Part shown: positions 1-64,000 of the stretch, piece after piece
Layout of the letters: each line of letters opens with the position of its first letter
Numbering within the stretch: the first letter of the stretch is position 1
Source: Neptunicoccus cionae
GTDB lineage: Bacteria > Pseudomonadota > Alphaproteobacteria > Rhodobacterales > Rhodobacteraceae
DNA: 64,000 bases
NCBI RefSeq assembly: GCF_002860325.1
Contig: NZ_PKOJ01000006.1
Coordinates: 124,001 to 188,000 of the forward strand
Reading direction: 5' to 3'
Position numbers and translations under genes: made by a program
The notes under the pieces: model-generated
The model's input: only the letters and a program-made list of their open reading frames with translations
Told to the model about the DNA's origin: nothing
Database searches by the model: none

Positions 1-3000
1 GATTGCGGCCCGATGGGATAGCCCCGCTCCATCTGCGCCTGCACTGCACGGGTGACAAACTCCGGCGAGTGACCGAAAGCGGTCTGGCCGAAACCGTTCA
101 CCAGATCAATAAATGTGTTCCCGTCAATATCCCACAGATGCGCCCCTTTCGCGCGATCAGCCACCACCGGAAAGGCCAGTTCCTTCCATTCGGGATGAAA
201 GCCGGACACTGTGCGCGGGTCCGCATGCACGCGGCGGTATTTCTGGGCGAGCGCTTTGGATTTGGGAAACTTCGCGCTGTAGCGGCTTGCCAGATCACGG
301 GCAAAGTCCTGTTGTGCGGGTGTCAGCTCCGCGCCTGCAAGGTTCGGTCCACGCCCCACCTTAAAGGCGGCAGGTTTGGCTTTGGCCGGTTCATCGGCTT
401 CCTCTGGCGTGGCCTGTACCACAGGCGCAACCTGCGGCGCTGTCGGGGTCTGCGCAACCGGTGCGGGCGCCGCCACAGCCGCCTGCTGCGGGATTGAAGA
501 ACCACCGCCGAGTGCTTGTAGTTGCTGGGCAAAAACTGCCTGCATGGTTTGCATCTGCGCCTGCATTACACCGGCCGCATCCCTGGCCAACGGGGGTGCA
601 GGCACCGCCGATACAGGCGCCACATCTGCCACCGGAGCGGGAGCAACAACAGCAGCGGGCGTTTCTTCCACTGCGGCAGGCTCAACCGTCTCCGGTGTAT
701 CGGCGGGCAAGGTCTCGTCCAGTTTGCCCGCCAAATCAGCGATTGTCGGATATTCCGTCAGCAAGCTGCGGAAGGTCAGGGTCACATCATATTTCTGCAA
801 CAGCGCCTGTGAAACCTGCCCCAGAAACAGGGAATCAAACCCCAGTTCCAGATAGGTCACATTCACGTCGTCAGCGCTCAGATCCTCCCCCGACAGGTCT
901 GACAACATGGCCAGAAGCTCTCCGCAGAAACGCTCGGTACGGGGAACAGGGGAAACATTTGCATTCATGGTCATGACCGGATCACTCTTTACTGTTTCAC
1001 AAGGAAGGGCCGCAGGTTGGGCCGTTTGGGATTGGGGGACGGTTCGGGTTTGCACCGGTTCGGGCGAAACCCAGTGGCGTTTGCGCTGGAAGGCGTAGCC
1101 CGGCAAGGAGACCCGCCGGTTGCCCCGCGCCCCAGAGAGCGCCCAGTCCACCGGCACCCCCGCGCCCCAGAGTTTTGAAAAGGCGGCAGCCATGGTAATC
1201 TCGTCGTCAGATGTTTGGGTGTGATCTGATAGCGACTGTATTATTCCACCATGGCTGCCGCGCTCCAGAGTCTGCGCAGCAAAAGCTGAAAGCGTGCGTC
1301 CAGCACCTACTTCCAGCAAAATGGCAGCCCTGTCTCGTGTGGCGGTGCGGATGCCCGCCTGAAAATTGACACAGGCCCGCGCCTGTGTGGCCCAATAGGA
1401 CGGATCAACCGCCTGTTCGGGTGTAATCCATTCCCCTGTGACGCAGGACACATAAGGGACTTTCGGTTCGTTCAGGCTGAATGCCATGAATTCACGGGAC
1501 AGGGCCTCTGATACCGGCGCCATCATCGCGGAATGAAACGCGTGGGAGGTATGCAGGCGGCTGGTCGCCAGCCCTGCCCTATCCAGCCGTTCCTTTAGCG
1601 CATCAATCGCATTTTCCGGCCCCGCCACCACCTGCAACTTTGGTGCATTCTGCGCGGCAAGATCGACGTCACCGTTCAGGAAAGGCGTCAACTCGTCCAG
1701 CGCAGCACGTACCGACAGCATCGCGCCGGACGGCTGATCCTGCATCAACTGACCGCGCTTGGCGATCATCTTCAGTCCGGTTTCAAAATCAAATACACCG
1801 GAGATTGCGGCAGCGGCAAACTCCCCGACCGAATGACCAATCATCGCTGTGGGCTGCACACCTCGGGACTGCCACAACCGCGCGTTTGCATATTGGATCA
1901 GGAACAGTGCAGGTTGCGTCAGTCGCGTATCGCGCAAGGCCCGCGCCGCCACTTCGTCGGACACATCAGAAAGGCAGAGGACTTCGTTAATATCGAGCCC
2001 CAGCAGGGGCTGCAAAATCTCGGCCCCCTGATTGATCCAGCGGGCAAACTCCGGTTCGGCCTCATAAAGACCCCGCCCCATGCCGGGATACTGCGAGCCC
2101 TGCCCTGCAAACATGAACAGCACATCCGGCGCATCCGCTGGTGTGGGAGTTTTCACAGGTGCCAGCTTGCGCAACGCGCTGGCCGCTTTATCCGGCGTGC
2201 GACCAACCACAGCAGCACGGTAGTCGAACTGGCTGCGCCCCTCTTGCAGGGTAAAGGCCACATCTGCCAGTGCAGGCGCTCGCTCCTGTTCCAGCGCTTC
2301 GGCCAGATCGACAGCCATATCCGCCAGCGCCTCCGGCGTTTTGGCCGAGAGCGGGAGTATCTGGGGAGCAGTGACTTCGGGTTGCACCGGGGTCTCGGGG
2401 GCCTCTTCCAGTACCAGATGGGCATTGGTGCCGCCGATCCCGAAAGAGCTGATCCCCGCGCGGCGCGGCCCCCCACAAGACCAGTCCTGCAATCCAGCGG
2501 GCACGTAAAACGGTCCGCCTTCAAAATCAATATCCGGATTGGGGCTGGTAAAATGCGCCACCGGAAGGATTTTCCGGTTGTGCAGCATCAGCGCGGTCTT
2601 GATCACGCCGACCACACCCGCGGCTGCATCCAGATGGCCGATGTTCCCCTTGACCGATCCCAAGGCACAGCGGTTCGCCTCTTGCGGGCCAAAGGCGGTC
2701 GACAGGCCACGAATTTCAATCGGATCGCCCAGCGGGGTCGCGGTGCCGTGACATTCCACATAGGAAATACTGCCCGCATCAATGCCTGCATCACGGTGGG
2801 CGCGTCGGATTGCCTCTGCCTGACCGTTCACCGAAGGCGCTGTATAGGCAATTTTGTCCGCCCCGTCGTTATTCAGCCCGACACCGCGGATGGTGGCATA
2901 AATCCGGTCCCCTGCCGCCAGCGCGTCCGGCAGACGTTTCAACACGACCACCCCCGCCCCGTGGCCGAACACGGTGCCATTGGCAGCCGCATCAAACGGG

Positions 3001-4046
3001 CGGCAGGTGCCGTCTTCCGACGCCATGCCCCCTTCCTGACTGAAATAGCCCCGTTTCTGCGGGAATGTGATCGAAACTCCCCCCGCCAGCGCCACATCCG
3101 ATTGTCCGGCCCGCAGGGATACGCAGGCCTGCGCAATTGCCGTTAACGAGGTGGAACAGGCTGTTCCCATCGAAATCGCCGGACCTTTCAGATCCAGCTT
3201 GTAGGCCACCCGCGTGGCGAGGCTATCAGCAATATTGCCGGTAAAGGCCGCGTAATTGCCAAGCTGGAATTGCGAGGTGAAATCCGCCAGTGCCGCGCTG
3301 TCCGTCAGAATATTGGCGAGCATATAGGTGCTGTAACTGGCCCCCGCGAAAACGCCGATCGCCTCTTTCGCGCGCATCGGGTCAAGACCTGCATCTTCCA
3401 GCGCATGTACGCATATTTCCAGAAATACCCGCGCCTGCGGATCCATCAGCGCCGCCTCTTTCGGCAGGATACCGAAATACTTGGCGTCAAACATATCCAC
3501 TTCATCGAGCACCGGACGGGCAGTGCGATAATTTACCTTACTGCGGTCCTGCGGCGAAACAGCGTCTTCCATTTCGGTTGGATCAAACCGGGAAATCAGA
3601 TCGCGGCCCTGACACAGACTCTCCCAAAACTCTGCAAGGCTGCGGGATTGTGGAAAGCGACCTGACAGACCGACAATTGCAATGTCGCGGTCGGATACCT
3701 CCGGATGTACATCCCGCGGCTTCTCGGATTTCGCTGCATCGGGAACCGCGCCCTGCTCTGCCAGTTTTCGCGCCAGCGCCCCGAGTTGCGGGGTTTCAAA
3801 CAGTTCGGTCATGGAAATGCGCCGGCCCAGCAGCTCCGCCATACGGGCGCGGGCCTGAAACAACTGGACAGAGTTTCCACCCGCATCAAAAAACGTGTCC
3901 TGATCCCGCAGGGGGGGACAGTTCAGAATGTCCTCCCAGATTGCAGCAATCCGGTCGCGCAGTTTTGTAGCAGGGGGAACTTGGTCCGTGTTGGTTACAG
4001 GGTCCTGCCCCAAAGGCGAATGACCGTAAAATACATCATCTGACAT
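1..4046 (-). CDS. type I polyketide synthase / hybrid synthetase, ACP-KS-AT-ACP-aminotransferase (5' part, runs off left edge)
   Basis: Assembly-line enzyme, 1348 codons visible, ATG at 4046, 3' end outside the window. Domains in order: carrier protein with the phosphopantetheine serine in GGNS (Ser59); ketosynthase (about 119-540) with catalytic Cys in GTACSTSL (Cys297) and the two histidine motifs ECHGTA and NIGHLD; acyltransferase (about 640-950) with FAGQGSQ and GHSVGE (Ser739) and a HAFH motif typical of malonyl-CoA-specific domains; second carrier with GFDSL (Ser1072); an Ala/Pro/Val-rich linker; then the start of a class III PLP aminotransferase from about residue 1255 (LWDIDGNTFIDLVNG). 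No ketoreductase, dehydratase or enoylreductase is present, so the beta-keto group would be aminated, as in mycosubtilin/iturin synthetases. No acyl-ligase precedes the first carrier. Condensation or adenylation modules may follow beyond the edge. Family assignment is firm; the product is inferred. Confidence 0.93.
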   Translation of the reverse strand, partial: MSDDVFYGHSPLGQDPVTNTDQVPPATKLRDRIAAIWEDILNCPPLRDQDTFFDAGGNSVQLFQARARMAELLGRRISMTELFETPQLGALARKLAEQGAVPDAAKSEKPRDVHPEVSDRDIAIVGLSGRFPQSRSLAEFWESLCQGRDLISRFDPTEMEDAVSPQDRSKVNYRTARPVLDEVDMFDAKYFGILPKEAALMDPQARVFLEICVHALEDAGLDPMRAKEAIGVFAGASYSTYMLANILTDSAALADFTSQFQLGNYAAFTGNIADSLATRVAYKLDLKGPAISMGTACSTSLTAIAQACVSLRAGQSDVALAGGVSITFPQKRGYFSQEGGMASEDGTCRPFDAAANGTVFGHGAGVVVLKRLPDALAAGDRIYATIRGVGLNNDGADKIAYTAPSVNGQAEAIRRAHRDAGIDAGSISYVECHGTATPLGDPIEIRGLSTAFGPQEANRCALGSVKGNIGHLDAAAGVVGVIKTALMLHNRKILPVAHFTSPNPDIDFEGGPFYVPAGLQDWSCGGPRRAGISSFGIGGTNAHLVLEEAPETPVQPEVTAPQILPLSAKTPEALADMAVDLAEALEQERAPALADVAFTLQEGRSQFDYRAAVVGRTPDKAASALRKLAPVKTPTPADAPDVLFMFAGQGSQYPGMGRGLYEAEPEFARWINQGAEILQPLLGLDINEVLCLSDVSDEVAARALRDTRLTQPALFLIQYANARLWQSRGVQPTAMIGHSVGEFAAAAISGVFDFETGLKMIAKRGQLMQDQPSGAMLSVRAALDELTPFLNGDVDLAAQNAPKLQVVAGPENAIDALKERLDRAGLATSRLHTSHAFHSAMMAPVSEALSREFMAFSLNEPKVPYVSCVTGEWITPEQAVDPSYWATQARACVNFQAGIRTATRDRAAILLEVGAGRTLSAFAAQTLERGSHGGIIQSLSDHTQTSDDEITMAAAFSKLWGAGVPVDWALSGARGNRRVSLPGYAFQRKRHWVSPEPVQTRTVPQSQTAQPAALPCETVKSDPVMTMNANVSPVPRTERFCGELLAMLSDLSGEDLSADDVNVTYLELGFDSLFLGQVSQALLQKYDVTLTFRSLLTEYPTIADLAGKLDETLPADTPETVEPAAVEETPAAVVAPAPVADVAPVSAVPAPPLARDAAGVMQAQMQTMQAVFAQQLQALGGGSSIPQQAAVAAPAPVAQTPTAPQVAPVVQATPEEADEPAKAKPAAFKVGRGPNLAGAELTPAQQDFARDLASRYSAKFPKSKALAQKYRRVHADPRTVSGFHPEWKELAFPVVADRAKGAHLWDIDGNTFIDLVNGFGQTAFGHSPEFVTRAVQAQMERGYPIGPQ

Positions 4047-4545
4047 AGCGGTACTCTCAAATAGCATCAAAACGATGCAAACACTCAGCCGCCCTTGCGG
4101 CCTAAATACGCGGTGGTCCAACACGGACCGGAACTGTGGACAACTTAGCCGAAAGCCCCTTATTCTCAAAGAAAATTCGGGAAGAACCCTTTGGCGAACA
4201 GGTCGCAACCACCTGAAAAAAAGGATTTTTTCGCCCGAACTATGTGATAATCAGAAACAATAGAGTTACAACGCACCCGCGTCTCCGCCGGACCTGCTTC
4301 CTGTCAAACAATGCTTAATGAGTGGTTAATTGTTGAAAACACGAAGACATTTCTGGCTGTCCTGATACGGAGCAGGCTAAAGATTGTTAACAGATCAGGG
4401 ACAATCGCTTGAAAGCAGTCTTAAAGGCCGAAAATGCCTGTTTTTCAGGACTTCCAGCTGAATTTTGTAAAACCCTGCACAACCGTGGGGAGAACGGCTT
4501 CACACCTTTAGCAAGGAAAGAGCGCAACTGATTCTCCGCGCTCTT
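4047..4545. other. 499-bp intergenic region upstream of the polyketide synthase
   Basis: AT-richer stretch between the start of the synthase (minus strand) and the stop of the glycosyltransferase (minus strand). It must carry the synthase promoter. A short open frame at 4075-4263 on the plus strand has no homology I recognise and no good ribosome binding site. Apart from the hairpin at 4518-4545 I see no repeat or RNA gene. Confidence 0.5.
4518..4545 (-). terminator. hairpin directly after the glycosyltransferase
   Basis: Inverted repeat AAGAGCGC / GCGCTCTT with a 12-nt loop, starting at the base next to the TAG stop of the glycosyltransferase. It is followed on the minus strand by only a weak T-containing stretch (TCCTTGC), so termination may be partial. 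Confidence 0.5.
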
Positions 4546-5523
4546 CTACTTGCGGAACTCCAGCACTTTCTCAGGATCTAGCCTTCCCCGCACAAGATCC
4601 ATCACCCCCAGAAGGTTTCCATAAAGTCGCCCGCGACGATCGACCCAAGGCTCTGGACGTAAGGTTTTGATGATATTGGCCAAAATATTGCGCGCTATGA
4701 TTGAAAGCGCCCGCTTGGGGATCATGGTGCCCTTTTTCATCAAGTAAAGTGGATTGGAGATTTGGGAATATCCGAAGGTCTTGCCGTTCGTACGCCCGCC
4801 TTTTGTGCCCAGGTGCACCCCTGCCAGCGCATCGGATCGCACCACCCGACCGTAACGGGCGATCTGGCGGGAAAAATCCACGTCTTCCAGCCATGCGTAA
4901 AGCGGCAGGGTTTCATCGAACCGTAACCCGTGTTCCACCACAGGCCCTGTGTAAAAGGCCATGTTACAACCGTACCCGTTGTATGTCGGCTGAAGCGGGT
5001 ATTCTGTGTGCCCGTCCGTATTCCAATCCAGAATGTCCAGCCCTTGCGCGTGGCTGTACCCCGGGCCTGATATCCCGTCGGCCAGCACCTTACCCGTTGC
5101 CATAACTACGTCGGGATGCCGGTTAAACAGGGCTTTGATCTGTTCCAGATAGGTGCTGGCCATAAGAAAATCGTCGTCGGTGAAAACCACTACATCCTTT
5201 GGCCGAACCAGCTCGAGCACACGGTTGCGCTGGTGGCACGCGCCTTTCGATCCGATACGCACCTTTACAGGACAACGCATTTTTTCCAAGACACTACGAT
5301 CAATATCGCTTTCGCCGGTGATCGAAAGCACCAGTAGATCCGGTTGCAGCGTTTGACGGGGCAGTTCGGCGAGTGTTTTGGACAACACCTCCCGCCGCCC
5401 TGTCGTTGCAATCGCCATAATCACCCGCCCGACCCTGTCTGCCTGACCGGCAGGCATCACTGGCGTTGCGTTTTTTTCAATTTGCTGGATCGCTGTAACG
5501 TTATTATACATGGATTTACTCAC
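4546..5523 (-). CDS. family 2 glycosyltransferase
   Basis: 325 residues. Glycosyltransferase-A fold enzyme predicted to transfer a sugar from a nucleotide-sugar during surface polysaccharide assembly. The N-terminal catalytic core starts near residue 30 (GRVIMAIATTGRRE), and a DxD-type metal motif lies in VVFTDDDFLMA. A later W-L-E-D-V-D segment matches the acceptor/base region of GT2 enzymes. No membrane segment is obvious. The longest frame starts with GTG at 5523; an ATG at 5511 would remove four residues, and neither has a strong ribosome binding site. It lies downstream of the ExoY-like sugar transferase on the same strand with a 199-bp gap. The acceptor and sugar cannot be told from sequence. 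Confidence 0.85.
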   Translation of the reverse strand: MSKSMYNNVTAIQQIEKNATPVMPAGQADRVGRVIMAIATTGRREVLSKTLAELPRQTLQPDLLVLSITGESDIDRSVLEKMRCPVKVRIGSKGACHQRNRVLELVRPKDVVVFTDDDFLMASTYLEQIKALFNRHPDVVMATGKVLADGISGPGYSHAQGLDILDWNTDGHTEYPLQPTYNGYGCNMAFYTGPVVEHGLRFDETLPLYAWLEDVDFSRQIARYGRVVRSDALAGVHLGTKGGRTNGKTFGYSQISNPLYLMKKGTMIPKRALSIIARNILANIIKTLRPEPWVDRRGRLYGNLLGVMDLVRGRLDPEKVLEFRK

Positions 5524-5578
5524 TGATCACTTGAACGGGTGGAAACGGATTGAAGCATTGCGGCACGGAATGGGTCAG

Positions 5579-5701
5579 ATGACATCGCAGGAACGGGTCT
5601 TGCAGATGTTTGCGCGGTTGGAGCGCCGGACACTCTGGTGGATCGTAATCCTGTTTTGCCTGTTGGTCTGGGGCGCTCTGGCCGCCCTGCTTCTGAAATA
5701 G
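5579..5701 (+). CDS. possible small single-pass membrane protein (40 residues)
   Basis: Open frame lying opposite to its neighbours, in the gap between the glycosyltransferase and sugar transferase genes. From the ATG at 5579 it gives a basic amphipathic N-terminus (SQERVLQMFARLERR) followed by one strong transmembrane helix of about 20 residues ending in LLLK. The frame is open back to an ATG at 5510, inside the glycosyltransferase start, but 5579 has a purine-rich GGAATGGG upstream. The membrane-anchor layout is protein-like, but I do not recognise the family and cannot exclude a chance frame. Confidence 0.35.
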   Translation: MTSQERVLQMFARLERRTLWWIVILFCLLVWGALAALLLK

Positions 5702-5722
5702 GCAGGACGACAGAGCCTCCTC

Positions 5723-6424
5723 CTAGCGGGCCCCCTGTCCGCCAAGCACCACAGAAACAGTCTTCAGAACAATGCCGAGATCCCCACGGAACGAGTGACT
5801 TTTCACATAAGCCACGTCCAGATCGACCCGCTCCTGATACGTTGTGTCTGACCGGCCGCTGATCTGCCACACGCCAGTCAATCCCGGGCGGACCGATTTA
5901 TAATCGGCGAAAGCACTGCGATAGTGTTTGGCCTCGGCGGCCACAATCGGACGCGGACCAACCATCGACATATCCCCCCGCAGAACATTCCAAAGCTGGG
6001 GCAATTCATCCAGACTGGTTTTACGCAGGATTTCACCGACCGCTGTCAGGCGTGGATCGTTCAAAAGTTTCTGGTTCTGCTCCCACTCCGCACGGGCGGC
6101 AGGATCGCTGGCCAGCACCTGTGCCAGTCGGGCATCGGCATCCAGACACATTGTACGGAATTTAAGGCATTTAAACGGCTTGCCGTTCTTGCCGACCCGG
6201 GTATGTGCAAAGATGATCTGCTCACGGTCTTTAAACCAGATCAAGGCAGCGATGAGCACCATGAATGGCGCAAAGAATGCCAGCAGGATTAAAGCACATG
6301 CGATATCGAATAGCCGCTTCGACAGACGGCGCGAAACGGCCACACGGCCTTTCGTGATAGACTGCAACTCGTCGATGCGAACGCGCGTGCCCTCAAGCTC
6401 GCTCGACTTTACATGATAAACCAT
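5723..6424 (-). CDS. ExoY-like polyprenyl-phosphate sugar-1-phosphate transferase
   Basis: 233 residues. Bacterial sugar transferase family: moves a sugar-1-phosphate from a UDP-sugar onto undecaprenyl phosphate at the inner membrane, the first step of exopolysaccharide repeat synthesis. Signature motifs are all present: KRLFDI before a single membrane segment (about 40-60), KFRTM, DELPQLWNVLRGDMS, VGPRP, and PGLTGVWQISGRS near the C-terminus. The length matches the short, single-helix ExoY/WcaJ-C-terminal type rather than the long five-helix form. ATG at 6424 with GGAAA upstream. Together with the flippase and the glycosyltransferase it suggests a small exopolysaccharide locus. The sugar is unknown. 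Confidence 0.93.
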   Translation of the reverse strand: MVYHVKSSELEGTRVRIDELQSITKGRVAVSRRLSKRLFDIACALILLAFFAPFMVLIAALIWFKDREQIIFAHTRVGKNGKPFKCLKFRTMCLDADARLAQVLASDPAARAEWEQNQKLLNDPRLTAVGEILRKTSLDELPQLWNVLRGDMSMVGPRPIVAAEAKHYRSAFADYKSVRPGLTGVWQISGRSDTTYQERVDLDVAYVKSHSFRGDLGIVLKTVSVVLGGQGAR

Positions 6425-6754
6425 TCTGTTTCCACTTCGTACTCACACACTCGTAACAGTCACATCAGAATCACACCCTGCTACAAAAATACCTTTTTTC
6501 CGCAACATTTCGCCATGAAATATGGCATTCGGGTTTTTGCCAGTATTTTGGGAGTGTTAAAAATATCCTTTCGTATACAACACCTTACCGATTGCGAGAA
6601 CAAATCGCGATGGTTCCAAATTGGAAACAATAGGTTTCCGCCATAACTCCACCATCTTTTTGCCCTTTTTCAATCCAAAGACACAGGCCATACACTTAAT
6701 TCAATAACAGGCCGGAACACCCTTCAAAGAAAACCTACAGGCCAGGTCCATTTT
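6425..6754. other. divergent intergenic region between sugar transferase and flippase genes
   Basis: 330 bp, AT-richer than the flanking genes, containing the two divergent promoters. A short plus-strand frame covers part of it but has no ribosome binding site or recognisable product. I see no clear dyad or RNA gene. Confidence 0.45.
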
Positions 6755-8242
6755 ATGACATCCAGACCCATACCAAATCCAAACCGCCGCGCTGTATCCG
6801 ACGGGGTGTGGACCATGATGGAACGTGTGCTTTCCCAGGTTAGCCAGCTTGTCATATTCATCACAGCTGCACGGATTCTCAGCCCTGCCGAGTTCGGCGT
6901 CTTCGCCCTGACCTCTGCCTGTGCGATCCTTTTGTTGCGTTTCGCCGAAGTCGGATGGGCTCCATATATCATGTCATGGTCCGGCACGGCGCGCGTGCCC
7001 CGCCAGATTCTGTACATCGCAATCCTGTTTGGCCTTGGTGCGGCCGTGATTGGGGGGCTGGCTGGACTGGTTTACTGGATGATCGCGCCGGACAGCAGTG
7101 TTGGCCTGTTGATTATGCTTTTCGCTTTTTGGGTCCTGCTCGCCACCACGTCTTCTGCGCAGAAAGGTGTGATGATCTGGCAGCACAAACTGCGGGCTTC
7201 TGCCGTTTGTGAAATCTCCGGAGAGCTGGCAGGGCTGGCCGTCGCGCTGGCTGCCCTTTTCTCCGGTTTTGGCGTCCTGTCGCTGGTTTTTGGCCGGATC
7301 GCCCTGCAAACGGTGCACCTGAAACTTAGTTTTTTCTTCACACGCCTGCCTCCCAGACGGGGCATGTCTGCCGCGCAGTTGCGCGATCTGCGGGATTATT
7401 CGATACCGTTGTTTTCAAGTCGTATGACATTCAATTTCAGGCTGTATGCTGCAACTTTTATCATTGGCGGCTTTCTTGGCGCGGCGGCTGTGGGATATTA
7501 CCGCGCCGCCGAACGGCTGGTCGGCGCTCTGACAGAAGTTGTCGCCGTGCCATCACAAGTCCTTGCGTGGAGCCTGTTCCGGCAGGCCCGTGACAGCGGC
7601 GGAGGCGGGCTGGCAGGTTTCCAGAAACAGGCTGATACCTACTTCCACGTCCTGTTCCTGACCGCCCTGCCGATCTTCATCTGGACCTGCGTGTTTGCAG
7701 GAGAGTTGATCACAGGGCTGCTCGGGGCGGAATGGCTTCCGGCTGTACCGGTTGTCATTATCCTCGCACTGGCGCGTGCGCTCTCTCTGCCAACCTTTGC
7801 CTCGGAACCGATCCTGTCGCTGGCAGGGGAAATCCGCAGGATGCCGAAGGTTTCGGTACTGTTTTTGGCAATGACCATAGTGCTGAACCTGATCGCCAGT
7901 CCTTTCGGCATGATCGCTGTGGCATGGGCGCAGGTTGCCGGTTCGGTTATCGTTACTGTGGTAATGCTCTGGCTGACACGGAAATACGGTGCAGTGGCGT
8001 GGCAGGGTTTCTTCCGCCACAGCCGTTTCATCATCGTGCCTCTGGTTCTGGCCACAGCGGCGCTGGAGGTTCTTCAAGGCCTGACGCTATTTGAAGGCTT
8101 GCCGGATATGCTGCGCGTTCTGGCCGTGTCCGTGCCAACAGTGGTAATCTACGGTGCCGCGCTCTATCTGTTTGACCCGAACCTGCGACAGGCTGCGAAG
8201 GCCTATTTCAAGGGCAATGCACAGGATCAGGAGGCCTCCTGA
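6755..8242 (+). CDS. Wzx-type oligosaccharide flippase / polysaccharide export membrane protein
   Basis: 495 residues, hydrophobic throughout with about 12-14 predicted membrane helices. This is the architecture of MATE/MVF-superfamily flippases such as ExoT, WzxC and RfbX, which turn lipid-linked oligosaccharides across the inner membrane. The N-terminus (SDGVWTMMERVLSQVSQLVIFITAARILSPAEFGVFAL) is characteristic of this family: the amphipathic first helix followed by an A-R-x-L-x-P-x-E-F-G-x-F motif. It is transcribed divergently from the ExoY-like transferase, which would supply its lipid-linked substrate. It converges on the peptide transporter operon. ATG at 6755. Confidence 0.88.
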   Translation: MTSRPIPNPNRRAVSDGVWTMMERVLSQVSQLVIFITAARILSPAEFGVFALTSACAILLLRFAEVGWAPYIMSWSGTARVPRQILYIAILFGLGAAVIGGLAGLVYWMIAPDSSVGLLIMLFAFWVLLATTSSAQKGVMIWQHKLRASAVCEISGELAGLAVALAALFSGFGVLSLVFGRIALQTVHLKLSFFFTRLPPRRGMSAAQLRDLRDYSIPLFSSRMTFNFRLYAATFIIGGFLGAAAVGYYRAAERLVGALTEVVAVPSQVLAWSLFRQARDSGGGGLAGFQKQADTYFHVLFLTALPIFIWTCVFAGELITGLLGAEWLPAVPVVIILALARALSLPTFASEPILSLAGEIRRMPKVSVLFLAMTIVLNLIASPFGMIAVAWAQVAGSVIVTVVMLWLTRKYGAVAWQGFFRHSRFIIVPLVLATAALEVLQGLTLFEGLPDMLRVLAVSVPTVVIYGAALYLFDPNLRQAAKAYFKGNAQDQEAS

Positions 8243-8267
8243 TCCTGCTGTAAGGTCACGCAGTTGC

Positions 8268-9236
8268 TTACGCTTCTGCGTTTTCCGGAAAGAAACACGC
8301 GGCAGAATGGGGTGTTACGCCAAGCTCCGGGCGCTCTGCCCGGCATTTATCCTGCGTTTTCCAGCAGCGGGGCGCAAAAGGACACCCTTCCGGCACAGCC
8401 AGCGGCGACGGCAGTTCCCCTTTCAGCTTGATCTGGCGCTTTTTATTGGCCGGATCCGCCTGCGGCGTCGCAGAGAGCAGCGCGTTGGTATAAGGGTGCT
8501 TTGGCGCACCGAACAGGTCTTCCTTGCTGCCCTTTTCCACAGCACGGCCCAGATACATCACGATCACCTCATCCGCCACATGGCGCACCACGCTCAGGTC
8601 GTGGCTGATGAACAGATAGGCCAGTTGCATCTTTTCCTGCAAATCCACCAGAAGGTTCAGAACCGAGGACTGTATCGACAGGTCAAGCGCGGAGACAGGC
8701 TCATCCAGTACCAGAACCTTGGGATCAAGCATCAATGCCCGTGCAATGGCGACACGCTGACGCTGCCCGCCAGAGAACATATGGGGATAGCGGTCATAAT
8801 GTTCCGGACGCAGCCCCACCAGCGACAGGATTTCCCGCGCCTTGGCCTCCCGCTCCTCTTTGGAAATATCGGGACGGTTGATGATCAGAGGTTCCTGTAA
8901 TATCTGCCCGATCCGCTGGCGCGGGTTGAGCGATCCGTAAGGATCCTGAAACACGATCTGCACGGATTTGCGCAGGCTGGCCCAGTCGGATGGCACCACA
9001 GGTTTACCATCGAGCGTCAGGCTGCCCGAGGTAGGTTCCTCGATCATGGTGACAAGACGGGCGAGTGTTGATTTACCGCAACCGCTCTCCCCCACCACCG
9101 CGAGGGTTTTACCGGGGTATAGCGCGAAATCCACGCCGCCGACCGCCTTGAGGATGTTGGGTTTGCGCAGCAGTCCGCCGCTGACTTCATAGTGACGCTG
9201 AAGCGCCTCGGCTGTCATGACAGGTGTCGCACTCAT
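8268..9236 (-). CDS. peptide ABC transporter ATP-binding protein (DppF/OppF type)
   Basis: 322 residues. Second ATPase of a dipeptide/oligopeptide importer. Walker [10 protein letters not shown] (49-57), Q-loop [11 protein letters not shown], signature FSGGQRQR, Walker B VLVLDEP, switch His in LFISHDL. The C-terminal cysteine-containing extension ([15 protein letters not shown]) is specific to the Opp/Dpp family, where it may hold an iron-sulfur cluster. The start overlaps the stop of the other ATPase gene by an ATGA, so the two are translationally coupled. Last gene of the operon; it converges on the flippase gene. Confidence 0.93.
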
Positions 9237-10210
9237 GATGCTATCCTCTCGTCCGTGTTAAGCGGGTAGAAACACCGCGCGTGTCCAAGTTCCGGTCCTT
9301 GCGGGGCGGGTTGCTCGGCTTTGCATTTGGAGTTGGCGAATTTGCAGCGGGGTGAAAACAGGCAACCGGCGGGGCGGTCGAATTGTCCCGGAACCATGCC
9401 CGGAATGGTGGGCAGATGCTTTTCCGTTGCCCGTTCGGGCAGCGCGTCCAGCAGGGCCGCCGTATAGGGGTGATGCGGGCTTTGGAACAGGGGCAGCACC
9501 GGCTGCTCTTCGATCTTCTGACCGGCATATTGCACGCTGACCCGCTCGGCTGTTTCTGCCACAACCCCCATATCATGGGTAATCAGCACCAGCCCCATAC
9601 CATTGTCGTCCCGCAGACTGGTCAGCAGGTCGAGGATTTGCGCCTGAATCGTCACATCCAGCGCGGTCGTCGGTTCATCAGCAATCAGCAGTTTGGGTTT
9701 GCAGGCAATCGCCATCGCGATCATAACGCGCTGGTTCATCCCGCCCGACATCTGGTGCGGAAAGGCCGACAGGCGGCGTTCGGGATCGGGGATGCCAACC
9801 TGTTCAAACAGCTCTACCGCGCGGGCGTGACAGGCCTTGCGGCTTAGGCCCAGATGCACGCGCAAGGTTTCCTTGATCTGCCAGCCCACGGTAAAACATG
9901 GGTTAAGCGAGGACATCGGCTCTTGGAAGATCATCGCCAGATCCTTGCCAACCACACGGCGACGCTCGCGCTTGCCGATGGTCAGCAGGTCATGCCCGTC
10001 AAAACTCATTTCGTCCGCTGTCACCGTGGCGGTCCATGGCAGCAGCCCCATCATCGCCAGCATGGACACGGATTTCCCCGAGCCGCTCTCCCCCACAATC
10101 GCAAGGATTTCGCCGGTGTTTACGTCCTGATCGACCCCGTCCACCGCACGGAATTTGCCCGATGCGGTTGCGAAATCGACGCTGAGGTTTCGGATGCGTA
10201 ACAGTGACAT
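9233..10210 (-). CDS. peptide ABC transporter ATP-binding protein (DppD/OppD type)
   Basis: 325 residues. First ATPase of the same importer; forms the heterodimer with the protein encoded just downstream. Walker A GESGSGKS (40-47), [11 protein letters not shown], signature MSGGMNQR, Walker [14 protein letters not shown], and the Opp/Dpp C-terminal cysteine motif [14 protein letters not shown]. The signature is SGGMNQR rather than the common SGGQRQR, which is normal for OppD/DppD. A 3-bp gap separates it from the permease gene upstream and an ATGA overlap joins it to the gene downstream. Confidence 0.93.
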
Positions 10211-10213
10211 GGC

Positions 10214-11125
10214 TCAGCTCCGTTTCAGTTTGGGATCAAGTGCATCGCGCAGCCCGTCGCCCAGCAGGTTGATCGCCAGAACAGTGACAAGGATGGCAAG
10301 GCCGGGGAAAGTCACGACCCACCACGCGCGCAGGATAAACTCGCGGGCTTCGGCCAGCATGGTGCCCCATTCCGGTGTGGGCGGCTGCGCCCCCATCCCC
10401 AGAAAGCCGAGCGCGGCGGCGTCAAGGATCGCCGTGGAAAACGACAGTGCCGCCTGCACGATGATCGGGGACAGACAGTTGGGCAGCACGGTGACAAACA
10501 TCAGGCGCAGCGTCCCTGCCCCCACGACCCGTGCCGAAGTGACATAGTCTTTCTGCCGCTCCGACATCACGCTGGCGCGGGTCAGGCGCACGTAATGGGG
10601 TTGCAGCACAATCGCGATAGCAATCATCGCATTGATCAGGGACGGACCAAGTATCGCCACCAGCACAAGGGCCAGCAGCAGCGATGGAAAGGCCAGAATA
10701 ATATCCATGATCCGCATGATGATCGTATCGACCCATTTAGGTGCGAAACCGGCCAGCAAGCCGATCAGGATTCCGCCAGAGGCCGCAACGCTGACCACCA
10801 CAATCCCCACAAAGAATGAGAACCGCGCACCCACGATCAGGCGGGACAGCATATCGCGGCCCAGCGGATCGGTGCCCAGCAGGAATTCGGTACTACCGCC
10901 CTCCTGCCAGAACGGGGGTTGCAGCGCGTTGCTGCGGAATTGCTCGGTCGCGTCATGGGGCGCGATCCACGGCCCGAACAGGGCGAGAAAGGCAAAGACC
11001 GCAAAAATCCACAGGCCGATCACAGCGCCGCGGTTTTCGCGGAAGTAGAACCAGAATTCTTTCAGACGGGAGGGCCGTTCTTCACCGATGGCTTTGGCTG
11101 TCTGTGTTGAAGAAGCGTCAGTCAT
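10214..11125 (-). CDS. peptide ABC transporter permease (DppC/OppC type)
   Basis: 303 residues. Inner-membrane permease with the OppC_N-like N-terminal segment (RLKEFWFYFRENRGAVIGL), six predicted helices, and the BPD_transp_1 cytoplasmic loop containing EAALGF-type spacing (DAAALGFLGMGAQPPTPEWG), which contacts the ATPases. The loop sequence PPTPEWGTMLAEAR is typical for DppC. The start codon overlaps the stop of the upstream permease gene (TAATG). Pairs with the DppB-like permease. Confidence 0.93.
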   Translation of the reverse strand: MTDASSTQTAKAIGEERPSRLKEFWFYFRENRGAVIGLWIFAVFAFLALFGPWIAPHDATEQFRSNALQPPFWQEGGSTEFLLGTDPLGRDMLSRLIVGARFSFFVGIVVVSVAASGGILIGLLAGFAPKWVDTIIMRIMDIILAFPSLLLALVLVAILGPSLINAMIAIAIVLQPHYVRLTRASVMSERQKDYVTSARVVGAGTLRLMFVTVLPNCLSPIIVQAALSFSTAILDAAALGFLGMGAQPPTPEWGTMLAEAREFILRAWWVVTFPGLAILVTVLAINLLGDGLRDALDPKLKRS

Positions 11126-12132
11126 TACCGTTTCCTGATTTTCGGGTTAATCAGACCATAGAGCATATCCACAGTCAGGTTTACGATCATCACCATCACG
11201 GCGATCAACAGCAGGCCACCCTGCACCACCGGATAGTCGCGGCGGAAGATGCTATCCACCATCCACTTGCCAATTCCCGGCCAGCTAAAGATGGTTTCCG
11301 TCAGGATTGCGCCTGCCAGCAATGTGCCAACCGACAGGCCGATCACGGTGATCACCGGAATAAGCGCGTTGCGCAGGGCATGGATCGAATTGATCCGCGC
11401 CGGTGACATGCCCTTGGCTCGCGCGGTGCGCACATAATCCTCGCCCAGCACTTCAAGCATGGCAGAGCGGGTCTGCCGTGCAATCACAGCCAACGGAATG
11501 GTGCCCAGCACGATCGTGGGCAGGATCAGATGCCGGATCGCGGACCAGAACGCCCCCTTCTGGCCGGAGGCCAGACTGTCGATCAGCATAAACCCTGTCG
11601 GATCAGGGAAGTAATACAAAAGATCAATCCGCCCTGACACCGGCGTCCAGCCGAGATTGCCTGAAAACACGATGATCAGCAGCAGCGCCCACCAGAAGAT
11701 CGGCATGGAGTAGCCGACCAATGCGGTGGACATCAACGCGCGGTCAAAGAATTTGCCACGATTTACAGCTGCAATCACACCCGCAGGCAGCCCCAGCACA
11801 ATCGCCAGCACCATCGCACACAGCGACAATTCCAGTGTTGCGGGAAACAGGGTAAAAAATTCGTCCCAGACGGGTTTCTTGGTGACAAAACTATTGCCAA
11901 GGTCCCCTTGCAGAACACCAGTGAAATAGTCCCAGAACTGAACATACATCGGCCGGTCAAAGCCGAATTGCGCTGCAAGCTGGTCGTATCTTTCCTGACT
12001 GACGCCCCGCTCTCCGGCCATTACGATGATCGGATCACCGGGCAGAACGCGGATGAAGGCAAAGGAAATTAGGGTCACGCCGAAAAAGGTCGGCACGAAA
12101 GTCAGCAGTCGGCTCAGGACATAGTTTAGCAC
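11125..12132 (-). CDS. peptide ABC transporter permease (DppB/OppB type)
   Basis: 335 residues. Inner-membrane permease with the DppB-type N-terminus (LNYVLSRLLTFVPTFFGVTLISFAFIRVLPGDP), a large periplasmic loop, six helices, and the family motif RTARAKGMSPARI in the cytoplasmic coupling loop. Forms the channel with the DppC-like subunit. The start lies inside the 3' end of the peptidase gene (7-bp overlap), so peptidase and permease are in one transcript. The exact peptide substrate cannot be read from sequence. Confidence 0.93.
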   Translation of the reverse strand: MLNYVLSRLLTFVPTFFGVTLISFAFIRVLPGDPIIVMAGERGVSQERYDQLAAQFGFDRPMYVQFWDYFTGVLQGDLGNSFVTKKPVWDEFFTLFPATLELSLCAMVLAIVLGLPAGVIAAVNRGKFFDRALMSTALVGYSMPIFWWALLLIIVFSGNLGWTPVSGRIDLLYYFPDPTGFMLIDSLASGQKGAFWSAIRHLILPTIVLGTIPLAVIARQTRSAMLEVLGEDYVRTARAKGMSPARINSIHALRNALIPVITVIGLSVGTLLAGAILTETIFSWPGIGKWMVDSIFRRDYPVVQGGLLLIAVMVMIVNLTVDMLYGLINPKIRKR

Positions 12133-13235
12133 GGAAGCACCATCAGTTCTTTGGGAAAGTGGGTCAGCAATTTGTAACCGTCCTGCGTGATCAGAACGTC
12201 ATCTTCGATGCGCACACCAAAGTTGCCGAGCTGGTAAAGTCCCGGTTCATTGGTGTAAACGGTTCCCGCGGGTAAGGTCATGTGATTTCCCCGCATGATG
12301 TAAGGGGCTTCATGCACGCTGCGCCCCAGCCCGTGTCCGGTCTTGGTGCGAATACGATCCGCGTAGGGCGAATTTTCAAGCACGCTGATAACAGCATCGT
12401 CGATTTCATGGGCCGTGACACCGGCACGGGTCACATCCAGACCGGCGAGGTTGGCTTTCAATACAGTGTCATAAACCTCCCTGCCCTCGTCGCTGACATG
12501 GCCCAGAAAAACGGTGCGCGTAATATCGGCGGCAAAGCCATCCTTATAGGCGCCAAAGTCAATCAGCAGGGCATCCCCTGCCTTAACCGCATAATCGGCA
12601 CGGGCGTGCGCATGGGGCATCGCGGAATTATCGCCCGCCGCAACAATCGGCGAAAACGACAGGTCATCCGCTCCTTCGGCAAACAGCATCTGGATCAGCG
12701 TTTGCTCGATTTCCTTCTCGCTCTGTCCCAGTTTAACCGTATCCAGCGTGCGGTGCAGGGCCCGTTCGGAAATACGGATGGCCAGTTGCAGGGCGGCTAC
12801 GTCCTTGTCGGTCTTGATCATCCGGAGTGCCGAAATCTCGCGCTCCGCATCAATGATCTGCAAATCGGGCTGCGCCTGTTTCAGCGCGTGATGAACAAAG
12901 ACCCGCATGACCTGCCCTTCCACACCGATAGAGGAAATCTTCAGGTGGTCCATCATTGCCGAAAAGGCATCAGAATATCCGGTCTGGTCGCGCCAGTCGA
13001 AGACGGCGCCCTCGAACCCCACCTGCATCCAGCTGCCAAGTTCGAGGTTGGGCACCAGTGCTGCAGGGGCACCTTCCGCGGGGATCACCAGTACAAAGGG
13101 CCGCTCATGGCTCATGAAACTGTGTTCTACCGCGCGGGTAAAATTGGGTCCGGGCACAAGGGCCACGGCATCTACGCCAAGGTTGGCCGCTACGGCGGCA
13201 TAAGGGGCAAGGCGGTCTGTCAGGGAATCTGTCAC
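12126..13235 (-). CDS. M24 family metallopeptidase (Xaa-Pro aminopeptidase / creatinase fold)
   Basis: 369 residues. Creatinase-type N-terminal domain (about 1-140) followed by a pita-bread M24 domain with the metal ligands in place: LLIDFGAYKDGFAADITRTVF (two Asp), HGLGRSVHE (His), NEPGLY (Glu) and VRIEDDVLI (Glu). It probably removes N-terminal residues from proline-containing or modified peptides in the cytoplasm. It sits in the peptide transporter operon, between the binding protein and the permeases, so it likely processes what the transporter imports. The start (GTG or ATG at 13235) follows the SBP terminator hairpin closely. Members of this fold also include creatinases and dipeptidases, so substrate is open. 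Confidence 0.88.
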   Translation of the reverse strand: MTDSLTDRLAPYAAVAANLGVDAVALVPGPNFTRAVEHSFMSHERPFVLVIPAEGAPAALVPNLELGSWMQVGFEGAVFDWRDQTGYSDAFSAMMDHLKISSIGVEGQVMRVFVHHALKQAQPDLQIIDAEREISALRMIKTDKDVAALQLAIRISERALHRTLDTVKLGQSEKEIEQTLIQMLFAEGADDLSFSPIVAAGDNSAMPHAHARADYAVKAGDALLIDFGAYKDGFAADITRTVFLGHVSDEGREVYDTVLKANLAGLDVTRAGVTAHEIDDAVISVLENSPYADRIRTKTGHGLGRSVHEAPYIMRGNHMTLPAGTVYTNEPGLYQLGNFGVRIEDDVLITQDGYKLLTHFPKELMVLPC

Positions 13236-13273
13236 GTGTCGGTCACTCGTCGACTGGAGGAGTTAAAAGGAGT

Positions 13274-13299
13274 GAGGGCGGCATCTTGATGCCGCCCTC
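13274..13299 (-). terminator. Rho-independent terminator/attenuator after the peptide-binding protein gene
   Basis: Perfect 11-bp GC-rich stem GAGGGCGGCAT / ATGCCGCCCTC with loop CTTG, followed on the minus strand by ACTCCTTTTAAC. It separates the binding-protein gene from the peptidase/permease genes, an arrangement that usually gives more binding protein than permease. Confidence 0.75.
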
Positions 13300-13314
13300 C
13301 TGTTACCTGGATTG

Positions 13315-14904
13315 TTACTCGGACAATCCAACTTCGTTAAAGATGTGGCTGCCGAGCGGGTGAACCACATAGCCTTCCACTTCGGGGCGCATTGGCATGT
13401 ACACAACAGAGTGTGCAATCGTGGCCCAAGGCGCCTGATCCTTGAAGATGACCTGTGCTTCTTCATAAAGCTTGGCACGCTCTTCCTGAGAAGACTCGCT
13501 TTTGGCTTTCTGAATCAGGGCATCGAACTCTTCGTTGCACCATTGTGCGCGGTTGGATTTGCCAACGCCGTCACAGCCCAGCAGAACCGCAAGGAAGTTG
13601 TCCGGGTCGCCGTTGTCACCGGTCCAGCCCAACAGAATTGCGCCATCGCGGTCCAGTTCCTTGGAGCGGGACAGGTATTCACCCCATTCGTAAGACACGA
13701 TTTCCACGTCCACACCGATTTTGGAGAAATCTTCCTGCATCAGTTCGGCCATACGCCGTGCATTCGGGTTGTAAGGACGCTGAACCGGCATCGCCCAGAT
13801 TTTCATGGACAGGTCGGTTACGCCTTCAGCTTCCAGCATGGCTTTGGCTGCTTCGGGATCATGTGCATCGTCCTGAATGTCGTTGTTGTAGGACCACATG
13901 GTTGGCGGGATCGGGTTTTTGGCGATCTGGCCGGAGCCCTGAAACACAACATCGATGATGGATTGCTTGTCGATGGCCATGTTCAGCGCTTTACGCACCT
14001 TGGGGTTGTCGTATGGCGCCACTTGCGTGTTATAGGCCAGATAGCCCACGTTCAGGCCTTCCTGTTCCATAACTACGATGCTTTCATCGCTTTTCATCGC
14101 TTCCACATCTGCAGGGTTCGGGTAAGCCATGACATGGCATTCGCCCGCCTGAACCTTCTGGTAGCGCACAGACGCATCCGGAGTGATCGCAAAGATCAGG
14201 GATTCAACCTTGGCTTTGTTGCCCCAGTAGTCATCATTGCGCAGGTAACGGATCACCGCATCTTTTTGATAGGCCTGGAAGGAGAACGGACCGGTGCCGA
14301 TTGGCGCCTGGTTTACCATTTCCGGTGTGCCGGCTTCCAGCATGGCATCTGCGTATTCCTTGGATACGATAGAGGCAAAATCCATCGCCATATTGGCAAT
14401 GAACGGCGCTTCGGGGCGGGTCAGGTTGAACACAACCGTATAATCGTCAACCTTTTCGATGCTCTCGATCAGGTCCGGCATGGACATGCCGCCAAAGTAT
14501 TCCCAAGTGCCGCCGGACACCTTGTTGTAAGGGTTTTCGGCATTGCCCTGACGGTCGAACGTGAAGATCACGTCATCCGCGTTGAAGTCCCGTGTCGGCG
14601 TGAACTGGTCGTTGGAGTGAAATTTCACGCCTTTACGCAGTTTGAAGGTTACGGTTTTGCCGTCCTCGGAAACTTCCCAGCTTTCAGCAAGGCCCGGTAC
14701 GGTTTCCGTGGTGCCGGTTTTAAATTCCGCCAGACGGTTGTAGATCGGCTGGCTCGACGCATCGAATGTCGTGCCGGCAGTGTAAAGTGCAGGGTCAAAG
14801 CCTTCCGGGGAACCTTCCGAACAGTAGACCAGTGATTGTGCAAATGCTCCGCCTCCCAGCGATGCAAGCAAGAGGCCCGAGGCCAGTGTGGATTTAAGTG
14901 ACAT
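13315..14904 (-). CDS. peptide ABC transporter substrate-binding protein (SBP family 5, DppA-like)
   Basis: 529 residues. Periplasmic binding protein with a signal peptide of about 22 residues (SLKSTLASGLLLASLGGGAFA, cleavage after Ala). The mature start QSLVYCSEGSPEGFDPALY is very similar in style to DppA (LVYCSEGSPEGFNPQLFTSGTT), and the family 5 motif runs through the ligand-binding lobes. It captures dipeptides or short peptides for the permease and ATPases encoded downstream. A strong hairpin follows its stop codon. First structural gene of the operon, preceded by 72 bp and the XRE/cupin regulator gene on the same strand. Confidence 0.93.
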   Translation of the reverse strand: MSLKSTLASGLLLASLGGGAFAQSLVYCSEGSPEGFDPALYTAGTTFDASSQPIYNRLAEFKTGTTETVPGLAESWEVSEDGKTVTFKLRKGVKFHSNDQFTPTRDFNADDVIFTFDRQGNAENPYNKVSGGTWEYFGGMSMPDLIESIEKVDDYTVVFNLTRPEAPFIANMAMDFASIVSKEYADAMLEAGTPEMVNQAPIGTGPFSFQAYQKDAVIRYLRNDDYWGNKAKVESLIFAITPDASVRYQKVQAGECHVMAYPNPADVEAMKSDESIVVMEQEGLNVGYLAYNTQVAPYDNPKVRKALNMAIDKQSIIDVVFQGSGQIAKNPIPPTMWSYNNDIQDDAHDPEAAKAMLEAEGVTDLSMKIWAMPVQRPYNPNARRMAELMQEDFSKIGVDVEIVSYEWGEYLSRSKELDRDGAILLGWTGDNGDPDNFLAVLLGCDGVGKSNRAQWCNEEFDALIQKAKSESSQEERAKLYEEAQVIFKDQAPWATIAHSVVYMPMRPEVEGYVVHPLGSHIFNEVGLSE

Positions 14905-14976
14905 TGTTTCAGTATTCTCCGTTGGTTTGGTTTTAGAGTATTGGCAGCAGATGTTTCTGTCTGCGGATTTGCCCTC

Positions 14977-15636
14977 TTAGGGGCGCATCGGGACAAGTTC
15001 GGAAACTTGCTCACCGTGTTCTGTATCCGTTGGCGAAAGCTCTCCGGATTTCTGGTATTGCATCCGACCGACCCACAAAATCCGCGCGGGCTTGTCCGAG
15101 GCATTGGCCCAGCCGTGGGGTTTTTCCCCCAGATAATGCAGGCTGTCTCCCGTGGTCATCGTATATTCGCGTCCACCGACCCGTTGCACGATCTCACCTT
15201 CCAGAATGTAGATGATTTCCTCGCCCACATGCTGGATCAGTTCGGATTCATATCCGGGAGGCACGTTCAGCACGAAAGACGTCATCTCGTGACCGGGCAG
15301 GTTCACCCCGATTTGTTCGTATTCGACGGAGGAACCAGCCACGGAAAACCGCGGGCGGCTGCCACCACGGGTGAAGCTTTCTGCAACAGCGGGCGTGCGG
15401 ATAAAGTAATCCGCCGTTTGTCCCAATGCCTCTGCAATCTGGGAAAGCGTCCCGAGTGTCGGTGTTGCGCGGTCCCGCTCAACCTGACTGAGGTACCCGA
15501 CAGAAACACCGCTTGCGGCGCTAAGTTGCTGTAGCGTCATGGAGCGACGCTGACGTTGGCGCCGCATTCGCGCGCCCAACCCGTTTCCGAGCCCGTTGCC
15601 CGGATCTTTTGCGTCATTTGTGCGGTCTGCTGACAC
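14977..15636 (-). CDS. XRE-family regulator with C-terminal cupin domain
   Basis: 219 residues from the GTG at 15636, chosen because GGGAGG lies 5 bases upstream; the frame stays open to 15747 but that extension is basic and low-complexity. N-terminal helix-turn-helix (about residues 20-75; MTLQQLSAASGVSVGYLSQVERDRATPTLGTL), then a cupin barrel (about 125-195; VGEEIIYILEGE, GDSLHY, KPHGW) that probably binds a small ligand. This layout is common in regulators of amino-acid and polyamine uptake. Its place directly upstream of the peptide transporter operon suggests it regulates those genes. Confidence 0.9.
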   Translation of the reverse strand: MSADRTNDAKDPGNGLGNGLGARMRRQRQRRSMTLQQLSAASGVSVGYLSQVERDRATPTLGTLSQIAEALGQTADYFIRTPAVAESFTRGGSRPRFSVAGSSVEYEQIGVNLPGHEMTSFVLNVPPGYESELIQHVGEEIIYILEGEIVQRVGGREYTMTTGDSLHYLGEKPHGWANASDKPARILWVGRMQYQKSGELSPTDTEHGEQVSELVPMRP

Positions 15637-15750
15637 AGAATCCTCCCGTTTACGCCGGTCTTTGCCGATCTTGGCGCGTAGGGTGCGCAGAAATAAATTT
15701 TGCGTCAACAATAAAAATTTTACTCTTAAAATAATTAGTGAACACAACAG

Positions 15751-15778
15751 TTTAGGCAGGCCCTTCGGCCCGCCTAAA
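15751..15778 (-). terminator. terminator hairpin after tamB
   Basis: Inverted repeat TTTAGGC-A-GGCC / GGCC-C-GCCTAAA with loop CTTC, beginning 20 bp past the tamB stop. Only AT flanks and no strong T run follow on the minus strand. Confidence 0.6.
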
Positions 15779-15798
15779 TCTCTGATTACTGAAGGTGT

Positions 15799-18700
15799 TT
15801 AGTAATCCCGCTCGAAAAACACACCAAGCGTGCTCTCGCCATCGCTGCTCACGCTGCCGCGCGCTGTAATGGAAGGGGTCAGATCAATATTCAGCGAGAC
15901 CGAGCTTCCCGCCTGTCCGGCAGTGATATCGGTGTAAATATTATCAGAAAGATATTTGCCAACCCGTCCACTGGTGTTGCCTTCGTCATCCGTCACAATG
16001 TCCAGATCATCCACCCCGAGGCCTCGCCGCAGTTTGGAAACCACGCCTTCGCCCCCTTTTCCGGCAAGGGTTCTGACAGCATTGACCAGTTGCAGCGCCT
16101 GAAACGGCGAAAGCTGGGAGATATCCCGGCCAAAGAAGATTTGTGCCAGAACTTCATCTTCCGGTGCCTCCGGATCGGATTCGAACGTCACTTCAGGATC
16201 AGAGGCTAGCCCCTGCACGACGATAGAAGCCGTGCCGGTGCTGGTCTCGGTGGTGGCGACAAACCGGATATAGGGATCCAGATCCCCCTGCATCTGAACG
16301 CTGCCCTCATCCAGATCAAACCGCTTGGTCAGCAGATCAAGACGCCCGCGGATCAGCTCGAACCGGCCTGCAGAAATTACATTCGCGGTCGTCCCTGTCA
16401 GGCGCACGCGCCCGCCCAGTTCCGCATCAAGCCCCCGGCCCCGCACAAATATCTGCGAGGGCGCACGCACCCGAATGTCCAGTCCGAACGCCGCAGAGGA
16501 CGCCCCCCCTGCACCGTCATCACCGGAGCTGCCACTGCCGGTCAGTCCGGCTTTGGCACGGGTTCTCCGCACGGCGGCACTTTCGCTGACGTGCACGATA
16601 TCAGGAATAATAGAGAAACCGACCGCGCCGGCGGTTGGTACCTTGATCTGTGTTTCCCCAAGATCAATGCCGCCCGAAATCAAGGCCCCGCCAGCCAGCG
16701 GACCGCTGATCTTCAATGCGCCGTTCACCGTGGTACTGTAAAGTTCGGGATCGACAAGCACGATGGATTGCAGTGCGACGGACAGATCGGCCTGTAGATT
16801 ACCAGTCAGATTAACGCCGCCACTGACGGACATCTGCCCGCCAGAGGAAATTCCGCCAGTGACCGACACTGTTGCGCGCCCGCTGTTCAATCCGATATCG
16901 GCGTCGATTCCGGTCAAGGATAATTGCAATTCAGGGGCTGCCAACCGTGCGTTCTGCGCAGTTATCCGGCCCGAAACTGAAGATACATCTGCCGGTCCGC
17001 GCACAGTCAGATCAAAACTGGCTTGCCCGTTCAGGCTGCGCGGCGCAATGAAACGGTCCGCAATCGCGAGAGGCAACACACCGCTGCTGGCAAGGTCAAG
17101 CGTGCCATCTGTAGCCACATCGCCCTGAACGCGCGCGCGCATCCCTCCCGGCCCTGTGAGGCCCGTGTCCACCTGCCAGACGTCACCTGCCTGGCGGGCC
17201 GTACCGGTTGCTGTGACCGGCCCGCTGATCTTTGGCACGATCGGGCTGATGTCCGGCAGGCTTGCCGTGTAGGTCAACATCGGTGTTTCGCCCGTTGCAA
17301 GCCCTGCCAGCGTGGCATCAAGGCCGTAAGGTCCGTCAATTTCCGTCTGGATACGCCAGCCCTTGTCCGACTGGGCTGCACGTCCCTCCACCTGCAAGGG
17401 GCCGCTATAGGCGGGCACAAGCGGGTTGATGTTTGGAACACTGAACAGGAACTCCACCGCTGCTTGCGGCCCCGTCACCAGCCCCGCAACTTCGGCTTTC
17501 GCGCCAATGGGACCGGCAGCTTTCAGATCAACAGTCCAACCCGCTGTATCCAGTTCAGCTGTGCCGTTCACTGTGGCCGGACCGGGCAATCTGGGATCGA
17601 ACATTCCAGCATCTTCCAGCCGCAACGCATAGGTGAACTTTGCGTCATCCGTCGCCAAGCGCCCGTTGGCCGCAAGCGTCATCTGGTCGTTTTCCAGCTT
17701 GGCCTGACGCAACTGCGTACCGGTTTCATCCCGCTTTGCTTCTACCGAAAAGCTGGTTTTGCCGCGCAACAACTTATCCGCCTCGGCCTGATTAATCGCG
17801 AGATTGTCCAGTTCTCCGGACAGATCAAGATCAAAGAATCCGCCAAGCGCAGCTGTACCCTTCAGGTTTACCGCTGCCGCCCCGCTTAGATCCTGACCGG
17901 CAAGGCCGGAGAACTTTGACAGGTCATCCGCCACAAGCCGCGCATCCAGCATGGTTTCAAAAGCATCTTCCAATGAGTTGACAGTGGCCTCCCCTGTTAA
18001 CACGGCAGATTGTGTGCGCAGGTTCATCTGTGTCAGTTCCAACGGTTCGCCTTCGGTGTAATTCAGGCTTAGCTGCCCTTTGACAGCGTTCCCCACTGCT
18101 TGCGCCAATGCGGGATCGTTAAAATCGAAGTCGCTGGCATCAAGGTTCAGATCAGCAGTGACCTGCCCCAGTGTACCAATGTCATCGCGCAGGATACCCC
18201 CTGCTTCAAGATCAAGCGTGCCGATGCGGATACCGTCCCGAACCAATTCGCGGATGCTGAAAACACCGCTCCAGTTACTGCCCGCCGCACGGTCGTACTT
18301 CAGGTTCAGCGCCACGCGGTCCACCCGTGTTTCGACACCTGGCACAGGCAGCACGACAGAGCTTTTCCCGGCTAGAACTGCGTCCAGATCGAATTTGGTC
18401 GGCCAGTATTCAGGGTTCAACGTGGTTGACCCCTCCAACGACAGCTCGTTTGTTTTAAGGTCCAACTCCGCCAGTTCAAGCGTGCCATCAGGAAGTTGCT
18501 GTCCGGCCGCGCGCAGCCGCACGGAGTTGCCAAAAAAGTCATGATACTGCGGCGCAAACAGGGCCGTAATATCGCCGCTGATGTCTGCTTCGAACCCTCT
18601 GGTAACTTCAGCCATAGCATCTGCCTCTGCACCCTCTGCACCCTCTGCGAGTGCTGCCTGCTGGCTGGTCAGGCGGATTTCACCGGTCAGACGGTCTGCG

Positions 18701-19476
18701 CCGTCTGTTGCAATCCGAACGTCTGTTGTCAGATCATCAAGTGTTCCGGCTCCTTGCACTGCCAGTTCAACCGACGGCAATCCTGGCAGGTCGAGAAGTC
18801 TCGCCGCAATGCCGCCCTCGCCCTCTTCCAACGCAATATCAAGGGTTATTTCCTGAGTAGCACCTGTGAAACCGGCAACGATCCGAAACGCCCCTTCCTG
18901 CCCGTCGATACGTTGAGCCCGCAGCTTCACATCTGCCACATTATCCGCCAATTGGGCAGATGCCTCCAGCGTCAGGGCCATTTCCGTGCCAAGCACCGCG
19001 TTGCCCAGAAAAATCTCCTGCGCCCGCAACTCGCCGACACTTACCGAAACCGGCAGTTCCGGCAGGGCAAATGGCTGGGCTTCTGCTTCCGGCAAACCGT
19101 TATCCGGAGTAACCGGCAAACGGTCCAACCGGATGACATCAGCGGCCAACAGCTCGATATCCACACTCCCGCGCAACAGGGCGCTGCGGTTCCACTGCAT
19201 CGTCAGCCCTTCCATCGTCAGCCAGATGCCGGAGTTATCGGCAATGGTGATGGAATCCATTGTCGCCGTACTGCTAAGCGCACCGCGGAATCCGGTAATC
19301 GAGACAACACGCCCTTCCCCACCGAGAGAATCCTGCAACAGTTCGGTCAGGAACCCTTTGTCGGATTCTTCCTGCTCAGTCTCTTCCGCAGGTGTTGCGT
19401 CAGTCTGCGCCAGAACAGGCACGGCAAGGAGCGTTAACAGGCAGATGAGGAATGTGCGAATGGGGCGCAAGCTCAA
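15799..19476 (-). CDS. tamB: TamB, translocation and assembly module inner-membrane-anchored protein
   Basis: 1225 residues. Long periplasm-spanning AsmA/TamB-superfamily protein thought to move phospholipids and help insert outer-membrane proteins together with TamA. N-terminal signal/anchor segment (SLRPIRTFLICLLTLLAVPVLAQ), then a very long region of short beta-strand units with alternating hydrophobic residues (beta-taco groove), and a C-terminal DUF490/TamB domain in the last about 350 residues (VSGRITAQNARLAAPELQLSL, FDLDEGSVQMQGDLDP, VTFESDPEAPEDEVLAQIFFGRD, ending SDGESTLGVFFERDY). Start codon overlaps the tamA stop by ATGA, so the pair is translationally coupled. Confidence 0.95.
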   Translation of the reverse strand: MSLRPIRTFLICLLTLLAVPVLAQTDATPAEETEQEESDKGFLTELLQDSLGGEGRVVSITGFRGALSSTATMDSITIADNSGIWLTMEGLTMQWNRSALLRGSVDIELLAADVIRLDRLPVTPDNGLPEAEAQPFALPELPVSVSVGELRAQEIFLGNAVLGTEMALTLEASAQLADNVADVKLRAQRIDGQEGAFRIVAGFTGATQEITLDIALEEGEGGIAARLLDLPGLPSVELAVQGAGTLDDLTTDVRIATDGADRLTGEIRLTSQQAALAEGAEGAEADAMAEVTRGFEADISGDITALFAPQYHDFFGNSVRLRAAGQQLPDGTLELAELDLKTNELSLEGSTTLNPEYWPTKFDLDAVLAGKSSVVLPVPGVETRVDRVALNLKYDRAAGSNWSGVFSIRELVRDGIRIGTLDLEAGGILRDDIGTLGQVTADLNLDASDFDFNDPALAQAVGNAVKGQLSLNYTEGEPLELTQMNLRTQSAVLTGEATVNSLEDAFETMLDARLVADDLSKFSGLAGQDLSGAAAVNLKGTAALGGFFDLDLSGELDNLAINQAEADKLLRGKTSFSVEAKRDETGTQLRQAKLENDQMTLAANGRLATDDAKFTYALRLEDAGMFDPRLPGPATVNGTAELDTAGWTVDLKAAGPIGAKAEVAGLVTGPQAAVEFLFSVPNINPLVPAYSGPLQVEGRAAQSDKGWRIQTEIDGPYGLDATLAGLATGETPMLTYTASLPDISPIVPKISGPVTATGTARQAGDVWQVDTGLTGPGGMRARVQGDVATDGTLDLASSGVLPLAIADRFIAPRSLNGQASFDLTVRGPADVSSVSGRITAQNARLAAPELQLSLTGIDADIGLNSGRATVSVTGGISSGGQMSVSGGVNLTGNLQADLSVALQSIVLVDPELYSTTVNGALKISGPLAGGALISGGIDLGETQIKVPTAGAVGFSIIPDIVHVSESAAVRRTRAKAGLTGSGSSGDDGAGGASSAAFGLDIRVRAPSQIFVRGRGLDAELGGRVRLTGTTANVISAGRFELIRGRLDLLTKRFDLDEGSVQMQGDLDPYIRFVATTETSTGTASIVVQGLASDPEVTFESDPEAPEDEVLAQIFFGRDISQLSPFQALQLVNAVRTLAGKGGEGVVSKLRRGLGVDDLDIVTDDEGNTSGRVGKYLSDNIYTDITAGQAGSSVSLNIDLTPSITARGSVSSDGESTLGVFFERDY

Positions 19477-21299
19477 AACGATTGTCCTATTCCAATATAA
19501 ATTTCAACGCCGCTGTTGTCCCCTGGTCCACTGACCGGAACAGCCAGATCCAGACGCAACGGGCCAAGCCCTGTGTTATACCGCAAGCCGATCCCCGCAC
19601 CCGCGTGCCAGTTCCCCGAAGTTCCGTCAGGAAAGCTTTCCCGTCCGATATATCCGGCATCATAGAACCCGACCGCAGCGATTGTGTCGGTGATCTTGTA
19701 GCGGGTTTCAGCCGAAATCCCCATGAACGAGCGGCCGCCGACGGTAACTCCGCCCCCCAGATCCACACCGAGTGACTGGTAGTTTTGACCGCGCACCGTG
19801 CCGCCACCACCCGAATAGAAAAGAAAATCACTTGGGGCTCGGGCCAGATTTGGCCCGCTGAGCGAGCTAAGCTGCCCCCGCAGGGCAAAGGTCAGCCGCT
19901 CTTCTGCGCCGACCGTCTTGTAGGCACGCATGTCAAGGGTGCCAAGCATACCGCTGTCCGTACCGCGCAACGCATAAAACGGAGTCAGTTCTGCCTTGGC
20001 GTAGTAACCCTTCTTTGCATCCAACGGATCATCGCGATAATCAAACGTGGCCGAGGCCGGTGCCATCAACAAGGCGTAGCGTCTTGGACCGAAAGCATCC
20101 GTTACATCTGCAAATCGGTACCCGAGTCCGAATGAGTACTCCCGCTTCTCGGACGCGTACCGCGTGATACCCGCACCGAGTTCGAAAGACTTTGTCGTAT
20201 AGCTTTCCTCGTTCAGACGCTCTGCTTCGCTTTCGATGTAGAAGTCCGTGTCCTCATTAAAGGTTGCCGGCCGGTCAAACCGCAGGGAAACCGTGTAATC
20301 GGTGCCGCCGGTTTCACCACCAATGCCCGAAATTTCACCGTCGACACGCAGACGTTCCGCGCCGCCAAGCAAATTGCGGTGTAGCCAGTAACCCGACAGG
20401 CCAAGTCCATCGACAGAGGATACTTCAGCCCCGAACCCGAAACGGCGCGGCGGAGATTCCACCAGTTGCGCGGTCACATCAAGGGTATTGTCGGGTCCGA
20501 TGTTCTCAGCCTCGTTCAGGGCGACGACCCGGAATGCCCCGGTACGCCGGAGCCGTGTGGAAACCAGTTTGAGTTTTTCAGGGGAAAACACATGACCGGA
20601 AGGGAAACCGGCAATATCGTGAATACGTTCCGTGCGAACGGCTTCATTTCCGCTGACCAGTAGGCGACCGAATTTCAGTTGCGGTCCGGGAGCAAGCCGG
20701 ATTCCCGCATCAATTTGCTGCTGTGCATGCCGCGCCGTTACACTTTGGCCGCCAAGCTCGGCTTTGGCATGGCCTACGGCTCTCCAGCCGGTGATGCCCG
20801 CATCAACAGTGTCTTGCAATATTCCCACCCTTGCCGGTTCGCCGGTCGCGAACTCCTCCGGCAACTCGCTTCCGGGGGCAACAGGGGCAATGTCGGCGCG
20901 ACCGAACCTGAACAGCGGGCCGTATTTGACGCGGATTTCCACATTCTCCACGGACTTGGGGGAATAGAACGGAGACAGGCTGCTGGCTTCGCGTCCGTCG
21001 ATCTTGATCTCGACCACAGGCGCGTAACGGGCTTCACCGTAAAGGGCCGTAACGATACGTTCATAATCGGCGCGGGCAGAGGCGATAATGTCCTGTACCG
21101 CCACATTTTCCCGGGATTGAAGTTCAACCAGCAGAGAAGCATTTTGCAGCGTTTCGGCAAGGTCTTCATTCTCTTGACCGACAACTATCCGCAGATCAAA
21201 GGCTTGCGCCGAAGCAGACAGCCCTAGCCCCAAACCAAACGCAAAGGCGCTGGCCCATGTGGTTGTCTTAACAAGTTCGCCCAAGGTATGCCCCGTCAC
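19473..21299 (-). CDS. tamA: TamA, Omp85-family outer-membrane assembly factor
   Basis: Outer-membrane beta-barrel partner of TamB. N-terminal signal peptide (about 20 hydrophobic residues ending SASAQA), three POTRA-like domains, and a C-terminal 16-strand Omp85 barrel with the conserved motifs SGGGGTVRGQNYQSLG and GLRYNTGLGPLRLDLAVPV (the VRGF/L-R-like lock and last strands), ending in the aromatic GIGQSF. About 608 residues from the GTG at 21299; a TTG at 21284 is an alternative with a better spaced GGGG, and the open frame reaches 21374 without a signal-peptide-like start. Overlaps tamB by ATGA. Confidence 0.93.
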   Translation of the reverse strand: MTGHTLGELVKTTTWASAFAFGLGLGLSASAQAFDLRIVVGQENEDLAETLQNASLLVELQSRENVAVQDIIASARADYERIVTALYGEARYAPVVEIKIDGREASSLSPFYSPKSVENVEIRVKYGPLFRFGRADIAPVAPGSELPEEFATGEPARVGILQDTVDAGITGWRAVGHAKAELGGQSVTARHAQQQIDAGIRLAPGPQLKFGRLLVSGNEAVRTERIHDIAGFPSGHVFSPEKLKLVSTRLRRTGAFRVVALNEAENIGPDNTLDVTAQLVESPPRRFGFGAEVSSVDGLGLSGYWLHRNLLGGAERLRVDGEISGIGGETGGTDYTVSLRFDRPATFNEDTDFYIESEAERLNEESYTTKSFELGAGITRYASEKREYSFGLGYRFADVTDAFGPRRYALLMAPASATFDYRDDPLDAKKGYYAKAELTPFYALRGTDSGMLGTLDMRAYKTVGAEERLTFALRGQLSSLSGPNLARAPSDFLFYSGGGGTVRGQNYQSLGVDLGGGVTVGGRSFMGISAETRYKITDTIAAVGFYDAGYIGRESFPDGTSGNWHAGAGIGLRYNTGLGPLRLDLAVPVSGPGDNSGVEIYIGIGQSF

Positions 21300-21529
21300 T
21301 TCAATACTGCCCCTATCTGATCTGTTATCATCGGACGATCCGTCAAGCGGCCCTCCGCCGTGCGCAAGGCACATTGGTGCGAATCTTACAGGACCGATCC
21401 GGAATGTTACACCTTATGTTTGGACTTCAAACCATCACCTTGATGTTATCCGGCTTTGGCGAAACGCAAAATTTCACGCACAACGGTGCTCTTATCAACT
21501 CTGACGTTACCCGTAGAAATCCGGCCGGT

Positions 21530-22816
21530 TCACAACCCCGTCCGGTCCCAAAGCCGGTATGCCATGACCGAGGGCGCCAGAAACCACGGGTTTCCCGAAT
21601 AGAAAGGGCGCGTTGGAAAGGGGATTTTGTTAAAGGCCGTCATACCGCGCGGGTCATCCACGGCCTGTTGCCCTATGCGCATCCCCATATAGCTGGACAT
21701 GCCAACACCCGAACCGCAATAGCCCATGGCATAGAACAGCCCGTCGTCATGCCCCGCGTGCATAAGGGTATCAAAAGTGTAACCCACCTTGCCGGTCCAG
21801 CTGTGGCTGATTTTAGTATCGGCAAGCTCGGGAAAAAGATGCACCATTTCGCGGTGCAGGCGCGGGCCGCTCACCTTCGGGTCGGCCTCTTGCAAGGACA
21901 CCCGCCCACCAAACAGAATGCGTTTGCGATCAGGGGAGCGGCGATAGTAGTAGACCAGCTTTCGACTGTCACAAATGTTGCGGTCTGTGGGCATCAAGCG
22001 GTCGATCAGCGCCTCAGGTAACTCTTCGGTTGCAATAATGTAGGAACCGATCGGGATTACCCTGCGCTGCTGCCACGGCGTTATGCCCCCCGTATACCCG
22101 TTGGTGGCAAGAACGACACGTGCAGCCTCAACTGGCCCCTTCAGCGTGGAGAGCAAAAACCCCCCGTTTTGCCGTTTGATCCCTGTCACCGCACAGTGGG
22201 AATGAACCTCTGCCCCCGCCGCGCGGGCCACCCCCAGCAGCCCCTTGTGATACAAGGCAGGATGCAGATTGGCATGCCGGGGAAAGACCATGCCGCCGTG
22301 ATAGGCCTTGGTGCCCAGTTCAGCGGGCATTTCCGCTTCAGGCACTATATAAGCGCCGGAATTCTGATAGCGGCCCGCGGCAACACTGCTAACCATTTTT
22401 TTGTAATGGCGGGGGCTATGGGCACCATCGAACCTTCCCGCCACTTTGAAATGGCACTCGATGCCTTCGTCGCGAATGAACTGTTCTACATAATCGCGCG
22501 AGGCTTGTCCCTCTTGCACGATACCCTCTGCAATCTCTTGCCCGTAGCGTTTGGTAAGTTCAGCCAGCCCGAACTTCACAGAAGTGGAAATCTGTCCGCC
22601 GTTTCGCGTGCTTGCCCCGAACCCGAGCGCTTCGGCCTCCAGCACCACGGTGGAGCGCCCTGCCCGCGCGGATTGGACCGCCGCTTGCAGACCGGTATAG
22701 CCAGATCCGATAATCGCGATATCGACCTTCGTGCGGGGTAAATCTCCTTGGGTGCGCTCTGCTATCGGGGCAGCCTCCCACCAGTAGGGTGTCTCTTTGA
22801 AATCATCTGTAAACAT
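21530..22816 (-). CDS. FAD-dependent oxidoreductase of the DAO family (PuuB-like)
   Basis: 428 residues. FAD-binding Rossmann motif near the N-terminus (DIAIIGSGYTGLQAA, about 32-46) followed by the family motif GFGASTRNGGQ. Overall length and these motifs match gamma-glutamylputrescine oxidase and related amine oxidases that deaminate polyamine derivatives. The N-terminal SYWWE-like element (TPYWWEAAP) is also typical of PuuB relatives. Last gene of the apparent potD-A-B-C/GMC operon, 27 bp after the GMC gene, so its substrate is probably taken up by that transporter. Glycine or sarcosine-type substrates remain possible. Confidence 0.88.
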   Translation of the reverse strand: MFTDDFKETPYWWEAAPIAERTQGDLPRTKVDIAIIGSGYTGLQAAVQSARAGRSTVVLEAEALGFGASTRNGGQISTSVKFGLAELTKRYGQEIAEGIVQEGQASRDYVEQFIRDEGIECHFKVAGRFDGAHSPRHYKKMVSSVAAGRYQNSGAYIVPEAEMPAELGTKAYHGGMVFPRHANLHPALYHKGLLGVARAAGAEVHSHCAVTGIKRQNGGFLLSTLKGPVEAARVVLATNGYTGGITPWQQRRVIPIGSYIIATEELPEALIDRLMPTDRNICDSRKLVYYYRRSPDRKRILFGGRVSLQEADPKVSGPRLHREMVHLFPELADTKISHSWTGKVGYTFDTLMHAGHDDGLFYAMGYCGSGVGMSSYMGMRIGQQAVDDPRGMTAFNKIPFPTRPFYSGNPWFLAPSVMAYRLWDRTGL

Positions 22817-22843
22817 GGCTACACCGCCTTTTTATTACCGGTC

Positions 22844-24460
22844 TCAGATATGGTCCTGCAAAATCAGGTCCGCACCTTTTTCCCCGACCATAATAGCAGG
22901 TGCGTTGGTATTGCCTGACGTCACAGTGGGAAAAATCGAGGCGTCCACCACCCGCAGCCCTTCGATCCCGTGCAGTTTCAGTCGCGCATCTACCACGTCG
23001 GTTTTCGCGTCCGGCCCCATCTTGCAGGTGCCGACAGGATGAAACACCGTGCCGACCTTTTCGCGGATGTATTCAATAAAGGCGGCATCGTCTTGCGCCT
23101 GTGGTCCGGGCGCGATTTCAGATTCGATGATTTCCTGAAAAGCGGGCGCGGCAGCCAGCTTGCGCATAAAATGGATGCCTTCCAGCATTTCCTGCATGTC
23201 GAGTTCGGTGGACAGATAGTTCGGATGGATTTCAGGGGCTTGCGCCGGATCGGCCGAGCGGATTGCCAGATGCCCGCGACTGGTCGGGTGCATCGGCTGG
23301 GTGCCCAGCAGGAAACCGGCGAAGGGATCGGGGTTCATCAGCGGCCGCTTGCCCGGAGGCGCCTTCGTGTAGCTGACCGGCGAAAAAAACACCTGCATGT
23401 TGGGACGGTCCAGACTCGGACGGGACCGGATAAACCCGCCCCCCTGATTAACCCCGAGCGATAGCGGACCGCCCCGCGTCAGCACATAGCGCATACCTTG
23501 CAGCAGTTTGCCGTGCCATGAATGAAGCTGGTTGTTCAGCGTCGGCACTTTTGAGCGGTAGAGGAAATCAATCCCGAGATGATCTTGCAGGTTCTGCCCC
23601 ACTCCGCCCACGTCCCTGACCACCTCAATACCTTTGGATTTCAGCAGTTCCGCAGGGCCAACCCCTGAAAGTTGCAGCAGTTGGGGCGAGTTGATCGCGC
23701 CTGCCGAAAGGATCACTTCCCGCGCGGCAAAGGCTTGTTTGACCTTTCCGTTCTGGCTGTATTCCACGCCGACAGCGCGGCCGTTCTCAAACAACACCCG
23801 CTGCGCCAGCGCACGTTTTTCCACCCGCAGGTTGCGCCGCTTGCGGGCGGGGCGGATGTAGGCTCGCGCCGTGGACATGCGCATCCCGCCGCGCGCAGTG
23901 TTCTGATAGGTGCCCAGCCCTTCCTGACTGGCGCCGTTGAAATCGGCGTTACGCGGTATCTGGATCTGTTCGCCGGCTGTGATGTAGTTCTGGCAGATCG
24001 GATGCAGAAACCGGTCCATGGTCCCAACATGCAACGGACCGGAATCGCCGCGAAAGTCGCAGCCGCCCCGATCGTTGGTTTCCGCTTTCTTGAAATAGGG
24101 CAGCACATCGTCCCAGCCCCAGCCCGGATTGCCCATGTCCTTCCAGCCGTCGAAATCCTGCGCCTGCCCGCGAATATAGACCATCGCGTTAATGGAACTG
24201 GACCCGCCCATAACCTTGCCGCGCGGCCAGTAGGACACGCGGTTGTTCAGCTCCGGATTGGGCTCCGTCTCATACATCCAGTTGACGCTGCGCTTATAGA
24301 AGGTCTTGCCATAGCCGATGGGCAGCCAGATCCAGAAATTCAGATCACTGCCACCGGCTTCCAGAAGCATCACCTTAAATTTTCCGTTCTCGCTCAGCCG
24401 GTTGGCCAGCACGCAGCCCGCAGACCCTGCGCCCACGATGATAAAATCCACCTGTTCCAT
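22844..24460 (-). CDS. GMC family oxidoreductase (choline dehydrogenase-like)
   Basis: 538 residues. FAD-dependent alcohol dehydrogenase/oxidase. N-terminal FAD motif DFIIVGAGSAGCVLANRLSE (GxGxxG at 10-15), the GMC signature 1 region GKVMGGSSSINAMVYIRG, signature 2 GAINSPQLLQLSGVGP, and the C-terminal catalytic His in TVFHPVGTCKMG with SGNTNAPA. Length is close to BetA (about 550), but GMC enzymes oxidise many alcohols and no betaine aldehyde dehydrogenase or BetI lies nearby, so choline is not assured. ATG at 24460 with AGGGAAG upstream; 17 bp after the permease gene, so co-transcribed with the importer. Confidence 0.9.
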   Translation of the reverse strand: MEQVDFIIVGAGSAGCVLANRLSENGKFKVMLLEAGGSDLNFWIWLPIGYGKTFYKRSVNWMYETEPNPELNNRVSYWPRGKVMGGSSSINAMVYIRGQAQDFDGWKDMGNPGWGWDDVLPYFKKAETNDRGGCDFRGDSGPLHVGTMDRFLHPICQNYITAGEQIQIPRNADFNGASQEGLGTYQNTARGGMRMSTARAYIRPARKRRNLRVEKRALAQRVLFENGRAVGVEYSQNGKVKQAFAAREVILSAGAINSPQLLQLSGVGPAELLKSKGIEVVRDVGGVGQNLQDHLGIDFLYRSKVPTLNNQLHSWHGKLLQGMRYVLTRGGPLSLGVNQGGGFIRSRPSLDRPNMQVFFSPVSYTKAPPGKRPLMNPDPFAGFLLGTQPMHPTSRGHLAIRSADPAQAPEIHPNYLSTELDMQEMLEGIHFMRKLAAAPAFQEIIESEIAPGPQAQDDAAFIEYIREKVGTVFHPVGTCKMGPDAKTDVVDARLKLHGIEGLRVVDASIFPTVTSGNTNAPAIMVGEKGADLILQDHI

Positions 24461-24477
24461 TCGTGACTTCCCTAACT

Positions 24478-25335
24478 TCAGGACTTGGGGTCGCGCTGGA
24501 TCACGACGCTGATCAATGCCAGCAAACCGGACCCGACGATCAGGAAGAATGACACAGCATTCAACACAGGGGTAGAGCCGACTTTGGCCATCCGGTCATA
24601 CATCGTAATTGTCAGCGGCGATTCCGATCCAACTAGGAACAGTGTGGTGTTGAAATTTTCAAACGATACCAGAAAAGCGACAATCCCTGCCGCTATCATC
24701 GCAGGGCGCAGGAAAGGCAGTGTCACAGTGCGCAACACCTGCGCACGGCTCGCCCCTAGGTTCAGGGCCGCTTCCTCAAGTGACGTGTCGAATTTCTTCA
24801 AACGTGCCGTGATCACCAGCGAGGTGATGGTGGTCACGAAACTGAACTGGCCAAAGACGACGAGCAGGATTCCGGGCCGCAGGAATTCCAGTTCCAGATT
24901 GAACCGGTCCTCCACCCCGTTGGCGATATTGCTGGCCATGACCAGAATGGAAATCCCAAGGATCACGCCCGGAATAACCAGCGGCAGGATCATCAGGATG
25001 TAAAAGAAGTTCTTGGCCGGAAAATTTCCCCGAACAAACAGGAACGCATTGGTGGTGCCGACGAACACCGACAGCAGCGATACCATCACGCCGATTACGC
25101 CGGAATAATACAGCCCCCGCAAAAGGCGACGGTCGTGGAACATACCGAGTTTGGGCTCGCTGTCATTAAAGAACCAGTCGAGCGTGAACCCCTGCCACGG
25201 CAGCGCCGGAAACAGCGAGTCGTTAAACGCAAAGCTGCCTGCCGCCACCAATGGAGCCGCCAGAAAGATAAAGAACGCCGCCATGTAAGCGCGATAGCCC
25301 AGCAGGAAGGCCTGATTTTTGGTTGATGATGCCAT
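24478..25335 (-). CDS. spermidine/putrescine-type ABC transporter permease (PotC-like)
   Basis: 285 residues from the ATG at 25335, chosen because GGAGGG sits 7 bases upstream; the frame is open ten codons further. Six predicted helices and the BPD_transp_1 coupling loop (FDTSLEEAALNLGASRAQVLRTVTLPFLRP), with the EAA motif intact. Second permease subunit. The PotC-like features and the neighbouring PotA-, PotB- and PotD-like genes point to a polyamine-class importer; the family also carries opines and other cationic amines. Confidence 0.92.
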   Translation of the reverse strand: MASSTKNQAFLLGYRAYMAAFFIFLAAPLVAAGSFAFNDSLFPALPWQGFTLDWFFNDSEPKLGMFHDRRLLRGLYYSGVIGVMVSLLSVFVGTTNAFLFVRGNFPAKNFFYILMILPLVIPGVILGISILVMASNIANGVEDRFNLELEFLRPGILLVVFGQFSFVTTITSLVITARLKKFDTSLEEAALNLGASRAQVLRTVTLPFLRPAMIAAGIVAFLVSFENFNTTLFLVGSESPLTITMYDRMAKVGSTPVLNAVSFFLIVGSGLLALISVVIQRDPKS

Positions 25336-25351
25336 GTCCGATCCCTCCCCT

Positions 25352-26218
25352 TCAGCTTTTCGCAACAGTGTTGGCCAGCGTCTGCCCTGTCAGGCGCAAA
25401 CCGATCCACACAACGATCGAGGTAAAGGCCAGCAGCAAAAAGCCAAAGGCCGCGCCGCTCTCCCAGTTGAAGCGGGTGATGAACTGGTCGTAGATCTGTT
25501 CGGTAAACCAGCTTGAATTCTTACCGCCCAACAGGATCGGCGTCAGATAGCTGCCCGCTGTCATCATGAAGACCACGATACAGCCCGACACGATGCCGGG
25601 CATGGCATAGGGCACGATGATACGGCGCAGCACGGTGAACCCGTTGCCTCCCAGATTATACCCCGCCTCGATCATGGCGTTGTCCATCCCATCAAGGGTT
25701 GAGACAAGCGGCACAATCATGAACAGGATCACGGTATAAACCAGCCCGATAACGACCGTGATGTCATTGTAGAGAAACTCTATCGGCTGGTCGATCAGGC
25801 CGATATCCGTCAGAAAACTTGAAATTACGCCGGTTTCCCGCAGCAACAGAATCCAGCCGAAAGCGCGGATCAGATCGCTGACCCACAAAGGGATCAGGCA
25901 CAACAAAAACAGCGCCCCACGGGACCGTTTGCCTGCGATTTTGGCAATGTAATAGGCGATGGGAAAGCCGATCAGCAGCGCCAGAAACGTTACCAGAATA
26001 GACATGGAGCCGGTGCGCAGCAGCGTGTTCCAGTAGATCGGCTCGTTTATGAAATCAATGTAATTGCCAAAACCGAACTCATAGACCCGCGGCGCTACTT
26101 TTTCCCGCAAAGACAGCACAACCATCCCCATATGAGGCAGGATAATCAGCAAGGCGATCCACAGCGCGAAGGGTGCGAACAGCAGGATCAGCGAAAGGCG
26201 TTTGATGTCAGATTGCAT
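25352..26218 (-). CDS. spermidine/putrescine-type ABC transporter permease (PotB-like)
   Basis: 288 residues from the ATG at 26218 (GGGGG four bases upstream); the open frame begins at 26263 inside the ATPase gene. N-terminal helix followed by the periplasmic loop typical of PotB (LREKVAPRVYEFGFGNYIDFI), then five more helices with coupling loop MDNAMIEAGYNLGGNGFTVLRRIIVPYAMPG. It pairs with the PotC-like permease encoded 16 bp downstream. Confidence 0.92.
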   Translation of the reverse strand: MQSDIKRLSLILLFAPFALWIALLIILPHMGMVVLSLREKVAPRVYEFGFGNYIDFINEPIYWNTLLRTGSMSILVTFLALLIGFPIAYYIAKIAGKRSRGALFLLCLIPLWVSDLIRAFGWILLLRETGVISSFLTDIGLIDQPIEFLYNDITVVIGLVYTVILFMIVPLVSTLDGMDNAMIEAGYNLGGNGFTVLRRIIVPYAMPGIVSGCIVVFMMTAGSYLTPILLGGKNSSWFTEQIYDQFITRFNWESGAAFGFLLLAFTSIVVWIGLRLTGQTLANTVAKS

Positions 26219-26226
26219 ATCGCCCC

Positions 26227-27357
26227 CTAAACCGCAAAACACATGGTTTGCGCGGCGGACCATTCGAGCGTGACATCATCACCGGCCCGCAAATCCTCTG
26301 TCCCGCCGGTGACAACCACATCTGCCTCGATCAGTTCCCCTACAGGGTCGCGCACCAATACGCGGCTGTTGGCACCGTTGAACAGAACGGAATCCACACG
26401 GCCCTGCAGCGTGTTTTGCGCGGTACTGCTGCCCTCAGAGGATGTCTTGCGGGCTGTGATAAACTCGGGGCGCACAAAGATCGAAACGTCCTTGCCGGAG
26501 CTGATCCCCTGCCCCACGGCCCGCGCACTGGTCATCACCAGCCCTGCCTCGGTTTCCACGCGGTATTCTCCGCCTTCCTGTGCCGTGACCCGACCGGACC
26601 AACGGTTGGAATCCCCGACAAAGCCCGCAACAAATGACGTTTGCGGATTGTGATAAAGGTCTTCGGGCCGGCCGATCTGTTCAAAGCGGCCCTCGTTCAT
26701 AATGGCGACGTGATCGGACATAACCAGCGCTTCGGACTGGTCGTGAGTGATATAGATAAAGGTGGTGTTGAACTGGTGTTGCAGCAGTTTCAGTTCGATT
26801 TTCATCGCCTCGCGCAGTTTCAGGTCAAGCGCGCCAAGCGGTTCGTCCAGCAACAGCACATCAGGGTCCATTACCATACAGCGGGCAATCGCGATCCGCT
26901 GCTTCTGGCCGCCTGAAAGCTGGTGGATTTCGCGATCTGCCACATCCGGCAGCGCGATCCTTTCAAGCACATCCTTCACCTTGCGGTCGATTTCGGCCTT
27001 GTCTGTCCCGATGCAGCGTAATCCGTAGGCGATGTTTTCATATACGTTCATCATCGGAAACAGCGCAAGGTGCTGGAACACCATCTTCACGTTCCGCTTG
27101 TTGGGCGGCGTGTTCAGAACCGATTTCCCCTTGATCTGGATATCGCCGGAGGTGGGATCTTCGAAACCTGCAATCATCCGCATCAAGGTCGTCTTGCCAC
27201 AGCCCGACGGCCCGAGGATCGAAAAGAAAGACCCTTTGGGAATTTTGAACGACACATCATCCACAGCGCGCACAGCCCCGAACGATTTGTGGATATTGCT
27301 GCATTCCAGATCGAATGCAGGTTCAAGGGCCGGATCGGTCAGTGTGGCAGTGTTCAT
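26227..27357 (-). CDS. spermidine/putrescine-type ABC transporter ATP-binding protein (PotA-like)
   Basis: 376 residues. ATPase of the importer: Walker [25 protein letters not shown] (Q-loop and the FPHM-like region of PotA), signature LSGGQKQR, Walker [13 protein letters not shown], switch His THDQSEAL, and a C-terminal TOBE_2 domain (about 290-376). It energises transport through the PotB/PotC-like pair. It lies 100 bp after the binding-protein gene, with a strong terminator between, so its expression is probably lower than that of the binding protein. Confidence 0.94.
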
Positions 27358-27410
27358 TCGGGAATCCGTTTTGTCAGTGTCGTAGGAAAAAGGCGCCTGC
27401 TGGCAGATAG

Positions 27411-27441
27411 AAAAAGGGCGGCGTCATGTTGAACGCCGCCC
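27411..27441 (-). terminator. Rho-independent terminator after the PotD-like gene
   Basis: Perfect 9-bp stem GGGCGGCGT / ACGCCGCCC with an 8-nt loop, followed on the minus strand by five T residues. It starts 17 bp past the binding-protein stop, so it probably acts as a partial terminator within the transporter operon. Confidence 0.8.
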
Positions 27442-27457
27442 CATCTGATGGAATCGT

Positions 27458-28534
27458 TTAGCCGCCTGTGGCCGCTTTGATTTTCTCAAGTGTCTTGCCT
27501 TCCATGTCCTCGACACCGGCGGGGATGTTGGCAAAGAACTTCAGATTGGCAATATCTGCGTCGGTAAAGGCCGCTGTCACCGCTTCACGCTTGTCTTCGG
27601 GCAGCAGGTCCAGCCCGCCTTTGACAGCGGCAATCGCGCCGGTGCTGCCGGACATGATTGTTACGTTTTCAGGTTCCAGCACAAAGTTGATCCACTTGTA
27701 GGCTGCATCATCCGCCTTGCCCTTGCGGGGCAGCGCAAATGTGTCGATCCAGGCCAGCGCACCTGTTTCCGGTGGCACAAACACGATGTCCTTGTTCTGA
27801 CCATAGAGTTTATAGGCTGTGGAATCCCATGTTTCAGAGGCCACAATCTCACCCGACAGCATCATGGCGGACAGATCGTCGCCGCCCTTCCAATAGGCTT
27901 TGATGTTGGATTTACATTCGATCAGTTTTTCGGCCACTTCATCCAGAATCTGCTGGTATTTATCCAGATCGGAATAGGCGGCAAACGGATCGTGCCCCAT
28001 TGAAAACGCGGTGCCGAGCAGAATGGTCCGCTTCAGACGCATGGAGGTTTTGCCTTCATACTTCGGATCACACAGATCACCCCAGCCCTTGAAATCCGGC
28101 GCAACGGATTTGTTCGCCATCAGGCCAGAGGTGCCCCACTGATGCGGAACCGCATAAACTTCACCGTCAATGGTGGTGTTGGCCTTCACACCCTCCAGAT
28201 GGGAGGTCTCCATAACGGAGGTGTCGATCTTGGACAGATCCAGCGGTTTGTAGATGTCGTATTCCATCTGCGCTGCGTGAATACGGTCGTGGCTTGGCTG
28301 TGCAAGGTCAAAGCCCGCGCCGCCGGTGGCCCGCAGCTTGGCGATCATTTCCTCGTTGTTGGAAAAGGTCACTTCCACATCAATATCGGGATAGCGTTCC
28401 TCGAATTTTTGCACCAGCTCCTCGGGCGCATAAGACCCCCAAGTCAGCAGACGCAGTGTTTCGGCATGTGCGAAAGAAGCCGTAGACAGCAGCAGCGCCG
28501 CCATCAGACCCGTGATTTTTGTTTTATGTTTCAT
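27458..28534 (-). CDS. polyamine-type ABC transporter substrate-binding protein (PotD-like)
   Basis: 358 residues. Periplasmic binding protein with a classical signal peptide (KHKTKITGLMAALLLSTASFAHA, about 24 residues). The mature N-terminus LRLLTWGSYAPEELVQKFEERYPDIDVEV is the standard opening of the PotD/PotF family, and the ligand pocket lobe (YAVPHQWGTSGLMAN) is conserved. First gene of the importer operon. A 46-bp inverted repeat at 28605-28650 lies 71 bp upstream of its ATG and matches one near the adjacent MocR gene. Confidence 0.92.
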   Translation of the reverse strand: MKHKTKITGLMAALLLSTASFAHAETLRLLTWGSYAPEELVQKFEERYPDIDVEVTFSNNEEMIAKLRATGGAGFDLAQPSHDRIHAAQMEYDIYKPLDLSKIDTSVMETSHLEGVKANTTIDGEVYAVPHQWGTSGLMANKSVAPDFKGWGDLCDPKYEGKTSMRLKRTILLGTAFSMGHDPFAAYSDLDKYQQILDEVAEKLIECKSNIKAYWKGGDDLSAMMLSGEIVASETWDSTAYKLYGQNKDIVFVPPETGALAWIDTFALPRKGKADDAAYKWINFVLEPENVTIMSGSTGAIAAVKGGLDLLPEDKREAVTAAFTDADIANLKFFANIPAGVEDMEGKTLEKIKAATGG

Positions 28535-28604
28535 AATGTACTCCCTGAAGTATCAACGCGGCAGCGTCGGGTTCTAGTCAGTCGCACTTGAACCTTAGAA
28601 AGGC

Positions 28605-28650
28605 ATTGGACTGCGACTCATATCCATTGCGGAATTCTTATCAGACCAAT
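28605..28650. promoter_or_regulatory. inverted-repeat element upstream of the PotD-like gene, candidate MocR operator
   Basis: Half-sites ATTGGACT (28605-28612) and AGACCAAT (28643-28650, reverse complement ATTGGTCT) span exactly 46 bp. The same span and half-site occur at 30157-30202 upstream of the MocR gene. It lies in the 127-bp gap before the binding-protein gene, at a distance suitable for a promoter-proximal operator. Confidence 0.55.
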
Positions 28651-28661
28651 TTGTAACAGGA

Positions 28662-30143
28662 TTATATATCCAGCGCGGGCAATCCAGACAAAAGTTTAAG
28701 CCCTGACTGAATATCGTCGGGCTTCGCACTGCCAAATCCAAGCACAAGGGCATTCTGCTCAACAGGGGCGAGACAATAGCGCGACAGCGGGGCTGTGATG
28801 ACGTTGCGTTCAGCGGCCTGAGCGACCAGTCGGGCTGTATCCACGCGCGGGTCGAGATAGGCTGTCGTGTGAAATCCGCTGCGGGTCGGCTGGATCTTAA
28901 TTGACGGCGGCAGCGCCTGAGCGGCCTGCATCAGCACATCATATCGGGCCTTGTATAGCCTTCGCATCATGCGGATGTGAGTAGCGAACTGGCCCTCGTC
29001 CATGAAATCCGAAACAACCGCTTGCGTTGCCGTGGACGGGCCGCTGATCCAGCTTGTGAACACCCGATCGAACACCGGCACCAGACTGTCGGGCGACAGA
29101 ATAAAACCCAGCCGGATAGAGGGGAACAGGGTTTTGGAGAACGTCCCCACATAGATCACACGGTCCTGCGTATCTATGCTTTTCAGCGCAGGTTGCACCC
29201 GTTCCGAGAAATGGAACTCGCCGTCATAATCATCCTCGACAATCATCGCATTGGCGGCCCGCGCCGCATCCAGCAGCGCCAGACGCCGCTGAAGGGACAT
29301 GACATGGCCAAGGGGCTGCTGGTGGGAGGGTGTGACAAAAGCTAGCCGGAAATCCGGCGCAAATTGTAAACCCTGCTCCACATCCAGCCCGTCCCCGTCT
29401 ACCGGCACCGGCACCAGTTGCGCCCCGTTCGCCACCAGTGCATTGCCTGCACCAATGGCACCCGGGTTTTCGTACCAGACACGATCACCACTATTCAGCA
29501 GAACACGCCCGAGGATCGAAAACGCCTGTTGCGCCCCGCCGGTAATGAAAATTTGCTCCGGTCTGCACTTGATCCCGCGCGCCGCGTTAAGGTGGCTGGC
29601 GATAGACCGGCGCAACCGATCCAGCCCCTGTGGCGGGCCATAGCCCATGATTTCGTCCCGATTACCCCGCAGGTGGCGTGCCGATATCCGCGCCCAATGG
29701 GCCATTGGAAACGCCTCCAGCGCGGGGAGTGCGGTAATGAAAGCCTGACTTTTATGAGGAAGCCGCTGGCGTGGAGCAAAATTGTCCAGCGCCACGGAAA
29801 AGCGCTGTGATAGTATTGGTTCGGCCAAAACATCCTGAGGCGCATCCGGCCGATCCGCTCCGGTTAGCGGCTGGGCAAGCACGTCGCTCACATAGGTTCC
29901 TGCGCCCACGCGGGACACCAGCATCCCTTCGGACACCAGCCGGTCTATGGCGTCAATCACCGTAGTACGCGAGACACCGATCTCTTTGGCCAGCGTACGG
30001 CTGGCCGGAAGCCGCCTGCCCGCGCCAAGACCACCCGTCAGTATAATCTCGCGCAGGGCCATATAAAGCTGCACACTAATCTTGCGGTCCGATCCCCGTT
30101 CGATCCGGATGGAGGAGAGCAAGGCTCCGGCCTGTTGCTTCAC
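28662..30143 (-). CDS. MocR/GabR-type regulator: GntR helix-turn-helix fused to a class I aminotransferase domain
   Basis: 493 residues from the GTG at 30143, which has AAGGGGG six bases upstream. N-terminal winged helix of the GntR type (about 15-85; ISVQLYMALREIILTGGLGAGRRLPASRTLAKEIGVSRTTV) followed by a linker and a PLP-binding fold type I domain with the Schiff-base lysine in GTFSKTLFP (Lys337). Such proteins sense PLP plus an amine or amino acid and switch a neighbouring catabolic operon. It sits between the PotD-like operon and a divergent enolase-superfamily gene, and both flanks carry the same 46-bp inverted repeat. Ligand unknown; a polyamine or related amine is a reasonable guess. 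Confidence 0.92.
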   Translation of the reverse strand: MKQQAGALLSSIRIERGSDRKISVQLYMALREIILTGGLGAGRRLPASRTLAKEIGVSRTTVIDAIDRLVSEGMLVSRVGAGTYVSDVLAQPLTGADRPDAPQDVLAEPILSQRFSVALDNFAPRQRLPHKSQAFITALPALEAFPMAHWARISARHLRGNRDEIMGYGPPQGLDRLRRSIASHLNAARGIKCRPEQIFITGGAQQAFSILGRVLLNSGDRVWYENPGAIGAGNALVANGAQLVPVPVDGDGLDVEQGLQFAPDFRLAFVTPSHQQPLGHVMSLQRRLALLDAARAANAMIVEDDYDGEFHFSERVQPALKSIDTQDRVIYVGTFSKTLFPSIRLGFILSPDSLVPVFDRVFTSWISGPSTATQAVVSDFMDEGQFATHIRMMRRLYKARYDVLMQAAQALPPSIKIQPTRSGFHTTAYLDPRVDTARLVAQAAERNVITAPLSRYCLAPVEQNALVLGFGSAKPDDIQSGLKLLSGLPALDI

Positions 30144-30156
30144 TGTGCACCCCCTT

Positions 30157-30202
30157 ATTGGACCGCTACTATTGTCGGAATGGACCTACTGTAAGGTCCA
30201 AT
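30157..30202. promoter_or_regulatory. perfect inverted repeat in the MocR/enolase divergent promoter, candidate MocR operator
   Basis: Perfect 8-bp arms ATTGGACC (30157-30164) and GGTCCAAT (30195-30202), total span 46 bp. An extra half-site, TGGACC at 30181-30186, lies 22 bp (two helical turns) after the first TGGACC in direct orientation. The left arm ends close to the ribosome binding site of the MocR gene, which fits autoregulation. Confidence 0.6.
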
Positions 30203-30260
30203 TTCTTTTATGGTCAACGCCAAAGATTTCAGACCTGCCCAGCCTACCGGAGCCTCCCTT

Positions 30261-31367
30261 ATGAAGATCAAATCCATCGAAACCTTCAGCACGGAATTCG
30301 TCAGCTTTACCCGTGTGACGACTGACACAGGTGCGCAGGGCTGGGGTCAGGTCGCGCCTTATTATGCGGATATCACAGCACAAGTGCTGCACCGGCAGGT
30401 GGCACCCTATGCGCTGGGCAAGGATGCCTATGACGTTGATGGCATTCTGGATTTCGTGCGGGACCGCGAACATAAATTTCCCGGTTCCTACCTGCGCCGC
30501 GCCATGGGCGGGCTGGATACAGCACTTTGGGATTTACGCGGCAAGGTCGAGGGCAAACCGGTTTGCACCCTATTGGGCGGCAGCCCTGGTGAATTCCGCG
30601 CCTACGGGTCGTCCATGAAGCGGGATATAACACCCAAGGATGAGGCAGACCGGCTGGTCCGGCTGCGCGATGAAAAGGGCTTTGACGCCTTCAAATTCCG
30701 CATTGGCGCGGAAGTGGGCCGCGACCGCGACGAATGGGACGGCCGCACCGAAGAAATCGTCCCCACCATGCGCCGCGCCATGGGCGATGATGTGGCGCTG
30801 CTGGTTGATGCCAATTCCTGCTATTCCCCAAAGCGGGCGATTGAGGTTGGCAAGATTCTGATCGACAACGGAATTTCCCATTACGAGGAACCCTGCCCCT
30901 ATTGGGAATTTGCGCAGACCAAGGAAGTGACCGACGCGCTGGATCTGGACATCACAGGGGGGGAGCAGGACTGTATGATGGCCAACTGGCAGCAGATGAT
31001 TGACGGGCGGATCGTGGATATTGTGCAGCCGGATGTGCTCTACCTCGGTGGTATGTCCCGCACGATGCGGGTTGCAAAAATGGCTGCGGATGCGGGGATT
31101 CCGGTCACCCCTCATGCGGCCAACCTGTCGCTGGTCACGCTGTTCACCATGCACCTGTTGCGGGCCATTCCCAATGCGGGCAAATATCTGGAGTTTTCCA
31201 TCGAGGGGCTGGACTACTACCCGTGGCAGGACAAGCTGTTCACCCACGATCCCTATGAGATCCGAGATGGCAAGGCCACTGTGACAGACGCGCCCGGATG
31301 GGGAATCGAGATCAATCCCGAATGGCTCTACAAGGCAGAGTATCGCAAGTCCGAACTGGAGGGATGA
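30261..31367 (+). CDS. enolase-superfamily enzyme of the mandelate racemase/muconate lactonizing group
   Basis: 368 residues from the ATG at 30261 (GGAG nine bases upstream; the frame is open 17 codons further). N-terminal capping domain and C-terminal TIM barrel. Visible active-site elements: FKFR (a K-x-R in place of the usual K-x-K), DANSCYS for the first metal ligand, HYEEPCPYW for the second, GGEQDC for the third, and the QPDVL plus TPHAA pair forming a His-Asp dyad. This places it in the mandelate racemase subgroup of acid-sugar dehydratases/racemases; the substrate cannot be named. Divergent from the MocR gene and probably controlled by it. Confidence 0.88.
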   Translation: MKIKSIETFSTEFVSFTRVTTDTGAQGWGQVAPYYADITAQVLHRQVAPYALGKDAYDVDGILDFVRDREHKFPGSYLRRAMGGLDTALWDLRGKVEGKPVCTLLGGSPGEFRAYGSSMKRDITPKDEADRLVRLRDEKGFDAFKFRIGAEVGRDRDEWDGRTEEIVPTMRRAMGDDVALLVDANSCYSPKRAIEVGKILIDNGISHYEEPCPYWEFAQTKEVTDALDLDITGGEQDCMMANWQQMIDGRIVDIVQPDVLYLGGMSRTMRVAKMAADAGIPVTPHAANLSLVTLFTMHLLRAIPNAGKYLEFSIEGLDYYPWQDKLFTHDPYEIRDGKATVTDAPGWGIEINPEWLYKAEYRKSELEG

Positions 31368-31385
31368 GGCAAGGTATCCTGAGTT

Positions 31386-31865
31386 TCATTCCCACGGCGG
31401 AACGTAAAAAGACGTCTTGATCTGATCCATCACCACTGTGGTTTTGAACCCTTTGATGTCCGGATTGTCATAAAGAAACGTGCGGGTGAAGCCTTCGTAC
31501 TCCTTGATGTCCCTTGCGCTGATGATCAGCACAAAATCGCTGTCGCCGGTGACGTAATAGGCGCTCATCACGATGGGTTCCGCCCGCACGGCCTTTTTGA
31601 AATGGTCGATAATGTCAGAGCGGTCCCTTTCAAGCTGCACCGAGACAATCATAGTTAGCGTGCGCCCCACTTCGGCGCCGGAAATGATCGAGATATCGCC
31701 CTTGATCACCTTTTCCTTGCGCAGCCGGTTCAACCGGCGCTGGGCAGAGGTCGGGGACAGGCCGATCCGCTCGGCAAGCTGAGTCGAGGTAAGCTGGTTG
31801 TTCTGCTGCACCTCATGCAGAATTTTGCGATCAAAATCATCCAATGCGGGGGGTTTGGCAGCCAT
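31386..31865 (-). CDS. Lrp/AsnC family transcriptional regulator
   Basis: 159 residues from the ATG at 31865 (AAGGA nine bases upstream). N-terminal winged helix-turn-helix (LDDFDRKILHEVQQNNQLTSTQLAERIGLSPTSAQRRLNRL, about 7-47) and C-terminal RAM/ligand-binding domain (about 70-150; SAYYVTGDSDFVLII). It is transcribed divergently from the class III aminotransferase gene across a 103-bp gap, the usual layout for an Lrp-type regulator and its amino-acid or amine catabolism target. The ligand is not visible. Confidence 0.93.
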   Translation of the reverse strand: MAAKPPALDDFDRKILHEVQQNNQLTSTQLAERIGLSPTSAQRRLNRLRKEKVIKGDISIISGAEVGRTLTMIVSVQLERDRSDIIDHFKKAVRAEPIVMSAYYVTGDSDFVLIISARDIKEYEGFTRTFLYDNPDIKGFKTTVVMDQIKTSFYVPPWE

Positions 31866-31968
31866 TCGATCAATCCTTGCATAAATTAGGCGCAAACGTA
31901 ACAGATTTGCATCGTTTCGTCACGGCTCGTTGATATGCTGCGCGCAACACACAAGAAAGGGCGTAACT

Positions 31969-33339
31969 ATGCTGAACAATGACCAACTGGCCGAATGGGA
32001 TCGCGAGAATTTCTTCCATCCCTCCACACATCTGGCGCAACATGCGCGGGGGGAAACCCCGACACGGGTTATCAGCAGCGGTGACGGCGTCCATATCACC
32101 GATCGCGATGGTCGTCGGATGCTGGATGCTTTTGCCGGGCTTTACTGCGTGAATGTTGGCTACGGGCGCACTGAAATTGCCGAGGCGATTGCCAAACAAG
32201 CCCATGAACTGGCCTATTACCATTCCTATGTGGGCCACGGCACCGAAGCCTCGATCACACTGGCCAAGATGATTCTGGACCGCGCTCCAGACAATATGTC
32301 GAAAGTCTATTTCGGGCAAAGCGGTTCTGATGCGAACGAGACCAACATCAAACTGGTCTGGTATTACAACAATATCCTTGGTCGCCCTGAAAAGAAAAAG
32401 ATCATTTCGCGCTGGCGCGGTTATCACGGCTCCGGCCTGATGACAGGCTCGCTGACGGGGCTGGAACTGTTCCACAATAAATTCGACCTGCCCCTGTCCC
32501 AAGTCATCCACACAGAGGCGCCCTATTATCTGCGCCGCAAGGATACCGCGATGACACCGGCAGAGTTTGCGGCTGATTGCGCTGCTAAACTGGAAGAGCT
32601 GATCCTTGCCGAAGGCCCAGACACCGTCGCCGCCTTTATCGGTGAGCCTGTGCTTGGCACCGGCGGCATCGTACCCCCGCCCGAAGGCTACTGGGAGGCG
32701 ATTCAGGCTGTTCTGAAGAAATACGACATTCTGTTGATCGCGGACGAAGTCGTCACCGGCTTCGGGCGTCTTGGCAGCATGTTCGGGTCGGACCACTACG
32801 GGATTGAAGCAGATATCATCACCATCGCCAAAGGTCTGACATCGGCCTATGCGCCGCTGTCCGGTTCGATAGTGTCGGACAAAGTCTGGAAAGTGCTGGA
32901 AAACGGCACCGACGAAAACGGACCTATCGGCCACGGCTGGACCTATTCCGCCCACCCGATTGGTGCGGCTGCCGGTGTGGCCAACCTCAAACTGATCGAC
33001 GAACTGGGTCTGGTGGAGAATTCAGGCAAAACCGGCCCTTATTTGAAGAAAGCGCTAAGCGACGCACTGGCGGATCACCCTAATGTAGCTGAAGTGCGCG
33101 GCGAAGGTCTTATGTGCGCCGTCGAATTCGCCGACACAAAAGAACCGCTCGGATTTTTTGACGCCTCCCGCAAGATCGGACCGTCGATTTCCGCCGCTAT
33201 GGCCAGCCGCGATGTGATTGCCCGAGCCATGCCGCAGGGCGACATCATCGGCTTTGCTCCGCCGCTGTGCATCACGCAGGCTGAAGTGGATCATGTGGTC
33301 GGTGTCACAGTGGAAGCCGTTAAGGAAGTTCTGGGGTAA
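31969..33339 (+). CDS. class III PLP aminotransferase (omega-amino acid/putrescine-pyruvate type)
   Basis: 456 residues from the ATG at 31969 (AAAGGG upstream; the frame is open 13 codons further). Fold type I aminotransferase with the PLP lysine in TIAKGLTSAY (Lys288), the D-E-V metal-free binding motif LLIADEVVTGFGRLG, and the family glycines RWRGYHGSGLMTGSLTG. The overall pattern (HPSTHLAQHARGETPTRVI start, YHSYVGHGTEASITLA) resembles omega-transaminases and SpuC-like putrescine-pyruvate aminotransferases of marine alphaproteobacteria. Given the polyamine-type importer and PuuB-like oxidase nearby, a role in amine catabolism is likely, but beta-alanine or taurine-type substrates are possible. 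Confidence 0.9.
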   Translation: MLNNDQLAEWDRENFFHPSTHLAQHARGETPTRVISSGDGVHITDRDGRRMLDAFAGLYCVNVGYGRTEIAEAIAKQAHELAYYHSYVGHGTEASITLAKMILDRAPDNMSKVYFGQSGSDANETNIKLVWYYNNILGRPEKKKIISRWRGYHGSGLMTGSLTGLELFHNKFDLPLSQVIHTEAPYYLRRKDTAMTPAEFAADCAAKLEELILAEGPDTVAAFIGEPVLGTGGIVPPPEGYWEAIQAVLKKYDILLIADEVVTGFGRLGSMFGSDHYGIEADIITIAKGLTSAYAPLSGSIVSDKVWKVLENGTDENGPIGHGWTYSAHPIGAAAGVANLKLIDELGLVENSGKTGPYLKKALSDALADHPNVAEVRGEGLMCAVEFADTKEPLGFFDASRKIGPSISAAMASRDVIARAMPQGDIIGFAPPLCITQAEVDHVVGVTVEAVKEVLG

Positions 33340-33654
33340 CCTATCTTTCAATAGCTTTTGGAAAGGCGCAGCGGTTCATCCGTCTGCGCCTTTTTCAATT
33401 GAAGGTTCGAAGCAAAAACGCAGTGCCCACCCAGAAACAACCCTTCGCGCGCCCAACGAATCGACAAAAATGCAATAACACCTTTGCAAAATTCGCCAGA
33501 GCACGAACCTGCAATCCCGCATAAACTCTCTTCTGTAGGGACGTATCAGCTCGGTTTTATAGCCACTTTATGCAAGTGCACTGGTAAACAGTTGCATTCG
33601 TGCGGATTATCGCCTTACGACAGGAACGCAACGACAGGCGACAGGGATATACGC
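33340..33654. other. 315-bp intergenic region after the aminotransferase gene
   Basis: Holds the terminator at 33362-33395 and the upstream region of the next gene. The frame of the next gene stays open back to 33484, but that part lacks family similarity and a ribosome binding site, so I treat it as leader. No repeats or RNA gene recognised. Confidence 0.5.
33362..33395 (+). terminator. Rho-independent terminator after the aminotransferase gene
   Basis: Stem AAAGGCGCAG / CTGCGCCTTT with a short inner GG/CC pairing and a T5 run at its end (33391-33395). It starts 22 bp past the stop codon. Confidence 0.85.
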
Positions 33655-34509
33655 GTGAAATTACTGGTTGGGAAACATGCCGGACGAAATTCGGTCTTCG
33701 CAGTGAATGATATAGCCGCAACCAACCTATCCTTATTATCCAGCGAAGTCGGCTCAGACCTGAGATCCCTTCTGACCAATCCAGAACTGCTTTCTGACCT
33801 GTCGGTTCGCATCGCGGCTTCAGATAAGATCGCAATCGGTGACATCATACCAGCCCTGCCTATTGAACGGCCGGGCAAAACGATTTGTTTGGGGCTGAAC
33901 TACGCCGATCACGTAAAAGAGGGTGGCCATGACATGCCAAGTTACCCTGCCCTTTTCATGCGTGGTCTGGAATCGCTTATGCCCTCCGGTGCGCCGATGG
34001 TTCGGCCCAAAAGCTCTAACAAACTCGACTATGAAGCAGAGTTGATGGTCATCATTGGCAATGGCGGGCGCCGTATCCCGCCGGACCAAGCGCTCGACCA
34101 CGTATTCGGTTATACGGTGTTCAACGACGGATCGGTACGGGATTACCAGCGAAAGACACCGCAGTGGACGCCGGGTAAAAACTTCGACAGCACCGGCGCT
34201 GTCGGCCCATATGTGGTGACACCCGACGATCTGCCCGCCGGAGCCATCGGGCTGAAAATCCAGTCCCGCGTCGGCACGGAAATTTTGCAAAGCGCAAATA
34301 CAGCCGACATGATGTGGCCGGTGAACAAAACCATTGCTACGATTTCCGAGTTTGCAACGCTCAACCCCGGCGACATGATCGCCATGGGTACACCGCCCGG
34401 TGTCGGCCATGCCCGCACGCCGCCCCGTTTTCTCAGACCAGGCGAGGTTATCGAGGTGGAAATAGAAGGCATCGGCATCTGCTCCAATCCGGTTGTAGAC
34501 GAAGAATAG
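33655..34509 (+). CDS. fumarylacetoacetate hydrolase (FAH) family protein
   Basis: 284 residues from the GTG at 33655, which has AGGGA nine bases upstream and begins the family-like N-terminal domain (KLLVGKHAGRNSVFAV). The C-terminal FAH barrel shows LGLNYADHVKEGG (the N-Y-x-x-H motif), DYEAELMVIIG with the metal-binding Glu residues, GYTVFNDGSVRD, GKNFDSTGAVGPYVV and GTPPGVGHAR. These proteins hydrolyse or decarboxylate 2,4-dioxo acids and ureidoglycolate-like substrates; the exact reaction cannot be told. It stands alone in the plus direction after the aminotransferase terminator. Confidence 0.9.
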   Translation: MKLLVGKHAGRNSVFAVNDIAATNLSLLSSEVGSDLRSLLTNPELLSDLSVRIAASDKIAIGDIIPALPIERPGKTICLGLNYADHVKEGGHDMPSYPALFMRGLESLMPSGAPMVRPKSSNKLDYEAELMVIIGNGGRRIPPDQALDHVFGYTVFNDGSVRDYQRKTPQWTPGKNFDSTGAVGPYVVTPDDLPAGAIGLKIQSRVGTEILQSANTADMMWPVNKTIATISEFATLNPGDMIAMGTPPGVGHARTPPRFLRPGEVIEVEIEGIGICSNPVVDEE

Positions 34510-34592
34510 CCCTTCACTTTTTTAGAATACTTCGGAACCCTCCCGCGCTGGAATCTTGTTGTGATCCTATAATCACTTCAAAGGAGGGAATA

Positions 34593-35060
34593 ATGAAGGA
34601 CACCAAACACCAAAGCGGCTATGGCCGTTTCTTCGCCATGGTCGGCACGTCTACTGTTATCATGTTCGGGCTGATGTATCTGAACACCTATGCGGCGGAT
34701 CACGTATTTTTCAGCGAAACACGGTTTTATATGACCTTTATCATGGGTGCAGTCATGGCGGTTGTCATGCTGACGTTCATGCTCGGAATGTATCAGAATA
34801 AAGCCGTGAACACAGCGATTTACGTGGGATCTGCGCTTGTCTTTGCCATCGCCCTCTGGCTCGTCCGTTCTCAGGAAACCGTGCAGGATGTGAGCTGGAT
34901 GAAAGCCATGATCCCCCACCACTCGATTGCAATTCTCACCAGCGAACGGGCGGAAATCAGCGATCCCCGTGTCAAGGAACTGGCAAATTCCATTATCGAG
35001 GCCCAACGGCGTGAAATCGGAGAGATGAAAGCCCTCATCGAGGATCTGGAGTCCCGTTAA
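34593..35060 (+). CDS. DUF305-containing membrane protein
   Basis: 155 residues from the ATG at 34593, preceded by the strong site AAAGGAGGG. Three predicted membrane helices (about 14-32, 42-63, 72-90) followed by a C-terminal four-helix DUF305-type segment with the core motif WMKAMIPHHSIAILTSERAEISDPRVKELANSIIEAQ. The His-His and Met residues in such segments are often linked to metal binding, but no function is established here. A perfect TATAAT at 34568-34573 sits 19 bases before the ATG. Single-gene unit ending just before the tRNA gene, which lies on the other strand. Confidence 0.85.
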   Translation: MKDTKHQSGYGRFFAMVGTSTVIMFGLMYLNTYAADHVFFSETRFYMTFIMGAVMAVVMLTFMLGMYQNKAVNTAIYVGSALVFAIALWLVRSQETVQDVSWMKAMIPHHSIAILTSERAEISDPRVKELANSIIEAQRREIGEMKALIEDLESR

Positions 35061-35077
35061 AACGGGAGCCAGAAAAA

Positions 35078-35161
35078 TGGTGGGCGACCCTGGAATCGAA
35101 CCAGGCATGAGTCGCCTCGGCGGAGTTACAGTCCGCTGCCGCACCTTGCAGCACGTCGCCC
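35078..35161 (-). tRNA. tRNA-Tyr (GTA)
   Basis: 84 nt including an encoded CCA. Acceptor stem GGGCGAC / GTCGCCC with A discriminator, D-stem GCTGC/GCGGC, anticodon stem GCGGA/TCCGC with loop CTGTAAC (anticodon GTA), a class II variable arm with a GAG/CTC stem, and T-arm CCTGG-TTCGATT-CCAGG. All parts fold normally, so it should be functional. Confidence 0.97.
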
Positions 35162-35303
35162 AACGCCGCCCGATTTAGCGGGGGTGTCGGGTGGCGTCAA
35201 CCACTATTCTGCATCAATCTTGCATCTTGTTCTTCCCCAGCCCCTTGCAGTGGCTTCTGGCATCTGCGACACGGGATAAACACGACAGCAAGGGCGCAGG
35301 ATT

Positions 35304-36095
35304 ATGGCCAGAAAACCCAAGAAACCCACGTGGGTTGTTGAAAAAGAGCGGGAAAAACGCGGTGAAACGCCTGTGACAGTTTGGTTGTTCGGCCTTCATG
35401 CAGTGCGCGATGCGCTAATGAACCCTGCCCGTGTCAAACACCGGCTGATCCTGACACCCAATGCGCAAGCCAAGCTGGAAGATGCAATTGCCGCTGCCAG
35501 TATCGAACCCGAAGTACAGGACCCGCGCAAATTTTCTGCGCCGCTTGATGCACAATCCGTGCATCAGGGGGCGGCGCTGGAAGTGGACCCGCTGGTCTGG
35601 GGAAGCCTGTCCGAACGCTGCGCGCCGCGCGGCGAAAACCCTGTGGTGTTGCTGCTGGACCGCGTAAGCGATCCCCATAACATCGGCGCGATCCTACGGT
35701 CAGCCGAAGTTTTCGGCGCCCGCGCTGTTATCGCTCCGCACCGCCATTCTGCGCCCGAAACAGGTGCGCTTGCAAAAACCGCTTCCGGTGCGCTGGAACG
35801 CCAGCCCTATTTACGGGTCCAAAATCTGGCCACCTCTATGAAGGCCCTTAAAGAAATGGGCTATTTCATCATTGGTCTTGATGGTCTCGGGGACGCAGAT
35901 CTGGCAGAAGAACTAACGAAGTCAGCAAAGATGCCAGTGGCTCTCGCGCTTGGGGCAGAAGGTCCGGGCCTGCGACAACTTACCCGTGAAAGCTGTGATA
36001 TCATTGCGAAAATCCGCTTTGCGGGCGGTTTCGGCTCGCTCAATGTGTCAAATGCGGCGGCTGTCGGGCTCTATGAAGCGGCCCGCCTGCGGTAA
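35304..36095 (+). CDS. rlmB: 23S rRNA (guanosine-2'-O)-methyltransferase RlmB, SpoU/TrmH family
   Basis: 263 residues. N-terminal L30-like substrate-binding domain (about 25-105; FGLHAVRDALMNPARVKHRLIL) followed by a knotted SPOUT domain with the three family motifs: LLLDRVSDPHNIGAILRSAEVFGA (motif 1), ALALGAEGPGLRQLT (motif 2) and FGSLNVSNAAAVGLYEA (motif 3). RlmB modifies G2251 in the peptidyl transferase region. A short basic extension (ARKPKKPTWVVEKEREKRGE) precedes the domain. The neighbouring tRNA-Tyr gene is on the opposite strand. Confidence 0.93.
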   Translation: MARKPKKPTWVVEKEREKRGETPVTVWLFGLHAVRDALMNPARVKHRLILTPNAQAKLEDAIAAASIEPEVQDPRKFSAPLDAQSVHQGAALEVDPLVWGSLSERCAPRGENPVVLLLDRVSDPHNIGAILRSAEVFGARAVIAPHRHSAPETGALAKTASGALERQPYLRVQNLATSMKALKEMGYFIIGLDGLGDADLAEELTKSAKMPVALALGAEGPGLRQLTRESCDIIAKIRFAGGFGSLNVSNAAAVGLYEAARLR

Positions 36096-36213
36096 CATTC
36101 CGCTCACGCAGACACGAGCAGGAATAACGCGCACTCAATTCGCCGTGTAAGCAGTAGAGCGGTCGCGATTTAGCCGCTAGCCTCACTCCCAGATCAAACT
36201 TTGGGAGACCCGC

Positions 36214-36672
36214 ATGACACTTAACCGACGCGCGATTCTAGCGCTCGTCTCTGCCAGCGCCGTGACGCTGGTTGCGCCGATGGCCGCCGCCAAGAGCCCT
36301 CCGGTCTATACCGAAGACACCGTCGCCATAGATGGAACGGATACCGTCGCCTACTTCAGCGAGGGCAAACCGGTTGCCGGCTCGCGCGACCATTCGGTGG
36401 ACTGGAACGGCTCGACATGGCTGTTTGCAAACGCGGGGAACGCCGCTGCTTTCGCCGCTGATCCGGAAAAATACGCCCCGCAATATGGCGGATATTGTGC
36501 TTTCGCTATGGCAAACGGTTATGTAGCCCCGACCGAACCTGATGCCTGGTCCATTGTCGACGGAAAACTGTACCTGAACTTCAATCTGAGTGTGCGGAGC
36601 AAATGGCAAACAGACATCCCGGGCAATATAAAGAAGGCTGACGCACACTGGCCGGCCCCGTTGGAAAACTGA
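36214..36672 (+). CDS. exported YHS domain protein
   Basis: 152 residues. N-terminal signal with twin arginines (LNRRAILALVSASAVTLVAPMAAA), followed by a single YHS domain (about 40-130): AYFSEGKPVAGSRDHSVDWNGSTWLFANAGN then ADPEKYAPQYGGYCAFAMANG. YHS domains occur in metal-linked proteins, but the function here is unknown. Stands alone; followed by a structured intergenic region. Confidence 0.85.
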   Translation: MTLNRRAILALVSASAVTLVAPMAAAKSPPVYTEDTVAIDGTDTVAYFSEGKPVAGSRDHSVDWNGSTWLFANAGNAAAFAADPEKYAPQYGGYCAFAMANGYVAPTEPDAWSIVDGKLYLNFNLSVRSKWQTDIPGNIKKADAHWPAPLEN

Positions 36673-36680
36673 AGCCTTGC

Positions 36681-36732
36681 GCCCCGCCGTTACGGTCCAC
36701 TTTTCCCTTTAAAAGCTGGTCCGTGCCGGGGC
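36681..36732 (+). other. long imperfect stem-loop downstream of the YHS gene
   Basis: Nested pairings GCCCCG/CGGGGC, ACGG/CCGT, CCA/TGG and CTTTT/AAAAG close around a 6-nt loop (CCCTTT). It starts 9 bp after the YHS stop codon. It lacks a T run, so it may be a 3' structure or processing site rather than a simple terminator. Confidence 0.45.
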
Positions 36733-36863
36733 GTGTGACCACGACGTGATCACAATTTTATTACAAAACCTTAACTCCGGGAAAAACAGCTCTAAGTACT
36801 CAATCACTGGACGGGTTGATTGGAACTCCCCGTCTCTGACTACTGTCCCTCGTTCCACACCTT

Positions 36864-36898
36864 GCGCCTGAAGCATTTTTGTTTCGGGCGCTTTTTTT
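36864..36898 (+). terminator. strong Rho-independent terminator in the YHS/CoA-binding gap
   Basis: An 11-bp stem GCGCCTGAAGC / GTTTCGGGCGC (two G-T pairs) with loop ATTTTT, followed by seven T residues (36892-36898). It lies 192 bp after the YHS stop and 65 bp before the next start, so it may end a small RNA or a long 3' untranslated region. Confidence 0.8.
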
Positions 36899-36962
36899 GA
36901 GCTGGCAAGCAAGACGCCCTGCCCTGTCGTTTTTGAGGTAGAGCCCGACAGGTGCTGGCGTT

Positions 36963-37451
36963 ATGATCTTCTGTATGAGCGAAACCTATTCTGACGAACT
37001 GTTGCGCAGCGTGCTGAAGCGCACAAAAACGATCGCCTGTATTGGCGTGTCCACCAATCCTGTCCGCCCTTCCCACTATGTGGCGCGGTATATGGGATTG
37101 CGGGGATATCGGGTCATTCCGGTCAATCCCGTTTATGCCGGTCAGGAACTCTTCGGAGAAACAGTAAGGGGCGATCTGTCGGAACTGAAGGACGACTCTG
37201 TAGATATGGTTGATATCTTCCGCCGATCCGAAGCTGTGCCGCCAATTGTCGAGGAAAGCCTCTCTCTGCTTTCCGGATTGCAAACCATCTGGATGCAAAT
37301 CGGAGTTCGCCACGCCGATGCAGCCTCTCGGGCCGAAGCAGCGGGAGTTACTGTGATCCAGAACCGCTGTCCCAAGATCGAATATCAACGACTTTTCGGA
37401 GAATTGCGCAAAGGCGGTTTTAACACGGGAATCATTTCTTCGCGGTTGTGA
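36963..37451 (+). CDS. CoA-binding domain protein (YccU-like)
   Basis: 162 residues. Rossmann-like CoA-binding domain over most of its length, with RTKTIACIGVSTNPVRPSHYVARYMGLRGYRVIPVNP as the first strand-loop-helix unit. No catalytic function is established for the family. ATG at 36963 has CAGGTGC upstream; the ATG four codons later has no site. It lies 54 bp before the O-acetylhomoserine sulfhydrylase gene on the same strand, a pairing that suggests one operon. A 7-bp repeat CCTGTCG/CGACAGG lies just before the start. Confidence 0.85.
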   Translation: MIFCMSETYSDELLRSVLKRTKTIACIGVSTNPVRPSHYVARYMGLRGYRVIPVNPVYAGQELFGETVRGDLSELKDDSVDMVDIFRRSEAVPPIVEESLSLLSGLQTIWMQIGVRHADAASRAEAAGVTVIQNRCPKIEYQRLFGELRKGGFNTGIISSRL

Positions 37452-37505
37452 ACAGTCGTATATTAGGCATACTCTGCGCCAAATTGTTCGATTACGGAGG
37501 AAACA

Positions 37506-38798
37506 ATGACAGACGGCCCCAACTACGGTTTTGACACCCTGCAAGTGCACGCAGGTGCGCGCCCCGATCCAGCCACCGGCGCGCGGCAAACGCCGATCTA
37601 TCAAAGCACGTCATACGTGTTTCGCGATGCCGATCACGCCGCCGCGCTGTTTAACCTACAGGAAGTAGGGTATATCTACTCGCGTCTGACCAACCCGACT
37701 GTGGCAGTTCTTCAGGAACGCATTGCGACCCTTGAAGGCGGTGTCGGGGCTGTGTGTTGTTCTTCCGGTCACGCGGCGCAAATCATGGCGCTGTTCCCGC
37801 TTATGGGGCCGGGTTGCAATGTTGTCGTGTCCACCCGTCTTTACGGTGGTTCGATCACCCAGTTTAGCCAGACCATCAAGCGTTTCGGCTGGTCCGCGAA
37901 ATTTGTAGACCTTGATGACACGGATGCGGTTGCAGGGGCGATCGACGAAAACACCCGCGCGGTGTTCTGTGAAAGCATCTCCAACCCGGGCGGCTATGTG
38001 ACCGACATTCCGGCGATTGCCGCGATTGCGGACAAAGCCGGCTTGCCCCTTATCGTGGACAATACTGCGGCAACCCCTTACCTCTGCCGCCCGATCGAAA
38101 TGGGCGCGACACTGGTTGTTCACTCCACGACCAAATACCTGACTGGCTCCGGTACGGTAACAGGCGGTTGCGTTGTCGACAGCGGCAAGTTTGACTGGTC
38201 CCAAAACGATAAATTCCCGTCGCTTAGTGCACCGGAACCTGCCTACCACGGGCTGAAATTCCACGAAACCTTCGGCGAACTGGCCTTCACATTCCACGGC
38301 ATCGCCATTGGCCTGCGGGATCTGGGCATGACAATGAACCCGCAAGGGGCGCATTATACACTGCTTGGTATTGAAACCCTGTCCCTGCGCATGGAACGCC
38401 ATGTGGAGAATGCCAAAAAGGTTGCGGAATGGCTCGAAAAGGATGACCGGATTGAATCCGTGACCTATGCTGGTCTGGATTCGTCACCTTACGCGGATCG
38501 GGCGGGCAAACTGTACCCCAAAGGCGCAGGTGCCCTTTTCACCTGTGCGGTAAAAGGCGGCTACGAGTCCTGCATCAAGCTGGTAGACAGTCTGGAAATC
38601 TTCAGCCACGTGGCCAACCTTGGCGATACACGTTCATTGATCATCCACCCTGCCTCCACAACACACCGTCAGCTGACCGAAGAACAGCAAAAAGCTGCCG
38701 GAGCAGCGCCGGACACGGTACGCCTTTCCATCGGTATCGAAACTGTAGAGGATTTGATCAACGATCTCGATCAGGCCCTGAGCAAGGCAACTGCCTGA
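37506..38798 (+). CDS. O-acetylhomoserine aminocarboxypropyltransferase (sulfhydrylase), Cys/Met metabolism PLP enzyme
   Basis: 430 residues, the usual size for MetY-type enzymes. PLP lysine in VVHSTTKYLTGSGTVTGG (Lys210), substrate/PLP segments YSRLTNPTVAVLQERIATLEGG and CCSSGHAAQ, VDNTAATPYLCRP, and the C-terminal SLIIHPASTTHRQL. It makes homocysteine from O-acetylhomoserine and sulfide, a step towards methionine; the family also forms cysteine. Ribosome binding site GGAGGA five bases upstream. Preceded by the CoA-binding gene and followed by a terminator at 38810-38828. Confidence 0.94.
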   Translation: MTDGPNYGFDTLQVHAGARPDPATGARQTPIYQSTSYVFRDADHAAALFNLQEVGYIYSRLTNPTVAVLQERIATLEGGVGAVCCSSGHAAQIMALFPLMGPGCNVVVSTRLYGGSITQFSQTIKRFGWSAKFVDLDDTDAVAGAIDENTRAVFCESISNPGGYVTDIPAIAAIADKAGLPLIVDNTAATPYLCRPIEMGATLVVHSTTKYLTGSGTVTGGCVVDSGKFDWSQNDKFPSLSAPEPAYHGLKFHETFGELAFTFHGIAIGLRDLGMTMNPQGAHYTLLGIETLSLRMERHVENAKKVAEWLEKDDRIESVTYAGLDSSPYADRAGKLYPKGAGALFTCAVKGGYESCIKLVDSLEIFSHVANLGDTRSLIIHPASTTHRQLTEEQQKAAGAAPDTVRLSIGIETVEDLINDLDQALSKATA

Positions 38799-38809
38799 CA
38801 CTTGAACGG

Positions 38810-38828
38810 CGCCCGCCCTGTGCGGGCG
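38810..38828 (+). terminator. terminator after the O-acetylhomoserine sulfhydrylase gene
   Basis: Perfect 7-bp stem CGCCCGC / GCGGGCG with a 5-nt loop, followed by TCCTTTCC. It starts 12 bp after the stop codon. The T run is broken but the position is typical. Confidence 0.65.
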
Positions 38829-39018
38829 TCCTTTCCAATTCTGCCTGAACAAGACCCCGCATTTATTATGTGACCAGCGCCAAAGCGTCACGCCTGCTTG
38901 AATTTTAAACCTTTCGATACGAAATCAATTTAAAGAACGAACCGCCGGATACAGACTCGCCTCTGCGTGATCCGGTTCTGCGGGTTTGATGCACCGGACC
39001 ACCTGATCGGGCGGAATA

Positions 39019-39047
39019 TTCCAATTCCGGCAAAAATCTGCTACACT
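39019..39047 (+). promoter_or_regulatory. candidate sigma-70-type promoter for the repeat-rich envelope protein
   Basis: TTCCAA at 39019-39024 and TACACT at 39042-39047 with exactly 17 bp between. It lies 76 bp before the chosen start. The -35 element is weak, so this is a candidate only. Confidence 0.3.
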
Positions 39048-39122
39048 AAGGGCTTAGCCCACCAAAACTGTAGCAATAGATGCCTTTGGTGGTATATCCG
39101 CGCTGTGGATAGAGAGAACTTT

Positions 39123-41810
39123 ATGATGATGGGTGAAACCAAACCGAATTTTGCGCTCGATTTGTCGAATGAAGGCGTCGCTCTGTGGCACCGTGGCAGC
39201 GGTGGCGGTTGGACCGTGCTTGGACATGTGCCGCTGGAAGCTCCCGACCTCTCTGCGCAGGTTCGCGAGATGCGCGACTCAGTGATCGCAAACGGACCGG
39301 GCACCGCGAAAATGCGGCGCACAGTGGTGCGTGTACCCCGCTCCGAAGTGATGCTGTCCAAGGTCAGCCTTGGTGTATTCGAAGACGAAGCCGCCGAACG
39401 CCACGGGCTGCGCCAGATCGAAAAAATCTCTCCTCTGCCGATGGATGAAATCGTTTTTGATATGGGCGAAAAAGGCTTTGGCAACATGGCCCCTGTCGGG
39501 ATCGTGGCCCGCCAGACGCTGCTTGAAGCAGAGACATTTGCAAAGACCCATGGGTTTGACACGCTCTATTTCACCACGGAATACACCGAACGGGAATTCC
39601 CCCGCGAACCCCGTTTTGTTCTGAAAGAACAAGCGACTGCCGCTAAACCGCTGTGGTTTGTTCCTTGGGTTGCCGCGGCGTCCGTCGGGCTGGCAATCGG
39701 GTATTTCGGATATTCGCAGATGACATCGGATGCCAGCGGATATGACGCGCCGCCGGCGGTGGCCGTTGTGGAACAACCCACTGGCACCCAAGCTATCGGT
39801 GACACCGGTGCGCAAACAGCAGCTCTGTCTTCCGGTGTGGAAACTGCCCCTGTAGCAGAGGCAATTGCAGAGTCCGCCGAAGAAGAAACCGCGGCGGAAG
39901 AGGTCGCTCTTGCCGAACCCGAAGTGCAGGACGTTTCGAACGAAGAAGATCAGGCAAGCCAGCTTGCCCTTCAGGAAATCGCGCCCAATCTGCCCTTGGT
40001 CCGGATCGCCCTGAACGCGCCAGTTGCAACAACCTATCCGGCCCTTGCGACCAAACCTGTGCCTCGCAACTCGGGCGCAGACCGTCCCTTTATTATTCGC
40101 CTGCAATCCGAAGAATCAGTCTCTCCGGTTGTCGTAAAGGATTCGGAACTGGTTAAAACCAGCACGCTGCAAATTGCCGAAGCGCGCCGCGATCTTCCCG
40201 AAGTTGCGGTTAATGATGAAATTGTCGAGATCATCCAAACCGATATGGCTCTGGCGCCTTACGCGCCGACAGAACCAGAGGCCCCCGTCCGCCTTGCAGC
40301 GCTGACTTTGCCGAGCCAGTCTTTCGATCCGATCCTGCTGGGCGACCTGCCTGCGACAGATCGAGATGCTTCTCCTCTGCCCGAAACCGCATTGGAACCG
40401 GCAGAACGTCCGGTACGCCCGCCATCGCCCATCACAGCAGAACCTGGCACCCTTACACCGACAGAGGAAGGGACACCCGGACCGGATTACATCGTAATTT
40501 ACGCCGGCAAACCGTCGCAAACACCGCCCGACCGCCCTGGTTCAGCGATCCCTGCTGATCCACTGGCCGGTTTCTCGCCGCGCCTGCGCCCCGAGTCACT
40601 TGTAGTGCCTGAAACAGCAGCGGAAGAACCCCCAGCCGAGGCTTTGCTGTCTGAAAATACGGTGCCTGAAGAAACCGTACCGCAAACCATTCTGGAACTT
40701 GCCGATCCGGCGCTGCGGCCGCTTCGGGCGCGGGTGCGCCCGTCTGATCTGGACGTGCCAGCGCCCGGTCCGGCCTTTGGCCCGCCAACCATCGCGCAAC
40801 TGGCTGATCCGGCTCTGCGCCCTCTGCGCGCGAAATTGCGCCCACAGACGCTGAACGTACCAGAGCAGATCGTGGCAGTTGAAACACCTGCGGCCGATCC
40901 GTCAGGGACAGAGGCCGAGGCACTGGAAGTCGCAGCCGCGGAAATCGCCACCGAAGCGAATGTGGACGCGGAAACCGCCGCCATCGCCCAAACCGAGGCG
41001 CAAGAAGCCATAGAAAGCGCTACTTCTCTCGCGCTGGCCAATCCGGCATTACGTCCGCAGGACCGTCCCACAGATCTGGCCGAGGATCTGGAGGTTGCAA
41101 CCCCTCCAGCGCAAGAGGAAACCGAAGAAGCTGTAGAGAGTACCCAGGAGCCGGAAGCCCCGTCCCTGATCGCTCTGGCCGATCCGGCCCTCGCAGGTTT
41201 GAAAGCCCGCAACCGCCCGACAAACCTGCGTGTCCTGACACCGTTCGAGATGGACGGGCTTGTGGCTTTGGCCGATCCGGCGCTGGCAGGAAAAAAATCG
41301 CGCAGCCGTCCGAACAGCTTGCGGGTCATCGCACCAGAGCCGGAACCCGAAGCAGAAATCCTTGTAGCCTCCACCCAGCCGCAAAATACGATTGCAAGCG
41401 CTTCCCGTTTCGCTATCGAGGAAAGCCCCCAACCCAAAGCGCGCCCTGCCCGTCTGGAACGTGTAGTGAAACGCGTCACAGCGGAGCCCAGCGACACCGG
41501 TGGCACAACCAGAACCACAGCGAAAACGCCTAAAGCTGCCGTTGGCACGGTGAAAGCGCCGCCTGCGCCGACCGCAACCAGTGTTGCGAATGCAGCTACT
41601 GAACGCTCCAAGTTCCGCACCTCCCGCCTGAGCCTTGTAGGTGTCTTCGGCACCCCAAGTGCGCGACGGGCGCTCGTGCGCACCTCAACCGGACGATACG
41701 TGAAGGTAAAAGCAGGCGACAGCCTTGGCGGTTGGCGCGTCTCTGCCATCGGGGAAGACAGCCTGCGGATCAAAAGAGGCAGCCGCGATCAGGTGCTTAA
41801 GATCCCATAA
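39123..41810 (+). CDS. large membrane-anchored Ala/Pro/Glu-rich repeat protein with secretion/pilus-like ends
   Basis: 895 residues from the first of three ATG codons at 39123 (GAGAGA upstream). The cytoplasmic N-terminal part (about 1-175) has a fold-like pattern reminiscent of GspL/PilM actin-like domains. A single membrane helix follows (about 180-200; LWFVPWVAAASVGLAIGYFGY). A long periplasmic Ala/Pro/Glu-rich region carries five copies of a degenerate motif L-A-[DN]-P-A-L-x-P-x-R-x-RP-x-x-L at residues 526, 560, 638, 685 and 716. The last about 65 residues (VGVFGTPSARRALVR.., GRYVKVKAGDSLGGWRVSAI) resemble the HR domain of GspC/PilP. Conserved as a hypothetical protein in Rhodobacterales, as far as I know; function unknown. 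Confidence 0.75.
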   Translation: MMMGETKPNFALDLSNEGVALWHRGSGGGWTVLGHVPLEAPDLSAQVREMRDSVIANGPGTAKMRRTVVRVPRSEVMLSKVSLGVFEDEAAERHGLRQIEKISPLPMDEIVFDMGEKGFGNMAPVGIVARQTLLEAETFAKTHGFDTLYFTTEYTEREFPREPRFVLKEQATAAKPLWFVPWVAAASVGLAIGYFGYSQMTSDASGYDAPPAVAVVEQPTGTQAIGDTGAQTAALSSGVETAPVAEAIAESAEEETAAEEVALAEPEVQDVSNEEDQASQLALQEIAPNLPLVRIALNAPVATTYPALATKPVPRNSGADRPFIIRLQSEESVSPVVVKDSELVKTSTLQIAEARRDLPEVAVNDEIVEIIQTDMALAPYAPTEPEAPVRLAALTLPSQSFDPILLGDLPATDRDASPLPETALEPAERPVRPPSPITAEPGTLTPTEEGTPGPDYIVIYAGKPSQTPPDRPGSAIPADPLAGFSPRLRPESLVVPETAAEEPPAEALLSENTVPEETVPQTILELADPALRPLRARVRPSDLDVPAPGPAFGPPTIAQLADPALRPLRAKLRPQTLNVPEQIVAVETPAADPSGTEAEALEVAAAEIATEANVDAETAAIAQTEAQEAIESATSLALANPALRPQDRPTDLAEDLEVATPPAQEETEEAVESTQEPEAPSLIALADPALAGLKARNRPTNLRVLTPFEMDGLVALADPALAGKKSRSRPNSLRVIAPEPEPEAEILVASTQPQNTIASASRFAIEESPQPKARPARLERVVKRVTAEPSDTGGTTRTTAKTPKAAVGTVKAPPAPTATSVANAATERSKFRTSRLSLVGVFGTPSARRALVRTSTGRYVKVKAGDSLGGWRVSAIGEDSLRIKRGSRDQVLKIP

Positions 41811-41838
41811 GGGCCGGGTTTAAAAAGCTGAAATAAAG

Positions 41839-41873
41839 AAAGCCGCAGGAACATAGGTTCCGGCAGCTTTTTT
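41839..41873 (+). terminator. terminator between the repeat protein and mgtE genes
   Basis: Stem AAAGCCG-x-A-GGAAC / GTTCC-GGC-x-GCTTT with a T6 run (41868-41873) on the plus strand. The reverse strand has AAA-rich flanks, so it may serve both convergent genes. Confidence 0.75.
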
Positions 41874-41900
41874 GTTGGCAGTTCTAATGGCTTAAAAGGA

Positions 41901-43298
41901 TCAGGTCAGCATCACCGCTGCCAATCCGAGGAAAGCGAAAAAGCCGACCACATCTGTAACCGTTGTCACAAACGCACCCGATGCCAGCGCGGGGTCGATT
42001 TTCAGTTTGGTCAGCGTAATCGGGATCAGAATACCGGCCATACCGGCAATCAGCAGGTTTGCGATCATTGCCAGTCCCAACACCACACCCAACATGGGCG
42101 AACCGAACCAGACCACGCCGACAGCACCGATAATCACGGCAAAGACCAGACCATTCAGCAAGCCGACCATGACCTCTCGACGGATCACCCGCATGGCGTT
42201 GGATGCGGTCAAATCCTTCGTGGCCAGCGCCCGCACGGCAACGGTCAGGGTTTGCGTCCCCGCATTCCCGCCCATTGAGGCAACAATCGGCATCAGGACC
42301 GCCAGGGCAACGATCGCCTCAATCGTGTCGGAGAATTGTGAAATCACCATAGAGGCAAGAACCGCGGTAATCAGGTTTACCCCGAGCCATGGAAACCGCT
42401 GGCGTGTGGTATCGAGTATACTGTCCGTCAGGCTTTCGTCGCCAACACCGTTCAGAAGCCGAAGGTCTTCTTCCGCTTCCTCGTCCAGCACCAGCATCGC
42501 GTCATCAATGGTGATGACACCCACCAGACGCCCCCTCTCATCCACTACAGGCGCGGAAACCATATGGTACTGGTTAAAGGCATAGGCCACGTCTTCCTGC
42601 GATTGTGTGACGGGAATGACGTGGAAATGCTCGTCCATGATGGTCGCAAGCATCGTTTCCCGGGGGCTCGACATAAGATCTGACAGGGCCACCTTACCGA
42701 TGGGTTGCATCTTGGGATCAACGATCACCACAACATAAAACCGGTAGGGCAGATCGGTTTCACTGCGCAGGTGGTCAATGGCATCCCCGACGGTCCAATG
42801 GGCTGGCGCCATGACCAGTTCCCGCTGCATCAGACGGCCGGCACTTTCCTCGGGGTATTGCAGCGATTGTTCAACCGCGACACGGTCTGTCTGATCAAGC
42901 GCCTCAAGGATGCGGTTTTGCTGGGGTTCTTCCAGATCTTCGACCAGATCAACCACGTCATCGGATTCAAGATCTTTCAGGGCCGAGCTCATCACCTCGG
43001 GCGGCAGGGTTTCGATCAAATCGGCCCGCAGGTTTTCATCAAGTTCAGACAGCACATCGCCGTCAAACTCTGTCCCCCAAAGAAGCAGAAGGCTTTCCCG
43101 CTCTGCACTGGAAATCTGTTCAAGAACGTCCGCAATATCCGCAGAATGAAGCGGCTCCAGAACCTCGATCAGGCGGGGCTGGTCCCCCGCTTCCACAGCG
43201 TCAAGTATGGCATCAATGGCAACTGTGTCGAGCGTATAGGCCCCGTCACCGGAATCAGGGTCCTTGTAGGCGTCTTCCGGTGTGATCTGGTCCTGCAT
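41901..43298 (-). CDS. mgtE: magnesium transporter MgtE
   Basis: 465 residues from the ATG at 43298 (GGGGG nine bases upstream; frame open 14 codons further). Cytosolic MgtE N-domain of repeated helices (about 40-140; ADIADVLEQISSAERESLLLLWGTEFDGDVLSELDENLRADLI), two CBS domains (about 145-270; VVIVDPKMQPIGKVALSDLM and VVDERGRLVGVITIDDAMLVLDEEAEEDLRLL), then five membrane helices forming the channel (from about 300), with the P-M-V-A-S-M-G-G-N-A-G-T-Q family signature. The CBS pair senses cytoplasmic Mg2+ and gates the channel. Convergent with the repeat protein gene; divergent from the TPR protein gene. Confidence 0.94.
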   Translation of the reverse strand: MQDQITPEDAYKDPDSGDGAYTLDTVAIDAILDAVEAGDQPRLIEVLEPLHSADIADVLEQISSAERESLLLLWGTEFDGDVLSELDENLRADLIETLPPEVMSSALKDLESDDVVDLVEDLEEPQQNRILEALDQTDRVAVEQSLQYPEESAGRLMQRELVMAPAHWTVGDAIDHLRSETDLPYRFYVVVIVDPKMQPIGKVALSDLMSSPRETMLATIMDEHFHVIPVTQSQEDVAYAFNQYHMVSAPVVDERGRLVGVITIDDAMLVLDEEAEEDLRLLNGVGDESLTDSILDTTRQRFPWLGVNLITAVLASMVISQFSDTIEAIVALAVLMPIVASMGGNAGTQTLTVAVRALATKDLTASNAMRVIRREVMVGLLNGLVFAVIIGAVGVVWFGSPMLGVVLGLAMIANLLIAGMAGILIPITLTKLKIDPALASGAFVTTVTDVVGFFAFLGLAAVMLT

Positions 43299-43375
43299 TC
43301 TTGCCCCCTGCTTTTGTCTTTCTTCTACCCGTTCGCCCAAAGTGCAACAACCGCAATTCTGGTGAAACCTGCGGT

Positions 43376-43404
43376 TTGCCTGATCGGGAAATCCCGTCTA
43401 CTGT
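43376..43404 (+). promoter_or_regulatory. candidate promoter for the TPR/glycosyltransferase operon
   Basis: TTGCCT (43376-43381) and TACTGT (43399-43404) with a 17-bp spacer that itself contains the palindrome CGGGAAATCCCG. It lies 43 bp before the ATG at 43447, in the divergent gap with mgtE. Confidence 0.4.
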
Positions 43405-43446
43405 AAAGTCTGCTTCCGATCTATTCTATTGGCGTAACACTAAATT

Positions 43447-44832
43447 ATGACAGAACAAAAACCGCAAAAACTCCAGTTTAAAACCCTGTCCGACTTGCGG
43501 GACGGTGCAATTGCCCGCCACCAGAAAGGCGACCGCGCCACCGCACGGGATCTGTATCGCGCCTATCTCGCACGCGCGCCTAAAGACGGCGCAATCTGGT
43601 CCAATCTCGGTGCCCTGTTCCGTAGCGAAAAGAACTATCCTCTGGCTGTTGTTTGCCAACAGAAAGCGCTTCAGATCGATCCCGAGAATGACAGCGTTCT
43701 AAATAACGCTGCCAATGCGCTTTTCGATGCAGGCGAGCCGGAACAAGCGCTTGAACTGCGGCGCAAGGCACTGGCCAAAAATCCGTCCAACCCTGAAAAC
43801 TGGTCATCTCTGGGCAAATACCTGCGCGCTCTTGGCCGGCACACAGAAGCAAAGGAACAGTTACAAAAGGCGATTGCGTCCCATCCTGATGATCCGGAAC
43901 TGCACATCCAACTTTCCTTCGCGCTGCTCGCGCTTGGAGACTACCCCAACGGGTTTGCCGAATTTGACTGGCGCTGGAAAGGGGATGAAATTTCCTTGCC
44001 CGATATGCCGATGCCAAAGTGGAGCGGAGAGGATCTGGCGGGAAAAACACTTTTGGTGACGCCCGAACAGGGTTTTGGCGATACGATCCTGATGGCGCGG
44101 TTCCTGAAGGGTGTGGCCGACATGGGGGCAGAGGTGCGCCTTTCCGTGAAACAACCGCTACACCGTGTGTTTGAAGGCTTGGCCGGAATGTCCCGTTTTG
44201 CACTCACCACTGCCGACCTTGAAGGCTGTGACTTCTGGGCGCCAATGATGGACCTGCCGCGCTATCTTGGGACAACGATTGACACGCTCCCTGCCCCGAC
44301 AAGGCTCTCGGTCCCGAAGGATTCGAAAGAACGGGCCGAAGCCCTGCTCGCCCCGTTCGAAAACGATTTCAAGGTTGGTGTGCTCTGGTCCGGTTCCGTG
44401 ACCTATCGCGCCAATCACAAACGCTCTTTCAGCCACCAGCAGTTCCTGCAACTGGCGGATATACCCAACCTGCAGATGTTCTCGCTTTACAAGGGGCCGC
44501 TGACCCAAGCCTACCACGCGGATGGCACGTCTTGTGTGATACTGGACGCGGCAGGAAACGATCGCGATTTTGCCGACAGTGCTGCCCTCATCCAGCAACT
44601 TGACCTTGTGATCACCATGGACAGTGCCATAGCCCATGTGGCGGGGTCGCTTGGCGCGAAGGTCTGGAACCTGTTGCATTCCGAAGCCTACTGGCTTTAT
44701 GAACCCTATCAGGACCACACTCCGTGGTATCCCTCTATGCGGTTGATCCGGCAAGATAAATCAGGCGATTGGGACAGTGTATTTGCAAAACTCCGAACGG
44801 AGCTGGAAGAATTGGTAAACCAACATGGATGA
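43447..44832 (+). CDS. TPR protein with a C-terminal GT9 (heptosyltransferase)-like domain
   Basis: 461 residues. N-terminal tetratricopeptide repeats (about 15-150; repeating A-x-x-x-Y-x-x-A pattern, for example WSNLGALFRSEKNYPLAVVCQQKALQID and WSSLGKYLRALGRHTEAKEQLQKAIASHP), then a domain (about 165-455) with the glycosyltransferase family 9/ADP-heptose transferase motifs LLVTPEQGFGDTILMARFLKGVADMGAEV, FKVGVLWSGS and LVITMDSAIAHVAGSLGAKVWNLL. No membrane helix. It overlaps the DUF6165-like gene by 8 bp. Probably acts in envelope glycan or protein modification; acceptor unknown. Confidence 0.85.
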   Translation: MTEQKPQKLQFKTLSDLRDGAIARHQKGDRATARDLYRAYLARAPKDGAIWSNLGALFRSEKNYPLAVVCQQKALQIDPENDSVLNNAANALFDAGEPEQALELRRKALAKNPSNPENWSSLGKYLRALGRHTEAKEQLQKAIASHPDDPELHIQLSFALLALGDYPNGFAEFDWRWKGDEISLPDMPMPKWSGEDLAGKTLLVTPEQGFGDTILMARFLKGVADMGAEVRLSVKQPLHRVFEGLAGMSRFALTTADLEGCDFWAPMMDLPRYLGTTIDTLPAPTRLSVPKDSKERAEALLAPFENDFKVGVLWSGSVTYRANHKRSFSHQQFLQLADIPNLQMFSLYKGPLTQAYHADGTSCVILDAAGNDRDFADSAALIQQLDLVITMDSAIAHVAGSLGAKVWNLLHSEAYWLYEPYQDHTPWYPSMRLIRQDKSGDWDSVFAKLRTELEELVNQHG

Positions 44833-45214
44833 AATACTGACCCCTATCTCTCCGGGGGAATTACTGGACAAGCTGACAATTCTGGCGATTAAGCTGGACA
44901 AGATCGAAGACCCCGAAAAGCTTGCCAATGTGAAGATCGAACACGCGGCCCTGTTTGCCGTAGCGAACAAACACATCCCCAAGACCGAAGAAATAACCGT
45001 CCTCAACCACCGTCTGCTGAATGTGAACCGCGAACTGTGGGACATCGAAGATGCCATCCGCGACTGCGAGCGTGCGAGCGACTTCGGGGAAGAATTTATC
45101 CGTCTGGCCCGCGCTGTTTACGTAACCAACGACAAACGCGCAGAGTATAAAAAGCAGATTAATCTGGTTCTCGGCTCCCATATCGTCGAAGAAAAATCCT
45201 ATGCCGACTACTGA
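44825..45214 (+). CDS. DUF6165-like small protein
   Basis: 129 residues, overlapping the TPR protein gene by 8 bp and the guanine deaminase gene by 14 bp. It is predominantly charged and helical (LDKLTILAIKLDKIEDPEKLANVKIEHAALF), with no signal or membrane segment. The DUF6165 family name is from memory of the pattern, so it is tentative. Its tight coupling to the TPR/GT9-like gene suggests that the two act together. Confidence 0.75.
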   Translation: MDEILTPISPGELLDKLTILAIKLDKIEDPEKLANVKIEHAALFAVANKHIPKTEEITVLNHRLLNVNRELWDIEDAIRDCERASDFGEEFIRLARAVYVTNDKRAEYKKQINLVLGSHIVEEKSYADY

Positions 45215-46490
45215 TCTGATCCTTGGTCAAACCCTTGGCTTTACCGGCGATCCGTTCCGCGAAGGACCGGAAGCGGCCCGTCACATCCGGCGCGGGGCTG
45301 TGGCGGTGCAAGACGGGAAGATCGTTCACGTGGGGGACGCAGGTACCCTGCGTGCCAGCTATCCGCAGGCGCGGTTGACGGATAAAGGCGATGCCCTGCT
45401 GATGGCAGGCTTTGTGGACAGTCATGTGCATTACCCGCAGACCGGCATCGTTGCCAGTTGGGGAAAGCGGCTGATCGACTGGCTGAACACCTATACCTTT
45501 CCGGAAGAAACGCGCTTTAAGAATGCAGACTACGCCAATGAAATTGCAGAACTATATTGCGATCTGGCACTTTCCAACGGCACCACAACTGCGGCCAGCT
45601 ACTGCACCATCCATCCTGAAAGCGTGGACGCCTATTTCACGGCGGCGCAGAAACGCGGGATGCGGATGCTCGGGGGGAAAACCTGCATGGACCGCAACGC
45701 GCCGGACGGTTTGCGCGACACGGTGCAATCCGCCTATGATGACAGCAAGGCGCTGCTGGAACGATGGCACGGGGTGGATCGCCTCGGCTATGTTATCACG
45801 CCCCGGTTTGCCCCGACGTCGACTGCTGACCAGCTTTCCGCATTGGGTGCACTTTGGGCGGAACACCCCGATTGCCTGATGCAGACCCATCTGTCCGAAC
45901 AGCACGAGGAAATCGCTTGGGTCAAAGACCTGTTTCCCGATGCGCGGGATTACCTTGATGTGTACGAACAGCACGGGCTGGTGGGCAAAGGCGCGGTCAT
46001 GGGTCATGCGATCCACCTCACCCCGCGCGAGATTGACCGTATGGCCGAACAGGGTGTCAGCATCGGCCATTGTCCCAGCTCCAACACCTTTATCGGATCC
46101 GGCCTGTGTGATGTAAGCGGCCTGCACCAACGGGGGATTCCGGTGGGGCTGGCAACGGACACGGGGGGCGGTTCTTCCTTTTCCATGCTGCGCACCATGG
46201 CCTCTGCCTATGAGGTAGGCCAGTTGCGCGGCACGCCGTTGCATCCCGCACAGCTGCTTTATCTGGCCACTGTCGGATCAAGCAAAGCCTTAGGGCTGCA
46301 GGATAAAATCGGAAATCTCGCCACAGGGATGGAGGCTGATCTGATCGCGATTGATCTGGCCTCTACCCCTGCGATTGCGCAGCGCAGCAAACGGGCGGAG
46401 GACATCTGGGAAGCCGTCTTCCCCACCATCATGATGGGCGACGACCGCGCCATTTCCGGTGTCTGGGTCAACGGCAAAGTGGTGCGCTGA
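45201..46490 (+). CDS. guaD: guanine deaminase
   Basis: 429 residues. Amidohydrolase-superfamily enzyme converting guanine to xanthine and ammonia. Metal and catalytic elements: GFVDSHVHYPQ (His-x-His), the substrate region KTCMDRNAPDG typical of guanine deaminase, QTHLSEQHEE (third His), GHAIHL (fourth His) and LATDTGGGSSFSM (catalytic Asp). Overlaps the DUF6165-like gene by 14 bp, so it may be co-translated with it. It converges with the 8-oxoguanine deaminase gene, with two bases between the stops. Confidence 0.93.
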   Translation: MPTTDLILGQTLGFTGDPFREGPEAARHIRRGAVAVQDGKIVHVGDAGTLRASYPQARLTDKGDALLMAGFVDSHVHYPQTGIVASWGKRLIDWLNTYTFPEETRFKNADYANEIAELYCDLALSNGTTTAASYCTIHPESVDAYFTAAQKRGMRMLGGKTCMDRNAPDGLRDTVQSAYDDSKALLERWHGVDRLGYVITPRFAPTSTADQLSALGALWAEHPDCLMQTHLSEQHEEIAWVKDLFPDARDYLDVYEQHGLVGKGAVMGHAIHLTPREIDRMAEQGVSIGHCPSSNTFIGSGLCDVSGLHQRGIPVGLATDTGGGSSFSMLRTMASAYEVGQLRGTPLHPAQLLYLATVGSSKALGLQDKIGNLATGMEADLIAIDLASTPAIAQRSKRAEDIWEAVFPTIMMGDDRAISGVWVNGKVVR

Positions 46491-46492
46491 AT

Positions 46493-47827
46493 TTAACCCG
46501 CCAGACGTGCCGCGAGACGGTTCTGACGGGTGATCACTTCACGCAGGTCCACGTTAACCATCTGCCCACCATGCACCACCGCGCGCCCCTCAACATAAAG
46601 GTCGCGCACGTTGTGGGGTCCGGTCAGCACCAGTGCTGCCACCGGATCCCAGTTCCCTGCAGCCGCAAGGCCCGACATGTCCCAAATGGCAAAATCCGCC
46701 CGTTTGCCCACCTCAAGCGATCCACAGTCAGAGCGCCCCAGAACCTGCGCCCCGCCCAGCGTGGCAATCTCCAAAGCTTCCCGCGCGGCCATGGCGTCAG
46801 CGCCGTTCTGCACCCGCTGCAACAACATCGCCTGCCGCGCCTCATCCAGCAGGTGACCCGCATCATTGGAGGCCGATCCGTCCACGCCAAGCCCGACCCG
46901 CACGCCTGCATCCCGCATCTGGCGCACGGGCGCGATGCCGGAACCAAGGCGGCAGTTGGAACACGGGCAATGGGCGACGCACGTTCCGGTTTTTGCAAAT
47001 AAATCAATCTCTTGCGCGTCCAACTTCACACAGTGCGCGTGCCAGACATCGGTTCCGGTCCAGCCCATGTCTTGCGCGTATTGCCCCGGACGGCAGCCGA
47101 ATTTTTCCTGACTATAGGCAATATCCTCGTCGTTTTCCGCCAGATGGGTGTGCAGCATCACCCCCTTGTCCCGCGCCAGTGCTGCGCTGTCTTTCATAAG
47201 GCCGGTACTGACCGAAAACGGTGAACATGGCGCCATGACAATGCGCAACATCGCGCCGTCTTCCGGATCGTGATAGCGGTCGGCCACGCGGATACAATCG
47301 TTCAGAATATCAGCTTCCCGCTCCACCAGATGATCGGGCGGCAGGCCACCGTCGCTCTCCCCGATGCTCATGGAACCACGGGCTGCGTGGAACCGCACAC
47401 CAATGCTGCGGGCCGCCTCTATCGCGTCATCCAGACTGGAGCCGTTGGGGAAAATATACTGGTGATCGGAACTGAGAGTACAGCCCGACAGCGCCAGTTC
47501 TGCCAGCCCCACCTGCGCTGACGTGAACATCTCTTCTGGCCCCATCCGTGCCCAGATCGGGTAAAGCGTTTGCAGCCAGCCGAACAACAGCGCGTCCTGT
47601 CCGCCGGGCACGGCCCGTGTCAGTGTCTGGAACAGATGGTGATGGGTGTTCACCAGACCGGGGGTTACAACGCAGCCCTGCGCGTTCACGGTTTGCGGGC
47701 CCGAAAGATTATTGCCAATCTCGGCAATCACCCCGTTTTCCACCGCCATATCAACGCCCGTCCGTTCGGACCTTGCGGCATTCATAGTGACCAGATGGCC
47801 GATATTTTTGATAACAAGACGTGTCAT
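46493..47827 (-). CDS. 8-oxoguanine deaminase
   Basis: 444 residues. Amidohydrolase of the cytosine/8-oxoguanine deaminase group. Metal sites NTHHHLFQTLTRAVPGG (His-x-His), LHTHLAEND, HAHCV and GLGVDGSASNDAG. The HHHLFQT-LTR and GSASND motifs are characteristic of the 8-oxoguanine deaminases, which remove oxidised guanine to urate; S-adenosylhomocysteine-type deaminases of this family differ there. Faces guaD. A terminator hairpin at 47853-47874 separates it from the SPOR gene upstream. Confidence 0.88.
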   Translation of the reverse strand: MTRLVIKNIGHLVTMNAARSERTGVDMAVENGVIAEIGNNLSGPQTVNAQGCVVTPGLVNTHHHLFQTLTRAVPGGQDALLFGWLQTLYPIWARMGPEEMFTSAQVGLAELALSGCTLSSDHQYIFPNGSSLDDAIEAARSIGVRFHAARGSMSIGESDGGLPPDHLVEREADILNDCIRVADRYHDPEDGAMLRIVMAPCSPFSVSTGLMKDSAALARDKGVMLHTHLAENDEDIAYSQEKFGCRPGQYAQDMGWTGTDVWHAHCVKLDAQEIDLFAKTGTCVAHCPCSNCRLGSGIAPVRQMRDAGVRVGLGVDGSASNDAGHLLDEARQAMLLQRVQNGADAMAAREALEIATLGGAQVLGRSDCGSLEVGKRADFAIWDMSGLAAAGNWDPVAALVLTGPHNVRDLYVEGRAVVHGGQMVNVDLREVITRQNRLAARLAG

Positions 47828-47852
47828 GTCTAACTCTCCAATCCAAAGTAAA

Positions 47853-47874
47853 GCCAGCGGCTTGTGCCGCTGGC
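47853..47874 (-). terminator. terminator after the SPOR protein gene
   Basis: Perfect 9-bp stem GCCAGCGGC / GCCGCTGGC with loop TTGT, followed on the minus strand by TTTACTTTGG. It starts 43 bp past the SPOR stop and lies just upstream of the 8-oxoguanine deaminase start. Confidence 0.75.
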
Positions 47875-47916
47875 ATGATTGAAAAGTCGGGAAATTGGAG
47901 TTATCGGCGCTTGGGC

Positions 47917-49203
47917 TCAGTCCGCGTAGAACGCATCCCCGAAGCCGGCACCCCGTGCAGAGCGCAGCGCGGATTGCATTTGCGCTTCGCTGCTGAACGG
48001 CCCCAACAGAACAACTTTCAAATTCTTTCCGTTGCGCGCGATGGTACGGGTACCAACCGGTAGACCGCCTGCCTGAAACCGCGAAATCGTGCGGCGCGCG
48101 TTGGTTGCATCGCCGAATGTTCCAACCTGAACATAGCGCTTGCCTGCACTACGCGCCTTTGGTTTCGGCTGTGTATAGGATTTCGACGATTTGATCGCCT
48201 TCACGGTGGAACCGGCAACCGCTACCTGACGCACACGGACCTTCTTTTGCACCAGACGGCGGGGAACCGTGTTGGTCCAAACCATTTCCATCTGCGCATC
48301 GCCACGGGCCGTTACATCGGGATCAATGATCGTGCCAACGGTTTGCAACCCGTGAACTGGGTCAACAACTTGGGCTCGTGTCACCTTACGCACAGGTTTC
48401 GCCGGCTTTTTGTAAACGCTGGCATTGGCCGCCGCCGCCGCTTGGAGGCGGCGTTGCTGTTGCTGGCGTACCAGATCACCCGGATGCACCTTTTGTGCCG
48501 GAGGCGGTGTATAAGTCGTAGCAACCCGCTGTACAGGAACGGTAGTCACACGCGCGGTTTGAACCGGAGCAGTCACCACAGCCGTGTTCGCGGAAGGAGT
48601 TTGCGCCTTCAAACCGGCATTTTCAGCCCGCTCCCGACCGGAACGTACCAGATCCCCGGGGTGAACCGCTTGTGGTCCCCGCCGTGCCAGATTGGTCCGT
48701 GTCATTGCAGGGGTTGCGACCGCCACTTTTGCAGGACGGGGCTGAACGGCAGCCACTTTGCGCGTTGGTTTAGGCTTGGCTTGTGGCGCGGGTTTTGCGG
48801 CTGCAACCTTTTTCGGTGCAATCTTGACAACCTTCGGGGCCGGTTTTGCCGCGGTAGTTTCCGGCAGCGAAAGATCTACAACCTTATTGTCGGTTTGCAC
48901 GACCGGTGCCTGTTTGAGAGCGGCAAGCTGGCTGCCAGACAGCGAAGGCCGGTTGTTTGGCGAACAGTAAACATTTCGCTTACGATTGACGCGGGGCACC
49001 CAGGTGACCCGTCCGCCAAATCCGGCGCGAATAAACACACAGCCACGGCTGTCTACATATTGTTTTCCGGTGAATGTTTGGGGGGGATTTTCGGCGGGTG
49101 CCGTGATCTTGCGCAAGGACTGGGCCTCGGCCGGATCGGAAAGTGTGAAGACAACCGCAAATCCGGTTGCCATGCCTGCCGCCATTCTGATTATATCACG
49201 CAT
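47917..49203 (-). CDS. exported SPOR domain protein
   Basis: 428 residues from the ATG at 49203 (AAGGG eight bases upstream); a frame-linked ATG at 49224 would add seven residues. N-terminal signal peptide ending about PAEA-Q, a short region with CVFIRAGFGGRVTWVPRV (one Cys), a long basic Ala/Pro/Val/Lys-rich linker with two copies of HPGDLVR, and a C-terminal SPOR domain (about 355-428; KRYVQVGTFGDATNARRTISRFQ to GPFSSEAQMQSAL) that binds denuded septal peptidoglycan. It probably acts in cell division or envelope remodelling. Followed by a terminator. Confidence 0.9.
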   Translation of the reverse strand: MRDIIRMAAGMATGFAVVFTLSDPAEAQSLRKITAPAENPPQTFTGKQYVDSRGCVFIRAGFGGRVTWVPRVNRKRNVYCSPNNRPSLSGSQLAALKQAPVVQTDNKVVDLSLPETTAAKPAPKVVKIAPKKVAAAKPAPQAKPKPTRKVAAVQPRPAKVAVATPAMTRTNLARRGPQAVHPGDLVRSGRERAENAGLKAQTPSANTAVVTAPVQTARVTTVPVQRVATTYTPPPAQKVHPGDLVRQQQQRRLQAAAAANASVYKKPAKPVRKVTRAQVVDPVHGLQTVGTIIDPDVTARGDAQMEMVWTNTVPRRLVQKKVRVRQVAVAGSTVKAIKSSKSYTQPKPKARSAGKRYVQVGTFGDATNARRTISRFQAGGLPVGTRTIARNGKNLKVVLLGPFSSEAQMQSALRSARGAGFGDAFYAD

Positions 49204-49325
49204 CTCAAGCCCTTTTGGATACATTTTTTTTACCTGCCTTTTTTGCAGTAACCGTGCCTTTTTTAAGACACAATGTAAAGTAATTTTGCCCGATTGTCGC
49301 TATATTTCGTGGTAATTTCGTGCGC

Positions 49326-49345
49326 GACCCCACGGTTTTGGGGTC
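49326..49345. other. short hairpin in the gap between the SPOR and regulator genes
   Basis: 7-bp inverted repeat GACCCCA / TGGGGTC with loop CGGTTT, in the 251-bp space between the SPOR start and the regulator stop. No T run on either strand, so a terminator role is uncertain. The rest of the gap shows nothing recognisable. Confidence 0.3.
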
Positions 49346-49454
49346 TCACCTAGAGGCATGCACTTGAAGTCTGAGGCCCAACTCCCTTTGATCCATGCCT
49401 TTTACCTCCCTCGGAAGGGACGCATGAAGGATGGAAAGATCCAAGCCATCGAAG

Positions 49455-50801
49455 CTAGCTTTTCGACCAGCTTTCCAGCTTGCGGTAAAGAGTCGATGGA
49501 GACACACCAAGGTGTGCCGCCGCACGGGGAATGGAGCCCTGATAGTGACGGATGGTCACTTCGATAACGGATTTTTCAATCTCTGCCAGCGTAAGCCCAT
49601 CCCGGATCAACGCGCGAAGCGCTGCTTCGTAAACGTCGGTCTGGTTTTGTGGTCCGGCCGCCGCTTCCTGCTGACTGCGGGCAAAAGCTTTCTGGTCTTG
49701 GCGGAATGCTTTCATGAAGCTGCGGGGCAGATGGGCCGGTGTTACCTCGCCAGACGGGGCAGAGTCTGCAAGGCTGCGCAGAAGCTTCAGCAGTTCGGCT
49801 TGGTGTCCCGGCCAGCTGTATTGCTCGAACATATCGCAAACGTCGGGCCCGAGCACGCAATTGCCACGTCCGATAACACGGCAGTAGGCGCTGAACAGCT
49901 CTTGTGCCATAACCCGCACCGAAAAACGTCCATCCGTTAATCCCGGAAGCGCCAGAGAAGCCACGGACAGACGGTAGTAAAGATCCTCGCGCAAACGGCC
50001 TGCGGACATGGCTGCTTCGGGCTGCAAGGAAGTTCCGCAAATCACCCGAATATCCGGCCTGTGGGCCATCTCATCTGCATCTTTGACCAGTCCGGTCTGC
50101 AAGAACCACAAAAGCTGTGTCTGTATTCTGAGAGGAAGATCACAAATGTCATTCAGAAAGACGGTTCCCCCAGACTGCAACAGATCCTTGGGAAGGTAAT
50201 CAATAAATTCTCCGGCCCTGCCCTTCTGGCACTCCAGCACAGTGAAAACACCGTCGCGTAAAGAAGATTTGGTGTGAATCAGGCGCGCGCAAGCCTCTTT
50301 CATAACGCCCTTTGGACCGGTAATCAGAACCGCTGCCAGCGATGGCGCGATCTTCGTGATAAACTTGTGAACAGCGCTGTCCATGTCCAGATAACCGCGC
50401 GCAAGTCGGGAGGGTTCTGCAGCAGGGTTGCCGGCCTCTGGCACTTTGGCCGCATTATTTACAAAATGCACCAGTCGCTGGCTGTCAAATGGTTTGACGA
50501 TAAAGTCAAACGCACCAAGCTTCATCGCATCCGCAGCCTGCTTCATGGAACCGCTTGCGGTGGTAACGATAATCCGTGTCTCCGGACGCGCACCCAACAT
50601 GCCGCCAATCACAGGCTTCACCCCGTGCTCTGAAATCAGCAAATCGACAATGACAATCGCATGGCCGCTGGTGGCAAACAGTTCTGCCGCTTTGGGCAAA
50701 CTATGGGCCAGATCGACGGCATAACCGTGCTGCTCCAATTGTCGGGCGCAAGAACTGAGAAGTTGCTCCCTGCCCTCAACAATGAGAATCCGGCCCGTCA
50801 C
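49455..50801 (-). CDS. NtrC-family response regulator with degenerate AAA+ domain lacking the GAFTGA loop
   Basis: 448 residues from the GTG at 50801 (GGAG upstream). N-terminal receiver (about 3-118) with the phosphoacceptor Asp in VIVDLL, TTASG and the lysine in VKPFD, but the usual acidic pair at the start is altered (LIVEGRE). Central AAA+ domain (about 130-360): Walker A is altered (TGPKGVMKE), Walker B is FLNDI instead of FLDEI, the arginine finger region RLREDLYYRLS is kept, and the GAFTGA sigma-54 contact loop is missing. C-terminal Fis-type helix-turn-helix (SIPRAAAHLGVSPSTLYRKLE). It probably binds DNA and acts without sigma-54, as known for some Rhodobacter NtrC proteins. Partner kinase not seen here. 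Confidence 0.85.
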   Translation of the reverse strand: MTGRILIVEGREQLLSSCARQLEQHGYAVDLAHSLPKAAELFATSGHAIVIVDLLISEHGVKPVIGGMLGARPETRIIVTTASGSMKQAADAMKLGAFDFIVKPFDSQRLVHFVNNAAKVPEAGNPAAEPSRLARGYLDMDSAVHKFITKIAPSLAAVLITGPKGVMKEACARLIHTKSSLRDGVFTVLECQKGRAGEFIDYLPKDLLQSGGTVFLNDICDLPLRIQTQLLWFLQTGLVKDADEMAHRPDIRVICGTSLQPEAAMSAGRLREDLYYRLSVASLALPGLTDGRFSVRVMAQELFSAYCRVIGRGNCVLGPDVCDMFEQYSWPGHQAELLKLLRSLADSAPSGEVTPAHLPRSFMKAFRQDQKAFARSQQEAAAGPQNQTDVYEAALRALIRDGLTLAEIEKSVIEVTIRHYQGSIPRAAAHLGVSPSTLYRKLESWSKS

Positions 50802-50885
50802 AGGTTACTCCGGCCCTGTCTGGGGCGGATTGGGAAGATAGTTTTTGCGGGTCTTCAACACGTGGTTCTTCTTGTTTATCAATAC

Positions 50886-50911
50886 ACCCGCATCCCGAAC
50901 TGGATGCGGGT
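50886..50911 (-). terminator. terminator after prpE
   Basis: Perfect 10-bp stem ACCCGCATCC / GGATGCGGGT with a 6-nt loop, 42 bp beyond the prpE stop on the minus strand, followed by GTATTG. No long T run. Confidence 0.6.
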
Positions 50912-50952
50912 TTACTCTAAATCATCTTAACCCGTTAAGACCAGTCCACAAG

Positions 50953-52842
50953 CTACCCAGGGTAGCCAAGCGATTTAAATGACGCTGCGATCTCGTCAAT
51001 GATAGCGGGATCGTCAATTGTGGCGGGCGTTTTAAACTCTTCACCATTTGCGATCTTCACCATGGTTGCCCGCAGGATTTTACCGGAGCGCGTTTTGGGC
51101 AGACGATCCACGACACAAGCCAGTTTGAATGCAGCCACAGGGCCGATCCTGTCACGCACAAGCTGGATACATTCCTTCACAATCTCGTCGTGCGGGCGAT
51201 CAACACCGGAGGTCAGGCACAAAGTACCAAGCGGCAACTGCCCTTTCAAAGGATCAGCGACACCAATCACGGCGCATTCGGCTACATCGGGATGACTGGC
51301 GAGGATTTCCTCCATCGCGCCGGTCGACAGCCGGTGTCCCGCCACGTTGATCACATCATCGGTGCGCGCCATGATATAAAGATATCCGTCTTCATCCTTC
51401 ATGCCGGCATCGCCGGTCTCGTAATATCCCTCAAACGTTTTGAGATAGGCAGACCGATAGCGGTCCTCGGCATTCCACAATGTCGGCAGTGTGCCCGGTG
51501 GCAGGGGCAGTTTCACCGCAATCGCGCCCAGTTCACCAACTGGCATTTCCTCGCCCTCATCGCTCAGGATACGCACATCGAAGCCCGGCATCGGAACAGT
51601 CGGGGAACCAACCTTAACCGGCAGGGCTTCTATTCCCATAGGATTGCCGACCATAGGAAAGCCGCTTTCGGTCTGCCACCAATGGTCAATCACCGGAATC
51701 CCGAGCTGGTCCTGCGCCCACAAAATGGTGTCAGGATCTGCCCGTTCCCCTGCCAGAAACAGGGTTTCAAGGTTCGATAAGTCATATTTCTGGCGATATT
51801 CGCCCTTGGGGTCTTCCCGCTTGATTGCACGGAAAGCAGTTGGCGCGGTGAACATAGCGCGGACCTTATAGTCCTGCATCACCCGCCAGAACGTACCTGC
51901 ATCCGGCGTGCCGACCGGCTTGCCCTCAAACACGACTGTTGTGTTTCCGTGGATCAATGGCCCGTAACAGATGTAGGAATGCCCCACGACCCAGCCCACA
52001 TCCGATGCGGCCCAGAACACATCACCCGGATCAACGCCGTAGACGTTCTTCATCGTCCAGTTCAGCGCCACCAGATGGCCACCTGTATGGCGCACAACGC
52101 CCTTGGGCTGGCCCGTGGTACCAGAGGTATAGAGCACATAAACCGGATCATTGCCTTTCACCGGAACACAAGGTGCTGGTGTCACATTTGCTTGTACTTC
52201 ATTCCAGTCGTGGTCGCGTCCCGGCTCCAGTGTTGCTTCGGCCTGTTCGCGCTGGAAGATAATGCAGGTTTCGGGCTTGTGAGCGGACATCTCAATGGCT
52301 TCGTCAAGAAGCGGCTTATAGGCAATAACGCGTCCGGGTTCGATCCCGCAGCTGCTGGCAATTACAGCCTTCGGGGTAGCATCGTCGATCCGTGTGGCCA
52401 GTTCGCTGGCCGCAAATCCACCAAAAACAACCGAGTGGATCGCACCGATCCGCGCACAGGCCAGCATCGCGATAATCGCTTCAGGGGTCATCGACATATA
52501 GATGATGACACGATCGCCTTTAATGACCCCCTGCTCCAGCAGCGCGCCCCCCAGACGGGCAACTCGGGTTTGAAGCTCGGCAAAAGTGATCCGGCTTTTC
52601 GCGCCTGTGATCGGGCTGTCGTATATAATGGCGTCCTGATCGCCGCGCCCGTTCTCCACATGCCGGTCCACAGCATTATAGCAGGTGTTTACCACTCCGT
52701 CGGAGAACCATTCATAAAGGGGCGCATTTTCGTCGTGCAGCGCCTTGGTCGGCTCTACAATCCAGTCGATGGCTTTGGCAGCCTCCATCCAGAATGCCTC
52801 CGGATCAGCCTGCCAGTCCGCATAGACCTCTTTATATCCCAT
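50953..52842 (-). CDS. prpE: propionyl-CoA synthetase
   Basis: 629 residues. Acyl-CoA synthetase that activates propionate with ATP and CoA. Core motifs YVLYTSGTTGQPKGV (ATP loop), WWQTESGFP, YYETGDAG, and the conserved C-terminal lysine motif KTRSGKILR, whose Lys is the usual acetylation/adenylation site. The N-terminal part, YADWQADPEAFWMEAAKAIDW, is typical of PrpE. Third gene of the mcm-maeB-prpE operon, 24 bp after maeB, and it provides the propionyl-CoA that PccAB and the mutase consume. Acetate can be a minor substrate of such enzymes. Confidence 0.94.
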   Translation of the reverse strand: MGYKEVYADWQADPEAFWMEAAKAIDWIVEPTKALHDENAPLYEWFSDGVVNTCYNAVDRHVENGRGDQDAIIYDSPITGAKSRITFAELQTRVARLGGALLEQGVIKGDRVIIYMSMTPEAIIAMLACARIGAIHSVVFGGFAASELATRIDDATPKAVIASSCGIEPGRVIAYKPLLDEAIEMSAHKPETCIIFQREQAEATLEPGRDHDWNEVQANVTPAPCVPVKGNDPVYVLYTSGTTGQPKGVVRHTGGHLVALNWTMKNVYGVDPGDVFWAASDVGWVVGHSYICYGPLIHGNTTVVFEGKPVGTPDAGTFWRVMQDYKVRAMFTAPTAFRAIKREDPKGEYRQKYDLSNLETLFLAGERADPDTILWAQDQLGIPVIDHWWQTESGFPMVGNPMGIEALPVKVGSPTVPMPGFDVRILSDEGEEMPVGELGAIAVKLPLPPGTLPTLWNAEDRYRSAYLKTFEGYYETGDAGMKDEDGYLYIMARTDDVINVAGHRLSTGAMEEILASHPDVAECAVIGVADPLKGQLPLGTLCLTSGVDRPHDEIVKECIQLVRDRIGPVAAFKLACVVDRLPKTRSGKILRATMVKIANGEEFKTPATIDDPAIIDEIAASFKSLGYPG

Positions 52843-52866
52843 GGTTACTCCTCCCGTTCGTCCCTA

Positions 52867-55134
52867 TTAGTCGTAAGAATGCACCGACGTTCCGGCCAGT
52901 GCGGCAATGTTTAACAATCCCCGAGGTGTGATTGACGGGGTCACGATATGGGCCTTGTTGCCCATCCCCATCAGGATCGGGCCTACCTCCAGCCCTCCGG
53001 CACGGGTTTTCAACACGTTACGTACTGCACTCGCCGCGTCGGTGTTGGCAAAAACCAGCGTGTTGGCAGCGCCTTCCATCCGGCTGTCCGGCATGATCCG
53101 GGCGCGGACCTCCGGGTCCAGAGCACTGTCCGCGTGCATTTCGCCTTCGTACTGAAAATCCAGATCAAGCCCATCGAGAATTTCCAACGCACCGCGCATC
53201 CGGCGGCCGCTTTCTGTGTCCAGATTACCGAATTGGGAATGGGACAGCAGCGCCACTTTTGGCTCGACCCCAAAGCGTTTTACATGACGGGCCGCAGCAA
53301 TCACCGTCTGGGCAATCTGGTCCGCAGTCGGTTCCGGATTGACCTGCGTATCGGCCACGAACAACGCGCCGTTCTGCTGGATCATCACCGAAAGCGCCCC
53401 GACAGGGTGCAAATCTCCCCGCCCCAGAATTTCGCTGACGTATTTCAGATGCCACAGATACTGGCCGAAAGTGCCGCAAATCAGGCTGTCGGCTTCACCG
53501 CGATGTACAGCCACAGCACCAATGGCCGTTGTATTCGTGCGCATGATGGCCTTCGCCAGATCCGGTGTCACGCCGCGCCGTTTCATCAGATCGTAATATG
53601 TTTTCCAGTAATCGCGGTAGCGGCTGTCACTTTCGGGGTTCACCACGTCAAAGTCCGCTTCGGGCTGGATGCGCAGACCTGCACGGGAAATCCGCTGTTT
53701 GATCACATCTGGCCGTCCGATCAGGATCGGACGGTCCACGCCCTCTTCCATCATCGCGCCCACCGCGCGCAGCACCCGCTCGCTCTCGCCTTCGGCAAAG
53801 ATCAGGCGGCGCACGGTATTGCGGGCCAGTTCGAACACGGGGCGCATGATGAAGGCAGATTTAAAGACCGAACGGTCCAGATCGGCCTTGTAATCCTCGA
53901 TACTTTCGACAGGACGTTTGGCAACACCGCTTTCCATAGCCGCCTTCGCGACAGCGCTGGCAACGATCCCCATCAGGCGCGGATCGAAAGGTTTCGGGAT
54001 CAGGTAATCCGGCCCGAAAGTCATCTTTTCCCCCTGATAGGCGGCGGCAGCTTCGGCACTGCTGGTGGCACGGGCCAGTTCCGCGATACCTTTGACGCAG
54101 CCGATTTGCATGGCGTCGTTAATCTCGGTCGCGCCTACATCAAGCGCACCACGGAAAATGAACGGAAAGCAGAGAACGTTATTTACCTGATTGGGATAGT
54201 CCGAGCGGCCCGTGGCAATAATTGCATCCGGTGCAACCGCCTTGGCCGCATCCGGCATGATTTCCGGCGTCGGATTGGCCAGCGCAAAGATGATCGGCTG
54301 GGACGTCATCCGCTTGACCATATCAGGCTTCAGCACACCGGGACCGGACAGGCCAAGAAACATATCGGCACCCTCGATCACTTCATCCAGTGTGCGCAAG
54401 TCGCTGGCTTGGGCAAAGGCGGCTTTCTGCGGGTTCATATCCTCGGTGCGGCCCTCATAAACCAGCCCGTGAATATCGCAGAGCCATATATTTTCCCGCT
54501 TCACACCCAGTTTAACCAGCATGTTCAGACAGGCAATCCCCGCAGCACCACCCCCTGTGGAGACGATTTTAATGTCCTCAAACCGTTTGCCCGCAACTTC
54601 AATCGCGTTGGTGGCTGCGGCCCCTACAACAATGGCGGTGCCGTGCTGGTCATCATGGAAAACCGGAATATTCATCCGCTCGCGGCAGATTTTTTCCACG
54701 ATAAAACAATCCGGTGCCTTGATGTCCTCAAGGTTGATCGCCCCGAAGGTCGGCTCCATCGCGCAGACGATTTCCGCCAGTTTTTCAGGATCGCTTTCGT
54801 CCAGTTCAATATCAAAACAGTCGATATTGGCGAATTTCTTGAACAGGACCGCCTTGCCTTCCATCACCGGCTTTGACGCCAGTGCCCCGATATTGCCCAG
54901 ACCCAGCACAGCCGAACCGTTGCTAACGACACCCACAAGATTGCCCCGTGTAGTGTAGAGTTCAGCCGCGCTGCGGTCCTCTTTGATTTCAAGACACGCC
55001 TCTGCCACGCCTGGACTATAGGCCAGCGACAGATCCCGCTGGTTGCCCATAGGCTTGGTGGCCCTGATTTCCAGCTTTCCAGGCTTGGGGTGCTGGTGGT
55101 AGTTCAGGGCGCGGATTTTGGGCGTGTCGACCAT
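52867..55134 (-). CDS. maeB: NADP-dependent malic enzyme with C-terminal phosphotransacetylase-like domain
   Basis: 755 residues. N-terminal malic enzyme domains (about 1-430; [43 protein letters not shown] for NADP, LSGPGVL) oxidatively decarboxylate malate to pyruvate; the C-terminal about 320 residues resemble phosphotransacetylase ([16 protein letters not shown]), which in MaeB is regulatory rather than catalytic. Ribosome binding site AAGGAG five bases upstream. It lies 9 bp after the mutase gene, so malate from succinyl-CoA can be turned into pyruvate. Confidence 0.94.
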
Positions 55135-55143
55135 GGTGACTCC

Positions 55144-57273
<2,130 letters not shown>

Positions 57274-57337
57274 GTTCTGCGCTCCCTTTCGTTAACTAAC
57301 GCGGCTTGGCCGCGGGGTGTTTGTTTCCTGTCCTGCG

Positions 57338-58915
57338 TTACAGGAATTCGAGTGTGGCGGAGGCTGGCAACGTCGGGGCAAAGGCCCGCAGCGCGTCTTC
57401 CAGCGGTTTCAGGCTTTCGGGGCGGGTGGCATAGATCGTCACGATATTGCCCCCCAGCGTACCCCGCGGCACTGTGAGTTTCAGACGGGCAACGGGCTGC
57501 CAGTGTGGCGGGATGTGATCGGCCAGCCAGTGCCGATAGACCATTGCCGCACCCACATCGTATTCCTGCGCGAGCTTGTCCGCCCAAAGCGGATCAATGC
57601 GGCTGGTGCGGGCCTCCAACGCGCGGGCAGAGGCCAGCCCCCAGAGATCCAGCACATAATGAGGGTTGCGATAGGCCACATGCCCCAGATCGTTCACCGC
57701 TACGGGCGCCTGCCAGTAAACATCCACAAACCGCCCCATTTGGCGCTGCTGTGCATGGATCGCAGCACTGCCTGCAGGCAGTTTTTCAAGTGTCGTCAAC
57801 GGGTAATGCAGCCCGCCGATCACAAGAGCAACCACAGGAAAGATAGCACGCAACTGCTTGGCCGTGGGCGTCACAAGCTGCAATTGCGCCAGCAGATAGA
57901 TTGTCACCGCCGCGCCAAAAGACCAGACGTAGATTTCATAGCGATAGAACGGAAGGACGGACCCCAACAGCAAATGTGCCAGCGCTGCCAGCATTGCTGT
58001 TACACCAAGCGCAATTTGAAGGCGTGAGAAGGCTTTACGCTGCGCAAGCACCAGAAAGAACAGGCACAGGATCAGCCCGACCAGCATTCGCCCCGAAGTG
58101 GAAATCAGCGAAAGCTTCAGACTGTTCTTAAACGCGATCAAGCGGTCGCTTCCTGCCCCCTCCACCACATCGGCACCGCCCCCGACCACAACCGCCTTGG
58201 CATTGACCGAGTTTGGCAGCATATCCAGCCCGAGCGCATTCATATTGGCAAAATGTGCCGCGAGAGGCAGGGCCGTCGCCACCAGCGCCAGAAGGGCAAT
58301 CCGCCCCCTGCCCCCGATAGCCAGTACCGCACAGGCAAACAGCGCCAGTGCCATCCCTTCAAACCGCAGCAACGGGTTTAACAGGATTGCTGCCAAAAGG
58401 TACCAGCGGACCTGCCCGTCCTGCGCAAAGCGGATCAGCCCCAACGCCACCAACAAGGCGATACACACGTGGAGCATATGCTCCATTCCGATCAGCGACA
58501 TGGCCGGGAAATGCAGGAACACCGGACCAAGCAGGGCCATCGCAAGTAGTACCTTGTCCCAGACCGGATCGGTCCAGATCTCTGACGCCGTTAACAGCCG
58601 CGCCCAAAGGACCGCCGCCCACACAAGCGCCAGCAGGCCAATCGCCAAGGGCACATAAGCGTGCCAGTCAAATCCGGCGAAAGGCGCAAGTAAATACGAA
58701 TAGAGAATAGACGAGGACGCAGAGGCAGATTCACCCGCGTTGACCCCATAAGCGCCTTTTGCCACCTGTTCGGACATGGCAAGATGGATGTAGACGTCAT
58801 CCAGTGCATATTCCCAAATGCCGCCCGTTTTGATCAGCGTCAAAACCACCAGCAAAACCACTGGCGCAACCGCTCCGAACAGCGCCAGCAACGTCAATCG
58901 GCGCAGATGTGTCAT
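57338..58915 (-). CDS. polytopic membrane protein, GT-C glycosyltransferase-like
   Basis: 525 residues with an N-terminal helix and about ten more membrane helices, then a soluble C-terminal part (about 395-525). The first periplasmic loop contains YALDDVYIHLAMSEQ, whose Asp-Asp pair is like the catalytic acidic residues of GT-C (PMT/ArnT-type) transferases that use lipid-linked sugars. No clear family match is recognised. It sits on the same strand between pccA and the mutase gene, with 64 bp before the mutase, yet its predicted role is unrelated to propionate, so it may be a passenger. Confidence 0.7.
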   Translation of the reverse strand: MTHLRRLTLLALFGAVAPVVLLVVLTLIKTGGIWEYALDDVYIHLAMSEQVAKGAYGVNAGESASASSSILYSYLLAPFAGFDWHAYVPLAIGLLALVWAAVLWARLLTASEIWTDPVWDKVLLAMALLGPVFLHFPAMSLIGMEHMLHVCIALLVALGLIRFAQDGQVRWYLLAAILLNPLLRFEGMALALFACAVLAIGGRGRIALLALVATALPLAAHFANMNALGLDMLPNSVNAKAVVVGGGADVVEGAGSDRLIAFKNSLKLSLISTSGRMLVGLILCLFFLVLAQRKAFSRLQIALGVTAMLAALAHLLLGSVLPFYRYEIYVWSFGAAVTIYLLAQLQLVTPTAKQLRAIFPVVALVIGGLHYPLTTLEKLPAGSAAIHAQQRQMGRFVDVYWQAPVAVNDLGHVAYRNPHYVLDLWGLASARALEARTSRIDPLWADKLAQEYDVGAAMVYRHWLADHIPPHWQPVARLKLTVPRGTLGGNIVTIYATRPESLKPLEDALRAFAPTLPASATLEFL

Positions 58916-58993
58916 ACGGTCCTCCTGACGTGGCGTGATTGGCGCTCGTAATTCGCAGAAAAACTCTTACATAATAGTCCGATAGGAGACTCC

Positions 58994-59398
58994 ATGAACA
59001 AACCCCGCCTTGTGTTGGCCCTGTGCCTCAGTTTTGCCGCAGCCGCCTTGCCCGCTACGGCCAATCCGCTGGAAGAATACCTCTGGGTCAAACGCCCGCT
59101 GGTGATCTTTGCGGACACAGCGGATGATCCCCGTTTCGTGCGGCAAATGGAATTGCTGGCAGAAAACCCCGAAGACCTCGAAGAACGGGATGTTATTGTC
59201 CTGACCGATACGGACGCCGCCAACCCGTCAGACCTGCGCAAACTGCTGCGACCGCGCGGCTTCCAGCTAACGATCGTAGGCAAGGACGGACAAGTCAAAC
59301 TGCGCAAGCCCAGACCGTGGACGGTGCGGGAACTGAACCGCTCTATCGACAAAATGCCTTTGCGCCAGCAGGAAATCCGCCAACGCTGGGAGCGGTAA
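58994..59398 (+). CDS. exported DUF4174-like protein
   Basis: 134 residues. Signal peptide (NKPRLVLALCLSFAAAALPATA, about 23 residues) followed by a short thioredoxin-like domain without cysteines (WVKRPLVIFADTADDPRFVRQMELL, and RGFQLTIVGKDGQVKLRKPRPWTVRELNRSIDKMPLRQQE). The C-terminal LR-x-x-QQE-IR ending is typical of DUF4174. Function unknown; divergent from the membrane protein gene. Confidence 0.85.
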   Translation: MNKPRLVLALCLSFAAAALPATANPLEEYLWVKRPLVIFADTADDPRFVRQMELLAENPEDLEERDVIVLTDTDAANPSDLRKLLRPRGFQLTIVGKDGQVKLRKPRPWTVRELNRSIDKMPLRQQEIRQRWER

Positions 59399-59489
59399 AC
59401 ACCCGTTAACACGCTATCGCTAATATTTTTTTTACGATCGGTTCTTACATTAAAAACACGGCACAGTTTGTGAAAGAAAGGGATAGGCC

Positions 59490-59567
59490 ATGACAGACAG
59501 ACGCGACAAGCCGAAGCCGATTGCAGGCCAGACAGGACCGCGCCCCGGCTATCAACCCGATTTATAA
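59490..59567 (+). CDS. possible 25-residue small protein
   Basis: Starts ATG at 59490 with AAAGGGAT upstream. The product is a polar Pro-rich peptide (DRRDKPKPIAGQTGPRPGYQPDL). It is preceded by a T8 run at 59431-59438. Size makes it weakly supported; it could be chance. Confidence 0.3.
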   Translation: MTDRRDKPKPIAGQTGPRPGYQPDL

Positions 59568-59576
59568 GGCGCATGA

Positions 59577-59726
59577 TCACAGGCGGCTCCCCAACCGTGT
59601 TTTAATGACAGCAACGGCGGCTTGACCAAGTTCCGGCGCCTTGTCCAGCCAAGCCTTGAACACCCACCCGGCAGAGGCGACCCCCGCCCCGATCAGGGCG
59701 GCGATCAATCTGGGGTCTATGCTCAC
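59577..59726 (-). CDS. possible small hydrophobic protein following pccA (49 residues)
   Basis: Begins GTG at 59726, 17 bp past the pccA stop, and ends at 59577. The product has one hydrophobic segment (RLIAALIGAGVASAGWVFKAWLD) followed by a basic amphipathic tail. Its position directly after pccA on the same strand and its membrane-protein composition argue for a real gene. I know no family, the ribosome binding site is weak, and the frame is open further back into pccA in a different frame from it. Confidence 0.4.
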   Translation of the reverse strand: MSIDPRLIAALIGAGVASAGWVFKAWLDKAPELGQAAVAVIKTRLGSRL

Positions 59727-59743
59727 AGGCTCGGCCAAAGCGC

Positions 59744-61744
59744 TTATTCGAACTCCATGATCACATCGTCCACCATCAGGCTTTCGCCCACGGCTGCATT
59801 GACCTTGCTGACGATGCCCTTCTTTTCGGCGCGCAGAACGTTTTCCATTTTCATGGCTTCCACAGTGCAGAGCGGCTGGCCTTCCTGCACTTCGTCGCCC
59901 TCTTTCACATCGAGCGCCACGATCAGGCCCGGCATCGGGCAAAGCAGCATCTTGGAGGTATCGGGCGGCAGTTTTTCCGGCATCAACTGCGCCAGTTCCG
60001 CATTGCGCGGGCTGCGTACGCGCACCTTCAGCTCTGCCCCGCGAGAGCGGATACGATAGCCCGCCGAGATCGGGTCCACTTTCAGGACAACGGTTTCGCC
60101 GTTGATTTCCATCTTGGCAAGGCTTTGTCCGGGCAGCCAATCCGAAGTCACACGCAGTTTCTCGCCATCTTCAAACTTGACGGTCGATCCCTTATCATCC
60201 GCTTTTACCTTCACCGCAAAGCTTTCGCCTTGCAGGGTAACAACCCACTTTTTACCTACTTTGCGTTTGTGGTTGCTGATCCGGCCCGACACCCGTGCGC
60301 GACGGATTTCGGCAACGCGGAACATGGCCGCACAGCCCGCCGCGATCTGGCGCAGGGCGGCCGGTTCCAGCGTCGCACCTTCAAACCCTTCGGGATATTC
60401 CTCTTCGATAAAGGCAGTGGTGATATTGCCGGAAACAAACCGTTCGTGATCCATCACCGCAGACAGGAACGGCAGGTTGTGACCGATGCCCTCCACCTCA
60501 AAACTGTCGAGCGCAACGCGCATCCGGTCGATGGCCTCTTCGCGGGTTGGCGCCCAGGTACACAGCTTTGCAATCATCGGATCGTAATACATGCTGATCT
60601 CACCGCCTTCATAAACGCCGGTATCGTTGCGCACTACGTAGTCGGATTTCGCCTTTTCGGCAGGCGGGCGATAGCGGGTCAGACGACCGATAGAAGGCAG
60701 GAAGTTGCGATACGGATCTTCCGCATAAAGCCGGTTTTCGATGGCCCAGCCGTTGATGCCGATGTCTTCCTGTTTCATGGCCAGCTTTTCACCCCATGCC
60801 ACGCGGATCATCTGTTCCACCAGATCAATGCCGGTGATCAGTTCGGTAACAGGATGTTCCACCTGCAAACGTGTATTCATTTCAAGGAAGTAAAAGTTAC
60901 GGTCTCCGTCCACAATGAACTCCACCGTACCTGCAGAGCAGTAATCTACAGCCTTGGCCAGCGCCACGGATTGTTCGCCCATCGCCTTGCGGGTTTCTTC
61001 ATCCAGAAACGGGCTTGGCGCCTCTTCGACGACTTTTTGGTTGCGGCGCTGGATCGAGCATTCCCGCTCGTTCAGGTACAGGCAGTTGCCGTGTTTGTCG
61101 CCAAGCACCTGAATTTCGATGTGGCGGGGCTGGGTGACGAATTTCTCAATGAAAATCCGGTCATCGCCAAATGAACTGGCCGCCTCGTTCTTGGAGGACT
61201 GAAAGCCGTCGCGGGCTTCCTGATCGTTCCATGCAATCCGCATCCCTTTACCACCACCACCGGCAGAGGCTTTGAGCATCACCGGATAGCCGATTTCATT
61301 GGAAATCTTGACGGCTTCGTCCGCATCTTCGATCAATCCCATGTAGCCCGGCACGGTCGAAACACCTGCTTCCTGTGCCAGCTTCTTTGACGTGATCTTG
61401 TCGCCCATGGATTCAATCGCACCGGCTGGCGGCCCGATAAAGGCAACACCTTCTGCTTCCAGCGCTTCTGCAAAGAGTTTGTTTTCGCTGAGAAACCCGT
61501 AGCCCGGATGCACTGCTTCCGCGCCGGTCTTGCGAATCGCATCCATGACTTTTTCAATCACGATATAGGACTGGTTTGCGGGTGAAGGACCGATATGCAC
61601 CGCTTCATCTGCCATTTGGACATGCAGCGCCTGTGCATCCGCATCAGAGTAAATCGCAACTGTCTGGATGCCCATCTTGCGGGCGGTCTTGATAACACGG
61701 CAGGCGATTTCGCCACGGTTGGCGATCAGGATTTTCTTAAACAT
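59744..61744 (-). CDS. pccA: propionyl-CoA carboxylase, biotin-containing alpha subunit
   Basis: 666 residues. Biotin carboxylase domain (about 1-445; RGEIACRVIKTARKMGIQTVAIYSDADAQA, HPGYGFLSEN, KASAGGGGKGMRIAW, FLEMNTRLQVEHPVTELITG) then a BT linker region and a C-terminal biotinyl domain with the lysine in EAMKMENVL (Lys632). It carboxylates biotin for transfer to propionyl-CoA by the beta subunit encoded by pccB at the window edge. Product goes to methylmalonyl-CoA mutase. The small hydrophobic gene follows it. Confidence 0.96.
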   Translation of the reverse strand: MFKKILIANRGEIACRVIKTARKMGIQTVAIYSDADAQALHVQMADEAVHIGPSPANQSYIVIEKVMDAIRKTGAEAVHPGYGFLSENKLFAEALEAEGVAFIGPPAGAIESMGDKITSKKLAQEAGVSTVPGYMGLIEDADEAVKISNEIGYPVMLKASAGGGGKGMRIAWNDQEARDGFQSSKNEAASSFGDDRIFIEKFVTQPRHIEIQVLGDKHGNCLYLNERECSIQRRNQKVVEEAPSPFLDEETRKAMGEQSVALAKAVDYCSAGTVEFIVDGDRNFYFLEMNTRLQVEHPVTELITGIDLVEQMIRVAWGEKLAMKQEDIGINGWAIENRLYAEDPYRNFLPSIGRLTRYRPPAEKAKSDYVVRNDTGVYEGGEISMYYDPMIAKLCTWAPTREEAIDRMRVALDSFEVEGIGHNLPFLSAVMDHERFVSGNITTAFIEEEYPEGFEGATLEPAALRQIAAGCAAMFRVAEIRRARVSGRISNHKRKVGKKWVVTLQGESFAVKVKADDKGSTVKFEDGEKLRVTSDWLPGQSLAKMEINGETVVLKVDPISAGYRIRSRGAELKVRVRSPRNAELAQLMPEKLPPDTSKMLLCPMPGLIVALDVKEGDEVQEGQPLCTVEAMKMENVLRAEKKGIVSKVNAAVGESLMVDDVIMEFE

Positions 61745-61807
61745 GTGCTGTACCTTCGATTGGGCAATTACGGAATTTCGTGCGGGTTTCCATGCCGTTC
61801 AGACACG

Positions 61808-61841
61808 AAAAAAGGCCCCGTCCGAACAAACGGAGGGGGCC
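61808..61841 (-). terminator. Rho-independent terminator after the glycine-zipper lipoprotein gene
   Basis: Stem GGCCCC-TCCG / CGGA-GGGGCC with a 6-nt loop, followed on the minus strand by six T residues (61808-61813 as A on the plus strand). It starts 43 bp past the stop at 61885 and precedes the pccA start by about 60 bp, so pccA has its own start in this gap or is expressed by read-through. Confidence 0.85.
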
Positions 61842-61884
61842 AAGTAGAGGGGAAATGAAAGAGTTTAACCGCTCGACAGAGCTG

Positions 61885-62100
61885 TTATTCCCAAACGTGC
61901 CGGTCTTTGCTGGTGATGCCACCAACAACGCCACCGACAATAGCGCCTTTGATCGGATTGCCGTCCAGCAAAGCCGTGCCAACCGCCCCGACAACAGCAC
62001 CGGTGCCGATGCGTTTCTGGGTGCGCTGGTCCAGCGTGCTGTTGCAGGCCGACAGACCGAATACCGCGGCGAGCGCCGCAAAAACTGTGAGGTTACGCAT
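61885..62100 (-). CDS. small glycine-zipper lipoprotein
   Basis: 71 residues from the ATG at 62100 (AAGGG nine bases upstream). Signal peptide with lipobox LSAC (cleavage before Cys19), then two Gly-rich segments (GTGAVVGAVGTALLDGNPIKGAIVGGVVGGI) typical of outer-membrane glycine-zipper lipoproteins. Ends HVWE. The frame is open far upstream but this start is clearly right. It is followed by a strong terminator. Confidence 0.85.
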   Translation of the reverse strand: MRNLTVFAALAAVFGLSACNSTLDQRTQKRIGTGAVVGAVGTALLDGNPIKGAIVGGVVGGITSKDRHVWE

Positions 62101-62251
62101 GTTATTACCCTTTTTATCTGCGTCCCGAGCCTGCTCGAAAGGTCTCGTGCAGAACTTTGGTAACGCGACGACCGGGCAAAACAAACCAGTGTTTTCGCAG
62201 TGGTCAGTTTTTCGGCACAAAGGTGCCAAATTACGGATTTCATAGGCAAAT

Positions 62252-62617
62252 TCATGCCGAATCCCCGTAATCGTCCTCGAATATGTCAGGGAAGTTGGCC
62301 ATGGCCTTGCCCTTGTCGATCCGCAAAAGTGCTTCGTAGCTTTCAGGATCAAACGGATCTTCAGCGGCCACAACCTCGCGGCCGAACAGCCAGTTGATCC
62401 GGCCGGCATCCAGATTGCCCCGCTCGAAAGGTTCTTCGCCAAAGGCATACCAAAGCGCTTCAAGAAAGGCCTCATCCGCACGGCGATCCGCAAAGCGGCG
62501 GTCCGCATAGCGTTCGCGCGCCTTGATTGGCGTGGCCCCTTTCTTGTTGGGACGGCGAATGGTGAACTGGAATTCGGACCCTGGCAAACGGCTTGGGAAG
62601 CCACGATGCTTAATCAT
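62252..62617 (-). CDS. hypothetical protein, Rhodobacterales-type, function unknown
   Basis: 121 residues from the ATG at 62617, which has GGGGGAC six bases upstream; a frame-linked ATG four codons earlier is less likely. Mostly polar, with an Arg-rich start (FQFTIRRPNKKGATPIKARERYADRRFADRRADEAFLEALWYAFGEEPFERGN) and a very acidic C-terminus (IFEDDYGD). No membrane segment, signal or recognisable domain. Confidence 0.8.
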   Translation of the reverse strand: MIKHRGFPSRLPGSEFQFTIRRPNKKGATPIKARERYADRRFADRRADEAFLEALWYAFGEEPFERGNLDAGRINWLFGREVVAAEDPFDPESYEALLRIDKGKAMANFPDIFEDDYGDSA

Positions 62618-62656
62618 ACTGTCCCCCACTGGTCCGAGTTCGGGGGAGTCAGTGCG

Positions 62657-62680
62657 CGGGCGGCGGCAGACCGCCGCCCG
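62657..62680 (-). terminator. GC-rich hairpin after the 40-residue lipoprotein gene
   Basis: 10-bp perfect stem CGGGCGGCGG / CCGCCGCCCG with a 4-nt loop, 10 bp past the stop at 62690. It lacks a T run on the minus strand, so it may stabilise or weakly terminate the transcript. Confidence 0.45.
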
Positions 62681-62689
62681 GCGAGTGGT

Positions 62690-62812
62690 TTAGTACTTAG
62701 AAGAAACCGGCTCTGGCTGTACGTCCAGTACAACAACAGGCTCTTCTTGTTGTGCGCAGGCAGCAACGCCCATAGCAACGACAACCAATGCGATTTTAAG
62801 TTTTGTGGACAT
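62690..62812 (-). CDS. small lipoprotein (40 residues)
   Basis: ATG at 62812 with the excellent site AGGAGG seven bases upstream. The product begins STKLKIALVVVAMGVAACAQQ, a signal peptide with lipobox VAAC (cleavage before Cys19), followed by only about 22 acidic and Val-rich residues. It resembles the tiny lipoproteins often missed by gene finders. Function unknown; same strand as neighbouring pccB and pccA. Confidence 0.8.
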   Translation of the reverse strand: MSTKLKIALVVVAMGVAACAQQEEPVVVLDVQPEPVSSKY

Positions 62813-63005
62813 TGTGTCCTCCTGTGACAGTCATAGTCTATTCGAAACCGGCCACGACAGGCGACCGCAGCCACGAAAACGTAGCCTGTCAGCACGCTAG
62901 CAAAGATTCGCAGCCGCGCATACCAAATATGTGAATTTATGCAGAAAAACTGCAATTTTCTGCCATTTTGTGACGCAATAGCCGCGCTGTTCCTTATCGG
63001 GGCTG

Positions 63006-63437
63006 TCAAAACCATTCGCATGTTCCACCACTTATATCGTAAGCGTTCAAAAATTGGGCGGCGGTTTCGTCTACCGCGCCATAGTCGATGGGCCGTTCCA
63101 TAAGGCGCACCACGATTTCGTCTATCCGGGTCCCCTCCGAGATCAGCTTGCCTGCCAGAGGGATTCCGACTTTTTCACAGACCGTGTCCATGTCGATACT
63201 GGCACGATCAAATGTGACCCCGTATTCGCCTCCAAGTGCTTCGGCCAGAAAGCCGAGGTAGAGGATCTTGTTTTCCGGCGCCACAACCCGTTTTTCATAA
63301 AGAGAAAGCGGCTGCCCCGATGGCACAGAGATTTCCGTCTGTTCCTGTTGCGAAGCAGCTGCACTTAGCAGTGTTACCAGCAACAACCCCGTCGCCAGCG
63401 CGCCCGCGCTAAACCGGGTGATACGGGGATCGGCCAC
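63006..63437 (-). CDS. exported DUF6497-like protein
   Basis: 143 residues. N-terminal signal (about 1-29; ITRFSAGALATGLLLVTLLSAAASQ) then a soluble domain with two cysteines (TVCEKVGIPL and GGTCEWF at the C-terminus). The DUF6497 label is from memory and tentative. It lies 12 bp after pccB, probably in the same transcript, and could be a periplasmic folding or stress protein, but no function is known. Confidence 0.75.
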   Translation of the reverse strand: MADPRITRFSAGALATGLLLVTLLSAAASQQEQTEISVPSGQPLSLYEKRVVAPENKILYLGFLAEALGGEYGVTFDRASIDMDTVCEKVGIPLAGKLISEGTRIDEIVVRLMERPIDYGAVDETAAQFLNAYDISGGTCEWF

Positions 63438-63449
63438 TGTTCCCGCCCC

Positions 63450-64000
63450 TTACAACGGAATGTTGTCGTGTTTCTTCCACGGGTTCTCCAGCTTTTTGCC
63501 CCGCAGGGAAGCAAATGCGCGGCAGACCCGTTTGCGGGTGTTGTGGGGTTTGATCACCTCGTCGATGAAGCCTTTTTCAGCCGCCACAAACGGATTGGCG
63601 AATCTGTCTTCGTAATCGGCAACCCGTGCTGCAATCTTTTCGGGATCATCCAGTTCGGAGCGATAGAGAATTTCCACAGCACCCTTGGCCCCCATAACGG
63701 CGATTTCCGCTGTCGGCCACGCATAGTTGTAATCGCCCCGCAGGTGCTTGGACGCCATCACGTCATAGGCCCCGCCATAGGCTTTGCGCGTAATCACAGT
63801 CACTTTCGGCACGGTTGCTTCACCATAGGCAAACAGCAGTTTCGCACCGTGTTTGATCACGCCGCCGTATTCCTGTCCCGTACCGGGCAAGAAGCCGGGC
63901 ACGTCTACCAGCGTCAGAATCGGGATCTCGAAGGCATCGCAGAAGCGTACGAAACGGGCAGCTTTGCGGGAGCTGTCAATATCCAGACAACCTGCCAGAA
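63450..64000 (-). CDS. pccB: propionyl-CoA carboxylase, carboxyltransferase beta subunit (C-terminal part, runs off right edge)
   Basis: Only the last about 183 codons lie in the window; the 5' end is beyond position 64000. Motifs of the acetyl/propionyl-CoA carboxyltransferase family are clear: [72 protein letters not shown] and the C-terminal [21 protein letters not shown]. It transfers carboxyl from biotin on PccA to propionyl-CoA. Precedes DUF6497 by 12 bp. Confidence 0.95.

Follow-up and report, generated by a model that had tools for sequence, protein, structure and literature searches.

Two three-box repeats flanking a mocR gene of Neptunicoccus cionae as predicted operators of a regulon for uptake and catabolism

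Two 46-bp repeats flank the gene of a MocR-type regulator in the window, the 64,000-nucleotide stretch of Neptunicoccus cionae DNA analysed here. Dozens of related bacteria preserve them strictly, which points to regulator binding sites, and we predict, with a probability of about 0.93, that both are operators of the regulator encoded between them. The regulator probably switches on genes for uptake and breakdown. A sequence-only reading of the window had predicted that one MocR protein controls transport, oxidation and an enolase-superfamily enzyme, and comparison strongly supports this prediction, based on an operator that is rigidly conserved across 66 loci, stands before pathway genes and co-occurs with mocR and not with the target genes. 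The predicted regulon is precise and genome-wide for a MocR group of many marine alphaproteobacteria; it links solved enolase-superfamily structures to a transporter and two flavin oxidases, and it provides a clean operator for the use of direct versus inverted boxes by a MocR dimer.

The repeats and the genes they face

The regulator gene (28662-30143, minus strand) has a GTG start and encodes 493 residues that form an N-terminal GntR-type winged helix-turn-helix and a class I aminotransferase-like domain. Divergent from it lies the gene of an enolase-superfamily (MR_MLE) enzyme of 368 residues (30261-31367, plus strand), which most likely starts at ATG 30261 rather than at the open-frame start 30210, since relatives and solved structures align from the first residue of the ATG start. 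On the other side of mocR, the minus strand carries a closely packed gene run that encodes a solute-binding protein resembling PotD/PotF (27458-28534), a PotA-like ATPase (26227-27357), a PotB-like permease (25352-26263), a PotC-like permease (24478-25365), a choline dehydrogenase-like GMC oxidoreductase (22844-24460) and a DAO-family FAD-dependent oxidoreductase (21530-22816). Directly beyond the DAO gene are genes of the TamB and Omp85 families (15799-21374). The enolase-superfamily gene is followed by genes for an Lrp/AsnC regulator and a class III aminotransferase (31386-33339), high-identity copies of which occur in only two of the 66 loci (L044 and L045). An open frame of 947 residues at 38967-41810 had no match in a Pfam search at E up to 1e-5.

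Both of the 46-bp inverted repeats with a shared half-site that the earlier reading had described are present, as ATTGGACT...AGACCAAT at 28605-28650 and as ATTGGACC...GGTCCAAT at 30157-30202. An extra TGGACC, noted 22 bp into the latter, is indeed a third box, B2, but it is not peculiar to that site because the 28605 site also has a B2 when read on the minus strand. With a third box in both sites, the plain inverted repeat was abandoned and replaced by a three-box operator that is oriented to the structural genes. The common architecture is B1-N14-B2-N8-B3, in which a direct pair B1/B2, 22 bp apart, is joined by an inverted B3 within 46 bp overall. The operator O1 (30157-30202, plus strand) reads ATTGGACC-N14-AATGGACC-N8-GGTCCAAT, with B1 at 30157-30164, B2 at 30179-30186 and B3 at 30195-30202; it faces the enolase-superfamily gene and overlaps the predicted mocR promoter. 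The operator O2 (28605-28650) reads ATTGGTCT-N14-AATGGATA-N8-AGTCCAAT on the minus strand from 28650 to 28605, with B1 at 28643-28650, B2 at 28621-28628 and B3 at 28605-28612; it faces potD and was found by both pattern and profile.

The frequency of the half-site ATTGGWCY is uninformative by itself, with nine occurrences in the window and 7.99 expected. When two half-sites are paired over a 46-bp span, the genome of 4,286,347 bases has the two window sites and no others; a reversed control pattern had no match. The exact three-box pattern is likewise confined to the two places, with one further place at one mismatch. A profile of sequence only (R1), built from 54 of the 65 mocR-upstream sites of other species and leaving out L044, L045, L060, L062, L068 and duplicate sites, matched at full length twice in the genome (E 4.5e-5 and 1.4e-4), followed by a 23-base partial match at E 0.61. 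Given just two full-length matches, the regulon of this genome appears to comprise mocR, the enolase-superfamily gene and the pot-GMC-DAO operon.

Conservation of the operator and its association with mocR

Named genomes were searched with an alignment built from five orthologues, and of the 174 relatives obtained the best 80 were kept. The locus set consists of the 66 loci (L044-L109) with at least 48% identity to the window regulator, mostly from Rhodobacterales, Stappia/Roseibium types and Rhizobiaceae, with a few betaproteobacteria; the other 14 (31-41%) served as outgroup. A weight matrix was derived from the best site upstream of mocR, for which 62 of the 66 loci qualified, with 56 distinct sites that include the L044 site and three Roseovarius-type sites with a degraded B2. 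Because each training site was the top-scoring match in the roughly 150 bp before mocR, there is a selection bias, against which shuffled sequences, non-orthologous MocR loci, mocR-less genomes and downstream sites were used as controls. In the window, the two sites scored 44.3 and 38.6, and the next matches 12.2 (overlapping the first) and 7.2, while ten shuffled windows had top scores ranging from -7.9 to 13.3. The potD-side site was absent from the training set. O1 is identical to the L044 training site and its matrix score is therefore not independent; the profile R1, which was made without L044 and L045, recovers both window sites.

Across the 66 loci (1.33 Mb), sites scoring at least 20 were found 65 times upstream of mocR, 59 times in the gap after mocR and 12 times elsewhere, so that an upstream site is present in 65 of the 66 loci and a second, downstream one in 59. 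At this threshold no downstream site was seen in seven loci (L059, L063, L070, L098, L099, L101, L102). The 59 downstream sites precede potD (35), the DAO gene (16), a second enolase-superfamily gene (5) or the GMC gene (1); the other two have no clear assignment, one being at a contig end (L060) and one having a potC remnant and GMC (L096). Among the 12 sites elsewhere, the next gene is GMC in five cases (L049, L054, L067, L073, L081) and DAO in four (L054, L073, L075, L105); two sites (L059, L095) precede genes that were judged by eye to resemble those of solute-binding proteins, and the site in L101 lies about 215 bp before a potD match, where the script offered another frame. Flavimaribacter sediminis has two regulator orthologues (L059 and L092; 63% and 61% identity), each with an upstream operator.

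The conservation is concentrated in the boxes. The 15 core positions have a mean pairwise identity of 0.916 and 0.947, compared with 0.41-0.48 for the spacers and 0.27-0.30 for the flanks. When B1-B2 distances of 21-23 and spans of 45-48 were scanned, with a half-point penalty on spacings other than 22 and 46, the latter were chosen in 62 of 65 loci; in L069 and L078 the choice differs from the later matrix site. With spacing fixed at 22/46, the matrix recovers a mocR-upstream site in 65 of the 66 loci, and 61 of these 65 have a divergent enolase-superfamily gene. The boxes stand at helical-turn spacing, a trait of MocR-subfamily operators. In the 14 outgroup loci no site scored above 13.1, and among seven loci with 38-44% regulator identity (L008-L014) one site scored 20.0 and the others at most 5.2; the predicted operator fades below about 48% regulator identity.

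This pattern bears on the possibility that the repeats arose by chance or that the B2-B3 half of O1, with the T run that follows it, is a transcription terminator. A terminator-like stem does exist at 30181-30200. The scan count is close to the shuffle mean (two found, 1.3 expected), the sequence itself is conserved and not just its pairing, and in 65 of 66 loci the sites stand before genes. The terminator was rejected for these reasons, and the probability left to it, chance repeats included, is practically nil.

The operator is also distributed among genomes like the regulator. With matches at E up to 1e-140 taken as mocR and at E up to 1e-120 as the enolase-superfamily gene, the regulator is present in 13 of 394 genomes of the family. 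Eighteen of these genomes contain the exact pattern, at 26 places in all: 19 places in 11 of the 13 mocR-bearing genomes and seven places in seven of the 381 others (Fisher test, p 3e-15), compared with one match of the reversed control pattern in all 394 (G112). The seven exact matches in mocR-less genomes have matrix scores of -4.4 to 15.8, and the 17 non-window sites of mocR-bearing genomes scores of 29.9 to 51.5. The two mocR-bearing genomes that have no exact match carry sites scoring 33.1 and 21.8 (L041, L043). In two genomes (G183, G410) a site lies off the contig of mocR, and both of these sites precede the same second enolase-superfamily gene (L131, L138), which elsewhere adjoins mocR and follows such a site.

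The first enolase-superfamily gene is more widespread than the regulator; it was found in 93 of the 394 genomes, 80 of which have no regulator. Only two of these 80 contain an exact match (G033, G210), in both cases on a contig other than that of the enolase-superfamily gene. In 20 genomes sampled from the 80, no site was found beside this gene within about 1.6 kb around its start (best score -5.8). The GMC gene adjoins the enolase-superfamily gene in 15 of these 20 (L162-L181), and the two enzymes may therefore act together. In one locus (L163; genome 86% complete) the enolase-superfamily gene and a potD gene of 88% identity are divergent, and the gap separating them contains no mocR and no site. 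The genome distribution, together with the site-less enolase loci that lack mocR, argues that the operator tracks the regulator rather than the target genes. This association weakens the case for another binder of the repeats, such as the Lrp/AsnC-family protein that is encoded next door (31386-31895). Near matches to it (97%) occur in just two of the 66 loci (L044, L045), and three others reach 28-29%. Because of this rarity and because the operator follows mocR, an Lrp-type binder was rejected and is regarded as very improbable.

Promoter register and a proposed switch

TAnnnT starts exactly 53 bases after the operator start at 58 of 59 distinct downstream sites; in the exception (L094) the operator is 47 bp long and TAnnnT lies one base later. 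In the window this position is occupied by TAAGGT (28592-28597, minus strand), the probable -10 of the pot operon. On the enolase side TAnnnT stands at +52 in 33 of the 60 distinct upstream sites. The window has TATGGT at this position (30209-30214, plus strand), the probable -10 of the enolase-superfamily gene. No TTGACA-like -35 was seen in the 59 downstream promoters (mean matches 1.39-1.88 of 6 at spacers of 15-19, baseline 1.6). With a -10 in fixed register and no consensus -35, these promoters look activator-dependent, which suggests that the regulator activates them. On the enolase side two spacings give a mild likeness to TTGACA (2.2-2.35 of 6, baseline 1.48), so that a weak -35 is possible there. 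A candidate mocR promoter at 30188-30217 on the minus strand consists of TTGACC (30217-30212), an 18-bp spacer and TACAGT (30193-30188); it is defined by its consensus match only (9 of 12 positions), and two such sites occur in the scanned 1.8 kb where 1.1 are expected. Since its -10 lies between B2 and B3 of O1, binding of MocR should repress mocR, and from this overlap we infer autoregulation.

Transcription generally starts about 7 bases after a -10. With such a start, the centres of B1 and B2 would fall near -61 and -39, at a distance of two helical turns, and that of B3 near -23, roughly half a turn away from the face of B1-B2. In the mechanism that we propose, a head-to-tail MocR dimer would take B1 and B2 on this one face of the DNA and would activate the promoters in which the -10 is in fixed register and a consensus -35 is absent. 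B3, placed between the positions of the -35 and the -10, would serve a resting or repressing state, and occupation of B2-B3 would cover the mocR -10 and cause autorepression. An inducer, probably the substrate of the pathway or a product of this substrate, would act through the PLP pocket, and the switch may lie in a change from one kind of box pair, direct or inverted, to the other. As described in the main text of PMC5320631, MocR proteins are often divergent from the target gene that they activate and repress their own synthesis, the GabR dimer is head-to-tail, and apo-PdxR prefers direct repeats whereas PLP-bound PdxR favours inverted ones.

The account as a whole, i.e. operators, activation from B1-B2, a resting state at B3, autorepression, an inducer and catabolism of an amine, is considered likely. 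Counted against it are the enolase-side -10, which is in register in just 33 of 60 sites, the mild TTGACA likeness on that side, the 7 of 66 loci that have no downstream site and the fading of the site below about 48% regulator identity. A more specific formulation remains tentative: a two-state promoter switch, with B1-B2 for activation, an inverted pair including B3 for the resting state and autorepression, and the -10 locked to the operator, would govern a previously undescribed catabolic pathway with two enolase-superfamily enzymes, a GMC and a DAO oxidoreductase.

The same operators and the same regulator could also be explained if MocR were a pure repressor of all units, relieved by the substrate. 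The location of B3 between the -35 and -10 positions and the possible weak -35 on the enolase side would suit such a repressor, and EnuR, of the MocR/GabR type, is called a repressor (PMC8739950). Arguing against pure repression are the 59 downstream promoters, which lack a recognisable -35 as activator-dependent promoters do, and the position of B1-B2 upstream of the core promoter. We consider pure repression rather unlikely.

A hint at the proposed exchange of direct and inverted pairs comes from three Roseovarius-type loci (L060, L062, L068), in which B2 of the mocR-side site is degraded (AACCGTAG, AACCGTTA and AATTACTG) and the cores of B1 and B3 are perfect. The enolase-superfamily gene of these loci is not divergent and points in the same direction as mocR, and B2 is perfect in 57 of the 61 loci with a divergent enolase-superfamily gene. 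This variation would fit the switch. The three losses probably represent one event, and L070, which has no divergent enolase-superfamily gene and retains B2, counts against the hint. The absence of the -10 in L060, L062 and L068 says little because 27 of 60 divergent sites likewise have no TAnnnT at +52.

Pathway, regulator identity and related systems

The GMC, DAO and enolase-superfamily enzymes recur across the loci. The same operator fronts two different ABC systems, depending on the species: potDABC close to that of the window (part of 21530-28534) or the type of L049 (11585-20467), an ABC system of low identity that has a solute-binding protein of its own and an EutQ-like cupin. The regulon probably serves the uptake and oxidative breakdown of a compound that probably contains nitrogen; that the substrate is a hydroxylated amine is a guess. 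The enolase-superfamily enzyme has close relatives with solved structures, 3t8q, 3tcs, 3u4f and 3t9p (593-647 bits, next best 133), and a literature search on these four entries gave no title of relevance.

The regulator matches PF00392 and PF00155 above the cut-offs, which is the MocR architecture, and K337 in TFSKTLFPS, presumably the PLP-binding lysine, is invariant in five orthologues. Among the NCBIfam models the rhizopine MocR model NF052281 gave the top score, 433 bits, without reaching its cut-off of 650. The PdxR model was exceeded with 394 bits (cut-off 320), which would favour a regulator of PLP synthesis with the neighbouring genes being incidental. The genome has just two sites, and the genes examined behind sites belong to transport, oxidases and the enolase superfamily, with no gene of PLP biosynthesis or salvage among them. 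The PdxR assignment is not supported by a regulon of this composition; it was rejected and is given a very low likelihood. The automatic PdxR annotation is probably misleading for this regulator group.

A MocR regulator of catabolic genes has several relatives among known systems. Among the papers listed by literature searches, none dealt with this gene set, judged by title and abstract opening. The box order is already known, since two direct boxes followed by an inverted one form the commonest class of MocR operators (Suvorova and Rodionov 2016, PMC5320631). The window operators resemble this class, as presented in the main text, in box order, a TGG-containing box, a divergent target and box distances of helical turns, and they differ in their own box, ATTGGNCY/AATGGAYM, and in the 22/46-bp spacing. 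The main text of PMC5320631 contains no mention of potD, enolase, mandelate, choline or spermidine, and the regulator group may already be listed in its supplement.

GabR of Bacillus subtilis is alike in its domains, chain 4n0b matching residues 21-485 of the regulator with 174 bits; it differs in controlling GABA genes and in its box sequence, as given in PMC5320631. The rhizopine MocR resembles the window system in its divergent inducible promoter and in 11-bp direct repeats 13 bp apart, which amount to a 24-bp period, but according to PMC10107442 its box is AAAGYGGYTCT, mocR is reported to be constitutive and the target genes are others. EnuR/EutR, the ectoine regulator of a marine Rhodobacterales species, is likewise of the MocR/GabR type and belongs to a catabolic cluster; in the description of PMC8739950 it acts as a repressor at a short palindrome, ATTGT-N6-ACAAT, over the core promoter. 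TauR of Rhodobacter capsulatus is an alphaproteobacterial MocR activator whose direct-repeat box CTGGACYTAA resembles B2 AATGGACCTA (PMC5320631, main text). It controls taurine genes, whereas the targets examined at sites of the window type belong to other families.
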